This document shows positions 1 through 41,887 of a DNA stretch of 41,887 nt, piece after piece; position 1 is the stretch's first letter; the number at the start of each line of letters is the position of its first letter. The notes beneath the pieces were generated by a model that was not told the DNA's origin, made no database searches, and saw nothing but the letters and a program-made list of their open reading frames with translations. The position numbers and the translations under genes are program-made. This stretch comes from a virus. Where the stretch lies: the IMG/VR virus record IMGVR_UViG_3300028800_000027, positions 1 to 41,887 of that record; one strand, 5' to 3'.

Positions 1-270
1 CAGATCGGGTCGTCGGGCAACTACGCGCAGATCGGGTCGTCGGGCGACCACGCGCAGATCGGGTCGTCGGGCAACTACGCGCAGATCGGGTCGTCGGGCA
101 ACTACGCGCAGATCGGGTCGTCGGGCAACTACGCGCAGATCGGGTCGTCGGGCGACCACGCGCAGATCGGGTCGTCGGGCAACTACGCGCAGATCGGGTC
201 GTCGGGCGACAACGCGCAGATCGGGTCGTCGGGCGACCACGCGCGGATCGGGTCGTCGGGCGACAACGCG
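1..270 (+). repeat. 27-bp coding tandem repeat, ten units
   Basis: Ten head-to-tail 27-bp units (cagatcgggtcgtcgggc + two variable codons + gcg), followed by one decayed unit at 271-297. Apart from the first codon (cag, or cgg in the unit at 244), only the two codons before gcg vary: aac-tac, gac-cac or gac-aac. Third codon positions are invariant, which points to recent homogenisation or expansion. The units translate in frame as QIGSSG[ND]xA. Confidence 0.97.
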
Positions 271-477
271 CAGATCGAAGCGAGCGGCACAGACTCTGTC
301 GTGGCGTCGGCTGGGCTGTACGCTCAGGTGAAAGCGGCTGAGGGAACATGGGTGTCCGTCGCTGAGTTTAACAACCTCGGTAAGTGCGTCGGCTTCGCCA
401 CTGGCTGCATCGGGCAAGATGGCCTTCTCGCCGACACCTGGTATCGCGCCCAAGCTGGTAAGCTGGTGAGGTTATAA
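1..477 (+). CDS. Repeat protein, C-terminal part (continues from 41264)
   Basis: Open from base 1 in the frame that continues the gene starting at 41264; it stops with TAA at 475-477. It encodes ten further complete 9-residue units, one decayed unit (QIEASGTDS), then a ~60-residue cap: VVASAGLYAQVKAAEGTWVS, VAEFNN, GFATGCIGQDGL, DTWYRAQAGKLVRL. The cap is not repetitive and looks like a folded C-terminal domain with aromatic and charged strands. Similar phage proteins with 'GNY/GDH' repeats exist, but I know of no assigned role. The long minus-strand reading frame over the repeats is a shadow. The next gene starts one base after the stop. Confidence 0.75.
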   Translation, partial: QIGSSGNYAQIGSSGDHAQIGSSGNYAQIGSSGNYAQIGSSGNYAQIGSSGDHAQIGSSGNYAQIGSSGDNAQIGSSGDHARIGSSGDNAQIEASGTDSVVASAGLYAQVKAAEGTWVSVAEFNNLGKCVGFATGCIGQDGLLADTWYRAQAGKLVRL

Positions 478-479
478 TC

Positions 480-857
480 ATGACCGTGATTTTTCAGAAG
501 ATGGTCTATCGCAGCGACCTTAAGCGAAACCCAACCATACTCTATGTGTTCGGGGACAACCTTGAGCGCGTAGGCATGGGTGGGCAGGCTGGCGCGATGC
601 GCGGTGAGCCGAATGCAGTGGGCGTGGCGACCAAGGCGTCTCCGTCGCGCTACTTCAAGAACGATGACGAGTCCGTGGCATATCAGAACGAGGTAATCGA
701 CGCTGACATGGTGCCGTTGTTCGCCCAAGTCCGTGCAGGCGGTGTGGTGGTGTGGCCAGCCGACGGTATCGGAACGGGACTGTCTGCGCTGCCCGAGTTC
801 GCGCCGCGCACTCTGGAGCACATCGAAAAACGCCTGGCGGAGTTACAAGCGACATGA
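480..857 (+). CDS. DUF7831-like phage protein
   Basis: A 125-residue protein starting two bases after the repeat gene's stop. The hallmark is ILYVFGDNLERVGMGGQA, then RGEPNAVGVATKASPS, and near the end VVWPADGIGTGLSALPE. I recognise this as the DUF7831 type, widespread in phages and plasmids and of unknown function. The glycine-rich GDN...GGQA and GIGTG segments resemble nucleotide-binding loops of macro-like folds, but that is only a resemblance. The stop overlaps the next start as ATGA, so the two are translationally coupled. Confidence 0.8.
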   Translation: MTVIFQKMVYRSDLKRNPTILYVFGDNLERVGMGGQAGAMRGEPNAVGVATKASPSRYFKNDDESVAYQNEVIDADMVPLFAQVRAGGVVVWPADGIGTGLSALPEFAPRTLEHIEKRLAELQAT

Positions 858-1384
858 CCGGCGACGAACAACAGCAAGTCATCGAGCGTCACGCTGAGGT
901 GCTGTCCCAGGCGCTTGCGGAGCACGCGCAGGAGGCGGCGCAGGAGGCTGGCGTCCAACCACTCGTCGCGCTGGAAGCCCTGCGTAAGGCGATGCTGCGC
1001 GCTGCGGCTGGCGAACTCGACGGCCGCGCGTCTTATTGGCGCGTTCGAGTACGCCTCTACGCCGCGGAGCGACTTGACGACCCCGTTGCGGACTCGGATC
1101 CCGACGCGCTGCCCGATGAGACCGGCGAGACAGTGTTGCGCGGCCTTCCAGCTGTCGCCGAGCACCTCGCCGCGTTGGCGGGTGGCTACCACGGCCTACC
1201 TTGCGTCGGTCTGGATGGCGCAACGCTGCGTCACAAGCTGCGCGGTTTGCGCCCGACACTGAGCCGGCGCAAGGGGACGGCGGTGTGGCGGCTCAACTAC
1301 ACCACTTACGAGGTGTTGGCCGGCGTGGAGCGCGAACGGGCATGGTTGGCGCGTGTGGACATTGAGAGGGCGGAGAAGCCATGA
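854..1384 (+). CDS. Hypothetical protein, 176 aa
   Basis: Not recognised. The start at 854 is chosen because ATGA overlaps the upstream stop; the frame is open further upstream but has no better site. The N-terminal ~60 residues are alanine- and glutamate-rich and helical. The C-terminal half (GATLRHKLRGLRPTLSRRKG...AVWRL) is strongly basic and could bind nucleic acid. It ends ...RAEKP, and that C-terminal codon run doubles as the ribosome-binding site for the next start (ggagaagccATGA), a junction repeated at three other places in this operon. Confidence 0.7.
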   Translation: MTGDEQQQVIERHAEVLSQALAEHAQEAAQEAGVQPLVALEALRKAMLRAAAGELDGRASYWRVRVRLYAAERLDDPVADSDPDALPDETGETVLRGLPAVAEHLAALAGGYHGLPCVGLDGATLRHKLRGLRPTLSRRKGTAVWRLNYTTYEVLAGVERERAWLARVDIERAEKP

Positions 1385-1407
1385 CCACCCCACACCGGAT
1401 AAGGTAG
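1381..1407 (+). CDS. Possible 8-residue coupling micro-ORF
   Basis: ATG at 1381 overlaps the upstream stop (ATGA) and encodes MTTPHRIR before TAG, which directly abuts the ATG at 1408. It may be a remnant of a lost gene or a translational-coupling spacer. A second such micro-ORF (MTTSDTQEAGK) lies at 2330. Confidence 0.25.
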   Translation: MTTPHRIR

Positions 1408-2160
1408 ATGAGCGAGCGCAAAAGCAGAATGATGCCAGAGGCCTTCGACGAATTGGTTCGCCGCGCGAATGCTGGAGAGGATATTTCAGGCCCTTTCGAT
1501 CTGAAAACTGGAAGGCCTGCCCCTATGCAAAGTTCGATGCGTGGCGCACAAATACATGGGGACGCCAGCATGACCATCCCACAAACCAACAAAGAACTGG
1601 TAGAGGCGGCGAAGGAATGGCGGTGCTTCCATTGCGATGAGCAATTTACCGATCCGACAGAAGCTATGGAGCACTTCGGCGACCAATTGTATGACACGCC
1701 GGCCTGCCAGCTCACGAAAGATGAAAAGGGTTTGGTCGGCCTACTGCGCGAAGCTCATTTTCAACTGCGCCGGTATCAGTCCGAAGACAGCGCCAGCTAC
1801 CGCGAGTTCTACAGCCTTGGGTCGGCGCACTCGACAGCCCTGATGCGCGAGGAGGAAAAGGGTTACGCGCGTGGTTTGCGTGATGGACGTACCGAACACC
1901 CCCAACCCGTAACATCCGAACTACTGGAGGCGGCGAAGGAAGTTCTGACCGGCGGAAATCATCTGGCGAATTTTCTGATCGGGAAACGTGGCGGTGGCTT
2001 CGCAACGCTATACCCGCCAGATACCGAGCCGCTGAAGGCCCTTGAGCTTCTTGGCGCTGGCGATGCCTACGACGTTTGGTGCTGCTGGGCAGCGATTATG
2101 AAGCTCCGCACCGCCCTCCAATCCACCCCTGCCAATGTACAGGAAGGTGGGAAGCCATGA
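1408..2160 (+). CDS. Zinc-finger-like hypothetical protein, 250 aa
   Basis: Not assigned to a function. A CFHCDEQFTDPTEAMEHFG segment near residue 71 has the C-x2-C...H spacing of a single zinc finger, of a type common in phage accessory proteins. Two related helical segments, NKELVEAAKEW and TSELLEAAKEV, suggest an internal duplication or joined modules. The C terminus (CCWAAIMKLRTALQS) is helical. It ends ...QEGGKP with the stop overlapping the next start. Internal methionines (for example MTIPQTNKEL) give alternative starts; the ATG at 1408 has a close AAGG. Confidence 0.65.
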   Translation: MSERKSRMMPEAFDELVRRANAGEDISGPFDLKTGRPAPMQSSMRGAQIHGDASMTIPQTNKELVEAAKEWRCFHCDEQFTDPTEAMEHFGDQLYDTPACQLTKDEKGLVGLLREAHFQLRRYQSEDSASYREFYSLGSAHSTALMREEEKGYARGLRDGRTEHPQPVTSELLEAAKEVLTGGNHLANFLIGKRGGGFATLYPPDTEPLKALELLGAGDAYDVWCCWAAIMKLRTALQSTPANVQEGGKP

Positions 2161-2333
2161 GCGGCGGTCCATCGATAATATTCGGGTGTCTTTTTATTTC
2201 GTGCTGCATCTATGCACTTCTCGTCGGCGCGCTGACAGACTGGCCCGTGGACCTATCTCGCAACGGTCTTTACCTGCTCGATAAGCAAAAGCGGGAACGG
2301 CCACAGGATTACCTTGAAGGTAAAGCCCCATGA
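2157..2333 (+). CDS. Small membrane protein, 58 aa
   Basis: One hydrophobic segment (IIFGCLFISCCIYALLVGAL, residues ~7-26) is followed by a polar, charged tail (LLDKQKRERPQDYLEGKAP). It probably spans the inner membrane once. The start overlaps the previous stop (ATGA), and its own stop overlaps the ATG at 2330. Function unknown; small membrane proteins in phage early operons are often moron or host-interaction genes. Confidence 0.6.
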   Translation: MSGGPSIIFGCLFISCCIYALLVGALTDWPVDLSRNGLYLLDKQKRERPQDYLEGKAP

Positions 2334-2365
2334 CCACATCCGACACACAGGAGGCGGGGAAATGA
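2330..2365 (+). CDS. Possible 11-residue coupling micro-ORF
   Basis: MTTSDTQEAGK. Its ATG overlaps the previous stop and its TGA overlaps the next ATG (2362), so ribosomes could pass through it into the next gene. The encoded caggaggcgggg also supplies the ribosome-binding site of the next gene. It may be only a spacer. Confidence 0.3.
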   Translation: MTTSDTQEAGK

Positions 2366-2532
2366 GACACAGCGGATGGTTTTGGTTGGCCGTCTTCTTC
2401 GTAGGTGGCGGACTGTATTACCTAACGTCCTGCACGCCCGCTGCCCTTGCGTGTGAGAAAGCTGGTGGTCGTTACTTCCTCAATGGTGATTGCCAGAAGA
2501 TAGTCTTTCTCCCTGTGAGGACTGCACCATGA
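2362..2532 (+). CDS. Small secreted or membrane protein, 56 aa
   Basis: The N terminus MRHSGWFWLAVFFVGGGLYY is a hydrophobic signal or anchor, followed by LTSCTPAALACEKAGGRYFL, NGDC. Three cysteines after the hydrophobic segment suggest a periplasmic disulphide domain; LTSC could be a weak lipobox. The ATG at 2362 was chosen over the upstream in-frame codon because it follows a GGAGG and begins at the hydrophobic segment. Function unknown. Its stop overlaps the start at 2529. Confidence 0.55.
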   Translation: MRHSGWFWLAVFFVGGGLYYLTSCTPAALACEKAGGRYFLNGDCQKIVFLPVRTAP

Positions 2533-3143
2533 CACAGACGGTGGAAGTGGAGAAAGGAATGGAGCCGCTGCCATGCCCGTTCTGCGGTGGCAAACGCGGC
2601 AACCCTCAGAACTATGGCGACACCCGAGATTGGCGGCACCGTTTTGTCGAGTGCCTTGATTGCTTCGCAAATCTCTATCGTTTTCGTGACACACAGGCTG
2701 AAGCGGACGCAGATCTAAATGAGGCATGGAACCGCCGCACCCACCCCACCCTCACAGAAGAAAACGCTCGCCTGAAGGACCGCGTTCGGGAATTGGTCAC
2801 GCTCCTAGACAATCAGGTAGGAACGCCCTGCGAGCAGATTCGACATGCAGACGAAGTTGATCGCCTTCTACAGGAAAACAAGGCGATGAGGGAGGACGCT
2901 GAGAACTGGCGCGCGCTGATGGCGTGCCCGCGCATCCGGCTTTACGGCTGGGCAGGCGTTGACGATCAATTCCAGCCTAAGCCGAATGAGTATGTTCACT
3001 TCGGCGCGGACTTTTGGTCTAGCGGGCCTGTCGATGATGAACAATCCGGGCCAGCGGTAACCGCGAAAGGCGTTGCGCTATTGAAGGCCCTCGCCGCAGA
3101 CATCCGCGCCCTCACCCTCCATCCAGAAGGGGAGAAGCCGTGA
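2529..3143 (+). CDS. Lar-like zinc-ribbon protein, 204 aa
   Basis: The N-terminal ~60 residues match the Lar / restriction-alleviation pattern: LPCPFCGG, then VECLDCFANL, then EADADLNEAWNRR. The two CxxC pairs should bind zinc. In the family, Lar of the Rac prophage eases host type I restriction, but most phage homologues are untested. A coiled coil (TEENARLKDRVRELVTLLDN; DRLLQENKAMREDAENW) and a C-terminal domain resembling those of neighbouring genes follow. The start overlaps the previous stop; it ends ...PEGEKP. Confidence 0.65.
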   Translation: MTQTVEVEKGMEPLPCPFCGGKRGNPQNYGDTRDWRHRFVECLDCFANLYRFRDTQAEADADLNEAWNRRTHPTLTEENARLKDRVRELVTLLDNQVGTPCEQIRHADEVDRLLQENKAMREDAENWRALMACPRIRLYGWAGVDDQFQPKPNEYVHFGADFWSSGPVDDEQSGPAVTAKGVALLKALAADIRALTLHPEGEKP

Positions 3144-3580
3144 CACCAGACGAATTGAAGGCGATTGCGGAGAGATGGGACAAACATCTGCGAGCAATGC
3201 GAGTGGCCGAGAAATTGCCGGGCTTCAAGGGATGGCAGGACTGGGAACGTGATATCGCCGCCCTACTCTCCTTCATCCCCGATGTGGTGAGAGCGTGTGC
3301 GGCTACGTGCACGCCAGAAGATGACGATTGCCCATGCAGGGGTTGCAAGGCTCGCCGCGTTTGTGAGCAAGAAATCCTCTCCATCCTCGACAACCCCATA
3401 AAATCAGAATCAGACATCCGACGTGATACGGCACGGGAGATTGTGGAGGAGCTTGAAGGCGATGCACTCGGATTGGTAAGCGGTTGGGGATCGGGTTCAC
3501 CACCAGACAACAACATCGCCGCTGCGAATATGCTTCGAATGAAAGTCGCCTCAATCCGTACCGCTTATGGGGTGGAGTAA
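3140..3580 (+). CDS. Hypothetical cysteine-containing protein, 146 aa
   Basis: Starts with GTG overlapping the upstream TGA, behind aaggggagaagcc. A cysteine cluster CAATCTPEDDDCPCRGCKAR, VC around residues 53-74 could bind a metal. The N-terminal TPDELKAIAERWDKHL and the C-terminal EIVEELEGDALGLVSGW, IAAANMLRMKVASIRTAYG look helical. Not recognised. It sits in the small-gene part of the early operon, where genes probably act on host functions. Confidence 0.6.
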   Translation: MTPDELKAIAERWDKHLRAMRVAEKLPGFKGWQDWERDIAALLSFIPDVVRACAATCTPEDDDCPCRGCKARRVCEQEILSILDNPIKSESDIRRDTAREIVEELEGDALGLVSGWGSGSPPDNNIAAANMLRMKVASIRTAYGVE

Positions 3581-3781
3581 ATGAACGAACACTTCTCCCT
3601 CCTGCGCGCGTCGGACCAGCGCCCCCTGCCTGTCGCGCTCGCACACCGCATCGTGACACTCAAGCCTGGCGATCCGCGCAACGAAGTGACGGCGCGGCTA
3701 TACCGACGGCTTTCGGAGGCCGATCAGTTGCGCTGTCACGCTGAAATGCTGGATTATGATGTAAAGGTGGCGCTACGTTGA
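3581..3781 (+). CDS. Hypothetical protein, 66 aa
   Basis: The start follows immediately on the previous stop (taaATG) with GGAG just upstream. The short soluble protein carries RIVTLKPGDPRNEVTARLYR, RLSEADQLRCHAEML, rich in arginine and helical. No family recognised. It is the last gene before the primase-helicase. Confidence 0.5.
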   Translation: MNEHFSLLRASDQRPLPVALAHRIVTLKPGDPRNEVTARLYRRLSEADQLRCHAEMLDYDVKVALR

Positions 3782-3806
3782 CATTTAACGCCACACACCG
3801 TTACGT
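3778..3806 (+). promoter_or_regulatory. Weak promoter candidate (TTGACA-N17-TTACGT)
   Basis: A perfect TTGACA (3778-3783) and a poor -10 (3801-3806) lie in the short gap before the primase-helicase gene. The following sequence (CGTTACGTTGC) resembles that of the candidate upstream of the terminase gene (CGTTACAGTTGC). Confidence 0.25.
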
Positions 3807-3838
3807 TGCAGCGCCTTGGCTGGGCTGTCGGAGACGCT

Positions 3839-5974
3839 ATGCTTCAATCTGCTATTGCCGACTTGCAACGAAGCGGCATTACGCCTGACGAGGCCGAGCA
3901 GGCGGGTATGTTCGACGTCCCAGACGCATCTGCCATCTATCCCGAGTTCCAAAGCGGGCCGGCGATCGTCATCCCGTACTACGACGCACACGGACAAATC
4001 GCGACGTTCGAACGCGGCGCGGAGGTGCTTCCATTCTGCCGCGTCCGCTATCTGGACCAGCCCGTAAAAGCAGGATTCATCCCGCAGAAGCCAATCCGCT
4101 ACGGCCAGCCGAAGGCGAGTGGCACCCGCGCTTACTTCCCGCCCACCGTGCCGTGGGAAGCGGTGTTAACGGACAGCACAGAGCCTGTTGTCATCACGGA
4201 GGGGGAAAAGAAATCGCTGGCTGGCGTGTTGTCGGGCTTCCCGGTCATAGCGCTGGGCGGCGTGTTCAACTTCATGGACGGCGAGGACATCCTACCGGAG
4301 CTTGACGCGGCGAAGTGGCGTGGCCGCGATGTATATATTTGCTTCGATAGCGACGCTGTTCTGAATCCGAACATCCTGGCAGCGGAGGCCCGTCTCGTCG
4401 ACGAGCTACAGCGCAAACGCGGCGCGCGGTGTTACCTGGTGCGTCTGCCGCAGGACGGCGACCGCAAGGTGGGGCTGGACGACTACCTGCTGGCGCACGG
4501 CGCCGCGGGCTTCACCAAGCTCCTACAGGATGCGCCGTCGCTGGGCGCGCTCGACGCCAAGGTGGTTGCGTTGAACAAGTCCGTGGCGTGGATAGAGCGG
4601 GAGAATTTGGTCTACGACCTTGAGACGCGCCTGTTCATCCCCAAGGACTCATTCGTCAACGGCTCGCGCTTCTCCACGCTGAAGCACATCACCGTCGGCG
4701 GCAAGCAGCGCAGCGCACCCAAGACGATCAGCGTGGCCGCGACATGGCTGACACATCCACACGCGCAGCGCTTCAGTGAGGTGCTGTTCCGCCCCGGTGA
4801 AGGCGTGACGGTGCAGGGCGATCATGGCCGGCCGGCGTTGAACATGTGGACCGGCTGGGAATCGGCTGACGGCGATGTAGAGCCATTTCTGGAACTTAGC
4901 GACTTCCTGTTTCAGAATGTAGCACCCGATAGCCGTGAACTGCCGCTCAAGCTCATGGCCTATAAGGCGCAGAACCCGGCGGAGAAAGTGCCGCTCGCGC
5001 TGGTGCTGATTGGCCCGCAGGGGTGTGGAAAGACGCTTTGGGGCGAGTGCATCCGCGATGCGTTTGCGCCGTATGGCGTCGATGTTACATCAAAAGCATT
5101 CCACTCGGAGTTCCAAGGATGGTTGGAGCGCTCGCTGATCGCGCTTATCAACGAAGCCGAGCATGAAGACATGATTCGCGGCGGCGACGTGCTCAAGTCG
5201 CTGATTTCAGATCTCCAACGCCCGATGAACGAGAAATACCGTCCGGCGCGGCAGATCAAGACCTACACCATGTACATCCTCACCTCGAACAGTCGCGCAG
5301 TGGGTGCATTCTCACCCGATGATCGGCGCATGATCGTCGTGGACTGCCCGAAGAAACGCGACTGGGCGTTTTACGATCGCATCTCGGCATGGAAGCGCAA
5401 CGGCGGCGCCAAGGCGCTGCTGGGATGGTTGCTCAACTACGACCTTAAGGGCTGGAAGCCGCCCGCCTCTGCGCCCATGACGTCTGAGAAATACATGGCC
5501 TACATGGAGTCGCTGACGCCCGTGCAGCGCCTCGCCGAGGAAATGCGTACGGCGTCCGAGAACACAATCAAGCTTTGGCTTGACCAGGCGGTCGCGTGGG
5601 CGCGCGTTGCCGAGTTGAGCAACAACGCATCGCTGGCCGCGATGGCGCGAGCGACTATTGAAGGCGTCGCCAGTATCCAGATTCGCCCATGGTACACGCC
5701 CGAAGAACTCGCGCTTATGTTCCCGTCCATTATCGAGACGCAGCTGGGCAGCAGGTATCAGCGTGGGACGCCAAGCGGGCGCATCAGCCGAGAGCTTCGT
5801 GAAGCCGGTGTTCCCTACCTGCAATGCAAGGACGATCCGCGCGGCTTCAGGTGGCACGGTGTGGTGCGCCAATACCTCGTCGTGTCTGAGTTTGATGACT
5901 GGCGCGAACCGATCACCCAGGCCGACTTCGAGCGAATGATGAAGGCGTGGCCGAAGCACGGGGCGCGGCGATGA
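3839..5974 (+). CDS. Primase-helicase (TOPRIM-like plus SF3/D5-like ATPase)
   Basis: A 711-residue replication protein. The N-terminal half has a TOPRIM/DUF3854-like core: VVITEGEKKS with the catalytic-type Glu at ~121, ALGGVFN, and VYICFDSDA with the Asp pair. The C-terminal half is a helicase ATPase: Walker A GPQGCGKT (residues ~392-399), Walker B-like LIALINEAE (~435), and sensor-like YILTSNS. It resembles the DUF5906/primase C-terminal helicases of phages and satellites. It probably unwinds the fork and makes primers for the family A polymerase at 9738. ATG 3839 has GGAG five bases upstream; an in-frame TTG at 3806 is the alternative. The stop overlaps the next start. Confidence 0.85.
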   Translation: MLQSAIADLQRSGITPDEAEQAGMFDVPDASAIYPEFQSGPAIVIPYYDAHGQIATFERGAEVLPFCRVRYLDQPVKAGFIPQKPIRYGQPKASGTRAYFPPTVPWEAVLTDSTEPVVITEGEKKSLAGVLSGFPVIALGGVFNFMDGEDILPELDAAKWRGRDVYICFDSDAVLNPNILAAEARLVDELQRKRGARCYLVRLPQDGDRKVGLDDYLLAHGAAGFTKLLQDAPSLGALDAKVVALNKSVAWIERENLVYDLETRLFIPKDSFVNGSRFSTLKHITVGGKQRSAPKTISVAATWLTHPHAQRFSEVLFRPGEGVTVQGDHGRPALNMWTGWESADGDVEPFLELSDFLFQNVAPDSRELPLKLMAYKAQNPAEKVPLALVLIGPQGCGKTLWGECIRDAFAPYGVDVTSKAFHSEFQGWLERSLIALINEAEHEDMIRGGDVLKSLISDLQRPMNEKYRPARQIKTYTMYILTSNSRAVGAFSPDDRRMIVVDCPKKRDWAFYDRISAWKRNGGAKALLGWLLNYDLKGWKPPASAPMTSEKYMAYMESLTPVQRLAEEMRTASENTIKLWLDQAVAWARVAELSNNASLAAMARATIEGVASIQIRPWYTPEELALMFPSIIETQLGSRYQRGTPSGRISRELREAGVPYLQCKDDPRGFRWHGVVRQYLVVSEFDDWREPITQADFERMMKAWPKHGARR

Positions 5975-6267
5975 CGCCCGAACGCGCCGCCGTCCTACTT
6001 GTAGTAGATCCCCGCGCAGATGCTGCGACGGTACGCACAGCCTACGCCGCGGCGGTCAAACGCGCCCACCCCGACACAGCTGCGGAAGGCACGTCGGGCG
6101 TGCCAATTCGGGATTTACAGGCGGCACGCGATTTGCTGCTTTGTGGCGTAGAGACTCAAAATAGTGCTTGCAAGCTATGTCAGGGCAGCGGTAAGGTGCG
6201 TGGCGCTATGGGGTTGCGCGATTGTGCCGCTTGTAATGGTACGGGAGATAGTTATGGACAATCTTGA
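5971..6267 (+). CDS. Mini J-domain protein with zinc finger
   Basis: A 98-residue protein combining a short J-domain, with the HPD tripeptide at residues 33-35 (VKRAHPDTA) between two helices, and one DnaJ-type zinc-binding pair, CKLCQGSG (67-74) and CAACNGTG (85-92). In DnaJ proteins HPD stimulates DnaK ATPase and the CxxCxGxG motifs bind zinc. Here both are compressed, so it could recruit host DnaK to the replication complex, as lambda P and DnaJ do at the lambda origin. That role is inference from its place directly after the primase-helicase, to which it is coupled by ATGA. Confidence 0.8.
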   Translation: MTPERAAVLLVVDPRADAATVRTAYAAAVKRAHPDTAAEGTSGVPIRDLQAARDLLLCGVETQNSACKLCQGSGKVRGAMGLRDCAACNGTGDSYGQS

Positions 6268-6652
6268 GGTTGGAGCGCCGTTGCCAAAGAGCATTGGACA
6301 GCGCGCCGATTTATACGCCGAGGTGCGCGGCCTTCGTCTCGCGATGGACAAGGAAGTCGCGGCTGTGAAGGCACGCGAAAGCGAGATTCGCGAAAGCATC
6401 ATCAACGACCTGTCGAAGTCGGACGACACAGGCGCTGCGGGACTGAAATACCGCGCGCAGATCGTTGTGAAGACGCTTCCGAAGCTCGCGGACTGGGGTG
6501 TTTTTACATCCTGGGTGCGCAAGAACGACCGATTCGACCTGATGCAGAAGCGTATCAACGAAACCGCGATCAAAGACCTTTGGGCAGAGCGCGAAAGCGT
6601 TCCGGGCGTTGAGAAAATCAACGTGCCCGACGTGTCGATCACCAAAATTTAG
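6254..6652 (+). CDS. Hypothetical early protein, 132 aa
   Basis: Starts at ATG 6254, overlapping the end of the J-domain gene, with GGGAG nine bases upstream. A helical N-terminal half (GQRADLYAEVRGLRLAMDKE, VAAVKARESEIRESIINDLS) looks like a coiled coil. A compact alpha/beta half follows (KYRAQIVVKTLPKL, WGVFTSWVRKNDRFDLMQKR). The layout is reminiscent of phage Gam-like or Siphovirus Gp157-type proteins, but I cannot assign a family. Position between primase-helicase and the next DNA-metabolism gene suggests a replication or recombination accessory role. Confidence 0.6.
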   Translation: MDNLEVGAPLPKSIGQRADLYAEVRGLRLAMDKEVAAVKARESEIRESIINDLSKSDDTGAAGLKYRAQIVVKTLPKLADWGVFTSWVRKNDRFDLMQKRINETAIKDLWAERESVPGVEKINVPDVSITKI

Positions 6653-6661
6653 GAGCCAGCC

Positions 6662-7459
6662 ATGGGACAGGAAATCGTCAATTTCAACGAAGCGTGGGCC
6701 GAGCAGGCTCAGAAGTGGGCGCAGGAAGAACCTCTGAACGGTGGTACGTTCCTCTCGACGCGCGGCGGTACGCTGGCGTTCGGTGACGAACAGCTGCCGG
6801 GCAACCAGGCGGCGGTCATCATCCTGGATTCGGTGTACGAGAACACCTACTACGCCGACAAGTTCGACCCTGACGTTGCAGCCGCGCCGACGTGTTACGC
6901 CTTCGGCCGCGCCAGCGATCCCGAGGAAATGTCGCCGCATCCGTCGATGCAGAACGACGCATACTTCGTTCCACAAGCTGAGGTGTGCTCGGCTTGTCCG
7001 CATAACGAGTGGGGCAGTGCCGACAAGGGGCGCGGAAAGGCGTGTCAGAACCGCCGCCGCCTGGCGCTCATCCCGGCCGGCTTCTACGCGCCAAAGCGCG
7101 GGTCGCGCGACTTCGATCTGGAGCTTTTCGACGATCCGAAGCACTTCCAGACTGCGGACATCGCGTTCATCAAGCTGCCGGTGACGTCGGTCAAGGGCTG
7201 GTCGAAATACGTCAGCCAGTTGTCGTCCGCGATGCGGCGCCCGCCGCACGGCGTCATCACGCGGCTGTATCTCGAGCCTGACGCCAACTCGCAATACATG
7301 GTGAAGTTTGAAGCCATCGAGGAGGTGCCCGACGCGCTTGCGGCGATCGTGATGGCGCGCGCCGATGAAGCGTCGAAGGCGACGGTACAGGGCTATAAAG
7401 CTCCTGAGCCGGCGGATGCAGCGCCGCAAGGCTCGCTGCGCGGACTTCGGAGGCGCTGA
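6662..7459 (+). CDS. Candidate ssDNA-binding or replication accessory protein
   Basis: 265 residues, soluble. A cysteine cluster CSACPHNEWGSADKGRGKAC, Q in the middle of the protein could bind zinc; it is preceded by VYENTYYADKFDPDVAAAPT, CYAFGR and followed by AFIKLPVTSVKGWSKYVSQL. The C-terminal tail (EPADAAPQGSLRGLRRR) is low-complexity and basic. Similar proteins sit beside polymerase genes in other podoviruses, and I suspect single-stranded DNA binding, but no diagnostic motif proves it. An SD-like AGGAG lies seven bases before ATG 6662. Confidence 0.5.
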   Translation: MGQEIVNFNEAWAEQAQKWAQEEPLNGGTFLSTRGGTLAFGDEQLPGNQAAVIILDSVYENTYYADKFDPDVAAAPTCYAFGRASDPEEMSPHPSMQNDAYFVPQAEVCSACPHNEWGSADKGRGKACQNRRRLALIPAGFYAPKRGSRDFDLELFDDPKHFQTADIAFIKLPVTSVKGWSKYVSQLSSAMRRPPHGVITRLYLEPDANSQYMVKFEAIEEVPDALAAIVMARADEASKATVQGYKAPEPADAAPQGSLRGLRRR

Positions 7460-7493
7460 CAAAGCGGCTCTCTACTAAGCACAGGAGGCGACG

Positions 7494-7574
7494 ATGAACC
7501 GGTGGGTAGTTGGCGCGATGGTTGTCTGTTTGGGCCTGTGGCTCGCCATAGGGCTTGTGGTGGAGGTGGTGTGA
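7494..7574 (+). CDS. Tiny membrane protein, 26 aa
   Basis: MNRWVVGAMVVCLGLWLAIG, LVVEVV: a single transmembrane helix starting seven bases after a good AGGAGG. The stop overlaps the GTG start of the HTH gene at 7571. The ribosome-binding site and coupling argue for translation; the function is unknown. Confidence 0.5.
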   Translation: MNRWVVGAMVVCLGLWLAIGLVVEVV

Positions 7575-7876
7575 CCAAGCTGTTGACGCCCGTGCAAGCC
7601 GCCGAACAACTGGGTTGCTCCAAGAAAACACTGCTTGAGCACGTCCACGCCGGCGAAATACGCTACATCCACATCGGACACGGGACCAAAAAACCGCGCC
7701 GCATGTTCACAGACGAGGATATTCTGGCTTTCGTTGAAAGCCAGGCACGGAGAGACAACCCATGTCCGTCTACAAGCCGAAGGGTTCGCCGTTCTACCAC
7801 TACGACTTCCAGTGGAGAGGTCGTCGCTTTTGTGGCTCAACTGCGAAAACAAAGCGCGCAGATGCGGCCAAGGTAG
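7571..7876 (+). CDS. Excisionase-like HTH protein
   Basis: 101 residues from a GTG overlapping the previous stop. The first ~60 residues form a MerR/excisionase-type winged helix: LLTPVQAAEQLGCSKKTLLE, HVHAGEIRYIHIG, RRMFTDEDILAFVES. The remaining ~40 residues overlap the integrase gene by 115 bp in another frame and are Ser/Thr/Arg-rich, so perhaps only the N-terminal part is under selection. Overlapping xis/int genes are classical in lambda. By position it should be the recombination directionality factor; it might also regulate transcription. Confidence 0.7.
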   Translation: MTKLLTPVQAAEQLGCSKKTLLEHVHAGEIRYIHIGHGTKKPRRMFTDEDILAFVESQARRDNPCPSTSRRVRRSTTTTSSGEVVAFVAQLRKQSAQMRPR

Positions 7877-8880
7877 AGCAGGTGCAGCGTGAGCGGGCGC
7901 GGCTGGAAATTAACGCAGAGAACGCCGTTACTGGGCAGCTTACGCTAGAAAATGCAGCTGGGCGCTACCATCAAGAGGTGGGCAAATACCTCGCGAGCGC
8001 GGATGACGCGACGCGAGATTTCGCGCGGATGATTCTTTTCTTCGGTGGTGACAAGCCTCTGGCGGAGATCACCAACGCCGAAGTTGCGCGCTTGGTTAAT
8101 TGGCGCCGCGGTCATCATGTGGTCCGCAACCCGAAAGCAAAGCTCAAAGACTGTCCGATCGTTTCAAACGCGACAGTCAACCGCTCGACCGTCGAACTGC
8201 TCAAGCGGCTTTTTCGGCGGGCCAAGGCGGCGTGGGGAGCGTCCCTACCTAATGAGCCGACATGGAAGACCCACCGGCTTTCTGAGCCGCAGGAGCGCGT
8301 GCGCGAGCTTATGAACGACGAGCCGGAAAAACTGGAGTTGGCAACGCGAGCCGACTACGCCCCGTTCTTCGCTTTTGCCAAGGCGTCGGGCCTACGCTTG
8401 GAAGAATGCCTGCTTAAGTGGTCGGAGGTGGACTGGCGCACGGCGCGGATCATCAAGGAGGGTAAGGGAGGTAAGCGCCTCACAGCTCCCATCACGTCAG
8501 AGATCCGGGCGATCCTGGCGCCGCTGGTAGGGCACCACCCGGTACACGTCTTCACTTATGTCGCGCGCCGCACGCGCGAGGGCCGCGTCAAGGGCCAGCG
8601 ATACCCTTTGACCTACTCGGGCGTGAAGACGGCGTGGCGGCGGTTGCGCAAGCGCGCGGGAGTCTCAGACTTCCGTTTCCATGACTTCCGCCACGACCTC
8701 GGGACGAAACTGCTGCGCGAGACGGGGAACCTCAAACTCGTGCAGAAGGCGCTGAACCATGCCGACATCCGCACCACGACCAAATATGCCCACGTCCTCG
8801 ATACTGAGGTGGCGTCGGCGCTGGAGCGCGTCACAGAGTCCCGAACAAAGTCCCGAAACGAACGTAAGAAGGTGGGTTAA
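7762..8880 (+). CDS. int: Tyrosine integrase
   Basis: 372 residues. The C-terminal catalytic domain carries the full set: Arg212 (SGLRLEE), a beta-hairpin Lys in KGGKRL (235-239), His307-x-x-Arg310 (FHDFRH), His333 (LNHAD) and the nucleophile Tyr342 (TKYAHV). The N terminus is an arm-type DNA-binding segment, then a SAM-like core-binding domain (~60-160). It should insert the phage at tRNA-Pro: the attP core lies only 41 bp after its stop. It overlaps the HTH gene upstream. It lies inside the replication operon rather than in a separate lysogeny module. Confidence 0.96.
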   Translation: MSVYKPKGSPFYHYDFQWRGRRFCGSTAKTKRADAAKVEQVQRERARLEINAENAVTGQLTLENAAGRYHQEVGKYLASADDATRDFARMILFFGGDKPLAEITNAEVARLVNWRRGHHVVRNPKAKLKDCPIVSNATVNRSTVELLKRLFRRAKAAWGASLPNEPTWKTHRLSEPQERVRELMNDEPEKLELATRADYAPFFAFAKASGLRLEECLLKWSEVDWRTARIIKEGKGGKRLTAPITSEIRAILAPLVGHHPVHVFTYVARRTREGRVKGQRYPLTYSGVKTAWRRLRKRAGVSDFRFHDFRHDLGTKLLRETGNLKLVQKALNHADIRTTTKYAHVLDTEVASALERVTESRTKSRNERKKVG

Positions 8881-9357
8881 ATGGTTGAAACTGTAGACAG
8901 TTCTGCTATGACGCAGACCGGCTTTGGGAGCAGAGGGTCGCGTGTTCGAATCACGCCGCCCCGACCAACAACCAACAATAATATCAGCGGCTTAGGTAGG
9001 TGGGCGCGGGGTGTACTTATCCGTCAGATAGGAACGGAAAAGCACCAAAACGACGTTGTCGTCACCAAAAGTCCCGAAAAAGTCCCGGAGCCCAATCCCG
9101 ATTCGTTCCCCGCGAGCGCAGCAGCCGTAGGGGCGGCGCTGCCCGGCCCATTGGTATGCGCGCTCTCCCCTGACCCGGTGCAGGCCGAGCGCCAGCGCAT
9201 CTTCCTCGATTACTACAGCTGGTCGATGTGGGCGCAGGACAAGGTCCGCGCCGGGCTGTTCGTCACCCTCGCCGACGCGCAGCGGATGGACGCCGCCAAC
9301 CGCCGCAATGAGGAACGCGACCGCTCGCAGGCCAGGGTGGGCTACGGCGATGAGTGA
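8881..9357 (+). CDS. ORF crossing attP; C-terminal part likely real
   Basis: Open for 158 codons from an ATG directly after the int stop (AAGG nine bases upstream). Its first ~30 residues are translated attP, including GFGSRGSRVRITPPRP, so the N terminus would change on integration. The last ~65 residues (DPVQAERQRIFLDYYSWSMW, AQDKVRAGLFVTLADAQRMD) look like a genuine helical phage protein; a TTG near 9151 is one possible internal start. The stop overlaps the next gene. Function unknown; treat the start as unresolved. Confidence 0.5.
   Translation: MVETVDSSAMTQTGFGSRGSRVRITPPRPTTNNNISGLGRWARGVLIRQIGTEKHQNDVVVTKSPEKVPEPNPDSFPASAAAVGAALPGPLVCALSPDPVQAERQRIFLDYYSWSMWAQDKVRAGLFVTLADAQRMDAANRRNEERDRSQARVGYGDE
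8921..8967 (+). other. attP: attP core: 3' half of tRNA-Pro(UGG)
   Basis: Reads as a tRNA 3' half: anticodon loop TTTGGGA (UGG) at 8923-8929, 3' anticodon stem GCAGA, variable loop GGGTC, T stem GCGTG/CACGC around TTCGAAT (8940-8956), acceptor strand CGCCCCG (8957-8963), A, CCA. No matching 5' acceptor or D-arm is present, so it is not a complete tRNA. Adjacent to int, this is the usual form of a tRNA-targeting attP, which restores the tRNA on integration. An acceptor CGGGGCG is expected in the host gene. Confidence 0.9.
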
Positions 9358-9532
9358 CTGGCGCGACCAGCTTCCCAAAGTGGAGGCAGAGTTCGAAGGT
9401 CGCGTGTCTCCTGGCCTAACGCGCCAGCAGGCGAGGTGGCTCAAGCGCCGCATCGCGCGGGCGGAGCACAACGAAACCAAGCAGGCGAAGCGCAAGCCGA
9501 GGCGGCGTACAGCGAGAAGTCCCACACAATGA
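9350..9532 (+). CDS. Small basic protein, 60 aa
   Basis: MSDWRDQLPKVEAEFEGRVS then a strongly basic tail (RWLKRRIARAEH, KQAKRKPRRRTARS). Such composition suggests nucleic-acid binding, but no fold is recognisable. It overlaps its neighbours by a few bases at both ends, in the tightly coupled run leading into the DNA polymerase. Confidence 0.5.
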   Translation: MSDWRDQLPKVEAEFEGRVSPGLTRQQARWLKRRIARAEHNETKQAKRKPRRRTARSPTQ

Positions 9533-9741
9533 CTCTTTTTGAACTACCTACAGCGCCTAAAGAGTGGAATCTACCACAGGTCGAAACTCTAACGTGGCGA
9601 GCGGGCAATTACGCAGGCCACGAGGTCGTTGTAGCTCACTGGCCGAACGGCGACCATGCAGTGTACCTCAGTGCCGGACGACCAGAAGACGCCGTGCTGG
9701 AAAGCATGCTTCTGGTGCTCAATGCGGCGCGCACACAATGA
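9529..9741 (+). CDS. Hypothetical protein, 70 aa
   Basis: Overlaps the preceding stop (ATGA) and the polymerase start. The sequence (GNYAGHEVVVAHWPNGDHAV, YLSAGRPEDAVLESMLLVLN) suggests a small alpha/beta protein with two beta strands and a C-terminal helix. Not recognised. Its position suggests co-expression with the polymerase. Confidence 0.55.
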   Translation: MTLFELPTAPKEWNLPQVETLTWRAGNYAGHEVVVAHWPNGDHAVYLSAGRPEDAVLESMLLVLNAARTQ

Positions 9742-11624
9742 GAGTACCCGACTGCATCGTCATCGACTTTGAGACGTATCCGATCAAGAATCGGCCGACG
9801 TATCCGCCCAAGCCTGTCGGCGTCGCAATCGCCTGGCCGGGCGAGCGGCCGTTCTACATGGCGTTCGGCCATCCGACGGGCAACAACTGCTCGGCGGGCG
9901 ACGCCATGGCGGAGCTTGAGCGTTGCTGGGCCTCCGGCCTGCCGATCCTCTGCCACCACGCCAAGTTCGACCTCTGCGTGGCCTGCGAGGGCGGAGGGTT
10001 GCCGGAGCTACCGTGGCAGCGTGTCCACGACACGATGTACCTCGCGTTCCTGTTCGACCCCCACGCCCGCAAGCTGGACCTTAAGGGCTTGGCAGCGGAG
10101 GTGCTGCACCAGCCGCCTGACGAGCGCGACGAGCTTGACGAGTGGATCATGGCGCACGGCGCGCAGCTGCTCGAGGCGTATCCGTGGAACAAAAGTGCGC
10201 CAGGGCAGCGCAAGATCACGAAGCGGCAGTGCGGCGCGTGGATCTTCGCGACGCCTGGCGACATAGCGGGACGCTACGCCTGTGGCGACATAACGCGCAC
10301 GCTGGACCTGTTCAACGAGCTTTGGCCGATCATCCAGGAAAATGGCATGGGCGCGGCTTACGATCGCGAGCGCCAACTTATGCCGATCCTGATGGAGAAC
10401 GAGCGCGTCGGGATGCGCGTCGATCTCAACGGCTTGGACGAGCAGGTCGCTTATTACGATCAGGCGATGGCGTACGCCGAGACCTGGCTGCGCGAGACGC
10501 TGGGCGCGAGCGGGCTGAACTTCGACGCCGACGCAGATGTGGCGAACGTCCTGCTTCAGCGTGGGATCGTGCCGGAGGGCAACTGGACGCTGACCGAGAG
10601 CAACCAGCTTTCGATGAGCAAGGAAAATCTGCTGCCCGAACACTTCACCGGTCCCGGCGGAGACATGGTGGCCGCGGCACTCGGCTACCGCAACCGGCTC
10701 AAGACCTGTCTCGAGATGTTCATGCGCCCGTGGCTGACGCAGGCGCGCGACAACGGCGGCTACATCTGCACGCACTGGAACCAGACGCGCGGCGGCGATG
10801 GCGGTACACGTACCGGGCGCCCGAGTACGATGGACCCTAACTTCCTGAACATCAGCAAGGACTTCGACGGCCGCGACGACGGCTACCGGCACCCGGACTT
10901 CCTTGAGCTTCTGCCTCTGCCGCTGGTGCGTAAGTTCGTGCTGCCCGACGAGGGCGAGGTGTGGCTGCACCGGGACTTCAACAGCCAGGAGCTTCGCATC
11001 TTCGCCCACTTCGAACAGGGCGATCTCTGGCAGCAGTACCACAACGATCCGCGCATCGACGTCCACGCCTTCGTGGGCAAAGAGCTTATGGCGGTCGCGC
11101 AGCGCGAGATTGAGCGCACCAAGGTCAAGGTGATGAACTTCCAGTCGCTGTATGGCGGCGGCGCGCCTGCGCTACAGCGTAAGCTGCGCTGTTCGTTGGC
11201 GGAGGCGAAGGAGCTTAAGGCGTTCCACAACAAGGCGTTACCTGGCCGTGTCGTCCTGAACGAAGAAATCAAGCGCATCGTGAAGCGTGGCGAGCCGATC
11301 CGCACATGGGGCGGACGCCTCTACTTCCCCGAGCCGGTGGGCAAGGACGGTCGCGACAAGATCTACAAGCTCATCAACTACGAGATTCAGGGCAGCGCGG
11401 CCGATTACACCAAGCAGACGATCATCGAGTGGCACGCGGCGAAGGTGAGGTCGCGGTTCCTCGTGACCGTCTACGACGAAAACAACATTTCCGCGCTGCC
11501 CGAGCACGCCGATCGCGAAATGAAAATCTTAGCCGAAGTGATGGAGGCACCACGCCTCACAGTCCCGATGCTGTCCGACGGCAAGCGTGGCTCAACATGG
11601 GGAGACCTGAAGAAATGCGCGTGA
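9738..11624 (+). CDS. Family A DNA polymerase with 3'-5' exonuclease
   Basis: 628 residues. Exonuclease: ExoI Asp10-x-Glu12 (IDFETY), ExoII HAKFD (Asp78, with His where Asn is usual), ExoIII Tyr180-x3-Asp184. Polymerase: motif A Asp413...Glu418-Leu-Arg420 (RDFNSQELR), motif B Arg460-x3-Lys464-x3-Phe468-x3-Tyr472-Gly, motif C Val-Tyr-Asp580-Glu581. Motif C normally reads His-Asp-Glu, so Tyr is a notable change. There is no 5' nuclease domain, as in T7-type enzymes. It should be the replicative polymerase and partner of the primase-helicase. ATG 9738 overlaps the previous stop. It is the first large gene after attP. Confidence 0.95.
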   Translation: MRVPDCIVIDFETYPIKNRPTYPPKPVGVAIAWPGERPFYMAFGHPTGNNCSAGDAMAELERCWASGLPILCHHAKFDLCVACEGGGLPELPWQRVHDTMYLAFLFDPHARKLDLKGLAAEVLHQPPDERDELDEWIMAHGAQLLEAYPWNKSAPGQRKITKRQCGAWIFATPGDIAGRYACGDITRTLDLFNELWPIIQENGMGAAYDRERQLMPILMENERVGMRVDLNGLDEQVAYYDQAMAYAETWLRETLGASGLNFDADADVANVLLQRGIVPEGNWTLTESNQLSMSKENLLPEHFTGPGGDMVAAALGYRNRLKTCLEMFMRPWLTQARDNGGYICTHWNQTRGGDGGTRTGRPSTMDPNFLNISKDFDGRDDGYRHPDFLELLPLPLVRKFVLPDEGEVWLHRDFNSQELRIFAHFEQGDLWQQYHNDPRIDVHAFVGKELMAVAQREIERTKVKVMNFQSLYGGGAPALQRKLRCSLAEAKELKAFHNKALPGRVVLNEEIKRIVKRGEPIRTWGGRLYFPEPVGKDGRDKIYKLINYEIQGSAADYTKQTIIEWHAAKVRSRFLVTVYDENNISALPEHADREMKILAEVMEAPRLTVPMLSDGKRGSTWGDLKKCA

Positions 11625-12280
11625 CCGCATGGAGCTACAGCCGCTACGCGCTGTACGAACTCTGCCCGCTGAAGTTCAAGCTGAAGCACATCGACAAGAT
11701 ACCGGAGCCCGGTTCGCCGGCGATGGAGCGCGGCGACCGGATACACAAGGGCGTTGCGGCTTATGTCACCGGCACGTCCCAAGAGCCTCCGCAGGAGGCA
11801 GTCGCGCACTCATTCCCCGCCAAGCTGATCGAAGAACTGCGCGGCTTCCCCGACAAGGTGGTGGAGCAGCAATGGGGCTTCACCGCGTCGTGGGGGCCGA
11901 CCGGCTGGTTCGGGAAGGCGACGTGGTTTCGCAACATTCTCGACGCAGCGGCGCTCTATGACGACATGACGGGCGACGTAATAGATTGGAAAACTGGTAA
12001 AAAATACGGCTCGAACGCAGAGCAGATGGAGTTAAACGCGCTCGCGTTCATGTGTCAGTACAAGCTCACGCAGTCTGTGACGACGCGGATGGTGTACTTG
12101 GACAATGGTGAAGAAGACACCGCGGATTTCCCGGTCGCGGACAAAGAAAAGCTGAAGGAGAAGTGGCAACAAAAGGTCGTTCCGATGTTCAGCGACACGA
12201 TCTTCGCACCACGACCTAACGACAAGTGCCGATTCTGCGCTTATTCGCGATCAAACCTTAACAAATGCCGGTTCGGGTAG
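11615..12280 (+). CDS. Cas4/AddB-like PD-(D/E)XK nuclease with Fe-S cysteines
   Basis: 221 residues, overlapping the polymerase end by 10 bp. The N terminus (WSYSRYALYELCPLKFKLKH) and ERGDRIHKG are typical of RecB/Cas4/AddB nucleases. The active site is Asp110 (NILDAAA), Asp124-x-Lys126 (VIDWKTGK) and Gln137. Cys17 with Cys205, Cys208 and Cys218 reproduces the split four-cysteine Fe-S cluster pattern of AddB/Cas4. The family acts as 5'-3' ssDNA exonucleases or in end processing. Here it probably serves recombination or replication-fork processing; there is no CRISPR locus in the window. Confidence 0.88.
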   Translation: MRVTAWSYSRYALYELCPLKFKLKHIDKIPEPGSPAMERGDRIHKGVAAYVTGTSQEPPQEAVAHSFPAKLIEELRGFPDKVVEQQWGFTASWGPTGWFGKATWFRNILDAAALYDDMTGDVIDWKTGKKYGSNAEQMELNALAFMCQYKLTQSVTTRMVYLDNGEEDTADFPVADKEKLKEKWQQKVVPMFSDTIFAPRPNDKCRFCAYSRSNLNKCRFG

Positions 12281-12295
12281 GTAAAATGTGCCTGC

Positions 12296-12324
12296 TTGAC
12301 ACATTGCTGCGCCGCACCTACGGT
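12296..12324 (+). promoter_or_regulatory. Promoter candidate before HTH gene
   Basis: CTTGACA at -35 (TTGACA 12296-12301), a 17-bp spacer and TACGGT at -10 (12319-12324; the three most conserved positions match). It lies in a 78-bp gap in an otherwise overlapping operon, so it could give the downstream genes independent expression, for example in the prophage. Confidence 0.45.
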
Positions 12325-12358
12325 AACGCCATATTTGGGGTTCACGTAGGAGACGACG

Positions 12359-12727
12359 ATGGCAAAGGCGAAAGTGCGTCAGAAGGGCGCACGATTGACC
12401 GAGCGCACGAAGGGCGAGACCGAGAAACCGGTGAAGCTGCTTCAACTCATCGCAACGATGGGGATTACTCGGGCAGCACGGCAACTGGGTATCAGCACAA
12501 CAACCATCCACAAAGCGCGGCGACACAACGTCGTATCGCGCGTCATCGAAATAGCCGCCGCCAACGTACTGCGCGACTTGGCGGGCAAGGCGGACGGCGA
12601 CACTCCGAAGCCTGCTGTCAAGTCGGACGACGCGACGATCTCATATCTGATGATCGTGGCGCGCTCGAAAGCCGGCGTGGTGGAGCAGTTCGCGAAAGCA
12701 ATAAACGCCACTCTCGTCGAGACTTGA
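12359..12727 (+). CDS. HTH regulator candidate, 122 aa
   Basis: A basic N terminus (KAKVRQKGARLTERTK), then a helix-turn-helix: LLQLIATMGITRAARQLGIS, TTTIHKARR, similar to Fis-type or transposase-like HTHs. The C-terminal half (ISYLMIVARSKAGVVEQFAK) is helical and may dimerise. It has its own promoter candidate and a good AGGAG seven bases upstream. With no CI-like gene found, this is a leading candidate for a lysis-lysogeny or early-to-late regulator, but nothing in the sequence proves that. Confidence 0.65.
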   Translation: MAKAKVRQKGARLTERTKGETEKPVKLLQLIATMGITRAARQLGISTTTIHKARRHNVVSRVIEIAAANVLRDLAGKADGDTPKPAVKSDDATISYLMIVARSKAGVVEQFAKAINATLVET

Positions 12728-12757
12728 GTTATAGCGGGGTAGCGCTATGCTGCATAA

Positions 12758-13072
12758 ATGGCAGCAGAAGCAACCCTGCAACGCAAGACCATCGCCCACG
12801 CCCGACGCTTGGGAATGGAGGTCATCCGCATGGCCTTCGCGCCCGGCGTGTCGGCGGGCTGGCCGGATGCTCTGTTTCTAGTCCCCGGCGGACGACCGTT
12901 GTTCGTCGAGTTCAAAGCGCCAGGCCGCAAGCCGTCGCCGCTACAGCAGCACCGCATCAGCTATTTGTGCGGGGCGGGCTATGACGTTCGTGTCGCAGAT
13001 AACTTCGACACGGCGCGCCAAGCCCTCGCATCAGCCGTGGAACGCGCACGCCTATCAGCGCCGCGCGTCTGA
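12758..13072 (+). CDS. VRR-NUC domain nuclease
   Basis: 104 residues covering the whole VRR-NUC fold: GWPDALFLV with Asp37, LFVEFKAPG with Glu51-x-Lys53, Gln63 in PLQQHR, and GYDVRVADNFDTA. In the family this is a PD-(D/E)XK nuclease acting on branched DNA; stand-alone phage copies are usually placed next to a SNF2 helicase, as here. ATG 12758 has no clear ribosome-binding site; an inverted repeat (atagcg..cgctat) precedes it. The 3' end overlaps the helicase gene by 92 bp. Confidence 0.88.
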   Translation: MAAEATLQRKTIAHARRLGMEVIRMAFAPGVSAGWPDALFLVPGGRPLFVEFKAPGRKPSPLQQHRISYLCGAGYDVRVADNFDTARQALASAVERARLSAPRV

Positions 13073-15017
13073 TTTCCTCGTTGAGCACGGCGCGGCCGCG
13101 CTGTTCTTGGACCCTGGCCTCGGTAAGACGTCGATCGTGCTGGATGCGTTCGGCCGTCTGCTCGAGCGCGGCGTCGCGCGCAAGATGCTCGTCATTGCGC
13201 CGCTGCGCGTCTGCCAGACGGTGTGGAGACAGGAGGGACAGAAGTGGACCGAGTTCCGCGATCTCCGATTCAGCCTGCTACACGGGGCCAAGAAGGCCGA
13301 TCGGCTCAAGGACGACGCAGATGTGTGGCTCATCAACCCTGAGGGTGTGCAGTGGCTGGGCGAGCGGTTCTTCGGCCGCGCGCTACCGTTCGATACGGTC
13401 GTCATCGATGAACTGACGAAGTTCAAGAATGCCCGCGCCGCCAGACACAAGGCGCTTCGCCCGCGGCTCAAGAACGTTGCGCGGCGCTGGGGGCTCACTG
13501 GCACGCCGGCGCCGAACGGTTACATGGACTTATTCGGTCAGATGTTGGTGCTCGACGACGGCGCGGCGCTGGGCAAATACATCACGCATTACCGCGATGC
13601 CTACTTCCAGGTGGACTTCAACGGCTTCGACTACAACCTCCAGCCCGGCGCCGAGCGCCGCATTGAAGCGAAGATCAAGCCCTATGTTCTCCGCATGAGC
13701 GCGGAGGATTACCTGGAGCTGCCGCCGCTGGTCGACGACATCCGCGAACTGGACATTGAGCCTGCCGCGCGCGCCGTTTATTCCAAGATGAAGAAGGACA
13801 TGCTCGCCGAGTTGCCTGAAGGCGTGGTGACCGGCGCGAACGCAGCCGCCGTCTACAGCAAGCTCAAGCAGATGGCGAATGGTGCTGTCTACATGAACGA
13901 CGACAAGCACACCGTATCGCCGATCCATAACACCAAGCTCGACGCACTCGACGAGCTGGTGGAGGAACTGGCCGGGCAGCAGCTGTTGATCGCCTACGAG
14001 TTCAACCACGACATCGAGCGCCTGCGTGCTCACTTCGGCGACCGGCTCGCTTATATCGGCAAGGGCGTCGGTGAGAAGCAGACGCTCGAGATTCAGGAGC
14101 GCTGGAACCGTGGCGAAATCCAGCTGCTCGCCTGTCACCCGGCCAGCGCCGGTCATGGCTTGAACCTGCAATACAGCAGCTGCGCCCACATTTGCTGGCT
14201 GTCGCCGATCTGGGATCTCGAGCTATACGACCAGTTCCGCAAGCGCGTGTGGAGACAGGGAAACGAAGCGCTGCGTGTCATTAACCACATACTTGTGGTG
14301 CGTGACACCATAGACGAGCTTGCGTTACAAGCTCTACGCGATAAAGATACGACGCAGGGACGCTTATTGCGAAGCCTGAACAACGAAATTCTCCGTGACG
14401 GAGAGGCCCAGGCCACCGGGGAGACGGCGGCAAGTGAGACGAGGAAGACAGACATGACCGTAGCAAAATTATCGCGTCAGGCTGACGCGGCCGAAGCGCC
14501 GCGTCGTGTCGTGCCGAAGGGGTGGGGTAACGCAGCCTCCGCCGCATCGCCGGAGGCGGAGCACGCCGCCACTGCGGCGCCGGTGAAGCCGAAGGGATGG
14601 GGCCGACCGGCGCAGACCGACATCGAAGATGTTGCGCCAACCGGGCAGCGTGAGCGCATCGTCACGCAGTTGCGCGGCGCTCCCTTGCAGGCAGCCCCTG
14701 CGGAGGCCGAGGAGGCCGAGGAGGCCGAAGAAGTGCCGGCGTCTGTGAAGGCACGCAGCATGTTCTCCGCGGGCGTGCGGCAGCAGATGGAGGCTGCGGC
14801 GGGCGAGGGCGCTGAGGTTGCTGAGGTCGAAACGCAGCCCGCTACAGCTAGCGAAGTCAAAACACCTCGGCGTTCGCGAGCGTCACAGACCGAGCCGGTG
14901 AGCGGTGCCCAGTTGCTTGACAAGGGTGACACACTCCCGCCGATGGCGCTGGACTACGATCAACTCGGCCGCTCGGTGGCGAAGCATCTGCTGGGCGCGC
15001 TCGCCGCGGCGCTCTAA
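12981..15017 (+). CDS. SNF2-type DEAD/DEAH helicase with extra C-terminal region
   Basis: 678 residues. Motif I DPGLGKT (44-50), motif II Asp143-Glu144-Leu-Thr, motif III LTGTPAPNG (172-180), and the C-terminal helicase lobe ending in SAGHGLNLQY and QFRKRVWRQGN. It probably remodels DNA during replication or recombination and pairs with the VRR-NUC nuclease. After ~residue 480 comes an Ala/Glu-rich, low-complexity extension with two PKGWG motifs and a final helix. An internal ATG (14454) with GAGGA upstream could give a separate 187-residue protein. It is the last gene before the terminator at 15038. Confidence 0.9.
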   Translation: MTFVSQITSTRRAKPSHQPWNAHAYQRRASDFLVEHGAAALFLDPGLGKTSIVLDAFGRLLERGVARKMLVIAPLRVCQTVWRQEGQKWTEFRDLRFSLLHGAKKADRLKDDADVWLINPEGVQWLGERFFGRALPFDTVVIDELTKFKNARAARHKALRPRLKNVARRWGLTGTPAPNGYMDLFGQMLVLDDGAALGKYITHYRDAYFQVDFNGFDYNLQPGAERRIEAKIKPYVLRMSAEDYLELPPLVDDIRELDIEPAARAVYSKMKKDMLAELPEGVVTGANAAAVYSKLKQMANGAVYMNDDKHTVSPIHNTKLDALDELVEELAGQQLLIAYEFNHDIERLRAHFGDRLAYIGKGVGEKQTLEIQERWNRGEIQLLACHPASAGHGLNLQYSSCAHICWLSPIWDLELYDQFRKRVWRQGNEALRVINHILVVRDTIDELALQALRDKDTTQGRLLRSLNNEILRDGEAQATGETAASETRKTDMTVAKLSRQADAAEAPRRVVPKGWGNAASAASPEAEHAATAAPVKPKGWGRPAQTDIEDVAPTGQRERIVTQLRGAPLQAAPAEAEEAEEAEEVPASVKARSMFSAGVRQQMEAAAGEGAEVAEVETQPATASEVKTPRRSRASQTEPVSGAQLLDKGDTLPPMALDYDQLGRSVAKHLLGALAAAL

Positions 15018-15024
15018 GCTAAGG

Positions 15025-15053
15025 TTGACGAAAGTGAGGCGTAGCGACATAGT
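15025..15053 (+). promoter_or_regulatory. Promoter candidate for lysis genes, inside the terminator
   Basis: TTGACG (15025-15030), a 17-bp spacer and CATAGT (15048-15053); the -10 falls in the loop of the terminator hairpin. If real, initiation near 15060 would produce a transcript without the terminator stem and serve holin and spanin expression. Confidence 0.35.
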
Positions 15054-15068
15054 GCGCTGCGCCTTTTT
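15038..15068 (+). terminator. Rho-independent terminator of early operon
   Basis: A 9-bp stem ggcgtagcg/cgctgcgcc (one G-U pair) around acatagtg, followed by TTTTT (15064-15068). It lies 20 bp after the helicase stop. The stem contains a repeat (gcgtagcgacatag) shared with 39609 and 40460. Confidence 0.8.
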
Positions 15069-15080
15069 CGTGGGCTGTTG

Positions 15081-15317
15081 ATGGTTTGGCCGTTCAAAGG
15101 TCAGAGGGTAACCGACTGGCGGGACAGCTGGCGCTGGTTGTCAGTTCGCTTCATCGCGGGCGGCGCTGCTCTCCAGGTGGCTCTGCTTACCTTGGGTCAC
15201 GACGTTCGGGACTACCTGCCGGACTGGTTCACGCGCGTCGTCGCCATTGCGATCTTCGCGGGCGCGTTCCTCGGGCGCATCACCGAGCAAAAGCCAAAGG
15301 ACACGTCGAATGGGTAA
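15081..15317 (+). CDS. Holin (DUF7940-like)
   Basis: 78 residues. A charged N terminus with DWRDSWRWLSVRF, then two hydrophobic stretches (IAGGAALQVALLTLG; VVAIAIFAGAFLG) and a basic tail (RITEQKPKDTSNG). This is the layout of small phage holins of the DUF7940 type, always next to spanins. It should permeabilise the inner membrane to release the endolysin encoded on the other strand (16591). ATG 15081 is preferred over TTG 15078. The 3' end overlaps the i-spanin start. Confidence 0.75.
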   Translation: MVWPFKGQRVTDWRDSWRWLSVRFIAGGAALQVALLTLGHDVRDYLPDWFTRVVAIAIFAGAFLGRITEQKPKDTSNG

Positions 15318-15903
15318 GTTGCTAGGAAGCCTTCTAGGCGGTGTCTGGGGCTATGTAGCCGCGGCAGGGCTGGCAGCGATCGTCGCCGGCGGCGCGGCCG
15401 TGTGGACGACACACGCCGTCGACAAGGGCGTCTACCTGCCCCAAGTCGCTGCTAAGCAGAAGCAGTTCGACGATTTCGTGCTTGCATCTGTAGAGGCTGA
15501 GAAAGCTGCTGTCAGCGCCGCCTTGGCCGCACAGAAGAAGCAGGCCGATCTCGCGCAGCAACAGGCTGTCGTGGCCGCGCAGGCGCGTCAAAAGGAAGAA
15601 GATGCGCGCCACAAGATCTACACGGAGGTCGACCACTATGTCTCGGATAGCTCTACTTGCATCACTTTTGGCCTTGTGCGCGTGCTCAACGCCGCCGCGG
15701 CCGGCGTCCACGACCCTTCTAGTCTCGGGATTGCCCCCGGCCAACCTGATGACGCCTGCGCAGGCGTTGCATGGCGTCCGTTTGCCCGCGACATCGCCGA
15801 CGACTACGCCACCGCGCGAGAAAACGCCGACCAGTTGAATCGGCTGGAGGCCTCTGTCCTCGAACTCCACGCCGCCGCCAAGTCACAGGTAACTTCTCCT
15901 TAA
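15310..15903 (+). CDS. i-spanin (Rz-like)
   Basis: 197 residues. One N-terminal transmembrane segment (VAAAGLAAIVAGGAAVW) is followed by a long Ala/Gln/Lys-rich coiled coil (residues ~50-100) and a C-terminal helical region. That is the topology of inner-membrane spanins. The o-spanin is nested within it in another frame, which is the strongest support for the call. Together they should fuse inner and outer membranes at the last step of Gram-negative lysis. The ATG at 15310 overlaps the holin's end. Confidence 0.82.
   Translation: MGKLLGSLLGGVWGYVAAAGLAAIVAGGAAVWTTHAVDKGVYLPQVAAKQKQFDDFVLASVEAEKAAVSAALAAQKKQADLAQQQAVVAAQARQKEEDARHKIYTEVDHYVSDSSTCITFGLVRVLNAAAAGVHDPSSLGIAPGQPDDACAGVAWRPFARDIADDYATARENADQLNRLEASVLELHAAAKSQVTSP
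15638..15838 (+). CDS. o-spanin (Rz1-like lipoprotein), nested in Rz
   Basis: 66 residues, wholly inside the i-spanin gene in a different frame, with GGAGG nine bases before the ATG. MSRIALLASLLALCACSTPP is a lipoprotein signal with lipobox LLALC or ALCAC, followed by the proline-rich mature part typical of Rz1. It should be lipidated, sorted to the outer membrane and bind the i-spanin C terminus. Confidence 0.85.
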   Translation: MSRIALLASLLALCACSTPPRPASTTLLVSGLPPANLMTPAQALHGVRLPATSPTTTPPREKTPTS

Positions 15904-15926
15904 GCAGGCGCAGGTAGCGTTCCGAA

Positions 15927-16589
15927 ATGGAACGCAGAGAAGCCTGGGCCGGGTTCGGGTTTGTCATCGTGGCGGCGATATGCGCAGCCGCCGCGCCGGT
16001 TTGGGCTGCGCTCGGCCCGCTCAACACGACACCCTGGTACATCCGCGCCGCTCTCGTCGCCGCGATAGGGCTTGCTGGGCTGTACCTGACGCAGCGCGCC
16101 GGTCTGCGCGTTGTGAAGCTGAGGTGGAGCGAAGCGCTGGGCATAAGCGTTATTGGCGCCGTGGTCCTTGCTACAGCGGCAACGCTGCTGGACGCCGTGG
16201 TCTTTCGCAGTGTGCTTCCGGCGAGTTATTTGGAGCTGGTGCATCGTCCGACGGCCGAACGGCTGATGATCTACGTCCCGCTGTCATTCGCCGAGAACGT
16301 AGTCTACCGTCTGTTACTAATGGCCGGACTTGTGGCGCTTGTGCGACGCCGGCGAGGCGCTATGTGGGCTGTCATAGCCTGTGCGGCGGCTATCCAGCTC
16401 GTATGGGAGCTTGGGTTGCTCAGCGCCGGCGTGGTCTCAACAAACCTTGTGGCGTTCTGGCTGCTGCGCTACGCCGCGCTGTCAGCGGTCAAGTGCTATA
16501 TGTTTTGGAAATACGACTTCACTACGGTCGTTGCGACGAGCATCATCACGCACCTGTTCATGGAACCCGTTTATGGTGCGTTATTCTGA
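15927..16589 (+). CDS. Multi-pass membrane protein, CPBP-like
   Basis: 220 residues with about six to seven transmembrane helices. A helix with FAENVVYRLLLM (E-x4-R) and a final helix with SIITHLFMEP recall the conserved E...R and H motifs of CPBP intramembrane proteases, but the usual double Glu is absent, so activity is uncertain. It lies after the spanins, where it may be a lysogenic-conversion gene or a lysis modulator. Its stop is one base from the stop of the convergent endolysin, with no terminator in between. Confidence 0.6.
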   Translation: MERREAWAGFGFVIVAAICAAAAPVWAALGPLNTTPWYIRAALVAAIGLAGLYLTQRAGLRVVKLRWSEALGISVIGAVVLATAATLLDAVVFRSVLPASYLELVHRPTAERLMIYVPLSFAENVVYRLLLMAGLVALVRRRRGAMWAVIACAAAIQLVWELGLLSAGVVSTNLVAFWLLRYAALSAVKCYMFWKYDFTTVVATSIITHLFMEPVYGALF

Positions 16590-16590
16590 T

Positions 16591-17010
16591 TCACGCCTTC
16601 GGACCCAGCTTGTAGAAGACATGGTGTCCGATCACGACGGACGCTTGGCCTGACGTAGACCTGTCCCACGAGGCGTGCGTGCCGATGACCTTGTAGTGGT
16701 CCGCACCGGCCGTCGGATCCGGCTCTATGCCGCGCGCGCAGTGGTCCACGATCGCGCCGATTGATTGGTAAGCGTCGTCGCTCTCACACAGCTTTGCAAT
16801 CTGCGCGGCGTTGGGATCGCTGTGGTTCCAGCAGGAGAACTGGTAGGGCTTGTGGCAGACGTCATAAGGCGTAGAGCCCCACCATGCAGGCTGCTCTGCG
16901 CGGTTCAGTATGACGTGCGCAACGGCGATCTGCCCCGCCATCTTCTCGCCACGAGATTCGCCCCAGACGGTGCGGATCATGGCGTCGCGGTCACGAGGGG
17001 AGAGGTTCAT
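16591..17010 (-). CDS. SleB-type endolysin (cell wall hydrolase)
   Basis: 139 residues. It matches the SleB/CwlJ hydrolase domain: RTVWGESRGE with the catalytic-type Glu18, then GQIAVAHVILNR, WWGSTPYDVC, FSCWN and a C-terminal HYKVIGTHASWD...HVFYKLG. The family cleaves peptidoglycan as lytic transglycosylase or amidase and is a common endolysin in alphaproteobacterial phages. There is no signal peptide, so it depends on a holin. ATG 17010 has AAGGA eight bases upstream, favoured over upstream in-frame codons. It overlaps the preceding gene by 20 bp and is the last gene of the late operon. Confidence 0.88.
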   Translation of the reverse strand: MNLSPRDRDAMIRTVWGESRGEKMAGQIAVAHVILNRAEQPAWWGSTPYDVCHKPYQFSCWNHSDPNAAQIAKLCESDDAYQSIGAIVDHCARGIEPDPTAGADHYKVIGTHASWDRSTSGQASVVIGHHVFYKLGPKA

Positions 17011-17944
17011 TGGTCCGTTCCTTGCTCTTTTCCTCGAGCAGTTGAAGTTGTGCCAGCGCGCGCCACGCAACGGCGCAGGCGTGAAACTCCCCCGTTTCCG
17101 GGTCAATCACATCCGGCTCAAGCTGGTGGCGGACGATGCAGTCGCCGTGGTCTGTCGATTTACCGCGCGCCCAGTGCAGCGGTTGGCCGGGGTTGTGCTT
17201 TTCGTTTCCCTTGAACGACAGCCGAGCGACGGCCGCGAGCGCGTCTGGGAAATAACGTAGAACGCCGCTGTAGATCGGCGTTTCCTTTCGGCGCTTCGAC
17301 TCCGCCGGGTCGAACCCAACGGGCTTTAAATCGGGCGACATGTTTGAGCGATGTCCCATGAGCAGTATTTGTTGAGATGGTCGGCGATTGCTGTGCGGCG
17401 GGTCATTCGGAGTGGTGCAGTTGTTGTGATTTTCCGCGCTCAGGCCCCACCCCTCCATGTACTTGGAAAGATTCTCAAACTTGAGCACCGTGGTTCCGAG
17501 GTCGGGGCGCAGATAGTCGAACTGGCTGATTTTATTTTCCGGCGTCGGGTTTATCCGCGACAGCACAGGCCAATAAGCGGCGTCGCCGTTGAGGCTGTGT
17601 GGCGTGGTGAACGGCTCTGCGTTGTGCAGCAGCCATTGCTCAAATGAGCAGGACGCCTGCTTGCGGATGCGCCGAGCATCCAGACTTGCACCTCCGCCTT
17701 GTACCTGCGCGCCGCCTCCAAAGTCGCGGAGAAACTTGTAGAGGCTCCACAGCCGCCAGAGAGGATGGCGTACAAAGCCCACGCGCCGCCATCGGTCGTA
17801 GCCACGCGGGCACCCGTCCGCTTCCATGTGTCGGTAGAGCAGCATGGACTTGGGATAGACGCGGCGCAGTTCGCGGTAGAGCGTACCGGACCCCGTGCGA
17901 GGCACGAGAATGAACACCGTCTCCAGTTCGGGAACGATGATCAT
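16991..17944 (-). CDS. Sulfotransferase-like / DUF5664 (dATP/dGTP diphosphohydrolase-like) fusion
   Basis: 317 residues with two unlike modules. The N-terminal ~190 residues look like a sulfotransferase: the PAPS-loop-like VFILVPRTGSGTLYREL (10-26) and the 3'-phosphate-type GFVRHPLWRLWSLYKF (56-71). The C-terminal ~110 residues match DUF5664 (related to MazZ nucleotide pyrophosphohydrolases): SKRRKETPIYSGVLRYFPDA, LAAVARLSFKGNEKHNPGQ, HGDCIVRHQL, HACAVAWRALAQLQLLEE. Internal ATGs at the junction (MGHRSN, MSPDL) could let the second module be made alone. Targets are unknown: capsid or host surface sulfation, and nucleotide-pool editing, respectively, would be guesses. Confidence 0.65.
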   Translation of the reverse strand: MIIVPELETVFILVPRTGSGTLYRELRRVYPKSMLLYRHMEADGCPRGYDRWRRVGFVRHPLWRLWSLYKFLRDFGGGAQVQGGGASLDARRIRKQASCSFEQWLLHNAEPFTTPHSLNGDAAYWPVLSRINPTPENKISQFDYLRPDLGTTVLKFENLSKYMEGWGLSAENHNNCTTPNDPPHSNRRPSQQILLMGHRSNMSPDLKPVGFDPAESKRRKETPIYSGVLRYFPDALAAVARLSFKGNEKHNPGQPLHWARGKSTDHGDCIVRHQLEPDVIDPETGEFHACAVAWRALAQLQLLEEKSKERTNEPLPS

Positions 17945-18228
17945 CAGTCTTCCTCAGCTTCGTCGCTCTCTGCGTCGCCAAGCGCGTGCATGTATGTGTC
18001 CAGCATCGCGTCGGCGGTCTTGCGCTTCTCCGGGTCCATCTTGCGGAGCTTGATCGCCTTGCGCATGGTGGGAACGTCGAAGCCGACGCTCTTGGCCTCG
18101 CCGAACACTTCCTTGATGTTTTCGGCGAGACCCTGCTTCTCCTCCTCGAGCCGCTCGACGCGCTCGACGAAGCTGACCAGTTGCTGCTTGGCGTTGTCGC
18201 CAACGACGAAATCTAAATCCTGTGACAT
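17944..18228 (-). CDS. GapR-like DUF2312 nucleoid protein
   Basis: 94 residues matching the DUF2312/GapR family nearly end to end: LVSFVERVERLEEEKQGLAE, NIKEVFGEAKSVGFDVPTMR, KAIKLRKMDPEKR and a C-terminal helix. GapR of Caulobacter binds overtwisted AT-rich DNA ahead of forks and stimulates topoisomerases. The family is essentially alphaproteobacterial, a strong host indicator. In a phage it could support replication or packaging, or alter host chromosome organisation. AGGAG lies 10 bases upstream; the stop overlaps the next start. Confidence 0.92.
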   Translation of the reverse strand: MSQDLDFVVGDNAKQQLVSFVERVERLEEEKQGLAENIKEVFGEAKSVGFDVPTMRKAIKLRKMDPEKRKTADAMLDTYMHALGDAESDEAEED

Positions 18229-18248
18229 TGTCTCAGTCTCCTAAGTAG

Positions 18249-18341
18249 TTAGATCGGCCTGCGTAACAGCATGACGAGCGCACAGGCGCCGCAGAACATC
18301 CCGCAAGCGAAGACGGCTAGGGTCGCCAGAACATTGTCCAC
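18249..18341 (-). CDS. Tiny membrane protein, 30 aa
   Basis: GTG start directly after the metallophosphoesterase stop, with GGAGG five bases upstream. It encodes VDNVLATLAVFACGMFCGAC, ALVMLLRRPI: one transmembrane helix and a basic C terminus, Cys-rich for its size. Not recognised; the strong ribosome-binding site argues for translation. Confidence 0.5.
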   Translation of the reverse strand: MDNVLATLAVFACGMFCGACALVMLLRRPI

Positions 18342-19736
18342 TCACGCCTCCACGAGGTTGATGGGCTTGTAGTCGACCACACCGCGGTCGGGGTGGTGGT
18401 AGAGCAGCATCTGGACAGGCGGCGTCGGGCGCATACGGAACGACTTGGCGTATTCGCTGTAGCCGGGCAGACAACCATTGCTGAGCACCCAGTCCATGAT
18501 GATCGGCGTGTGGAAGTGGCCGTGGTCGACGCGGTCGACGCGGCGCCCAAGTGCGGCCTGCTCCATGATGACCTTCTGTGCGCCGCGCAGGATCGTCGCA
18601 GCCGGGCCGATGAAGCCCTGGCCACCGCGCGAGCCCATGCGATCGCCGTGGGTCAGGAGGATGTTCATGTTGTAGATCGGAAACAGCACGTCGAAGCTCT
18701 CGGACGTCTGGAACGTCACCCGCTTGTCGTTCTTGAAGTGACGGCGGAGCATGTAGCTGATGAGGCGGTCGTAGCTGTGCGCTCCGGCTTTCTTGCTGCG
18801 CGGCTTGAACGTGTCGCGGTCGTGGTTGCCCGCCGCATCCGGCGACTTCACCTCAACGCGCCCGAACGCATCGGCCAGCTTCTCGATACCCGCGCTTTCT
18901 TCCTCGAAAACGCACTCACACGCCTCAATGGGCGTCATGTCGTCGGTCTCGCGAAGCTCGTCGTGGATACCTCCGGAGATCGTGTCGCCGCCGCGGGAGT
19001 AGATGATACCGGGGTAGGTCCAAGTCGTACCGGCGTGCTCCAGCGACAACCAGATAGTAGTGTCGATGAGGCGGCGGTAACGGCGGCGGAAGATGTCGGA
19101 GTCGTAGCCATAGCCCGCTTCGGTCTCCTCCGCGCGGATGACTTCGCCCACCTGGAAGTCCGAGGTGAGCAGATAGGGCATGTGCTCGCGCTTCTTCCGC
19201 GGATGCGTCGGAAGGGTCCATTGCGCCGGCGCGAACGATGCCTGCGCCGCCCATTCGAGGTCTTTGATCTTGTCCTCAAGCTCGACTATGCGTCGTGTTG
19301 CGTCCTTCAGCTTGGCGCGGGCCGACTGATGCTCTGTGCTGGTGCGATGCGTCGCCACGTCGTCGGCGAGCGTTGGTGCAGGCTTGAGCTTGGTCAGGTC
19401 GACGCCGTGTTCGAGAGCATACGCAGCGAGGCGATTGCTGAATGTTTTTTCGGGGAGTCTGAGGCTGTTGGCTGCGTGTGCCTTCACATAGTTGTAAGCA
19501 CAAAAAGCCTCAAAAGCCTGATCTTTTTGCTGCTTTGTCAAACCGAGATTGGCGCTCTTGGGCCGGTCGAACTTCTTCAGCAGCTTGGGGAACTTGGTGC
19601 GTGCCGCGTTAAATCGGCTTTGGAAAGTAGGACGCGGTACTTTCGCCAAGCCAGCTGCGATGGTGACGCTGCCTTTGGCCTTGTTGAACAATTTGATCGT
19701 ACGGCGCAACTCTGCGTCGCTATAGCCCTTCGACAT
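18342..19736 (-). CDS. HTH-metallophosphoesterase
   Basis: 464 residues. The first ~120 hold two helix-turn-helix-like segments (DAELRRTIKLFNKAKGSVTI, AAGLAKVPRP; KTFSNRLAAYALEHG), then a short coiled coil (141-162). The rest is a calcineurin-type phosphoesterase: Asp193 (SDFQVGE, with Gln195 where His of DxH is usual), Asp251 (RGGD), Asn304-His305-Asp306 (GNHDR), His363 (LTHGDR), Gly406-His-Phe-His409. It probably cleaves a phosphodiester or phosphomonoester; the HTH part suggests a DNA substrate or site. Similar proteins occur in late regions of other podoviruses. It overlaps the holin-like gene by 17 bp. Confidence 0.85.
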   Translation of the reverse strand: MSKGYSDAELRRTIKLFNKAKGSVTIAAGLAKVPRPTFQSRFNAARTKFPKLLKKFDRPKSANLGLTKQQKDQAFEAFCAYNYVKAHAANSLRLPEKTFSNRLAAYALEHGVDLTKLKPAPTLADDVATHRTSTEHQSARAKLKDATRRIVELEDKIKDLEWAAQASFAPAQWTLPTHPRKKREHMPYLLTSDFQVGEVIRAEETEAGYGYDSDIFRRRYRRLIDTTIWLSLEHAGTTWTYPGIIYSRGGDTISGGIHDELRETDDMTPIEACECVFEEESAGIEKLADAFGRVEVKSPDAAGNHDRDTFKPRSKKAGAHSYDRLISYMLRRHFKNDKRVTFQTSESFDVLFPIYNMNILLTHGDRMGSRGGQGFIGPAATILRGAQKVIMEQAALGRRVDRVDHGHFHTPIIMDWVLSNGCLPGYSEYAKSFRMRPTPPVQMLLYHHPDRGVVDYKPINLVEA

Positions 19737-19956
19737 CGTTATCTGTCTCCTGTTGTCGCCGCGTCGACCGCGCGCGGCTTATAGCGACGTAAAACTGTAG
19801 CCCAACGCCACATACGGACGCTACGGACGAGACAATGACTCCTATGTCGCTAAGATGCAACCCCCAGAAGAAAAGGGCGGTCGTAGAGCCGCTATACGTC
19901 AAAACAGGAGCGTTATCTAATGCTTTTTGGGCGTGGGTCGCCACCTGGGCCAGCAT
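19720..19956 (-). CDS. Second holin-like protein
   Basis: 78 residues. A helical N terminus (QVATHAQKALDNAPVLTYSG) is followed by two close hydrophobic segments (STTALFFWGL; IGVIVSSVASVCGVGLQFYV) and a charged tail (RARSTRRQQETDNDVEGL). This is the form of phage holins encoded beside tail or ejection genes. With the plus-strand holin at 15081 it may form a holin/antiholin pair or act redundantly. ATG 19956 overlaps the upstream stop (TGATG) with a G-rich ribosome-binding site. Confidence 0.7.
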   Translation of the reverse strand: MLAQVATHAQKALDNAPVLTYSGSTTALFFWGLHLSDIGVIVSSVASVCGVGLQFYVAISRARSTRRQQETDNDVEGL

Positions 19957-21977
19957 CACTGCCCCCCACCGTTCAGGGTATTCACGGTGCCAGCAGCCGC
20001 CGAACCGCCCACGATTCCAGACGCCTGAGCAGCGCTCTGGAGGATGCGATACAGCTTCTGTTGGCTGACTCGTGCGTTACCGAGCATCCGAATAGCGGTG
20101 TCCCGCTGGTTCGGGTCGACGAGCATTGCCACAATTTTGTTCGCAGTACTGGGCCGGAGTTGGCTCCCGGTCAGGAGCCGCGCAAGGACGTGGGTTTTGA
20201 AACCCGTCAGCGTTTTTCCGACTGTCGCAGCGGCTGTTTCGAGTAGTTGGCTCGATGCGCGCGACGTCTCAGTATGCTTACTGACAACATTGTTGGGAGC
20301 AAGCGAATTAAGATTCCGTGTTGCAGTTGCTTCAAATTCACCAATCCTGCGCAGCGGACGTGCGCGGCCGCCCATCTGCTGATTGAGACGGTCGCTCAAA
20401 CCGGCGTCCTGGCGCATCTCGTTTGCAGTGCGAACGGCGCCGGATTCACTGGATCCGGCCTGCTGTACGAGGCGACTGCGCGCCCCAACCTCAAGGCCCA
20501 TGCGGGCCTCGGGGGAGTTGAGCGTCCGAATATCCCCCATATCGCTAACAGCGCTGACGTCCTTGCCTGCGGCGGCGTGGTCGAAGCCTTGGATAAAGCG
20601 CTCGTGACGCGCGTACTGCTCGAGCGCGTCGCCATACTCAGGCACCTGCTTGCCTGCATAGCGCGAGATGTCGTCGGCCAACTTACCAAACTGCTTGGCG
20701 CGGACGGGGTTGTAGGCGCTGCTGTTGGGATTGCTAAATGCCTGCTGCTTACCCCGCAGGGAGAGGCGGAGGTTCTCGAAATCGTTGATATTCAGCGCAT
20801 CGGACAACGCGCCGCTTATCGGCTGACCTTCGGGGTCGGTGAGGGTATCCAGCATTTCGTCATACTTACCGCGCAACTCAGGGTCGGAGCGAACGACGCT
20901 GCGCACGCGCGGGTCGTTGAGAAGATCAAGGTCGTCGGCGTGGACGACCACCGGCGCCTGACGGATCGGCTTCATGGCGTTCGTCATTACCGCGTCCTGC
21001 TGGGTGCGGAGCAGGTTGGTGTTCGAGGTGTCGCCAGTGCCGGCCACCTGCGCGCTGAGCCGCTTGGGAAGTGTTTGTACGTTGGCGTCTGCTGCACTTT
21101 GAGCTGACAAGCCGGCTTCCTGGTAGTTGGCCGGGATGTCCGAGACGTTGGCGATGGACTTGGCGCCGAGTATCTCGGCGATGCTGGGCGCGCGGCCGGT
21201 GGAGTTACGGAAATCCGAGATCATCGTCATAAGACGTTGGGGCGTCTCGTCGAGCTTGTCGGCAAGCACCTTGATCGCGCGCTGGGAAACGCCGCTGAAA
21301 GCTGTCTTGACCGCGCTCGCGGCCTTGGGAATAGCCGCGCCAAGCGGACCTGTAACGGCACCTACAGCCGCGCCAAGCCCAGCGCCTTCCGCTCCTTGCT
21401 CTACCGCTCCGGTTACGCCGTCGTTACCAGCGCCGTCCACAGCGCCCTGCGCGCCGCCAAATAGGGCGCCGGTGCCTGCACCGCGGGCAGAGAGGCGTGC
21501 GAGGTTAGCCGCCGTCTGGCCGCGGCGTAGCGTCAGAGCTTCACGCGCGGCGTTAACCGCGTTGGGTGCCACGCGCGAGGCCGCAGCAACAGCGCCACGC
21601 TCCAGCGCAGAGCCGGTGCCGACCGCGCCCGCCACGTCGCCAGCGATGTTCGCAATGGGGTGAGCTTCGGCGGTCGCGCCCTGTGTCCGTTGCACGTTCT
21701 GGAGAGCGTCACCGTAGCTCTCGTTGGGGCCGGGCGTTATGTGGCTGAGGCCGGACTCCATAAGGGCGAGGCCCTTGTCGGCGAGTCCGAACGTCGCAGT
21801 GTTGGCGAGACCGTGGAGGAACGCGCCGCCTGCACCCTGGTCTTGCCCGTTGGCTGGCGCTGCTGTTGGCTGGTAGTTCTTCTGCGCATACGCCAACACG
21901 TCGGCTTGCGACGCGCCGTCGGGCGCTGTGATCTCGAGGGTATGTCCGTCCGGTGCGGTAATCCGATATTTCGGCAT
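19956..21977 (-). CDS. Ejection/internal virion protein, 673 aa
   Basis: Starts at ATG 21977, overlapping the previous stop (TGATG); the frame is open further upstream but there it only shadows the neighbour. The N terminus MPKYRITAPDGHTLEITAPD, GASQADVLAYAQ is a small domain shared by many phage internal proteins. Gly/Ala-rich amphipathic helices (~95-190) and a long helical, Gln/Arg-rich remainder follow. Position after the other ejection genes and composition fit P22 gp16/gp20-type proteins that enter the host with DNA. No lytic transglycosylase motif is evident. Confidence 0.72.
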   Translation of the reverse strand: MPKYRITAPDGHTLEITAPDGASQADVLAYAQKNYQPTAAPANGQDQGAGGAFLHGLANTATFGLADKGLALMESGLSHITPGPNESYGDALQNVQRTQGATAEAHPIANIAGDVAGAVGTGSALERGAVAAASRVAPNAVNAAREALTLRRGQTAANLARLSARGAGTGALFGGAQGAVDGAGNDGVTGAVEQGAEGAGLGAAVGAVTGPLGAAIPKAASAVKTAFSGVSQRAIKVLADKLDETPQRLMTMISDFRNSTGRAPSIAEILGAKSIANVSDIPANYQEAGLSAQSAADANVQTLPKRLSAQVAGTGDTSNTNLLRTQQDAVMTNAMKPIRQAPVVVHADDLDLLNDPRVRSVVRSDPELRGKYDEMLDTLTDPEGQPISGALSDALNINDFENLRLSLRGKQQAFSNPNSSAYNPVRAKQFGKLADDISRYAGKQVPEYGDALEQYARHERFIQGFDHAAAGKDVSAVSDMGDIRTLNSPEARMGLEVGARSRLVQQAGSSESGAVRTANEMRQDAGLSDRLNQQMGGRARPLRRIGEFEATATRNLNSLAPNNVVSKHTETSRASSQLLETAAATVGKTLTGFKTHVLARLLTGSQLRPSTANKIVAMLVDPNQRDTAIRMLGNARVSQQKLYRILQSAAQASGIVGGSAAAGTVNTLNGGGQ

Positions 21978-23362
21978 CACTGCACCACTTCGATTTTCCA
22001 ACCGTCCGCGCCGCCGCTGGAGCCGCTGCCGTGGCTGCTCAGCAGTTCGCGCGCGCGCGGCGTAAGCTGCTTGTCGAACTGGTCGGTGGCTTTGAAGGCG
22101 TCGGCCTGTTGGCGCTGTGCTGCAAGCTGCCCAACCATGTCGTCTTTCCAAGTGTTGATGACGTTGCGCAGCTGCGTAGGTGAACTCGCCTTCGAAATCT
22201 GGTCCTTCATCTCTGCGCGATCGCCGCCCGTGCCGCCGCGCGCGATGAGATAGCGCGTGAGTTCGTCGGTCACGATGATCTTCTGGGCGTCGAAGTTGGT
22301 AGGCGCGGCTTTGCCGGTCTGCTTTTTGAACTCCTGGTTCAGGCTGTTGGCCGCGCGAACGTCGCCGTTCTGAAGCGCACCAATGTACTGGTCCAGCGTA
22401 TCCATGTGAGCGAGCACGGCGCCCGCCGAGCGCGTAAGCCCGCCGGCCGATGTAGGAGACGATTTCGCGAGATCGGTAAGGTACGCTTGCCGCGACTTGT
22501 AAGTCTGCCGTTCGTCAACGACGTCGTCGCCCGTCTTACCCTCGCTCGCGGCCTGCTGCGCGGCCGTTTTTGCGACGAGGATGCGGTTCGCCGTACCCGC
22601 TTTTCCTTGCCCCAGCGAGGGCATCATCCCGGTGCGAAGGAACGTAGTGCCGAGTAACGCGGCCGTCTGCGGATCAAGCGTGCTGCCCGCGCCGGATAGC
22701 TGCTGCTGTAGGAAGGGCAGGGCGCGGTCGGGATCGGTCGCGATTGCCTGGCGCACCATAGCGAGATGCTGCGGGTCTACAGCGTCAATTTTGCCGATTT
22801 GCGGCGCGTATTTGTCGTAAAGTTGGGTCAGTTGCTCCGGCGTCGCGCCTTTCTTGCGCGCATCGATCATTGCGCCGACCATGTACGAGCCCGCGAGGGC
22901 GGCGCGGTCGGAGGCGCTGAACGCCGTTTCCTGCTGTGTCTTCGCCGTTGATGCGTTCGAGCTGGCTGCGGCGGCATATTCCGCCGCGGTCTGGGCTTTC
23001 TTCTGCGCCTGATCGTTGGTGAAAGCTTCGCCCTGGTGCGCGACGTCGAAGCCGGTTTTCTGGTTCGTCAGATCTTGGCTGGTGTTTCCGAGCTGGAGAC
23101 CTTCTAGCTTCAACGGGTTGGCGAGAGCGTTGTAGTCGAGTGTCTGCTTCGCGCCCTGGTTTTCGAGGTCCATACCTTGCAGTTTGAGAGGGTTGGCTTG
23201 GTCGTTGAAGCCATACGTCTGCATTTGAAGCGCAGCCGCGGGATCGCCCGCGATGTCACCGTAGACCTTTTGCAGGGCGTTATACGCCATCGTCTTGCGA
23301 CGCTGGTCGGTTAGCGCCTGCGCCGATTCAATCCCCGTCTGAACCGATTTGCTGATGTCCAC
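21977..23362 (-). CDS. Ejection/internal virion protein, 461 aa
   Basis: GTG start with GGAG six bases upstream. A helical protein rich in Gln, Ala and Lys: QALTDQRRKTMAYNALQKVY, two related segments (NDQANPLKLQGMDLENQ and NALANPLKLEGLQLGN, an internal repeat), a long Ala/Thr/Gln helix, then a globular helical half. There is no signal peptide. Composition and location between other injection genes fit a P22-type DNA ejection protein stored in the head. Confidence 0.7.
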   Translation of the reverse strand: MDISKSVQTGIESAQALTDQRRKTMAYNALQKVYGDIAGDPAAALQMQTYGFNDQANPLKLQGMDLENQGAKQTLDYNALANPLKLEGLQLGNTSQDLTNQKTGFDVAHQGEAFTNDQAQKKAQTAAEYAAAASSNASTAKTQQETAFSASDRAALAGSYMVGAMIDARKKGATPEQLTQLYDKYAPQIGKIDAVDPQHLAMVRQAIATDPDRALPFLQQQLSGAGSTLDPQTAALLGTTFLRTGMMPSLGQGKAGTANRILVAKTAAQQAASEGKTGDDVVDERQTYKSRQAYLTDLAKSSPTSAGGLTRSAGAVLAHMDTLDQYIGALQNGDVRAANSLNQEFKKQTGKAAPTNFDAQKIIVTDELTRYLIARGGTGGDRAEMKDQISKASSPTQLRNVINTWKDDMVGQLAAQRQQADAFKATDQFDKQLTPRARELLSSHGSGSSGGADGWKIEVVQ

Positions 23363-23371
23363 GGCGGTCTC

Positions 23372-23977
23372 CTACAGGAACATAGTCGCGAGACTGGCGA
23401 CGTTGCCGATCATGTTGCCGAAGCCGCTCGCCCCTTGCGTAGCGTTACCAGACGTCATTGCACTTGCCGCGTTTCCGCCGCCGCTGGTGCCGGCCGCAGC
23501 CATCTGTCCGGTCGACGTGAGCCCTTGGTTCACGCGGTTGCTGACAACGTTATTCGCGCCGGAAAGTTGGTTCAGATAGTTGTTGAAGTATTGCGTGCCG
23601 ACGTCCTGGCCGTACCGCGTCAACGCCTTGGCTGTCGAACCACTGTTGAGAATGCCGCGCGACGCCGCATTACCCGTGATCGCCTTGGAGCCCGAGTCCA
23701 ACATAAAGTTGTAACCGGTGGAGTTCAGGTAGTTGTTGAAGCCGTTCTGGGTCTGACCAGTCATCGGCTGCACCCCCAGCAACTGCAACAGCGAGTTGCT
23801 GATGTTGCCTTCCTGCTGGCTGGCGCCTACGGCGTCATTCTGCACCTGATTGGTGAGATTATTACCCTTGAGGTAGTTGAAGCCGGTTAGAGCGGCCTGA
23901 TTGACCGCTTTGTCGCTGCTGTTGCCGCCGAACAGGGAGCCAATGCCCCCGACGACGCTGCCAATAATATCGCCCAC
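23372..23977 (-). CDS. Ejection protein (P22 gp7-like), 201 aa
   Basis: GTG start, overlapping the acetyltransferase-like gene by 91 bp in another frame. The N terminus GDIIGSVVGGIGSLFGG is a Gly-rich hydrophobic helix. The middle SGSKAITGNAASRGILNSGS, TAKALTRYGQDVGTQYFNNY, LNQL is a pattern widespread in phage tail or ejection proteins; a Gly/Ser/Ala tail follows. It probably crosses or lines the channel during DNA ejection. The start is the only reasonable initiation codon before the hydrophobic segment. Confidence 0.7.
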   Translation of the reverse strand: MGDIIGSVVGGIGSLFGGNSSDKAVNQAALTGFNYLKGNNLTNQVQNDAVGASQQEGNISNSLLQLLGVQPMTGQTQNGFNNYLNSTGYNFMLDSGSKAITGNAASRGILNSGSTAKALTRYGQDVGTQYFNNYLNQLSGANNVVSNRVNQGLTSTGQMAAAGTSGGGNAASAMTSGNATQGASGFGNMIGNVASLATMFL

Positions 23978-24390
23978 TGGTCGCGCTCAAGTATGTAGTC
24001 GATGCAGGCGCGGCCCAAAGAGTCCGTGGATACGCCGACGGGCCGGGCGCCAAGAGCGCGGTTCATCGCGCGAGCGGCGCGATTTTCACGAGGCGTAGAG
24101 CCACATATAGCAGCCGCGCCGTGTCTTGTAAACATGGTGTGAAGCGCCATCTTCGTCGCCTTGAGCACGTCGGGGCCGCGTAGGGAGGCGGTGAACAGGT
24201 AGTGCATCTCGTAAGTGTGGTTGCCGCGCCAGCCGAACAACAACAGTCCGTGCTCATTACCGAGAACGACATTACGGTGATCGCGAAAGAACGGGGCGAG
24301 GTCGACATGATCGAAGCCGGGCGCCAGGCTGGTGAGTACCTCTGGCTGGTTCACCACGAAATTGAGCAGCTTAACGCGCTTATCTGTCAC
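23887..24390 (-). CDS. P22 gp14-like acetyltransferase-fold protein (DUF2824)
   Basis: 167 residues from a GTG overlapping the tail-fibre stop. GNAT-like features: LLFGWRGNHTYEMHYLFTAS, then ICGSTPRENRAARAMNRALG, ARPVG, matching the acetyl-CoA pyrophosphate-loop/helix region. P22 gp14 (DUF2824) is a similar small protein at this place among ejection genes. Whether it acetylates anything is unknown. The last ~30 residues overlap the next gene and may not be constrained. Confidence 0.75.
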   Translation of the reverse strand: MTDKRVKLLNFVVNQPEVLTSLAPGFDHVDLAPFFRDHRNVVLGNEHGLLLFGWRGNHTYEMHYLFTASLRGPDVLKATKMALHTMFTRHGAAAICGSTPRENRAARAMNRALGARPVGVSTDSLGRACIDYILERDQWAILLAASSGALAPCSAATAATKRSIRPL

Positions 24391-25790
24391 GGGTATTTGA
24401 CCGACACATAAGTTCCAGCCCCGTTGGTGTTGAAACTAGCGGCCGGGTTATTAGCCCCCGTTCGGCTTGCGTCGGCCCAAAACGCCTGTCTGTGGTTTGT
24501 TGTACCCCATACGGAAACCGCGGTGTCGCACCACACCCCAATCCAGTAAATCCCGTCTGCGGGAGCAGTGAACGCTGACGTGAGAGTGGCCCAGTTGACG
24601 ACATTGGCCGTCGTACCGGTGATTAGAGAATCATTCACATAGTTGGTCGTGACTGTCGTAAGCGTTCCGCCGTATATTGCCACAGCCCACTTGGCGGTGG
24701 CGTTCGCAGCAGCCCAAGCAATACCAACACGATCTACCACCGCACCAGCGGGCAGAAACAAACCCAGCAGAATGTAGTCATTCGCCGCAAAGGCGCTCGT
24801 GCCGCTAAACCCGTGCTGGGGAACCGTGACTTTACCGCCCCCTCCGCCGCCCGACCCCGTGCCGATGTCAGCCCACGCACTGCCCTGATATTGTTGCAGC
24901 TTCCCCAGCGTCGTGTCCTGCACGATCATCCCGGCGGTGGGCGTGAGCGCGTTCTTCTGCGTCGTTGTCATACGCGGCGGGAGGAGCGCGCCGGTGGTGC
25001 TGTTCACATCGAGCGCGACAGATGCTGTGGGATCGGCTGCGGAGCCAATGGTCGTGCGGCCGGCGAGGACGTTGAGGTCGGATGTGCCCTCTGCATAGAC
25101 GCCGTAGCCCTTCGTTACCGCCGCGCCGGTCTTTTGGGACTTGATGCGCGCGCCGTAGAGCGTACCTATTGTTGATGTGTTGCTGATTGACGGACTCTCT
25201 GCCAGAAGACCTTCGCCAACGGTCACTTGCGCAGCGCCGGAGGTGATTATCTGGGTTCGTGAAGCCCGCGCATCGCTAATAACGCCGCCCGTCGTGCCGC
25301 GCGCCCGAACATTGGAATAGCTACCTGTCGCGTCAAGCAGCGCGCCGGTACTGTCCCAAAGAACGGCACCTTGGGTAGCAACAGCGTGAAGCGCATTATT
25401 CGCGCCCGTAAGCTGCAAGCCGTAATTCAGATGAATGATGTTTTGTGAAGTGTTTGCGCCACCGACGGTCTGCCAGTTGTTAATGACCGCCCCCGCGTTT
25501 AGCGCGGACGGGTCGTAGAGGACTTGTGTCCGTAGACCACCTGAAGCGCCGACGCCAATAGACAACACGTCGTTCGTCTCATCCCACACCAACCCCGTCG
25601 ACCAACCCACATCAAGATTGGCGGAGGAGAGCTTGTAGAGCAGCGCACCCGCCGCGCCGCCCGACACGTCGGGGACACTGCTGTTGACGTCGTGTTGCTG
25701 CGCCCACTTGCGCTGGAACTCAGGGGTCGGGAAGCCATTCTTGTCCGTGATGGGGACTTGCCAATGCAGCGGGTCGACGCGGGAAATCAC
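24387..25790 (-). CDS. Tail fibre/spike protein
   Basis: 467 residues, GTG start with GGGAG six bases upstream. The N terminus is a virion-attachment-like part (PEFQRKWAQQHDVN). The middle is a Gly/Thr/Ser-rich beta region with VALDVNSTTGALLPPRMTTT, QKNAL, a motif common in phage fibres and ending in a coating segment. A GSGGGGGG linker around residue 319 separates a ~145-residue beta-rich C-terminal domain (APADGIYWIGVWCDTAVSVW) that probably binds the receptor. No intramolecular chaperone signature was seen. Confidence 0.8.
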   Translation of the reverse strand: MISRVDPLHWQVPITDKNGFPTPEFQRKWAQQHDVNSSVPDVSGGAAGALLYKLSSANLDVGWSTGLVWDETNDVLSIGVGASGGLRTQVLYDPSALNAGAVINNWQTVGGANTSQNIIHLNYGLQLTGANNALHAVATQGAVLWDSTGALLDATGSYSNVRARGTTGGVISDARASRTQIITSGAAQVTVGEGLLAESPSISNTSTIGTLYGARIKSQKTGAAVTKGYGVYAEGTSDLNVLAGRTTIGSAADPTASVALDVNSTTGALLPPRMTTTQKNALTPTAGMIVQDTTLGKLQQYQGSAWADIGTGSGGGGGGKVTVPQHGFSGTSAFAANDYILLGLFLPAGAVVDRVGIAWAAANATAKWAVAIYGGTLTTVTTNYVNDSLITGTTANVVNWATLTSAFTAPADGIYWIGVWCDTAVSVWGTTNHRQAFWADASRTGANNPAASFNTNGAGTYVSVKYP

Positions 25791-25792
25791 AC

Positions 25793-26644
25793 CTAGCTCC
25801 CGTTCGGCTGGGTGGGCGCGTTGTTGTCCTCGTCGAAGCCGTCAACAAACACATCCGCGCCGTCGATGCGGATCAGGCCACCGCTGTCGCTGAGTTCGAA
25901 GATGCGGCCGGGCGCCATGAACGCACCCAGCGAGCGGTAGGCCAGCTCGTCGTCATAGTTACCCTGCGTCAGTTCGATCGTGAACGGATCGCTCCAGGTC
26001 TTACCGTTGTCGTCGCTGTACTTAAGCGTGAACGTCGCGCCGTTGACTTCATCAATCTGCCCAACTGACGCGGTGACGCGCAGCGCCTCAACAGAGTGGA
26101 AGGTGCGCGAGCGCGTCTGAACGCCGCCGGTCACCACATGCGCGATGTCGCGCCATTCCTCGTCAAGCACGGCGGACGGGTTAAGCTCCCACACATAACT
26201 GTTAACGGAATCGCCGCCGACAATGCGGCTCTGCCCCCACATCGTTCCGTTGACGAGGTTCCACTGGCCGAAGCCTTGCGTATCGAACTGCGCCCATTGC
26301 TGGGTCGATATGTCGTAGACGAACGTACCTTCAGGGCCGAGGTTCAGCACATAGAACGTATGACCGTCGAGCGTAAACGACCACGCGCGCGTGCGGCTTT
26401 GGTCTGGAACACCAGTCTTGTAAGCGACAAGCATGACGACTTGGGATGTACCAGGCACGGTATAAACCTCACGTTGGAGAGCGACCAAACCGGCAATCTG
26501 AGTCGTCTGCGCCTTGCGCGCCGAAGGCGGCGCATATGAAACCAGCATCGCGACTTGAGATGTGCGTGGGGACGGCGCCTGTTTGAACGGCGTCGAAACC
26601 AGCGCAGCAACCTGAGATGTTCGCGCAGCGAGCGCCACGGTCAT
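25793..26644 (-). CDS. gp10 C-terminal-like tail protein with N-terminal repeats
   Basis: 283 residues. The first ~75 hold four degenerate ~20-residue repeats built on [TS]-[ST]-Q-[VI]-x-x-L-V (TSQVAALVS, TSQVAMLVS, TTQIAGLVA, TSQVVMLVA), a repeat type seen in decoration or fibre proteins. The rest (AWSFTLDGHTFYVLNLGPEG, WAQFDTQGFGQWN, DDNGKTWSDP, RIFELSDSGG) reads like the C-terminal beta-propeller part of P22 gp10-type tail accessory proteins. It probably sits on the tail hub with the 421-residue protein at 28806. Confidence 0.7.
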   Translation of the reverse strand: MTVALAARTSQVAALVSTPFKQAPSPRTSQVAMLVSYAPPSARKAQTTQIAGLVALQREVYTVPGTSQVVMLVAYKTGVPDQSRTRAWSFTLDGHTFYVLNLGPEGTFVYDISTQQWAQFDTQGFGQWNLVNGTMWGQSRIVGGDSVNSYVWELNPSAVLDEEWRDIAHVVTGGVQTRSRTFHSVEALRVTASVGQIDEVNGATFTLKYSDDNGKTWSDPFTIELTQGNYDDELAYRSLGAFMAPGRIFELSDSGGLIRIDGADVFVDGFDEDNNAPTQPNGS

Positions 26645-26652
26645 ACCACACC

Positions 26653-28809
26653 TTAAGTCGTGCGGTTTACCCGCACCCTTCCGCCAATAATGGTTGTCGG
26701 GGTCAAGTCCACGCCGGTATCGGGATCGGTCTCATAGTGGTCTTGGTAGTAGCTTGGATTGGTGCCAATGCTGTTGTCTGCGCCGGCCGTCGCCGCGCCG
26801 TGCGGCCCCACGAAGGAAGACTGCACGGAGCACGTTCCAGTGTCGGATTTGAAGTTGCGCGTGAAGACCGAAACCGAACGTATCACCGTCGTTTCCGGAG
26901 GGAGACGATCAAAGCTGAACTCGCTCGCGCCGGGAATATCCTCGCCGCCGGAGAGCGTTGCGCCGCCCCAAGAGCCGTTCGGCTCGTTGGTGGTGGAAGC
27001 TATTGCGTTACCGGCGGTCCCTGGTGTGTTGGCCGTCACAAGCATCTGGTCAACGGGAAGCTGTACCGCACTCACGTCGAAATTCGCCGTCGTGCCGGTG
27101 CCGTACAGTGACCCCGCTCCTGCGGCCGCGTTTATCGCAGCGACGAGGTTGGCAACTGTGGCGTCTGCGTCGACGCCGATAAGAACGTCGAACGCAGTGG
27201 TGAGCGCGGCCACGAACGTATAGACAGCGGCCGTGCTGCCGTCCTTCGTTCCAACGGTGACAATTTTACCCGCTGTTGGCAGTCCGGTGAGGGTAAACGT
27301 GCCTTCGGCGGGGATGAGTGCAGCTTCAATGAACGTGTCGTCGCGCGGCGTGTGCTGGTTGATTGTCTGATATGCAAACGAACCGTCGTCGGGCGTGTTC
27401 TGCACCGCACCGTTGCGCGCCGTCATAAGGCGCCCAAAGCTGGATTCGTCGTTTACCCCGCTGTCGAAGCCACACAGTAGCGCCACGTCGGCGAAGTCAG
27501 GGTCGTCCGTACTGTTGCGCGGGAAAGGCACTGTGGTCGGCGTAAAGTTGCTGTCGTAGCGGCAGAATCCGACCGTCAGACGCACTTCGTCGATGAAGCC
27601 GTTGAGCGCGGTGTTTGCAATGGCACTTGTCGTACCGTCACATTGCGCGCCGATGGAGGTCGTCGCGGCGCCGGCGAAGTAGGTGTTGGCGTCCGCCGCT
27701 GGCAAGCCTTGCTGTACACCATCAATGAAGAACAGCGTCTCGCCGCTCGCGCGCGAAACAGCGACGTGATACCAGCGGTTTAGCTCAGGCGTCCACGGCC
27801 ACTGGAAGATTTCGGCGACCGTTCCGGCTTGGCCGTCGGTGGAGATGCGAAACACCGTCGTACCGCTCTCGAGCGTCGGACCGCCCATGTAAAGCTGATA
27901 GCTGCGGCGATTGTTGGTTTCGTCCCACTTGCCGAAGATCTGCGCCTTATTAGAGCCCGTCGGAAGCGCGAAGAAGCGGACGAACTGCTCAATCGTAAAA
28001 TCGCCGCTGCCAAGGTCGGTCTGCGTCGAACTGGCTGCTGTCACACACGAATTGGTGTTCGCGCGGTTGTCCAGAATGCCAGTGCCGAGCTTCTTGCGCG
28101 GGCGCGCCGTCCATCCGGCTACATTGGTGTCGTTGTTCGGAAACAACGTCGCAATCCGAATGTCGCCATCGAAGCCGTTGTTATAAGTACCAGTCGTGTC
28201 GCGTACACGAATGTCCGTTATCCACGGTGTACCTTCTCGATTGATCGTAAGGCTACCGTCGATAAACCGCAGCTGGCCTATCGCCGCGCTCGCCAGCGAC
28301 AAGCCCGACACGTTCATTACTGGGGTGTCGGGGTCATCAACGTACATGACGAAAGTTTCGCCAACCGTATCAATTTTCATGTCGATGAACTGCCAGGTCT
28401 GCGCAACGATGACCGGCCCAGCCGTCTGTGCCAAAACAGTGCCGTCAGAGCCGCGCAGCGAAACTGCGCCGTTAGACTCTACACAGACGTAAGCGATGCT
28501 CGCGTTTGCGGCAGTGCGAAAATGTACAATGGCGTTCAAGTTGTTGCTGGCGGGCAGAGTCTCCATCGAATAGCCGCACGACACCAACAACGCGGTGTAA
28601 GTCGACGGGAGCGCGAGACGCAGCCCATTGAAGTCTCCGTGATTTGAAGCCGCCAATGAGCCGAGCGTTCGCGCACCCCACGCCGGAACACCGCCAAAAA
28701 CTTGCGTGCCGGTGCTTGGAAGTTCCGCCCACACTCCAGAAAGCATGTTTGCTTTCGCGACAGAAGACGTGGCGCCATAGTGCGAGAGGCCATCTTCGAA
28801 GATAATCAT
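26653..28809 (-). CDS. LamG-like (concanavalin-fold) virion protein
   Basis: 718 residues. Residues ~265-420 carry a LamG/Pentraxin-type domain: FTIEQFVRFFALPTG, IFGKWDETNNRRSYQLYMGG, RWYHVAVSRASGETLFFIDG, GFIDEVRLTVG. Flanking regions are beta-rich. The C-terminal part (AVYTFVAALTTAFDVLIGVD, ADATVANLVAAINAAAGAGS) resembles domains found in phage tail proteins, and a RVRVNRTT tail ends it. It is probably a carbohydrate-binding adhesin attached to the tail hub. ATG overlaps the previous stop. Confidence 0.75.
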   Translation of the reverse strand: MIIFEDGLSHYGATSSVAKANMLSGVWAELPSTGTQVFGGVPAWGARTLGSLAASNHGDFNGLRLALPSTYTALLVSCGYSMETLPASNNLNAIVHFRTAANASIAYVCVESNGAVSLRGSDGTVLAQTAGPVIVAQTWQFIDMKIDTVGETFVMYVDDPDTPVMNVSGLSLASAAIGQLRFIDGSLTINREGTPWITDIRVRDTTGTYNNGFDGDIRIATLFPNNDTNVAGWTARPRKKLGTGILDNRANTNSCVTAASSTQTDLGSGDFTIEQFVRFFALPTGSNKAQIFGKWDETNNRRSYQLYMGGPTLESGTTVFRISTDGQAGTVAEIFQWPWTPELNRWYHVAVSRASGETLFFIDGVQQGLPAADANTYFAGAATTSIGAQCDGTTSAIANTALNGFIDEVRLTVGFCRYDSNFTPTTVPFPRNSTDDPDFADVALLCGFDSGVNDESSFGRLMTARNGAVQNTPDDGSFAYQTINQHTPRDDTFIEAALIPAEGTFTLTGLPTAGKIVTVGTKDGSTAAVYTFVAALTTAFDVLIGVDADATVANLVAAINAAAGAGSLYGTGTTANFDVSAVQLPVDQMLVTANTPGTAGNAIASTTNEPNGSWGGATLSGGEDIPGASEFSFDRLPPETTVIRSVSVFTRNFKSDTGTCSVQSSFVGPHGAATAGADNSIGTNPSYYQDHYETDPDTGVDLTPTTIIGGRVRVNRTT

Positions 28810-30071
28810 GCTGCAAGTCCTTGTTCGCGGCGCAACTGTGTACGGATGCGTTCTTCAATGCCGTTGTTGCTGACGCGGTGCGTGCCCCATGGGACGCTGG
28901 AGCCGGACGAGTAGCCCATCTGGTAGACGATACCGTCATCGCCGATGCACATGACGCTGTCCTTCACCACCACGGTCGTTCCATCGACGGTGCCGCGCGC
29001 ATAGACGCGCCCTGCGACGGGAGAGAATGGCGCGTCAGGGTCGCCTGTCGCGTACCAGTTCTCCGTGGATCCCTGGCCTGTAATCATCACCTGATCGCCG
29101 ACGGTCAACATGTCCACAATGTTGTCGGGGTTGGATTCCTTCTCGGCAAAGTTGAGCGGATCGATCGTCGTCGCGCCCGGTTCAAGCCAGAAGAACATTT
29201 GTGAATTGGCGACCGACGCGAGCACAAAGCTAGAGACGGTGGCGAGTGCCTTGATACCAACGCCGTCCGGCACAGCAACGCCGCTCAGCGCGTGCGTGCC
29301 ACCGCCCGCCAGCGTACCACCGCCCCAAGTCAGGAACGATCCCGACGGGACTGTGGTCACGATCGCGTTGCCGTCTGCGTACACGCTGAAGGCGGTAACG
29401 ACCAGCGTTGTCGGCGTGCTGGTGGCTGATACTATGGAGCTTGGACCGCCCAGCGTCGTGCTGAAGTCCACGCCGCGCACGCCGTCGAAGTTTATGAGCT
29501 TCGCCAGGTTGGCCAGCGACTCCGCGTCCGTGCCGCCAAGCAGCGCAAGCCACGGATGCGTCGCGGTTCCGTCTGGGCTGTTGTTGTCGACGTTCGCGTT
29601 CCAGCTGTAGTAGGTGTCACCAACGCGCACGACTTGGTTGGTGATGGCTCCGCCTGCGAGCGTCAACGTCCCGGTAGCGTGCGAGCCGCCATCGTAGAAC
29701 TGGAGCAGAAGACCGTCGGCGATGAACAGGTACTCGTAGCCAATTCCCTTCATCCATGTGACTTCAGGATGGCCCGTGCCGTTGATTATGCCGGTGATTT
29801 GGGTTTTCGTCCCGTCGGTCGCGTAGCGGTATAAGTTCTCGCCGGACACGACAAACAGATCACCGTCGAACAGTCCGAGTTTCGAGTAGTTGCCGCGAAT
29901 GTTGCCGCCACTGAAATAAGCAAGCTCATCCGTGCCGGGGCGCGTCAGCAGCGCAATACGCTCGCGCAAATTGGTCGGGTTGGCCTCAAGAAAGCGGTTC
30001 TCGAGCCTCACTTCAGGCTCGCCCGCATAGTTGCGCTTGTACGCGCCGACGCCGAGGGGGAGGGTCACCAT
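28806..30071 (-). CDS. P22 gp10-like packaged-DNA stabilisation protein
   Basis: 421 residues. The start MVTLPLGVGAYKRNYAGEPE, VRLENRFLEANPTNLRERIA, LLTRPGTDE and the later GLFDGDLFVVSGENLYR are typical of gp10/tail hub beta-propellers (P22 gp10, phage stabilisation protein). In P22, gp10 extends the gp4 ring and closes the packaged head. Here it follows the gp4-like gene by one base, the same order as P22. The insert at ~150-260 appears to be an added domain. Confidence 0.78.
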   Translation of the reverse strand: MVTLPLGVGAYKRNYAGEPEVRLENRFLEANPTNLRERIALLTRPGTDELAYFSGGNIRGNYSKLGLFDGDLFVVSGENLYRYATDGTKTQITGIINGTGHPEVTWMKGIGYEYLFIADGLLLQFYDGGSHATGTLTLAGGAITNQVVRVGDTYYSWNANVDNNSPDGTATHPWLALLGGTDAESLANLAKLINFDGVRGVDFSTTLGGPSSIVSATSTPTTLVVTAFSVYADGNAIVTTVPSGSFLTWGGGTLAGGGTHALSGVAVPDGVGIKALATVSSFVLASVANSQMFFWLEPGATTIDPLNFAEKESNPDNIVDMLTVGDQVMITGQGSTENWYATGDPDAPFSPVAGRVYARGTVDGTTVVVKDSVMCIGDDGIVYQMGYSSGSSVPWGTHRVSNNGIEERIRTQLRREQGLAA

Positions 30072-30072
30072 G

Positions 30073-30855
30073 TCACGCCATCCAACTTCCGCCGGAATAG
30101 CTCTGGTACGAGTTCGGAATGTCCTGCCCGCCGAAGATCGTTGTACCGGCCTGCCGATAGCGCGTCTTCAGGTGCGACAACATCGTCTTGAAAGTCGCGA
30201 CGGTCCCGGTGCCCGGCTCTTTGCCGTAGCGCGGCGACAGGCGGATAGCGAGCGCGGTGATGAACAAGTCGTCGAGGTCGGGCGGGAAAGGAAAGTCGTC
30301 CGTCAGGGCCACATCCACAACCGCGCGCCAGTCCCCCAAATCGGCGCGGTATATCCACTGCCGCATGTCAAACGGCGCTGTGAACTCTTGCGACGCCACG
30401 CCTTCAATCTTGCGCCCATTACCGCTGATCGTCAGAACAGTGCCGTCAACCAGCGAAGCGCCGCTGATGAGCGACATACGCGAGCCGTCGTTGGGCGATT
30501 CGGGGAAGTAGACCGTCTGGTCGACGCTTCCGCCGAAAATAATGCGGCTGTTCTTCGGCGGCGTTTGCCACACGCTCGGCGTAATGTCGGACGGCGCAGG
30601 CCCGTACAGGTCCACCGCCGTGTTTTGAGGGTAGGGTAGTTGCGGGAAATTGGCCGCGATGGGAGCGGTGCGCTGCGGCGCAGGCACCTCCCAGTCTGCC
30701 AGGTTCTCACCTACTTCGTTGCCAAATACGCCGTTGATGTACCCGTTCAGCCGGTCAAGCGCTTCGGTCTGCTCATCCGTCGTAGGCGATTTGCCGACGG
30801 GAATGAGGTTTCCTTCGCGATAGGCCGACTGAATGAGATCTGACGCAATGGTCAT
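30073..30855 (-). CDS. P22 gp4-like tail accessory factor (head completion)
   Basis: 260 residues. The N terminus TIASDLIQSAYREGNLIPVG, KSPTTDEQTEALDRLNGYIN, G matches the helical start of gp4/T7 gp11-type adaptor proteins, which bind below the portal ring. A beta-rich middle (LPYPQNTAVDLYGPAPSDIT; IIFGGSVDQTVYFPES) and a C-terminal helix with TFKTMLSHLKTRYRQAG follow. The gene order coat - small gene - this - gp10-like supports the call. Confidence 0.72.
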   Translation of the reverse strand: MTIASDLIQSAYREGNLIPVGKSPTTDEQTEALDRLNGYINGVFGNEVGENLADWEVPAPQRTAPIAANFPQLPYPQNTAVDLYGPAPSDITPSVWQTPPKNSRIIFGGSVDQTVYFPESPNDGSRMSLISGASLVDGTVLTISGNGRKIEGVASQEFTAPFDMRQWIYRADLGDWRAVVDVALTDDFPFPPDLDDLFITALAIRLSPRYGKEPGTGTVATFKTMLSHLKTRYRQAGTTIFGGQDIPNSYQSYSGGSWMA

Positions 30856-30861
30856 GGCACC

Positions 30862-31236
30862 TTACGCCGGGGCGGTGAGCAGCCCCAAAAGAGTTTTGGT
30901 GTCCGCGTCCACATCGAACGCTTCACCTTTTTCGTGGAGCGCTGCGACAACATTATCGCGCAGCAAATCGTGAAGCGACTTTGTACCTGCGTTCTTTTTG
31001 AACTCGATCCCACCTTCGTTGAGCGCCGCAACGATTTCATCGCGCGTCAAGCCAAGAGGGGCGGGCGGTTCAACAACGACAGCGGCGACTTCCTCCACCG
31101 GCGGAGGCGCGTCGAGCCAGCCTTCCGGCACATCCTCGGCGCGCTCGAATATTTCTGACTGACCGTTCGGGCCGTATTTGCGCGAGGGCCAGTAGGTTTT
31201 TTCACCCTTTCGCGGAGGATAAGGCGCAACTGCCAT
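30862..31236 (-). CDS. HeH/SAP-like small virion-region protein, 124 aa
   Basis: ATG 31236 has GGGAG nine bases upstream; the longer open frame upstream crosses a hairpin and is rejected. The N-terminal half (YWPSRKYGPNGQSEIFERAE, DVPEGWLDAPP) is a conserved type in podovirus head regions. The C-terminal half has two helix-extension-helix-like motifs (LTRDEIVAALNEGGIEFKKN; LRDNVVAALHEKGEAFDVDA) usually linked to nucleic-acid binding. It may be a head-completion or DNA-contacting protein. The role is inferred from position. Confidence 0.65.
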   Translation of the reverse strand: MAVAPYPPRKGEKTYWPSRKYGPNGQSEIFERAEDVPEGWLDAPPPVEEVAAVVVEPPAPLGLTRDEIVAALNEGGIEFKKNAGTKSLHDLLRDNVVAALHEKGEAFDVDADTKTLLGLLTAPA

Positions 31237-31271
31237 AGACGAAGCTCCCTTAGAATTTAACTGGCAGTATC

Positions 31272-31301
31272 GAGGTCGGTCAGAGTTACCTGACCGACCT
31301 C
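31272..31301 (-). terminator. Perfect 12-bp hairpin after coat gene
   Basis: gaggtcggtcag - agttac - ctgaccgacctc lies between the coat gene stop and the next ribosome-binding site. It has no adjacent T-run on either strand, so it is more likely an RNA-processing, stabilising or attenuating stem that raises coat expression over downstream genes than a full terminator. Confidence 0.6.
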
Positions 31302-31358
31302 TCAACTACATGTGAAACAGTGGCCGCGATTCCAGAAGGACAACCCGCGGCTCACTTT

Positions 31359-32654
31359 TTACGTTCCGCAGATGCGCGTTCCGAGGAACGGATCCGTGAC
31401 GGTTGCGCCGTACATCATGTCCCAGCGATGGACATGCGCGCCTGTGTCGATGCTCGAACCGCGCCAGTAGCGGATCGCAATGCCTGTGTCCGGGTCGGTC
31501 GCGAAGCTCGATACGCCGGTGAACGGCGTATGGAGGCGCGCGGAGACCAGGGCGATAGCCTGCTTCTGCCACACTGCACGAACGCGGTAGTTAGTGCTCG
31601 CCGTACCGACGAAGGTGACACCGTTCCCGTCAACCGGGACAGAGTCCACGGTGGCGAACGCAGTGTTCGCGTCCGTGCTGGTGCCGTCGTTGGTGCCCTG
31701 GACGATGATCGGCGGGCTGATGGTGAGCGTAACCGTGCCGGCCGCTGCGTCCGAAGTTGCGTCGGCGAGGACGGTGAACTGCTGGAGATAATCCAGAGCT
31801 GCGCCGTTGCGCCAATCCCACGCATAGACGCCCGCGATGGTGAAGACTTCACCCTTCTTGATCGTCTTGGAGTTGCCAAGCGTGTCAATGTCGATCGTCT
31901 GCTGCATCGTGGTTTTGACATCACGATAGTTGACGTTCTGATTGGCGCCGTTGATGAGGCCGTTGGTCGTCGGGCGCGTACCGGTCGTCAACGACGGGAT
32001 TTGCTGCGAAGCGTACCAGTCAATTTCCGAGATCATCGGAATTTTGGTGCGCTGAAGCATCGGCGTGTTGAGGTCCGGCGTGAAGCTGCCCTGCTGGTTG
32101 CCGCGGATCAGTTCGCCGTCAAGATATGCGACGGTGCCACAAAGGCTGGCGTTGGGCGAACCCTGATTCATCAGGCGAGTGTGAGCGCCCATGGCCTGAA
32201 CGGCCTTGGCGATTGGCTTGGACGGATCGGAAGCGTTCGCGCCACCAGTGTCCGAGCCAGCCACCCAAGAGTGGAAGCCCAGCACTTTCTTTTGCAGGAA
32301 CGAGTCGACGCTGTGGGCGAGCGTAGAAGCCGCCGACTTCATCGTTTCGTTCTGCATGAGCGCATTGTAGCTCGAGATGTACTCGATATCGCCGACGCTG
32401 ATGTGGACCTTGCTGTACTGGTCGACCGCGATGGGCACGGAGCCGGTCACGATGTCCTGAGCAGCCAGCGCGGCCGTTCCGTCTTTCTTGTCGACGAAGC
32501 GGGGCGGACGCTTAACGCTGGTCTGTAGCCCGTTTTCGTCGGTAACTTGGTTCTTGAACTCGCCGTTCACCAACCGGCCAGTGACCAGTTGGTTTTTGAG
32601 CAGCAGAAGCATGGTGTTCGCATACGTCTGTGCATTCAGAAAAGCATTCGCCAC
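31359..32654 (-). CDS. Major capsid (coat) protein, P22 gp5-like
   Basis: 431 residues, GTG start with AGGAG ten bases upstream. N-terminal helical arm (ANAFLNAQTYANTMLLLLKN). The pattern IDIDTLGNSKTIKKGEVFTI, AGVYAWDWRNGAALDYLQQF, TVLADAT and GTVTLTISPPI corresponds to the inserted I-domain-like part of P22-type coat proteins, within an HK97 fold. The C terminus has DTGIAIRYWRGSSIDTGAHV, HRWDMMYGATVTDP, typical of the gp5-like family. It follows the scaffold gene, the usual order. A hairpin lies immediately downstream. Confidence 0.9.
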   Translation of the reverse strand: MANAFLNAQTYANTMLLLLKNQLVTGRLVNGEFKNQVTDENGLQTSVKRPPRFVDKKDGTAALAAQDIVTGSVPIAVDQYSKVHISVGDIEYISSYNALMQNETMKSAASTLAHSVDSFLQKKVLGFHSWVAGSDTGGANASDPSKPIAKAVQAMGAHTRLMNQGSPNASLCGTVAYLDGELIRGNQQGSFTPDLNTPMLQRTKIPMISEIDWYASQQIPSLTTGTRPTTNGLINGANQNVNYRDVKTTMQQTIDIDTLGNSKTIKKGEVFTIAGVYAWDWRNGAALDYLQQFTVLADATSDAAAGTVTLTISPPIIVQGTNDGTSTDANTAFATVDSVPVDGNGVTFVGTASTNYRVRAVWQKQAIALVSARLHTPFTGVSSFATDPDTGIAIRYWRGSSIDTGAHVHRWDMMYGATVTDPFLGTRICGT

Positions 32655-32666
32655 GTCGGAGCACTC

Positions 32667-33716
32667 CTAGTGCTTGTTCCCTCCCATCACGAGCGCCTCG
32701 AACTGTGTGAAGTCGGACGTATCGGAGGAAACTTGAGATTTGCCACCTGCCCCGCGGGCCTTTTGGACCGGTTGGGGCGCCTTCGTCGTTTTCACGGGCT
32801 TGGGGTTAGCTTCCCCGCTCGCGTTCGCTGCCGACGTGGCAGCGAATTTCGCCTCAAGGCGACCGAAGTAGGCGGCTTGCTCCAAAGGAGTTTTGCCGGC
32901 GATCTGTCGAGCTTCCTTCGGATTGCTCGCCAGGTGGTAAATGATCTCGTGACCGACATCCGATCCGACGATCAATCTACCGAGAGTGTCGGACAGCGGC
33001 CATTCGTTCCGCTTTGCACTCTCAACAACGACTTCCTCGAAGTCGTCGAACTTGCCGCTTCCGGCGTCTATAAACACCTTCAGCTTTTCGCCAGCTTCAG
33101 CAGCTTCGCGCTGCGCGGCCTGGCTCTGCCGAGAATTGGCTTCCTTCGCCAACTCTGTTTTCAGTTCCTGCCGCGCCTCATAGCGAGACAGGGCTCGAAT
33201 ATACTTTGAGTCCAGTTCCCCGTATTCAAAGTCGGCAGGGTCTGGAGCCTTATCGTCCTGTTTAGTGCCTTCCTGCTGCGGTGTCAAGCGCGTCTCGAGC
33301 GCAGCGATACGTTCTGCGAGCGCTATACGCTCCTGCTCGGCGGCTGCGGCGCGGCGTTCGGCGATGCGAGCAGTGGCGGCATAGTCGGCAATGCGCCGGT
33401 TTATCGCCTTCTTCCCTTTGCCCTTGAGTGCCTGCGCCTCGCGCTGGCCAATTTCTTCAGGAGACGGTTCGCCGTCGTCCTCTACTTCGCCCTGATCTTC
33501 GGAGTCGGCTTCTGCGTCTTCCTGCTCGCCGTCGTCTTTACCGGCGTCGTCCACGGCGTCATCGCCGTCCGCCGCAGCGCGATCAGCGAGCGCTTTTTTC
33601 TCATCGGGCGTCGCGTCGCCATCCGCCGGCTCGCCGTCGAGCGTCGAAAACCCCTTGAACTTGTCCATTTCTTGCTCAGCAGGATCTTTTTGTTCTGCCG
33701 CGTCGCCCTTCGCCAT
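32667..33716 (-). CDS. Scaffolding protein
   Basis: 349 residues, highly charged and low-complexity. An acidic N-terminal third (DDAVDDAGKDDGEQEDAEAD), a coiled coil with repeated Ala/Glu/Arg (AERRAAAAEQERIALAERIA), then helical segments and a basic C terminus (NPKPVKTTKAPQPVQKA) likely to contact the coat N-arm. Composition plus position between portal and coat identify a scaffold that guides procapsid assembly and is then lost. ATG 33716 has GGAG eight bases upstream and lies just beyond the portal stop. Confidence 0.85.
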   Translation of the reverse strand: MAKGDAAEQKDPAEQEMDKFKGFSTLDGEPADGDATPDEKKALADRAAADGDDAVDDAGKDDGEQEDAEADSEDQGEVEDDGEPSPEEIGQREAQALKGKGKKAINRRIADYAATARIAERRAAAAEQERIALAERIAALETRLTPQQEGTKQDDKAPDPADFEYGELDSKYIRALSRYEARQELKTELAKEANSRQSQAAQREAAEAGEKLKVFIDAGSGKFDDFEEVVVESAKRNEWPLSDTLGRLIVGSDVGHEIIYHLASNPKEARQIAGKTPLEQAAYFGRLEAKFAATSAANASGEANPKPVKTTKAPQPVQKARGAGGKSQVSSDTSDFTQFEALVMGGNKH

Positions 33717-33717
33717 T

Positions 33718-35724
33718 TTATGCTCCGTTCTCTGCCACTTTGATCGCTTCCAAATGCCCACGCAGTTCGCGGTCGGCCGACTGTGAAGCCGCTGCAACCG
33801 CCTTGGTCTGCGTGTTGAACGGCGTTGAATCTGCCTGAGCTTGGTAATTCTGCGCGCGTGCGGCGGATTCCGCGGTCTGCGCCTGTGTCTTCTGAAGCTC
33901 GGCAAGCTCCTTCGCGATCGCGAGTGCTTGCGTTTTGGCGTTCTGCTGCTGCGCCGACTGATACGCCTGTTGTTCTTCGGGCGTCATATCCTTCGGGTTG
34001 ACCATGCCTGGCGGCAACATCATGCGCGCGCGGCGCACGAACTCGTCGGAGCCCGGCCAATCCATGTTGTCGGCGATGAGGTCCAGCGTGTAGCCAGCCA
34101 CCTGCGGCGCGGCGTTGATAAACGCCATCATGCTCGCCTGGGCTTCCATCCGCTTCGTGACGTAGCTCGGGCCGGTGGTCACACTGACGTTGTATTTTCC
34201 GTCGGTGATGTCGATTGAGTTCTCGCCGAACCCGTTGATTGCAATGAGGTCTTCGCGACCATCTTCACCCAGAACCTTGATAACGCGGGGCGTGTCGTAA
34301 GCGACGTCAATGAGGTCGTTGGCAACCATACCCCATTGCTCAATCGCAAGGTTCAGATTGTCGTGGTAGAGTACCGTTCCGGTGTCGCTTACGCGCTGAC
34401 GCGCAAGGATCGCCGCGCCTGATACTTCGTTCGACGTCATCCCCAAATTGGCTTCGTGGATGTTGGAAACGTCCTTAATGTCCTGCGTCGTGATTTCTGC
34501 CTGCGCAAGCAGCGCCGGCTCCATCGTCGCAGGCTCGACGCGCTCAGGCGGAGACCCGGCTTCGCCGTTGTAAATCAGCAGCGGATCGTCGCTGACGTGA
34601 GAGTCGCGCCATTGCTGTTCACGGCCCGCCACTGCTTCGGCGGATGCTTTCCAGCCCGCGCGCGGCGACATCATAAGCTTTTCGGCGATGACACTGCGCC
34701 AGTAGTTGTGTAGCCGCTGTGGATCCTTCAAGAACCGGATCAAACCCCAGCGGTGTTTCGCCGTACCAACGGTTATTTCCCAGCCGGGAACGCGGAATAC
34801 CGGCACGCGCTTGATAGGGAGGTCATACGGCCCGGCGAGAATGTCGGTTCCGCTGCACAGGTACATCTGTGCATATTTCATATCGACGTCGCGCATTATC
34901 GGCGAACCGTCCTCACGCTGCGCGATCTGGGCAAGCGTCTCGGGCGTATCATCGTCGGTGATGTCGCGGGTCTTGCCATTGACCATGAGCGCCAGCGTCC
35001 GCTTCTTGGTCCTCATCCTCCAATAGCTCACAACGCGCACGTCGTTCGCGCCGTACCATCCCGTCGACAGCAGCTGCTGTCGAACGGCGGCGTCGGGCAC
35101 TACGTCGGCCGGAGTTGCCCACGGCCAGCGCTTTTTGAACTTCGATTCCTTGTACGTGTCGACAACGAAGCAGTGCTCCGCGTCGGCGCCCGTCGGGTCG
35201 GTGAGCATTCGGTCCCAGACGACGGAAAGTGCGTCGACGATGGGTGAAATACGAATGTCCTGAACCCAGACGTCGTCTTCGTTTGGCACCAACTCAACCT
35301 GGAAGTTGCCAATGCCGCAGATAACCTGCGACTCCAATGCTTTGTCGTAAGCGATGTCGGCGCGCGAAATCTTCTGAATGCTCCGTATCAAGCCTTCGCG
35401 AATGCGCGCGATGGCTTTGTCTTCCGTACCGTCGGGAACAACCTTGATCGTCGTCTCGTTGAGACGGCGGTTGCCAACTATCTGCGCAACGAAAGCAGGG
35501 AGGCGGTTAATTGTGAGAACAGGCTTTTTGGCGTTCAAACGCCGCTGCTTGACCAGTGGATCCCACTGATCGCCGACCATGAACGCCTGATCTTCAGCCG
35601 CGGCCTCGGCGTTGTCCTTATCGGCCGCGACGTCGTCAGCGAAGCTCTCCCGCATGTCTGCGAGAAATGCAGCTTCGTCCTCGAAATCATCGGGGATCTT
35701 AAATTTTGGCTTTTCAGCGACCAC
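33718..35724 (-). CDS. Portal protein, P22-like
   Basis: 668 residues from a GTG overlapping the terminase stop. Features of P22-type portals: DQAFMVGDQWDPLVKQRRLN, LTINRLPAFVAQIVGNRR near the start; WGLIRFLKDPQRLHNYWRSV, IAEKL in the middle; GMTSNEVSGAAILARQR and YDTPRVIKVLGEDGRED later. The C-terminal ~110 residues form a Gln/Ala-rich helical barrel (QQAYQSAQQQNAKTQALAIA), as in P22 gp1. It forms the dodecameric DNA channel and the terminase dock. Confidence 0.93.
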   Translation of the reverse strand: MVAEKPKFKIPDDFEDEAAFLADMRESFADDVAADKDNAEAAAEDQAFMVGDQWDPLVKQRRLNAKKPVLTINRLPAFVAQIVGNRRLNETTIKVVPDGTEDKAIARIREGLIRSIQKISRADIAYDKALESQVICGIGNFQVELVPNEDDVWVQDIRISPIVDALSVVWDRMLTDPTGADAEHCFVVDTYKESKFKKRWPWATPADVVPDAAVRQQLLSTGWYGANDVRVVSYWRMRTKKRTLALMVNGKTRDITDDDTPETLAQIAQREDGSPIMRDVDMKYAQMYLCSGTDILAGPYDLPIKRVPVFRVPGWEITVGTAKHRWGLIRFLKDPQRLHNYWRSVIAEKLMMSPRAGWKASAEAVAGREQQWRDSHVSDDPLLIYNGEAGSPPERVEPATMEPALLAQAEITTQDIKDVSNIHEANLGMTSNEVSGAAILARQRVSDTGTVLYHDNLNLAIEQWGMVANDLIDVAYDTPRVIKVLGEDGREDLIAINGFGENSIDITDGKYNVSVTTGPSYVTKRMEAQASMMAFINAAPQVAGYTLDLIADNMDWPGSDEFVRRARMMLPPGMVNPKDMTPEEQQAYQSAQQQNAKTQALAIAKELAELQKTQAQTAESAARAQNYQAQADSTPFNTQTKAVAAASQSADRELRGHLEAIKVAENGA

Positions 35725-37352
35725 TATCCCATCCAGCCCGTTGGTGCGCCCGACAAGTCCGTATGTGTTATCACGCTATGTCGTGAAGCGTCAATGTCGC
35801 CGAACTGTGGCTTGGCGCTCTGTTCGGCGTAGTTGGTGATGTACTCGCTGAAGGCGAAGGTAAGGGCGACGGCGTCCGCCAGGTCAGGCGACCGGACGTG
35901 CCGTTTGCGCATCTCGTCCTTGGACTCGAGCAGGAAATCGTTGTTGAGCTTCGGCTTGAGCCGCGGCGACGTCATGTCCGTCTGGAGCGCGTCGTCGTCG
36001 GGTATCGACACGCCTTCCTCGAGCATCAGCCAATCGCGCAACCGCTGCCACATCTCGGCGCGGCGGTTGGCGGGGCCGGGCACCTTCGGCTTGGCGAGCT
36101 TCTGCTCCGCCGTACCGCCGAAGTTAACCCCCCTCACAATCTCCGTGTACTTCGGCCCGATGGACTTAAGGCCGGTGACAATCGCGTGCCCGATGTTGCC
36201 GGCATCGACGTTGACGCGGGCAGGCTGAAGCTCGTCGATGAGCGAGCGGATCCACTGCGTTCCCTCGAGGTGGTCGATCTTGTTGCGGTGGCGGACCCAC
36301 TGCACCTCGAAGCCACGCCGCGCGGCCACGGAGAAGCGGTCACCACCCATGCTCGCCGGGTCGACGCCGAGGATAAGCGGGCCAGTGCCCGTCACGCTGC
36401 GCTTGCGCGCGCGCAGCACACTAACCGGGCTGATGTAAGGCTCGTGGCCGTTCGGCGCCGTCCACGCCTCCGCGGCGTTGGCGGGATATTCGCGCTTGAA
36501 TGTCTCCGCGCTGCGCAGCTCAATGATCTTGTTGCGGCGCCACGCCATCTGCGCCAACGAGAGACCGAACGTCGCAGCGTACTCCTGCTCGCTCATCTCG
36601 CCGTCGTCGGCTTCGGCGCTTAGCTCAAAACCCGGCTCCGGCGCGCGCGAATACTCCGGCGACAGGAACCACGGCAGGAACACCGCCATGTAGTCGCCGC
36701 GGCCCGCTTCCGCGTCCTGGTAGCGCTCGTAGTACTCCCCGCCGACGCCGGCCGATGTACTCTCCAGGATAACCTCGGTGCCCGGAAGCAGAGGCACCGC
36801 CTGCACAGACGATGCGAAGTGGCCCGGCGCGTTGGTCCAGAAAGCCACCTCGGAGCCGTGGAACAGCGAGACAGTGCGAGAGCGACCGCCCTCCTTGTTG
36901 CCCGCGGTGGCGACCGTGTAGCTGGAGTCCAGCCGGTCGAACACAAGCTCCTTGACGTTCGACGTGCCGATGTGCGGCGCGACGGGGTTATGGCGCTGGT
37001 AGCGCTCCACCATGCCGAACAGAGCGTCGGAGGCGGGCTGCTCATGGCTCAGGATGTAGACGTTAACGCCGCGGCGTAGCGCTGCGCGCCAGTAGAACCG
37101 CGCGGCGATGTAGGTGGAAATGCCCTGCTGCCGCCCCTTGAGGATGATCGCGCGCACCCAGCCCTTCTCGGCGCGCTGCTTCTCCAGCATGTCGTGAACG
37201 GCCAGCTGCGCATCGTTGAAGATGAGCGGGACGATGTTGCCCGCCTTGTCGCGCACGCGCAGGCAGTTGGCGGCGAAGTCCTTCAACGATTCCCGCGACT
37301 GTCGCAGAAACTCGATCTTCTCGACTTCCGTAACCTGCCGCCGCTCAGCCAT
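35724..37352 (-). CDS. terL: Large terminase subunit
   Basis: 542 residues. Atypical Walker A LKGRQQGIST (71-80), preceded by IFNDAQLAVHDMLEKQR; ATPase Glu in VILESTSAG; then the RNase H-like nuclease with acidic residues in LILGVDPASMGGD, VNVDAGNIG and DLADAVALTF. This is the terminase of P22/BPP-1-like podoviruses and points to headful packaging, in line with a circularly permuted assembly. ATG 37352 is preferred to upstream codons because the upstream part is non-conserved-looking and contains promoter-like and hairpin sequences. Confidence 0.93.
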   Translation of the reverse strand: MAERRQVTEVEKIEFLRQSRESLKDFAANCLRVRDKAGNIVPLIFNDAQLAVHDMLEKQRAEKGWVRAIILKGRQQGISTYIAARFYWRAALRRGVNVYILSHEQPASDALFGMVERYQRHNPVAPHIGTSNVKELVFDRLDSSYTVATAGNKEGGRSRTVSLFHGSEVAFWTNAPGHFASSVQAVPLLPGTEVILESTSAGVGGEYYERYQDAEAGRGDYMAVFLPWFLSPEYSRAPEPGFELSAEADDGEMSEQEYAATFGLSLAQMAWRRNKIIELRSAETFKREYPANAAEAWTAPNGHEPYISPVSVLRARKRSVTGTGPLILGVDPASMGGDRFSVAARRGFEVQWVRHRNKIDHLEGTQWIRSLIDELQPARVNVDAGNIGHAIVTGLKSIGPKYTEIVRGVNFGGTAEQKLAKPKVPGPANRRAEMWQRLRDWLMLEEGVSIPDDDALQTDMTSPRLKPKLNNDFLLESKDEMRKRHVRSPDLADAVALTFAFSEYITNYAEQSAKPQFGDIDASRHSVITHTDLSGAPTGWMG

Positions 37353-37362
37353 GGAGATAGTT

Positions 37363-37430
37363 GCTCCGCCGGAGTCTGTAGGGGTTGACGCTGCACATTC
37401 GAGTTGGGGTCCGAGTGCATCCGGCGGAGC
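37363..37430. repeat. 11-bp inverted repeat in terL leader
   Basis: gctccgccgga (37363-37373) and tccggcggagc (37420-37430) are perfect inverted copies 46 bp apart, in the leader just upstream of the terL start. In RNA this would fold near the ribosome-binding region and could regulate terL translation. Confidence 0.5.
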
Positions 37431-37456
37431 GCGCGGGGGAGACATCCGCACAGCAA

Positions 37457-37485
37457 CTGTAACGCTGTGCTATGTCGCCTGTCAA
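37457..37485 (-). promoter_or_regulatory. Promoter candidate upstream of terL
   Basis: Minus strand: TTGACA (37485-37480), a 17-bp spacer and TTACAG (37462-37457). The spacer contains gcgacatagcac, which recurs near 39615, and is followed by a 7-bp hairpin (gcacagc/gctgtgc). It lies in a 148-bp gap, so it could give terL and downstream genes extra transcription. Confidence 0.4.
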
Positions 37486-37500
37486 CGACGACGCGTGGTG

Positions 37501-37812
37501 CTACTCTACTTCGACAGCCTCGCCGTCGATGGTCTTGGCGCTCTCGGCCGCGTCCAGCTTCTCAAGCAGCGACTCCACGCCGTCGGATACCTGGTGCTCC
37601 ATCGCGACGGCGCGCGGCAGGCCCTTGGCCCACAAGTTCTTCACGAAGTCCATGAAGTTGTCGTCGGACTTGTTGACGATGTGTGCGAGGCGGTCGACGC
37701 CGCCGCCCATCTCGAACACCACGTCACAAATCTCATGGCGGCGGCGCGCACTCATCGCCGGCAGCATCTCGCCGCCGGGTAGCGCGATCGGAAGTGCAGG
37801 GCGGGGAGGCAT
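37501..37812 (-). CDS. Putative small terminase subunit
   Basis: 103 residues from ATG 37812, which overlaps the upstream stop as TAATG. The core is SARRRHEICDVVFEMGGGVD, RLAHIVNKSDDNFMDFVKNL, WAKGLPR, resembling proteins that precede terL in other podoviruses, and it has an acidic C terminus. It has no strongly recognisable HTH. The call rests on position directly before terL and on size; it may be only a conserved neighbour. Confidence 0.5.
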   Translation of the reverse strand: MPPRPALPIALPGGEMLPAMSARRRHEICDVVFEMGGGVDRLAHIVNKSDDNFMDFVKNLWAKGLPRAVAMEHQVSDGVESLLEKLDAAESAKTIDGEAVEVE

Positions 37813-38189
37813 TACAGTAACCGGGACATTGGCCACCCGTGGGAGCGGCTAACCTGCTTCAGAAGCTGAACAAATTTTTTACCGTGATGGCGGCTGCGAA
37901 CACGCTTCGTTTTTCGCCACTCCGATTCCAACTGGTGAAGGTGAACCATCTCGTGCGCCATCACTGGCAGCATTTCATCGGCGGTACGCACGCCGGGCTG
38001 GTAGATCGTGATGCGGTGATGCGAGAGTCCGTGACTGTCAAACTGATATTCGTAGTACCCTTCATGCTCAGCATGGGAGCCTACAACAAACTCAACCTCG
38101 TCAGGATCCGGCAGCTTCCAACGCTTGAACGGTGGTGTTGAGCGCAGAAGATCGTAAGCGCGTTCCAGTATGACAGGACTGAGATGCAA
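37812..38189 (-). CDS. SprT-like metalloprotease
   Basis: 125 residues from a TTG with GGGGA upstream. Zinc protease signature MAHEMVHLHQ: His79-Glu80-x-x-His83, with a third ligand probably His101 or His102 (HHGKKFVQLL), as in SprT/SPRTN-like folds. Cellular SprT proteins degrade DNA-bound or crosslinked proteins. In a phage head operon it might clear proteins from DNA or from procapsids before packaging. That is inference; no separate prohead protease was found. Confidence 0.75.
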   Translation of the reverse strand: MHLSPVILERAYDLLRSTPPFKRWKLPDPDEVEFVVGSHAEHEGYYEYQFDSHGLSHHRITIYQPGVRTADEMLPVMAHEMVHLHQLESEWRKTKRVRSRHHGKKFVQLLKQVSRSHGWPMSRLL

Positions 38190-38201
38190 CGTAGTTCCCC
38201 A

Positions 38202-38474
38202 CTATGAGCGCTCACGCTTGGCCGGGAACCGCAGTTGAATCTTCTTCACCGGAAACGGCTCGCCCGCGCGCTTGCATTGCTTGATGAACTGGCGCTCGCG
38301 GTAGTTCGGCCGACCGATGGTCAGCGTGATTTCCATGTTGTAGGTGCGGTTCAATATTTTTCCGCCCCACATACGTCGCGTTGCACGCACGACACGGCGG
38401 TCCGTGATGTACTTGGTCGCAGTGCGCGCGTTGTTCGCCACGAGCGCGCCGATTACTTTGTCCACATAGCTCAT
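38202..38474 (-). CDS. Hypothetical basic protein, 90 aa
   Basis: SYVDKVIGALVANNARTATK, YITDRRVVRATRRMWGGK, then NMEITLTIGRPNYRERQFIK. The protein is strongly basic with a beta-strand-like middle and could bind DNA or RNA. Not recognised. It lies between the small head-region genes and the SprT-like gene, with short gaps. Confidence 0.55.
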   Translation of the reverse strand: MSYVDKVIGALVANNARTATKYITDRRVVRATRRMWGGKILNRTYNMEITLTIGRPNYRERQFIKQCKRAGEPFPVKKIQLRFPAKRERS

Positions 38475-38726
38475 TTAGCCCTCAATCTCACCAAGGTCGC
38501 GACGGATAGGATGCAGCTTGTTCGCGTGGTTCTGCATGGCGCGGTCCAGGCCCGACGTGGTGTGTCCGTCGCCGACCGAACCGGACTGCGGAGACGAGCC
38601 CGACATAATCGCGTCGCGCCCGCGGCGCAGGGTGGAGAAGTCCGCGTTGCCCGTCTTGTTGACAGGCGCCGAGGTGGTCGCCTTACCGGCCAGCGCGTCG
38701 CTGATCTTGTTGAAAACGCCTGCCAT
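38475..38726 (-). CDS. Small head-region protein sharing a C-terminal motif with its neighbour
   Basis: 83 residues, Ser/Gly-rich. It ends with LDRAMQNHANKLHPIRRDLG, closely matching MDKAMSNHADKMHPVKRG at the end of the next upstream gene (38728). The shared tail may be a binding or packaging tag. The N terminus is GVFNKISDALAGK. Function unknown. Confidence 0.6.
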   Translation of the reverse strand: MAGVFNKISDALAGKATTSAPVNKTGNADFSTLRRGRDAIMSGSSPQSGSVGDGHTTSGLDRAMQNHANKLHPIRRDLGEIEG

Positions 38727-38727
38727 G

Positions 38728-38985
38728 TCAGCCTCGCTTCACCGGATGCATCTTGTCGGCGTGGTTGCTCATCGCCTTGTCCATGCCGGATACGCCGATG
38801 TCCGGGTAGCGACGATGCACGGCCGCGCGGACCTGCGTCTTCTCCGCGGGCGAACCGTGTTGCGCCACGCGAGCCAGCGCGTTGCGCGCATGGGACTCGT
38901 CGTTGATGGGGTAGGCGCGCTTGCCCGGTTCAGCAAACGACGAGGCTGCGAGACCCTTTCGCTCCTGAGTGGACAGACGCGCCAT
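38728..38985 (-). CDS. DUF6582-like protein, 85 aa
   Basis: LSTQERKGLAASSFAEPGKR, AYPINDESHARNALARVAQH, GSPAEKTQVRAAVHRRYPDI matches the DUF6582 type often found in phage head or packaging regions. It ends with the tail motif shared with the gene at 38475. Role unknown; its location suggests a capsid-associated or packaging function. Confidence 0.75.
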   Translation of the reverse strand: MARLSTQERKGLAASSFAEPGKRAYPINDESHARNALARVAQHGSPAEKTQVRAAVHRRYPDIGVSGMDKAMSNHADKMHPVKRG

Positions 38986-39099
38986 TCAAAGCACCGCCGA
39001 CTTGAGCCAGGCGAGGGCGCGTTGCCACGCCGCTGCGATCCGCTGGCAGAAATGGACACCGAAGGCGACGCCTGCGCCGAATGCGATAATGGTGGTCAT
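38986..39099 (-). CDS. Small membrane-associated protein, 37 aa
   Basis: MTTIIAFGAGVAFGVHFCQR, IAAAWQRALAWLKSAVL: a hydrophobic N-terminal helix and an amphipathic C-terminal helix. AGGAG lies seven bases upstream, and the start overlaps the previous stop (ATGA). Function unknown. Confidence 0.55.
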   Translation of the reverse strand: MTTIIAFGAGVAFGVHFCQRIAAAWQRALAWLKSAVL

Positions 39100-39242
39100 G
39101 TCGGCTCCTGCGATTTCTTTTCGAGTTCTGCGATCGCTGCTTTCACCGCCTCTGCGTTCCGCTTGAACCCGGGTTTCCCGTCTCGGGCCGCGAGCTTGCG
39201 GCGGAGGTCGGCTAACCGGGTTTCTTCGGCTGGCGTGAGCAT
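39096..39242 (-). CDS. First gene of late operon, 48 aa
   Basis: A short helical protein (LTPAEETRLADLRRKLAARD, GKPGFKRNAEAVKAAIAELE). ATG 39242 has GAGG nine bases upstream; ATG 39263 in the same frame is the alternative, but it would lie at or before the predicted transcription start. The stop overlaps the next start. Function unknown. Confidence 0.55.
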   Translation of the reverse strand: MLTPAEETRLADLRRKLAARDGKPGFKRNAEAVKAAIAELEKKSQEPT

Positions 39243-39266
39243 GTCGTAGCGCCTCGTTTCCATGTC

Positions 39267-39295
39267 ACCATGACAGCGTTGGGATGGGGCGTCAA
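39267..39295 (-). promoter_or_regulatory. Late promoter candidate
   Basis: Minus strand: TTGACG (39295-39290), 17-bp spacer, CATGGT (39272-39267). It sits 25 bp upstream of the first late gene's likely ATG (39242) and has the same -35 and spacing as the candidate at 15025 (TTGACG-N17-CATAGT). Confidence 0.45.
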
Positions 39296-39608
39296 GGGCG
39301 CTTCGTGGCGTGGTGCTCCGCGATGGGTGTGTAATGATGCTACTACGTTTCCTGAGATATGATAGCTGCTTCGAAATTTTGATATTTATTCCGAGAGCGC
39401 CCCTTACGACGCAGCCCCGCCCCTCACCACGAACCACCCCCGGCCCCCTCGAACGTCGTCACGGTAAAGGCGGGTTAACCTTTCCAACGAAGTAACCACG
39501 TCGCGCAGCACGCGGGCAGGCGCGTTGCCTGCGCATTTGGATTGCGTCGAAACGAAATGGATTGAATCAATGGGCGAAAGGATTTGTTAAGTAACACAGT
39601 GACTTAGT

Positions 39609-39625
39609 GTAGCGTAGCGACATAG
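39609..39625 (+). repeat. 17-bp repeat copy 1 (gtagcgtagcgacatag)
   Basis: Identical to 40460-40476, and 14 of its bases recur at 15039-15052. A related gcgacatagcac is on the minus strand near 37470. This copy is directly followed by a strong hairpin. Confidence 0.85.
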
Positions 39626-39658
39626 CACGGCGTAACGTAGCACCACGTTGCGCCGTGC
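39625..39658 (+). promoter_or_regulatory. Strong hairpin upstream of 67-aa gene
   Basis: 14-bp arms gcacggcgtaacgt / acgttgcgccgtgc (one G-U pair) with loop agcacc. There is no T-run, so it is not a standard terminator; it could be an attenuator, antiterminator site or structured 5' leader. Confidence 0.65.
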
Positions 39659-39694
39659 CCGTGGTGGTGCCGGCGCCAGGTGACGGAGGATGTA

Positions 39695-39898
39695 ATGCTC
39701 TATGAAATCAATGGCTTAGATGCCAAGGTGCGCGGTGTCGTGGCAGCTGCGGCGGCGCGGAAGGGCTTGTTGCGCAGCGATCGCGGGGGCGAAGTGGGGA
39801 GATATGATAGCATTGTTGAGGGCGAAGGGGCCAAGACGCCTGAGTGCGACTGGGCGTCGTTTCGTCGTTACCTCGACTGGCTGAACGAGTACCGATAG
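39695..39898 (+). CDS. Small protein, 67 aa, in regulatory region
   Basis: ATG 39695 has GGAGG five bases upstream. The protein (MLYEINGLDAKVRGVVAAAA; ECDWASFRRYLDWLNEYR) is not recognised; a helix and an aromatic C terminus are visible. An ATATGATAGCATTGTTGAG copy falls within the gene and nearly matches 40018-40036, so the gene overlaps the repeat family. It could be a small regulator. Confidence 0.5.
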   Translation: MLYEINGLDAKVRGVVAAAAARKGLLRSDRGGEVGRYDSIVEGEGAKTPECDWASFRRYLDWLNEYR

Positions 39899-39943
39899 GC
39901 CGGAGGCGCTACAATATCTGCGCAACGAAGCAACGTTGGAGAA

Positions 39944-40090
39944 TGCTATCATATTTAAACATTATGATAGCAGGGTCGCGTATACGCTTCTAAGATATGA
40001 ACAATAATAATATATATATATAATAGCATTGTTGAGCTAGAAGAAACGGTTTTACCCTCCAGCTATCATAATGTTAAAATATAATAGCAC
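39944..40090. other. AT-rich core with repeat elements; candidate origin
   Basis: A strongly AT-rich stretch in a GC-rich genome, including an alternating TA run (40009-40022). It contains inverted 14-bp arms aacattatgatagc (39958-39971) and gctatcataatgtt (40062-40075), and further ATATGATAGC-like elements. The combination of iterated short elements and an easily melted core is what an origin or a multi-operator control region looks like; which one is undetermined. Confidence 0.5.
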
Positions 40091-40093
40091 TAG

Positions 40094-40115
40094 AAGCCGG
40101 CATTTCCGGGCTTTT
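40094..40115 (+). terminator. Weak terminator candidate
   Basis: Stem aagccgg/ccgggctt with one bulged base, followed by TTTT (40112-40115). It would stop plus-strand transcription leaving the AT-rich core. It also overlaps the stop of the minus-strand gene at 40114. Confidence 0.35.
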
Positions 40116-40326
40116 AGAACAACGCTACTACGCCACGAAGAAACGTAGTAGCTACGCTATCCACACAAACAATGATAGCGCCGACACAAGCTCCCCACAC
40201 TCCGCCGGCGATTGGCGCGACGAAAATCGCCCCAACAAAACTACGCAAATCACTCGTGCGCACGGGAGTCACCAGCATAACGTGGGTGAATATGATAGCG
40301 CCCAACAAAGCTCCAAGCTCGACCAT
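40114..40326 (-). CDS. Small membrane protein, 70 aa, opposite strand
   Basis: ATG 40326 has GGAGG eight bases upstream. It is hydrophobic throughout (MVELGALLGAIIFTHVMLVT; FVGAIFVAPIAGGVWGACVG, AIIVCVD), with two transmembrane segments. It is transcribed against the early operon and contains two repeat elements (40171, 40290) and a 9-bp inverted repeat gctactacg/cgtagtagc (40124-40152). Isolated opposite-strand genes in such regions are often expressed from the prophage. Function unknown. Confidence 0.55.
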   Translation of the reverse strand: MVELGALLGAIIFTHVMLVTPVRTSDLRSFVGAIFVAPIAGGVWGACVGAIIVCVDSVATTFLRGVVALF

Positions 40327-40459
40327 TTGAGATCCTCCACCGGCCAGCTTAGCAGCCAGGCCCTAACATTGTCCTACCGGCTGAAACACAAAATTAACCA
40401 GCGCTGCAACATCGCGTTGAAATATGATAGCACCCTCTTGCGTGTCACCACGCCACGGA

Positions 40460-40476
40460 GTAGCGTAGCGACATAG
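40460..40476 (+). repeat. 17-bp repeat copy 2
   Basis: Identical to 39609-39625. It ends 13 bp before the first early gene (ATG 40490), overlapping where a regulator would control initiation of transcription or translation. Confidence 0.85.
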
Positions 40477-40489
40477 TTGGGAGACACAC

Positions 40490-40714
40490 ATGAGCAAGTC
40501 GAAGCAGCAAACCCAGGTGGTCAAGTGCCATCGCGACGGAATGGAGTGGGGTGAGTACGTCACCGCCGGCCAGACCTACACCGTCACCAATAATCCCGCG
40601 AACAAGCGTAGCGACTTCTACTTCCGCCGTGCTGATGGCGCGGGAACGATGATGCGCCCCTGGCAGTTCGCGCGCGCCGTTAAGGCGGGGTGGATAGAGG
40701 TGGTCGCGTCATGA
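40490..40714 (+). CDS. First early gene, 74 aa
   Basis: ATG 40490 has GGGAG five bases upstream in the leader gggagacacacATG, shared with the gene at 41264. The protein reads QQTQVVKCHRDGMEWGEYVT, AGQTYTVTNNPANKRSDFYF, RRADGAGTMMRPWQFARAVK: a small beta-rich (SH3-like) phage protein of a type seen in early regions. Function unknown. The stop overlaps the next start. Confidence 0.65.
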   Translation: MSKSKQQTQVVKCHRDGMEWGEYVTAGQTYTVTNNPANKRSDFYFRRADGAGTMMRPWQFARAVKAGWIEVVAS

Positions 40715-41145
40715 CCAAATTCACCTCCAAAGAGCAACACGCCATCAACCGCGCGTTCGATTACATCACAGCACATCTGGACTGCGTTGACTGGTCGTTC
40801 CCGAACGCCTGGCGCAACGCGCTCAAGCTGGAACGCCGCGAGTGCTCCAACGCCACAGCGGCCAAGGCGCTCATGGTCGAGCAGTTTAGCGCCGGCGTGC
40901 GCCAGGCGATCGGCAACCAAAGCCTGACAGCCGCTGAGCTGTTCCGCATCCGGCCAGGCGCGAGGGAAGCTTACATGGTCGGCGCCGCTTTATGGACCCG
41001 CGCAGCGACACACCAAGGGACGGGGAGTGCAAACGCGCGGCAGTACATCCGCGACGACCTTATGGCGCTTTGCGACCTGTCGAACGAAGCGAAGCAGGCC
41101 GCGTTTCATCGCCGCGCCGATGAGATTCAAGGCGGCACACAATGA
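40711..41145 (+). CDS. Hypothetical early protein, 144 aa
   Basis: ATG 40711 overlaps the upstream stop (ATGA) and is preferred to an upstream in-frame GTG. The protein is helical throughout (FTSKEQHAINRAFDYITAHL; NATAAKALMVEQFSAGVRQA; FRIRPGAREAYMVGAALWTR). No family recognised. It is coupled to the next gene. Confidence 0.6.
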   Translation: MTKFTSKEQHAINRAFDYITAHLDCVDWSFPNAWRNALKLERRECSNATAAKALMVEQFSAGVRQAIGNQSLTAAELFRIRPGAREAYMVGAALWTRAATHQGTGSANARQYIRDDLMALCDLSNEAKQAAFHRRADEIQGGTQ

Positions 41146-41249
41146 GCCACGCCGCACAGTTCATCGCGCTCTACACGCTTATAGGCGTGGGTGTGACAGC
41201 CATCGCAATCCTTCAAGCCATCATGGATCACCGCGCATCGCGGAAATAA
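41142..41249 (+). CDS. Tiny membrane protein, 35 aa
   Basis: MSHAAQFIALYTLIGVGVTA, IAILQAIMDHRASRK: one transmembrane helix and a basic tail. The start overlaps the previous stop (ATGA). Function unknown. Confidence 0.55.
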   Translation: MSHAAQFIALYTLIGVGVTAIAILQAIMDHRASRK

Positions 41250-41263
41250 CCCGGGAGACACAC

Positions 41264-41887
41264 ATGCCAACGAAGAAAACGAAGCAGCCCGAAACCGTCA
41301 TCGCGTACAAAGGTTTCGACAAAAACCTTAGATGCCGCGATCACCAGTTCGAAGTCGGGCAGAGCTATGAACTTACCGGCGGTACGATTCAGGCGTGCAG
41401 CTACGGCTTCCACGCCTGTGAAAACCCGCTGGACGTGTGGAGCTACTATAGTCCGTTCGATAGCCGCTTCGCTGTAGTGGAGTTGTCGGGCGAACTGTCG
41501 CGACACGATGAAGACAGCAAGATCGCAGCGGCCAAGATCACCATTAAGGCCGAGCTGTCGCTTCCCGAGTTTATCGGTAAAGCCGTCCAGGCTGTTATCG
41601 ACGCAACTACAAAAGCGCGACCGACGAAGAAAACCAAACTTAGTGACAACGCCGGCGACCACGCGCAGATCGGGTCGTCGGGCGACAGCGCGCGGATCGG
41701 GTCGTCGGGCGACCACGCGCAGATCGGGTCGTCGGGCAACTACGCGCAGATCGGGTCGTCGGGCGACAACGCGCAGATCGGGTCGTCGGGCAACTACGCG
41801 CAGATCGGGTCGTCGGGCGACCACGCGCAGATCGGGTCGTCGGGCAACTACGCGCAGATCGGGTCGTCGGGCAACTACGCGCAGATC
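41264..41887 (+). CDS. Repeat protein, N-terminal part (DUF7666-like), runs off window end
   Basis: This is the 5' part (208 codons) of a gene that continues at base 1 once the 114-bp terminal overlap is collapsed; the joined gene would encode about 328 residues. The first ~130 residues form a compact domain with a KGFDKNLRCRD motif, FEVGQSYEL, YGFHACENPLDVWSYY and RHDEDSKIAAAKI. I recognise this as the DUF7666 type found in phage proteins of unknown function. A lysine-rich linker and tandem 9-residue units (G-[ND]-x-A-Q-I-G-S-S) follow. The start is chosen from a GGGAG ribosome-binding site six bases upstream, in a leader (gggagacacacATG) identical to that of the gene at 40490. Function is unknown; the repeats suggest a beta-solenoid-like extended rod. 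Confidence 0.8.
   Translation, partial: MPTKKTKQPETVIAYKGFDKNLRCRDHQFEVGQSYELTGGTIQACSYGFHACENPLDVWSYYSPFDSRFAVVELSGELSRHDEDSKIAAAKITIKAELSLPEFIGKAVQAVIDATTKARPTKKTKLSDNAGDHAQIGSSGDSARIGSSGDHAQIGSSGNYAQIGSSGDNAQIGSSGNYAQIGSSGDHAQIGSSGNYAQIGSSGNYAQI
41666..41887 (+). repeat. 27-bp coding tandem repeat, eight units plus 6 bp
   Basis: Eight units of the repeat seen at 1-270, with variable codon pairs in the order DS, DH, NY, DN, NY, DH, NY, NY, then cagatc at the window end. The unit at 41693 begins cgg instead of cag. The copy number is probably unreliable because an assembly end falls inside the array. Confidence 0.97.
41774..41887. repeat. Terminal overlap identical to bases 1-114
   Basis: Four repeat units plus cagatc (NY, DH, NY, NY) are identical to bases 1-114. 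This is the pattern of a circular or circularly permuted genome whose contig ends overlap. It could instead be chance identity of units in a repetitive array. Confidence 0.75.

Follow-up and report, generated by a model that had tools for sequence, protein, structure and literature searches.

Does integration at an attachment site that lies within an early operon silence the genes beyond it? The question is raised by a window of 41,887 nucleotides (the whole stretch of viral DNA that was analysed, IMG/VR record IMGVR_UViG_3300028800_000027), for which the first-pass annotation had proposed that integration physically breaks the lytic operon and acts as a genetic switch. Here, we have identified the attP with its arm-type sites, the insertion of the cassette that carries it and the linkage of the operon around it (Table 1). 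The locus is a natural case of an integration cassette that sits within a replication operon, in a phage lineage that otherwise has almost no integrases. It asks whether integration alone, without a dedicated repressor of the replication genes, could be enough to silence a phage, and whether this could be one route by which lytic lineages turn temperate. Since two close relatives have integrases outside the operon, comparison makes the question testable.

Table 1. Features of the attP locus, the early operon and the control region, with positions in the 41,887-nucleotide window.
Feature	Position	Strand	Remarks
Primase-helicase, VapE/DUF5906-like	3806–5974	+	Pfam/PHROGs; upstream operon half
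Gam6164, conserved replication-operon gene	6203–6652	+	PHROG 13900; conserved synteny
orf6662, conserved replication-operon gene	6662–7459	+	Upstream of pol, co-directional, 82/82 relatives
xis, excisionase-like HTH_17	7571–7876	+	PF12728 E=2e-9; PHROG excisionase; overlaps int
int, tyrosine integrase, 372 aa	7762–8880	+	PF00589 E=9e-28, residues 195–347
P-arm, two tandem arm-type sites	8835–8858	+	In int 3' end; position same in relatives
ORF through the core	8881–9357	+	No family match
attP core, 47 bp	8921–8967	+	Identical to tRNA-Pro(TGG) 3' part including CCA
P'-arm, two tandem arm-type sites	9068–9090	+	∼100 bp past core
Two small overlapping ORFs, 9350–9532 and 9529–9741	9350–9741	+	Bridge to pol; without family match
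pol, family A DNA polymerase	9738–11624	+	PF00476 E=1e-36
recB, PD-(D/E)XK (RecB-like) nuclease	11615–12280	+	PF12705 E=2e-17
Small protein, weak helix-turn-helix signal	12359–12727	+	Sub-threshold Pfam HTH matches
VRR-NUC nuclease	12758–13072	+	PF08774
SNF2-type DNA helicase	12981–15017	+	PHROG 62 E=2e-137; PF00176
Promoter-like TTGACG-N17-CATAGT	15025–15053	+	Near copy of GTAGCGTAGCGACATAG; precedes DUF7940/spanin genes
Control region, flanked by divergent late (−) and early (+) genes	39350–40431	.	9 WATATRATAGC copies, AT-rich core
Repeat GTAGCGTAGCGACATAG	40460–40476	+	Just upstream of first early gene (40490)

Early genes run rightward from ∼40.5 kb across the junction of the record to 15.9 kb, and late genes, with the large terminase, a PHROG-156 portal and the endolysin among them, run leftward in 16.6–39.4 kb. 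We take the portal of PHROG 156 to be a P22-type podovirus assignment. Every gene called between 480 and the end of the helicase is encoded on the + strand; 3' of the helicase, this strand has only a DUF7940 gene, a spanin-like gene (15247–15903) and one ORF without assignment. The first-pass annotation had put lysis genes on the early side, which was mistaken for the endolysin (16591–17106), a − strand gene grouped with the late genes. The two ends of the record share 114 bp, an overlap that falls in a 27-bp tandem repeat. The circular junction is spanned by a + strand ORF (41027–41887 and 1–477) that encodes a DUF7666 domain together with IGSSGNYAQ-type repeats in tandem, and the assembly closure falls inside such a repeat.

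The attP core occurs once in the genome (chance expectation 0.00) and starts 40 bp past the end of int. When 385 alphaproteobacterial genomes were scanned for 30 nt of the core, exact, five matched. In all five, the full 47 nt are the 3' part of a tRNA-Pro(TGG) gene, and the identity ends sharply at both edges. Joining the host 5' part to the phage core gave a complete tRNA-Pro by ARAGORN, and the opposite junction scored as no tRNA. In four of these genomes (L112, L114–L116), as judged by reading the sequence, the tRNA is followed by a gene beginning ARIYKPAKTAMQSGKANTRKWVLE or near it.

Arm-type repeats, AAGTCCCGAA, flank the core on both sides (8836 and 8848; 9069 and 9080), and the P'-arm pair begins 189 bp past int. 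With one mismatch allowed, the genome has eight copies against 1.9 expected, four of which are at the attP. In L118, L119, L120, L125, L141 and L143, int likewise carries an AGTCCCGRA pair within or at its 3' end, and in L156 and L160 one site near the end of int is followed by a pair a little over 200 bp beyond. In the integrase, residues R212, H307, R310, H333 and Y342 are invariant in an alignment of relatives; these are the catalytic residues. The locus thus has the Phage_integrase domain, the tRNA-rebuilding core and the two-sided arms of a tRNA 3'-end tyrosine-recombinase module, and 8921–8967, taken with int and the flanking repeats, is a credible attP. A perfect dyad, AACTGTAGACAGTT, lies at 8888–8901, between int and the core.

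Comparison of related integrases indicates that the block of xis, int, arms and core is a portable module, since arm pairs and tRNA-Pro-type cores recur with them. Homologues of xis precede int in relatives, and a tRNA-Pro-type fragment follows int in the same direction in L117, L118 and L004 (integrase identities of 65%, 59% and 54%). The replication operon was found in none of 79 integrase relatives, over the DNA that their records cover; in other phages, related integrase modules adjoin accessory genes. The rhizobial phage phiLM21 was reported to integrate in tRNA-Pro(GGG) (PMC12429752). Its integrase is 53% identical, with an excisionase gene ahead of it, the same arm sequence (as a pair ∼100 bp away from where the core ends in CCA) and a tRNA-Pro target. 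In contrast, the rest of its genome is unrelated, its int is at the genome edge and its core is opposite in orientation to int.

Scans with the polymerase retrieved about 90 viral and MAG contigs and the Pseudoxanthomonas phage PW916. In all 82 contigs carrying both genes, orf6662 is upstream of pol on the same strand, and 68 of them keep the order Gam-orf6662-pol-recB-helicase. The orf6662-pol interval ranges from 9 to 3583 bp across relatives and is filled by variable small genes in the contigs that were read (L014, L017, L031 and L033–L035). Because it varies in length and in small-gene content, this interval behaves as an accessory slot. No operon-relative contig has an integrase there. 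Among 50 operon records, only L032 (around 7923) and L034 (around 16858) have a Phage_integrase domain (PF00589), on the − strand beyond the helicase and the spanin-like gene, and 48 have none. In both, int adjoins a tRNA-Thr(GGT)-like fragment, GGTAAGGGATAGGTCGTGAGTTCGATTCTCACCTACGGCACCA, outside the operon, so integration at that site would leave the operon uncut; this core was absent from 115 alphaproteobacterial genomes scanned. An int inside the operon is thus specific to the present phage among those examined. Since all 82 contigs have orf6662 ahead of pol and none has an int separating the two, the xis-int-attP block looks like a cassette inserted into a large, nearly integrase-free replication lineage. 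PW916, a distant operon relative assigned to the Mesyanzhinovviridae, shares the order primase, Gam-like, orf6662, pol, RecB, helicase. In a survey of that family, correctly classified members were without an integrase (PMC11946847), and the presence of one sets the present phage apart from Mesyanzhinovviridae-like operons, as does its PHROG-156 portal.

Could the int-core segment be foreign to the operon, brought next to it by metagenome misassembly or left behind when a stray attR end was captured? Closure of the record relied on a 27-bp tandem repeat, and the exact junction downstream of the attP had no further copy in viral contigs. We rejected a captured attR end because the core has arm sites to its left and right, where such an end would have host DNA. 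Moreover, coding frames cross both edges of the cassette with overlapping starts and stops, GC content is uniform, and the ORF right after the cassette (8881–9357) is related to a small operon gene that occupies the corresponding slot in L033 and matches the C-terminal part only (45% over a short stretch). An artefact of this kind is therefore very improbable. The real start of this ORF is probably downstream of the P'-arm.

Neighbouring genes in the stretch that begins with int and ends with recB either abut or overlap (int/orf8881, 0 bp; orf8881/9350, −8; 9350/9529, −4; 9529/pol, −4; pol/recB, −10), and for this reason co-transcription in the circle is very probable. In the interval that separates the core from pol, there is no + strand terminator-like site and no promoter-like site above background, by consensus scans that are weak for alphaproteobacterial phages. 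The stretches tested within 8968–9640 have no unusual fold: as structured RNA or terminator they fold no better than shuffles. A weak promoter-like TTGAAA-N16-TATGAC (8885–8912; 9/12) points toward pol, and since it is on the int side of the core, integration would separate it from pol too. The attP-pol interval shares ten words with the control region, against 1–13 for other operon intervals. The early promoter alone would presumably serve pol.

Further downstream the situation is different. A promoter-like TTGACA at 12296 is a candidate for the helicase half. The repeat that precedes the first early gene has a second exact copy at 39609 and a two-mismatch copy at 15036; up to three mismatches, the genome has four matches against 0.11 expected. 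The helicase and lysis genes could be served independently by the candidate promoters at 12296 and 15025. These candidates therefore limit to pol and recB the claim of the first-pass annotation that polymerase, nuclease, helicase and lysis genes would all be cut off. It had named promoters between the attP and 12.3 kb as a point to check, and just downstream of the attP none was recognisable. The main elements of its layout stood, with the 47-bp match, the arms and the overlapping genes found here in support: a tRNA-Pro attP lies between int and pol in a co-directional early operon, and pol and recB would come directly behind a restored tRNA-Pro, as the hybrid junction is a tRNA-Pro by ARAGORN. 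Gene order in the 82 relatives shows that the linkage which integration would break is ordinarily preserved.

How the cassette could affect the phage is suggested by the following model. An alphaproteobacterial cassette of excisionase, tyrosine integrase and tRNA-Pro attP would have landed in the orf6662-pol slot. In the circular phage, a single early transcript would start in the control region at 39.4–40.5 kb and run through int and the attP into pol and recB. Integration, which we presume to take place, would by crossover at the core join the 5' part of the host tRNA-Pro to pol, and the control region, the upstream genes, xis and int would stay at the far prophage end, transcribing outward via attR. 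Pol and recB would have no lytic promoter in the integrated state and would regain it after excision by Xis and Int, as in Tn916. We tentatively favour the proposal that, through the position of the cassette, the early promoter can drive pol and recB only when the phage DNA is excised, and rate it slightly short of an even chance.

In Tn916, integration parts the replication and transfer genes from their promoter, and excision restores read-through of the attachment site (PMC9956884, citing Celli and Trieu-Cuot 1998). The element has an insulating terminator against host promoters, and an antiterminator (PMC11658703). In the present phage, gene order and packing would fit an attP placed between a putative promoter and the replication genes in a single direction of transcription, and the one candidate control array is upstream. 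It differs from Tn916 in being a phage, not a conjugative element, and in that neither an insulating terminator nor an antiterminator was recognised. A stricter analogy, in which only the excised circle would allow the lytic promoter to reach the polymerase and nuclease genes, so that excision would have to precede their production and lysogeny would need no repressor acting on them, we consider doubtful. Nothing that resembles a terminator insulates pol from tRNA-Pro read-through, and as integrase modules are found beside accessory genes elsewhere, the placement may be neutral. We infer that the split has regulatory value and is not a by-product of the landing of the cassette, but as an on/off switch it is unproven.

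The present arrangement was said in the first-pass annotation to differ from that of mycobacteriophages, and this is upheld. In phage BPs the attP lies inside the repressor gene, which integration truncates and so activates (PMC4557955). In both phages the position of the attP makes integration change gene expression (in the present one, as proposed here), but in the present phage it is between int and the replication genes, no repressor was identified, and the ORF through the core matches no family. The novelty of the layout is less than was first thought, as Tn916 and the T7-like phages precede it. P-SSP7 and S-TIP37 have an attP downstream of int that matches a host tRNA, and both integrate at tRNA-Leu (PMC8776855). 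In LUZ100, int precedes the RNA polymerase gene, with a terminator right after int and a phage promoter of its own before the polymerase gene (PMC10134795). The present phage is like P-SSP7, S-TIP37, HTVC019P and LUZ100 in having, in an otherwise lytic-type genome, an int near the gene on which the remainder of the cycle depends (in LUZ100, that for RNA polymerase). Unlike it, these T7-like phages encode their own RNA polymerase and have different replication genes. The terminator and promoter of LUZ100 imply that layouts with int before a polymerase need not be switches. Neither element is recognisable in the present phage.

The T7-like cyanophages are also a precedent for a phage that is essentially lytic, in which int and attP work, integration is rare, unstable and outside lysogeny, and the operon is split only incidentally. 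With S-TIP37, stable lysogens were not obtained and a repressor homologue was not found (PMC8776855), and integration of this type would explain the present phage as well. The near absence of integrases from the replication lineage and from correctly classified members of the family to which PW916 is assigned fits this explanation, as does the lack of a recognised repressor family and of prophages. A search of 84,980 species genomes with the polymerase profile gave five contigs, none with an integrase, and short-pattern scans of species genomes and viral contigs found no integrated copy with attL and attR; a search for the integrase in the order of one tRNA-matching genome covered only three genomes and was uninformative. 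The prophages of this type that the first-pass annotation had proposed to look for in alphaproteobacterial genomes were thus missing from these collections. The absence of prophages is weak evidence, however, as the phage is known from one record only and the scans use short patterns. Moreover, the phage keeps an excisionase-like gene before int and has a palindromic array that resembles operators, which speaks for excision and repression being regulated. We regard the essentially lytic explanation as somewhat unlikely.

That array leads to another explanation, a conventional temperate phage. The motif WATATRATAGC has nine matches in the genome against 0.29 expected, all within 39.35–40.43 kb, and two 27-bp dyads of the form GCTATCAT...ATRATAGC (39945–39971 and 40062–40088) surround an AT-rich run. 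These repeats are candidates for operators, promoters or origin iterons. Because the array is palindromic and operator-like, a repressor that we did not recognise may act on it and silence the early promoter. Splitting of the operon would then add nothing: the early promoter would be off anyway, and the pol half would be silent or have a repressed promoter of its own. In favour of such a repressor, this region has ORFs without assignment (39680–39898), and the protein encoded at 12359–12727 has a weak helix-turn-helix signal. None of the ORFs scanned matched a CI-like repressor family, in agreement with the first-pass annotation. The motif is confined to the control region, which would leave the pol half without an operator, and a replication origin or a set of promoters would account for the array just as well. 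We consider the conventional explanation improbable, and retain as our tentative preference the proposal that early-promoter expression of pol and recB depends on excision.

Two further observations concern the contigs compared here. A GapR-like DNA-binding protein is encoded at 17944–18228 on the − strand (PF10073, E=4e-30), and by eye it resembles a protein that L014 and L017 encode in their orf6662-pol interval. Three further viral contigs, L109, L110 and L111, have a nearly identical tRNA-Pro(TGG) core. L109 runs on into a gene like the one that follows the tRNA in the bacterial genomes. Repeats of GTGTTTGCA lie near the core in L110 and L111, not in L109, and L110 and L111 suggest that a different integrase family acts at the same tRNA-Pro site.

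Follow-up and report, generated by a model that had tools for sequence, protein, structure and literature searches.

The window analysed here, i.e., the whole 41,887-nucleotide stretch of viral DNA, contains an array of repeated 8-letter sites in the gap of ~1 kb that separates the two main gene blocks of the phage. The array is genuine and far above chance. Based on the DNA sequence, protein structure models, and analogy with described systems, we infer that it is probably a theta-type iteron replication origin that is opened by the phage's own primase-helicase. As such it is a probable case of an origin whose architecture is of a known kind but whose setting is unrecorded; in the literature searched (most subscription journals lay outside it), no description was found of iteron origins for DUF3854/DUF5906 primase-helicases in tailed phages.

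To the left of the array is a leftward packaging and structural operon (terminase, portal, capsid), and to the right is a rightward replication operon that includes genes for the primase-helicase, an integrase, a family-A polymerase (9564–11624), an exonuclease, and an SNF2-type helicase, in agreement with the divergent operons of a preliminary description of this DNA. The window ends overlap by 114 nt inside a repetitive DUF7666 gene, which points to a closed genome despite the linear class given in the record; because the window closes on itself, the right operon runs on through the window start. The DUF7666 protein (41264–41887 plus 1–477) that spans the ends has a long collagen-like/GSSG(D/N)xAQI repeat. 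No RNA polymerase was recognized among the proteins scanned.

The exact 10-mer ATATGATAGC is present in five copies and the motif ATRATAGC, which takes in one-base variants, in ten; all of these are within 39359–40431, and neither motif is found elsewhere in the window. The roughly ten copies of the preliminary description thus stand for ATRATAGC but not for the 10-mer, some of them being one-base variants, and its report that the motif is used on both strands was borne out. Once the related arms GTAGTAGC are added, the half-site widens to RTRRTAGC, with 13 copies in 39300–40480 (~1.2 kb), 10 of which are ATRATAGC, compared with an expectation of 0.39 and a maximum of 4 in 2000 dinucleotide shuffles. 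The remainder of the 41.9-kb window has four copies, which is chance level. Eight of the 13 half-sites form four inverted pairs (spacers of 11, 11, 12, and 13 bp), and the other five are single (Table 1). A nucleotide comparison with known phages found nothing over the array. The pattern GCTATCATN9-13ATGATAGC was also searched for in all viral contigs and gave 66 matches in 65 stretches, mostly due to chance; the 27-bp length is apparently enriched among them, but duplicates inflate this enrichment.

Table 1. Positions in the window of the array sites, the core, and the candidate binding proteins (L045, a close relative; G001 and G004, related phages).
Feature	Position	Strand	Remarks
Inverted half-site pair, GCTACTAC-N12-ATGATAGC	39339–39366		Kept in L045
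Single half-site, ATGATAGC	39804–39811	+	Within small ORF 39695–39898; GTGATAGC in L045
Perfect 27-bp palindromic pair, GCTATCAT-N11-ATGATAGC	39945–39971		Same geometry in G001
AT-rich core, inverted arms AATGCTATCATA...TATAATAGCATT	39942–40030 (about)		Candidate melting region
Half-site ATAATAGC, then conserved right core flank ATTGTTG	40020–40034	+	
Inverted pair, 27 bp, GCTATCAT-N11-ATAATAGC	40062–40088		
Inverted pair, GCTACTAC-N13-GTAGTAGC	40124–40152		
Single half-site, ATGATAGC	40172–40179	+	
Single half-site, ATGATAGC	40292–40299	+	
Single half-site, ATGATAGC	40424–40431	+	~60 bp upstream of first gene of right operon
Primase-helicase, 722 aa: DUF3854, DUF5906/SF3-type ATPase, C-terminal domain	3806–5974	+	Candidate initiator
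C-terminal domain (last 185 residues), predicted winged-helix-like	5417–5971	+	Candidate site reader; missing in G004
Small HTH protein P0008	12359–12727	+	Rival candidate binder; weak ModE-HTH match

Half-sites flank the AT-rich core on both sides, and no other 80-bp stretch of the window has a GC content as low as that of 39951–40030 (0.25; next lowest 0.40). The TA-rich core of the preliminary description was located, but the 14-bp arms given for it are complementary at only 12 of 14 positions; the arms as defined here are 27 nt each, 81% complementary, and 35 nt apart. Core counterparts, AACAATGCTA...TAGCATTGTT (an AT palindrome), were identified in the related phages G001, G007, and G008 and in the fragment L158. 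The GC skew, which had been proposed as a check, has no clean switch at the array and is uninformative.

Related phages with polymerase and terminase 55–70% identical to those of the window keep the array at the same place. It is in the same position in G001 (41.6 kb; terminase 67% and polymerase 59% identical), where the inverted pairs measure 21, 27, and 30 bp and CAATGCTA...TAGCATTG flank an AT core; the array is also present in G007 and G008 (primase-helicase 65% and 60% identical, respectively), in front of the terminase operon in the fragments L156, L157, and L158, and as a sparser set of sites in G028/L032. Half-site counts exceed those of shuffles in all of these. By contrast, the half-site is missing in G004, G011, and G006; in G004 and G011, a different inverted repeat, which is AT-rich, is at the corresponding place. 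Loss of the motif in close relatives of unchanged gene order had been put forward as evidence against the array; instead, the motif is kept in G001, G007, and G008, and in L156–L158 as far as these fragments reach, but not in G004, where the C-terminal domain of the candidate initiator is also lost. The DNA around the array, judged by eye, has diverged among relatives; since the sites are kept while the flanking DNA is not conserved, the simplest interpretation is that the sites are under selection. The DNA polymerase tree of the relatives is too poorly resolved for counting gains and losses of the array. In the close relative L045, the array is kept but the right operon begins with another gene (after 6100), and an insertion in the small ORF 39695–39898 leaves its reading frame intact.

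No initiator or repressor gene was recognizable in the preliminary description; however, the primase-helicase is a plausible initiator and the product of 12359–12727 a plausible HTH protein. The former was not among the binders proposed earlier (the products of 12359, 7571, 17944, and 39695). Its gene is ~5.1 kb downstream of the array, counted across the closed window ends, compared with 2–4 kb in G001, G007, and G008, where the array is also 5′ of the gene. A profile of 22 relatives matches the helicase of the phage NrS-1 polymerase (E = 6e-34). The AlphaFold model of the full-length protein (pLDDT 88) matches the NrS-1 CTR (E = 1e-18), SaPI PriRep1 with dsDNA (7pds; 1e-8), and SaPI5 (7ola; 3e-7), with further matches to D5-type and papillomavirus E1 helicases. 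A search of genome contigs with the primase-helicase found no relative.

The C-terminal domain is modelled as a separate domain (pLDDT 84). When it was compared alone against the PDB, Foldseek gave nothing significant (best E = 1.7), and a second structural comparison (VIA) gave NrS-1 residues 618–718 as the best match (Z 5.7, a middling score that a common arrangement could also give; rmsd 3.2, 95 aligned), followed mostly by winged helices. A sequence profile of the domain had no match in the PDB, and the P4 origin-binding domain was not among the matches listed in either structural comparison. In G004 the domain is lost, the ATPase motifs look degenerate, and the half-sites are absent too (one case); this phage may initiate replication differently. 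The G004 protein (L225:7431–8636, L153:3–563) apparently also lacks the arginine-finger region. Overall identity of the C-terminal domain fails as a predictor of the motif: G011 (60%) lacks the motif, whereas G001 (54%) and G028 (55%) have it. Site specificity may rest on a few residues of the domain. The first residue of the recognition-helix region is R/M/Q/R/Q in the array phages and mostly E in others, but as a predictor it offers too few cases, with G029 as an exception.

We posit that the primase-helicase would bind the iterons via its winged-helix-like C-terminal domain, assemble at the core as one or two ring hexamers, and melt the AT-rich DNA; it would then load itself and prime synthesis by the phage family-A polymerase. 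The scheme is that of a self-loading initiator, as in the Rep helicases of SaPI/PICI and in P4 alpha. P4 alpha is a single protein with primase, helicase, and origin-recognition functions, and the P4 origin has repeated short sites. The window enzyme is likened to P4 alpha with ori1/crr by this description of a one-protein initiator and repeated short sites.

P4 alpha and ori are also named in the account of PICI origins, in which an AT-rich region is invariably surrounded by two sets of iterons (PMC6092414); in the SaPI Rep and SCCmec Cch2 helicases, it is the C-terminal domain that recognizes the repeats (PMC7581432). As in PICI/SaPI (PMC6092414; PDB 7pds, 7ola), the phage array has short iterons in two sets around an AT-rich core, and the enzyme has a fused primase and SF3-type helicase, the predicted model of which resembles the two SaPI structures, and a C-terminal domain that, from the model, is proposed to read the iterons. 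Unlike in these satellites, the window array belongs to a tailed phage that is complete and encodes a polymerase of its own, and the likeness is one of layout and predicted fold; the PICI/SaPI origin is directly 3′ of the initiator gene, whereas the array is 5′ of it and at a distance, and many of the window iterons are in inverted pairs. The primase-polymerase of the deep-sea vent phage NrS-1 (PDB 6k9c, 6k9e, 6lrb) is the closest solved helicase by both profile and fold, and its C-terminal tail also matches; however, the N-terminus of the window enzyme matches the DUF3854 and phage DNA primase families rather than the described Prim/Pol. For NrS-1, only two copies of its 8-nt recognition sequence are reported, and no description of an iteron array was found (PMC7102993).

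A similar layout was identified beside distant versions of the primase-helicase (24–38% identical) in a survey of 61 loci that looked, with no motif preset, for AT-rich DNA with clusters of one 8-mer in four or more identical copies. Of 20 such clusters, 18 are within 1.2 kb of the enzyme gene (3.2 expected, P = 6e-13), although the independent cases are somewhat fewer, as closely related loci are among them (e.g., L242 and L251 share an iteron). A near-gene cluster is detectable in at most 18 of the 61 loci. AT-rich dips contain a cluster in 19 of 57 cases near the gene versus 4 of 99 elsewhere (P = 1.3e-6), and in 1 of 1140 shuffled near-gene dips. The iterons are on both sides of the AT minimum in 15 of the 18 clusters, often in opposite orientation, and the clusters adjoin the enzyme gene either 5′ or 3′. 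In one distant phage (L258), the enzyme of which aligns with that of the window up to residue 695, GTAATAGC occurs nine times ~0.5 kb before the primase-helicase gene and fits RTRRTAGC. Phages AXL3, PW916, and YuA (cultured relatives) and ctUtU524 do not have four identical 8-mers in AT-rich DNA near the primase; in PW916, inverted arms accompany an AT-rich stretch instead.

Iterons, operators, and stoperators had all been offered as readings of the array, of which the iteron origin is the best supported: the place is conserved, sites lie on both sides of the AT core, and homologous primase-helicases in many phages have this architecture beside them. Against it, the sites in the array clade are 2–5 kb from the enzyme gene and not beside it, near-gene clusters are limited to at most 18 of the 61 distant loci and were not seen in AXL3, PW916, and YuA by the criterion used, and the GC skew does not switch cleanly at the array. 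The rival that is still live is an operator array at which a phage repressor or regulator, e.g., the HTH protein, would control both divergent operons in immunity or an early/late switch; we regard this as unlikely, yet it retains force because the motif does not follow overall C-terminal identity and because two palindromes in G003 (a 12.9-kb fragment) are at promoter-like positions before genes, where they overlap, by eye, TTGACA-type sequence before a sliding-clamp-like gene and another ORF. The position of the array exactly between two divergent operons, inverted pairs that would suit a dimeric regulator, and an integrase gene suggestive of a temperate phage are also consistent with operators, as is the presence of the HTH protein in all four well-covered array phages (the window, G001, G007, and G008) and not in G004, G011, and G012. 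However, G028 has palindromes, but no relative of the HTH gene was found at its syntenic place, a covered region in which the exonuclease gene directly abuts the following one; no clear enrichment of sigma-70-like promoters was seen in the array of the window (3 found versus 1.2 expected) or of G001, where none was found. Operators would also leave unexplained both the single conserved AT core and the iteron clusters that unrelated phages have next to the gene of the primase-helicase. The HTH gene is distant from the array, and the scanned array neighbors (40490, 40690, 39695, 37812, 38475, and 38728) include no repressor-like Pfam match.

Iteron-binding plasmid Rep proteins autoregulate, and the initiator might likewise start replication at the array and repress the operons via sites at the flanking promoters. 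Sites that reach almost to the first gene of the right operon and the promoter-like placement of the G003 palindromes fit such a dual use, but no C-terminal domain was found in the G003 fragment, and we consider this less likely again than operators alone. Very improbable is a role in blocking transcription, either as stoperator-like sites or through RNA hairpins or terminators formed by the inverted pairs. Some pairs do have complementary arms, and one (40152–40124) is terminator-like on the minus strand; however, the arms of the pair at 39339–39366 are not complementary along their full length, several sites are single, the array has no match in Rfam, and terminator-like matches are not clearly enriched in it (3 versus 1.6). 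The stoperators of cluster A mycobacteriophages are many copies of a short site scattered over the genome, whereas the window sites are confined to a single region of 1.2 kb, on both strands, with the rest of the genome at chance level.

Returning to the iteron origin, we judge the chances to be even that tailed phages with DUF3854/DUF5906 (NrS-1-like) enzymes share an undescribed origin class, in which lineage-specific iterons, often opposed, surround an AT-rich core and are recognized by a winged-helix domain, the rapidly changing C-terminal part of a self-loading primase-helicase. Replication origins are unknown for most environmental tailed phages, and the layout has so far been described mainly in phage satellites, while here it accompanies the same enzyme in many further phages. 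If the class is real, an origin layout that was called unique to PICIs (PMC6092414) would be widespread in phages themselves, and the origins of many uncultured phages could be predicted from sequence. The rule (iteron clusters and an AT core near a DUF3854/DUF5906 primase-helicase gene) would make such predictions testable, tie phage replication to that of satellites (PICI/SaPI, P4), and offer an experimental handle on the co-evolution of iteron and reader.

Several further features of the replication genes and array flanks were identified. The replication operon encloses the integrase gene (7762–8880), of which G001 has just a weak relative at another place. A DnaJ-like zinc-finger ORF (5947–6267) directly follows the primase-helicase gene, and a DnaJ-domain gene is also downstream of the primase-helicase homolog in phages AXL3 and PW916. 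A 265-aa Cys-containing protein (6662–7459), which is 65–67% identical in G001/G007 and 40–44% in G004/G011, is possibly a single-strand-binding protein. An identical 17-mer, GTAGCGTAGCGACATAG, is present at 39609–39625 and 40460–40476, upstream of genes 39695 and 40490, respectively.
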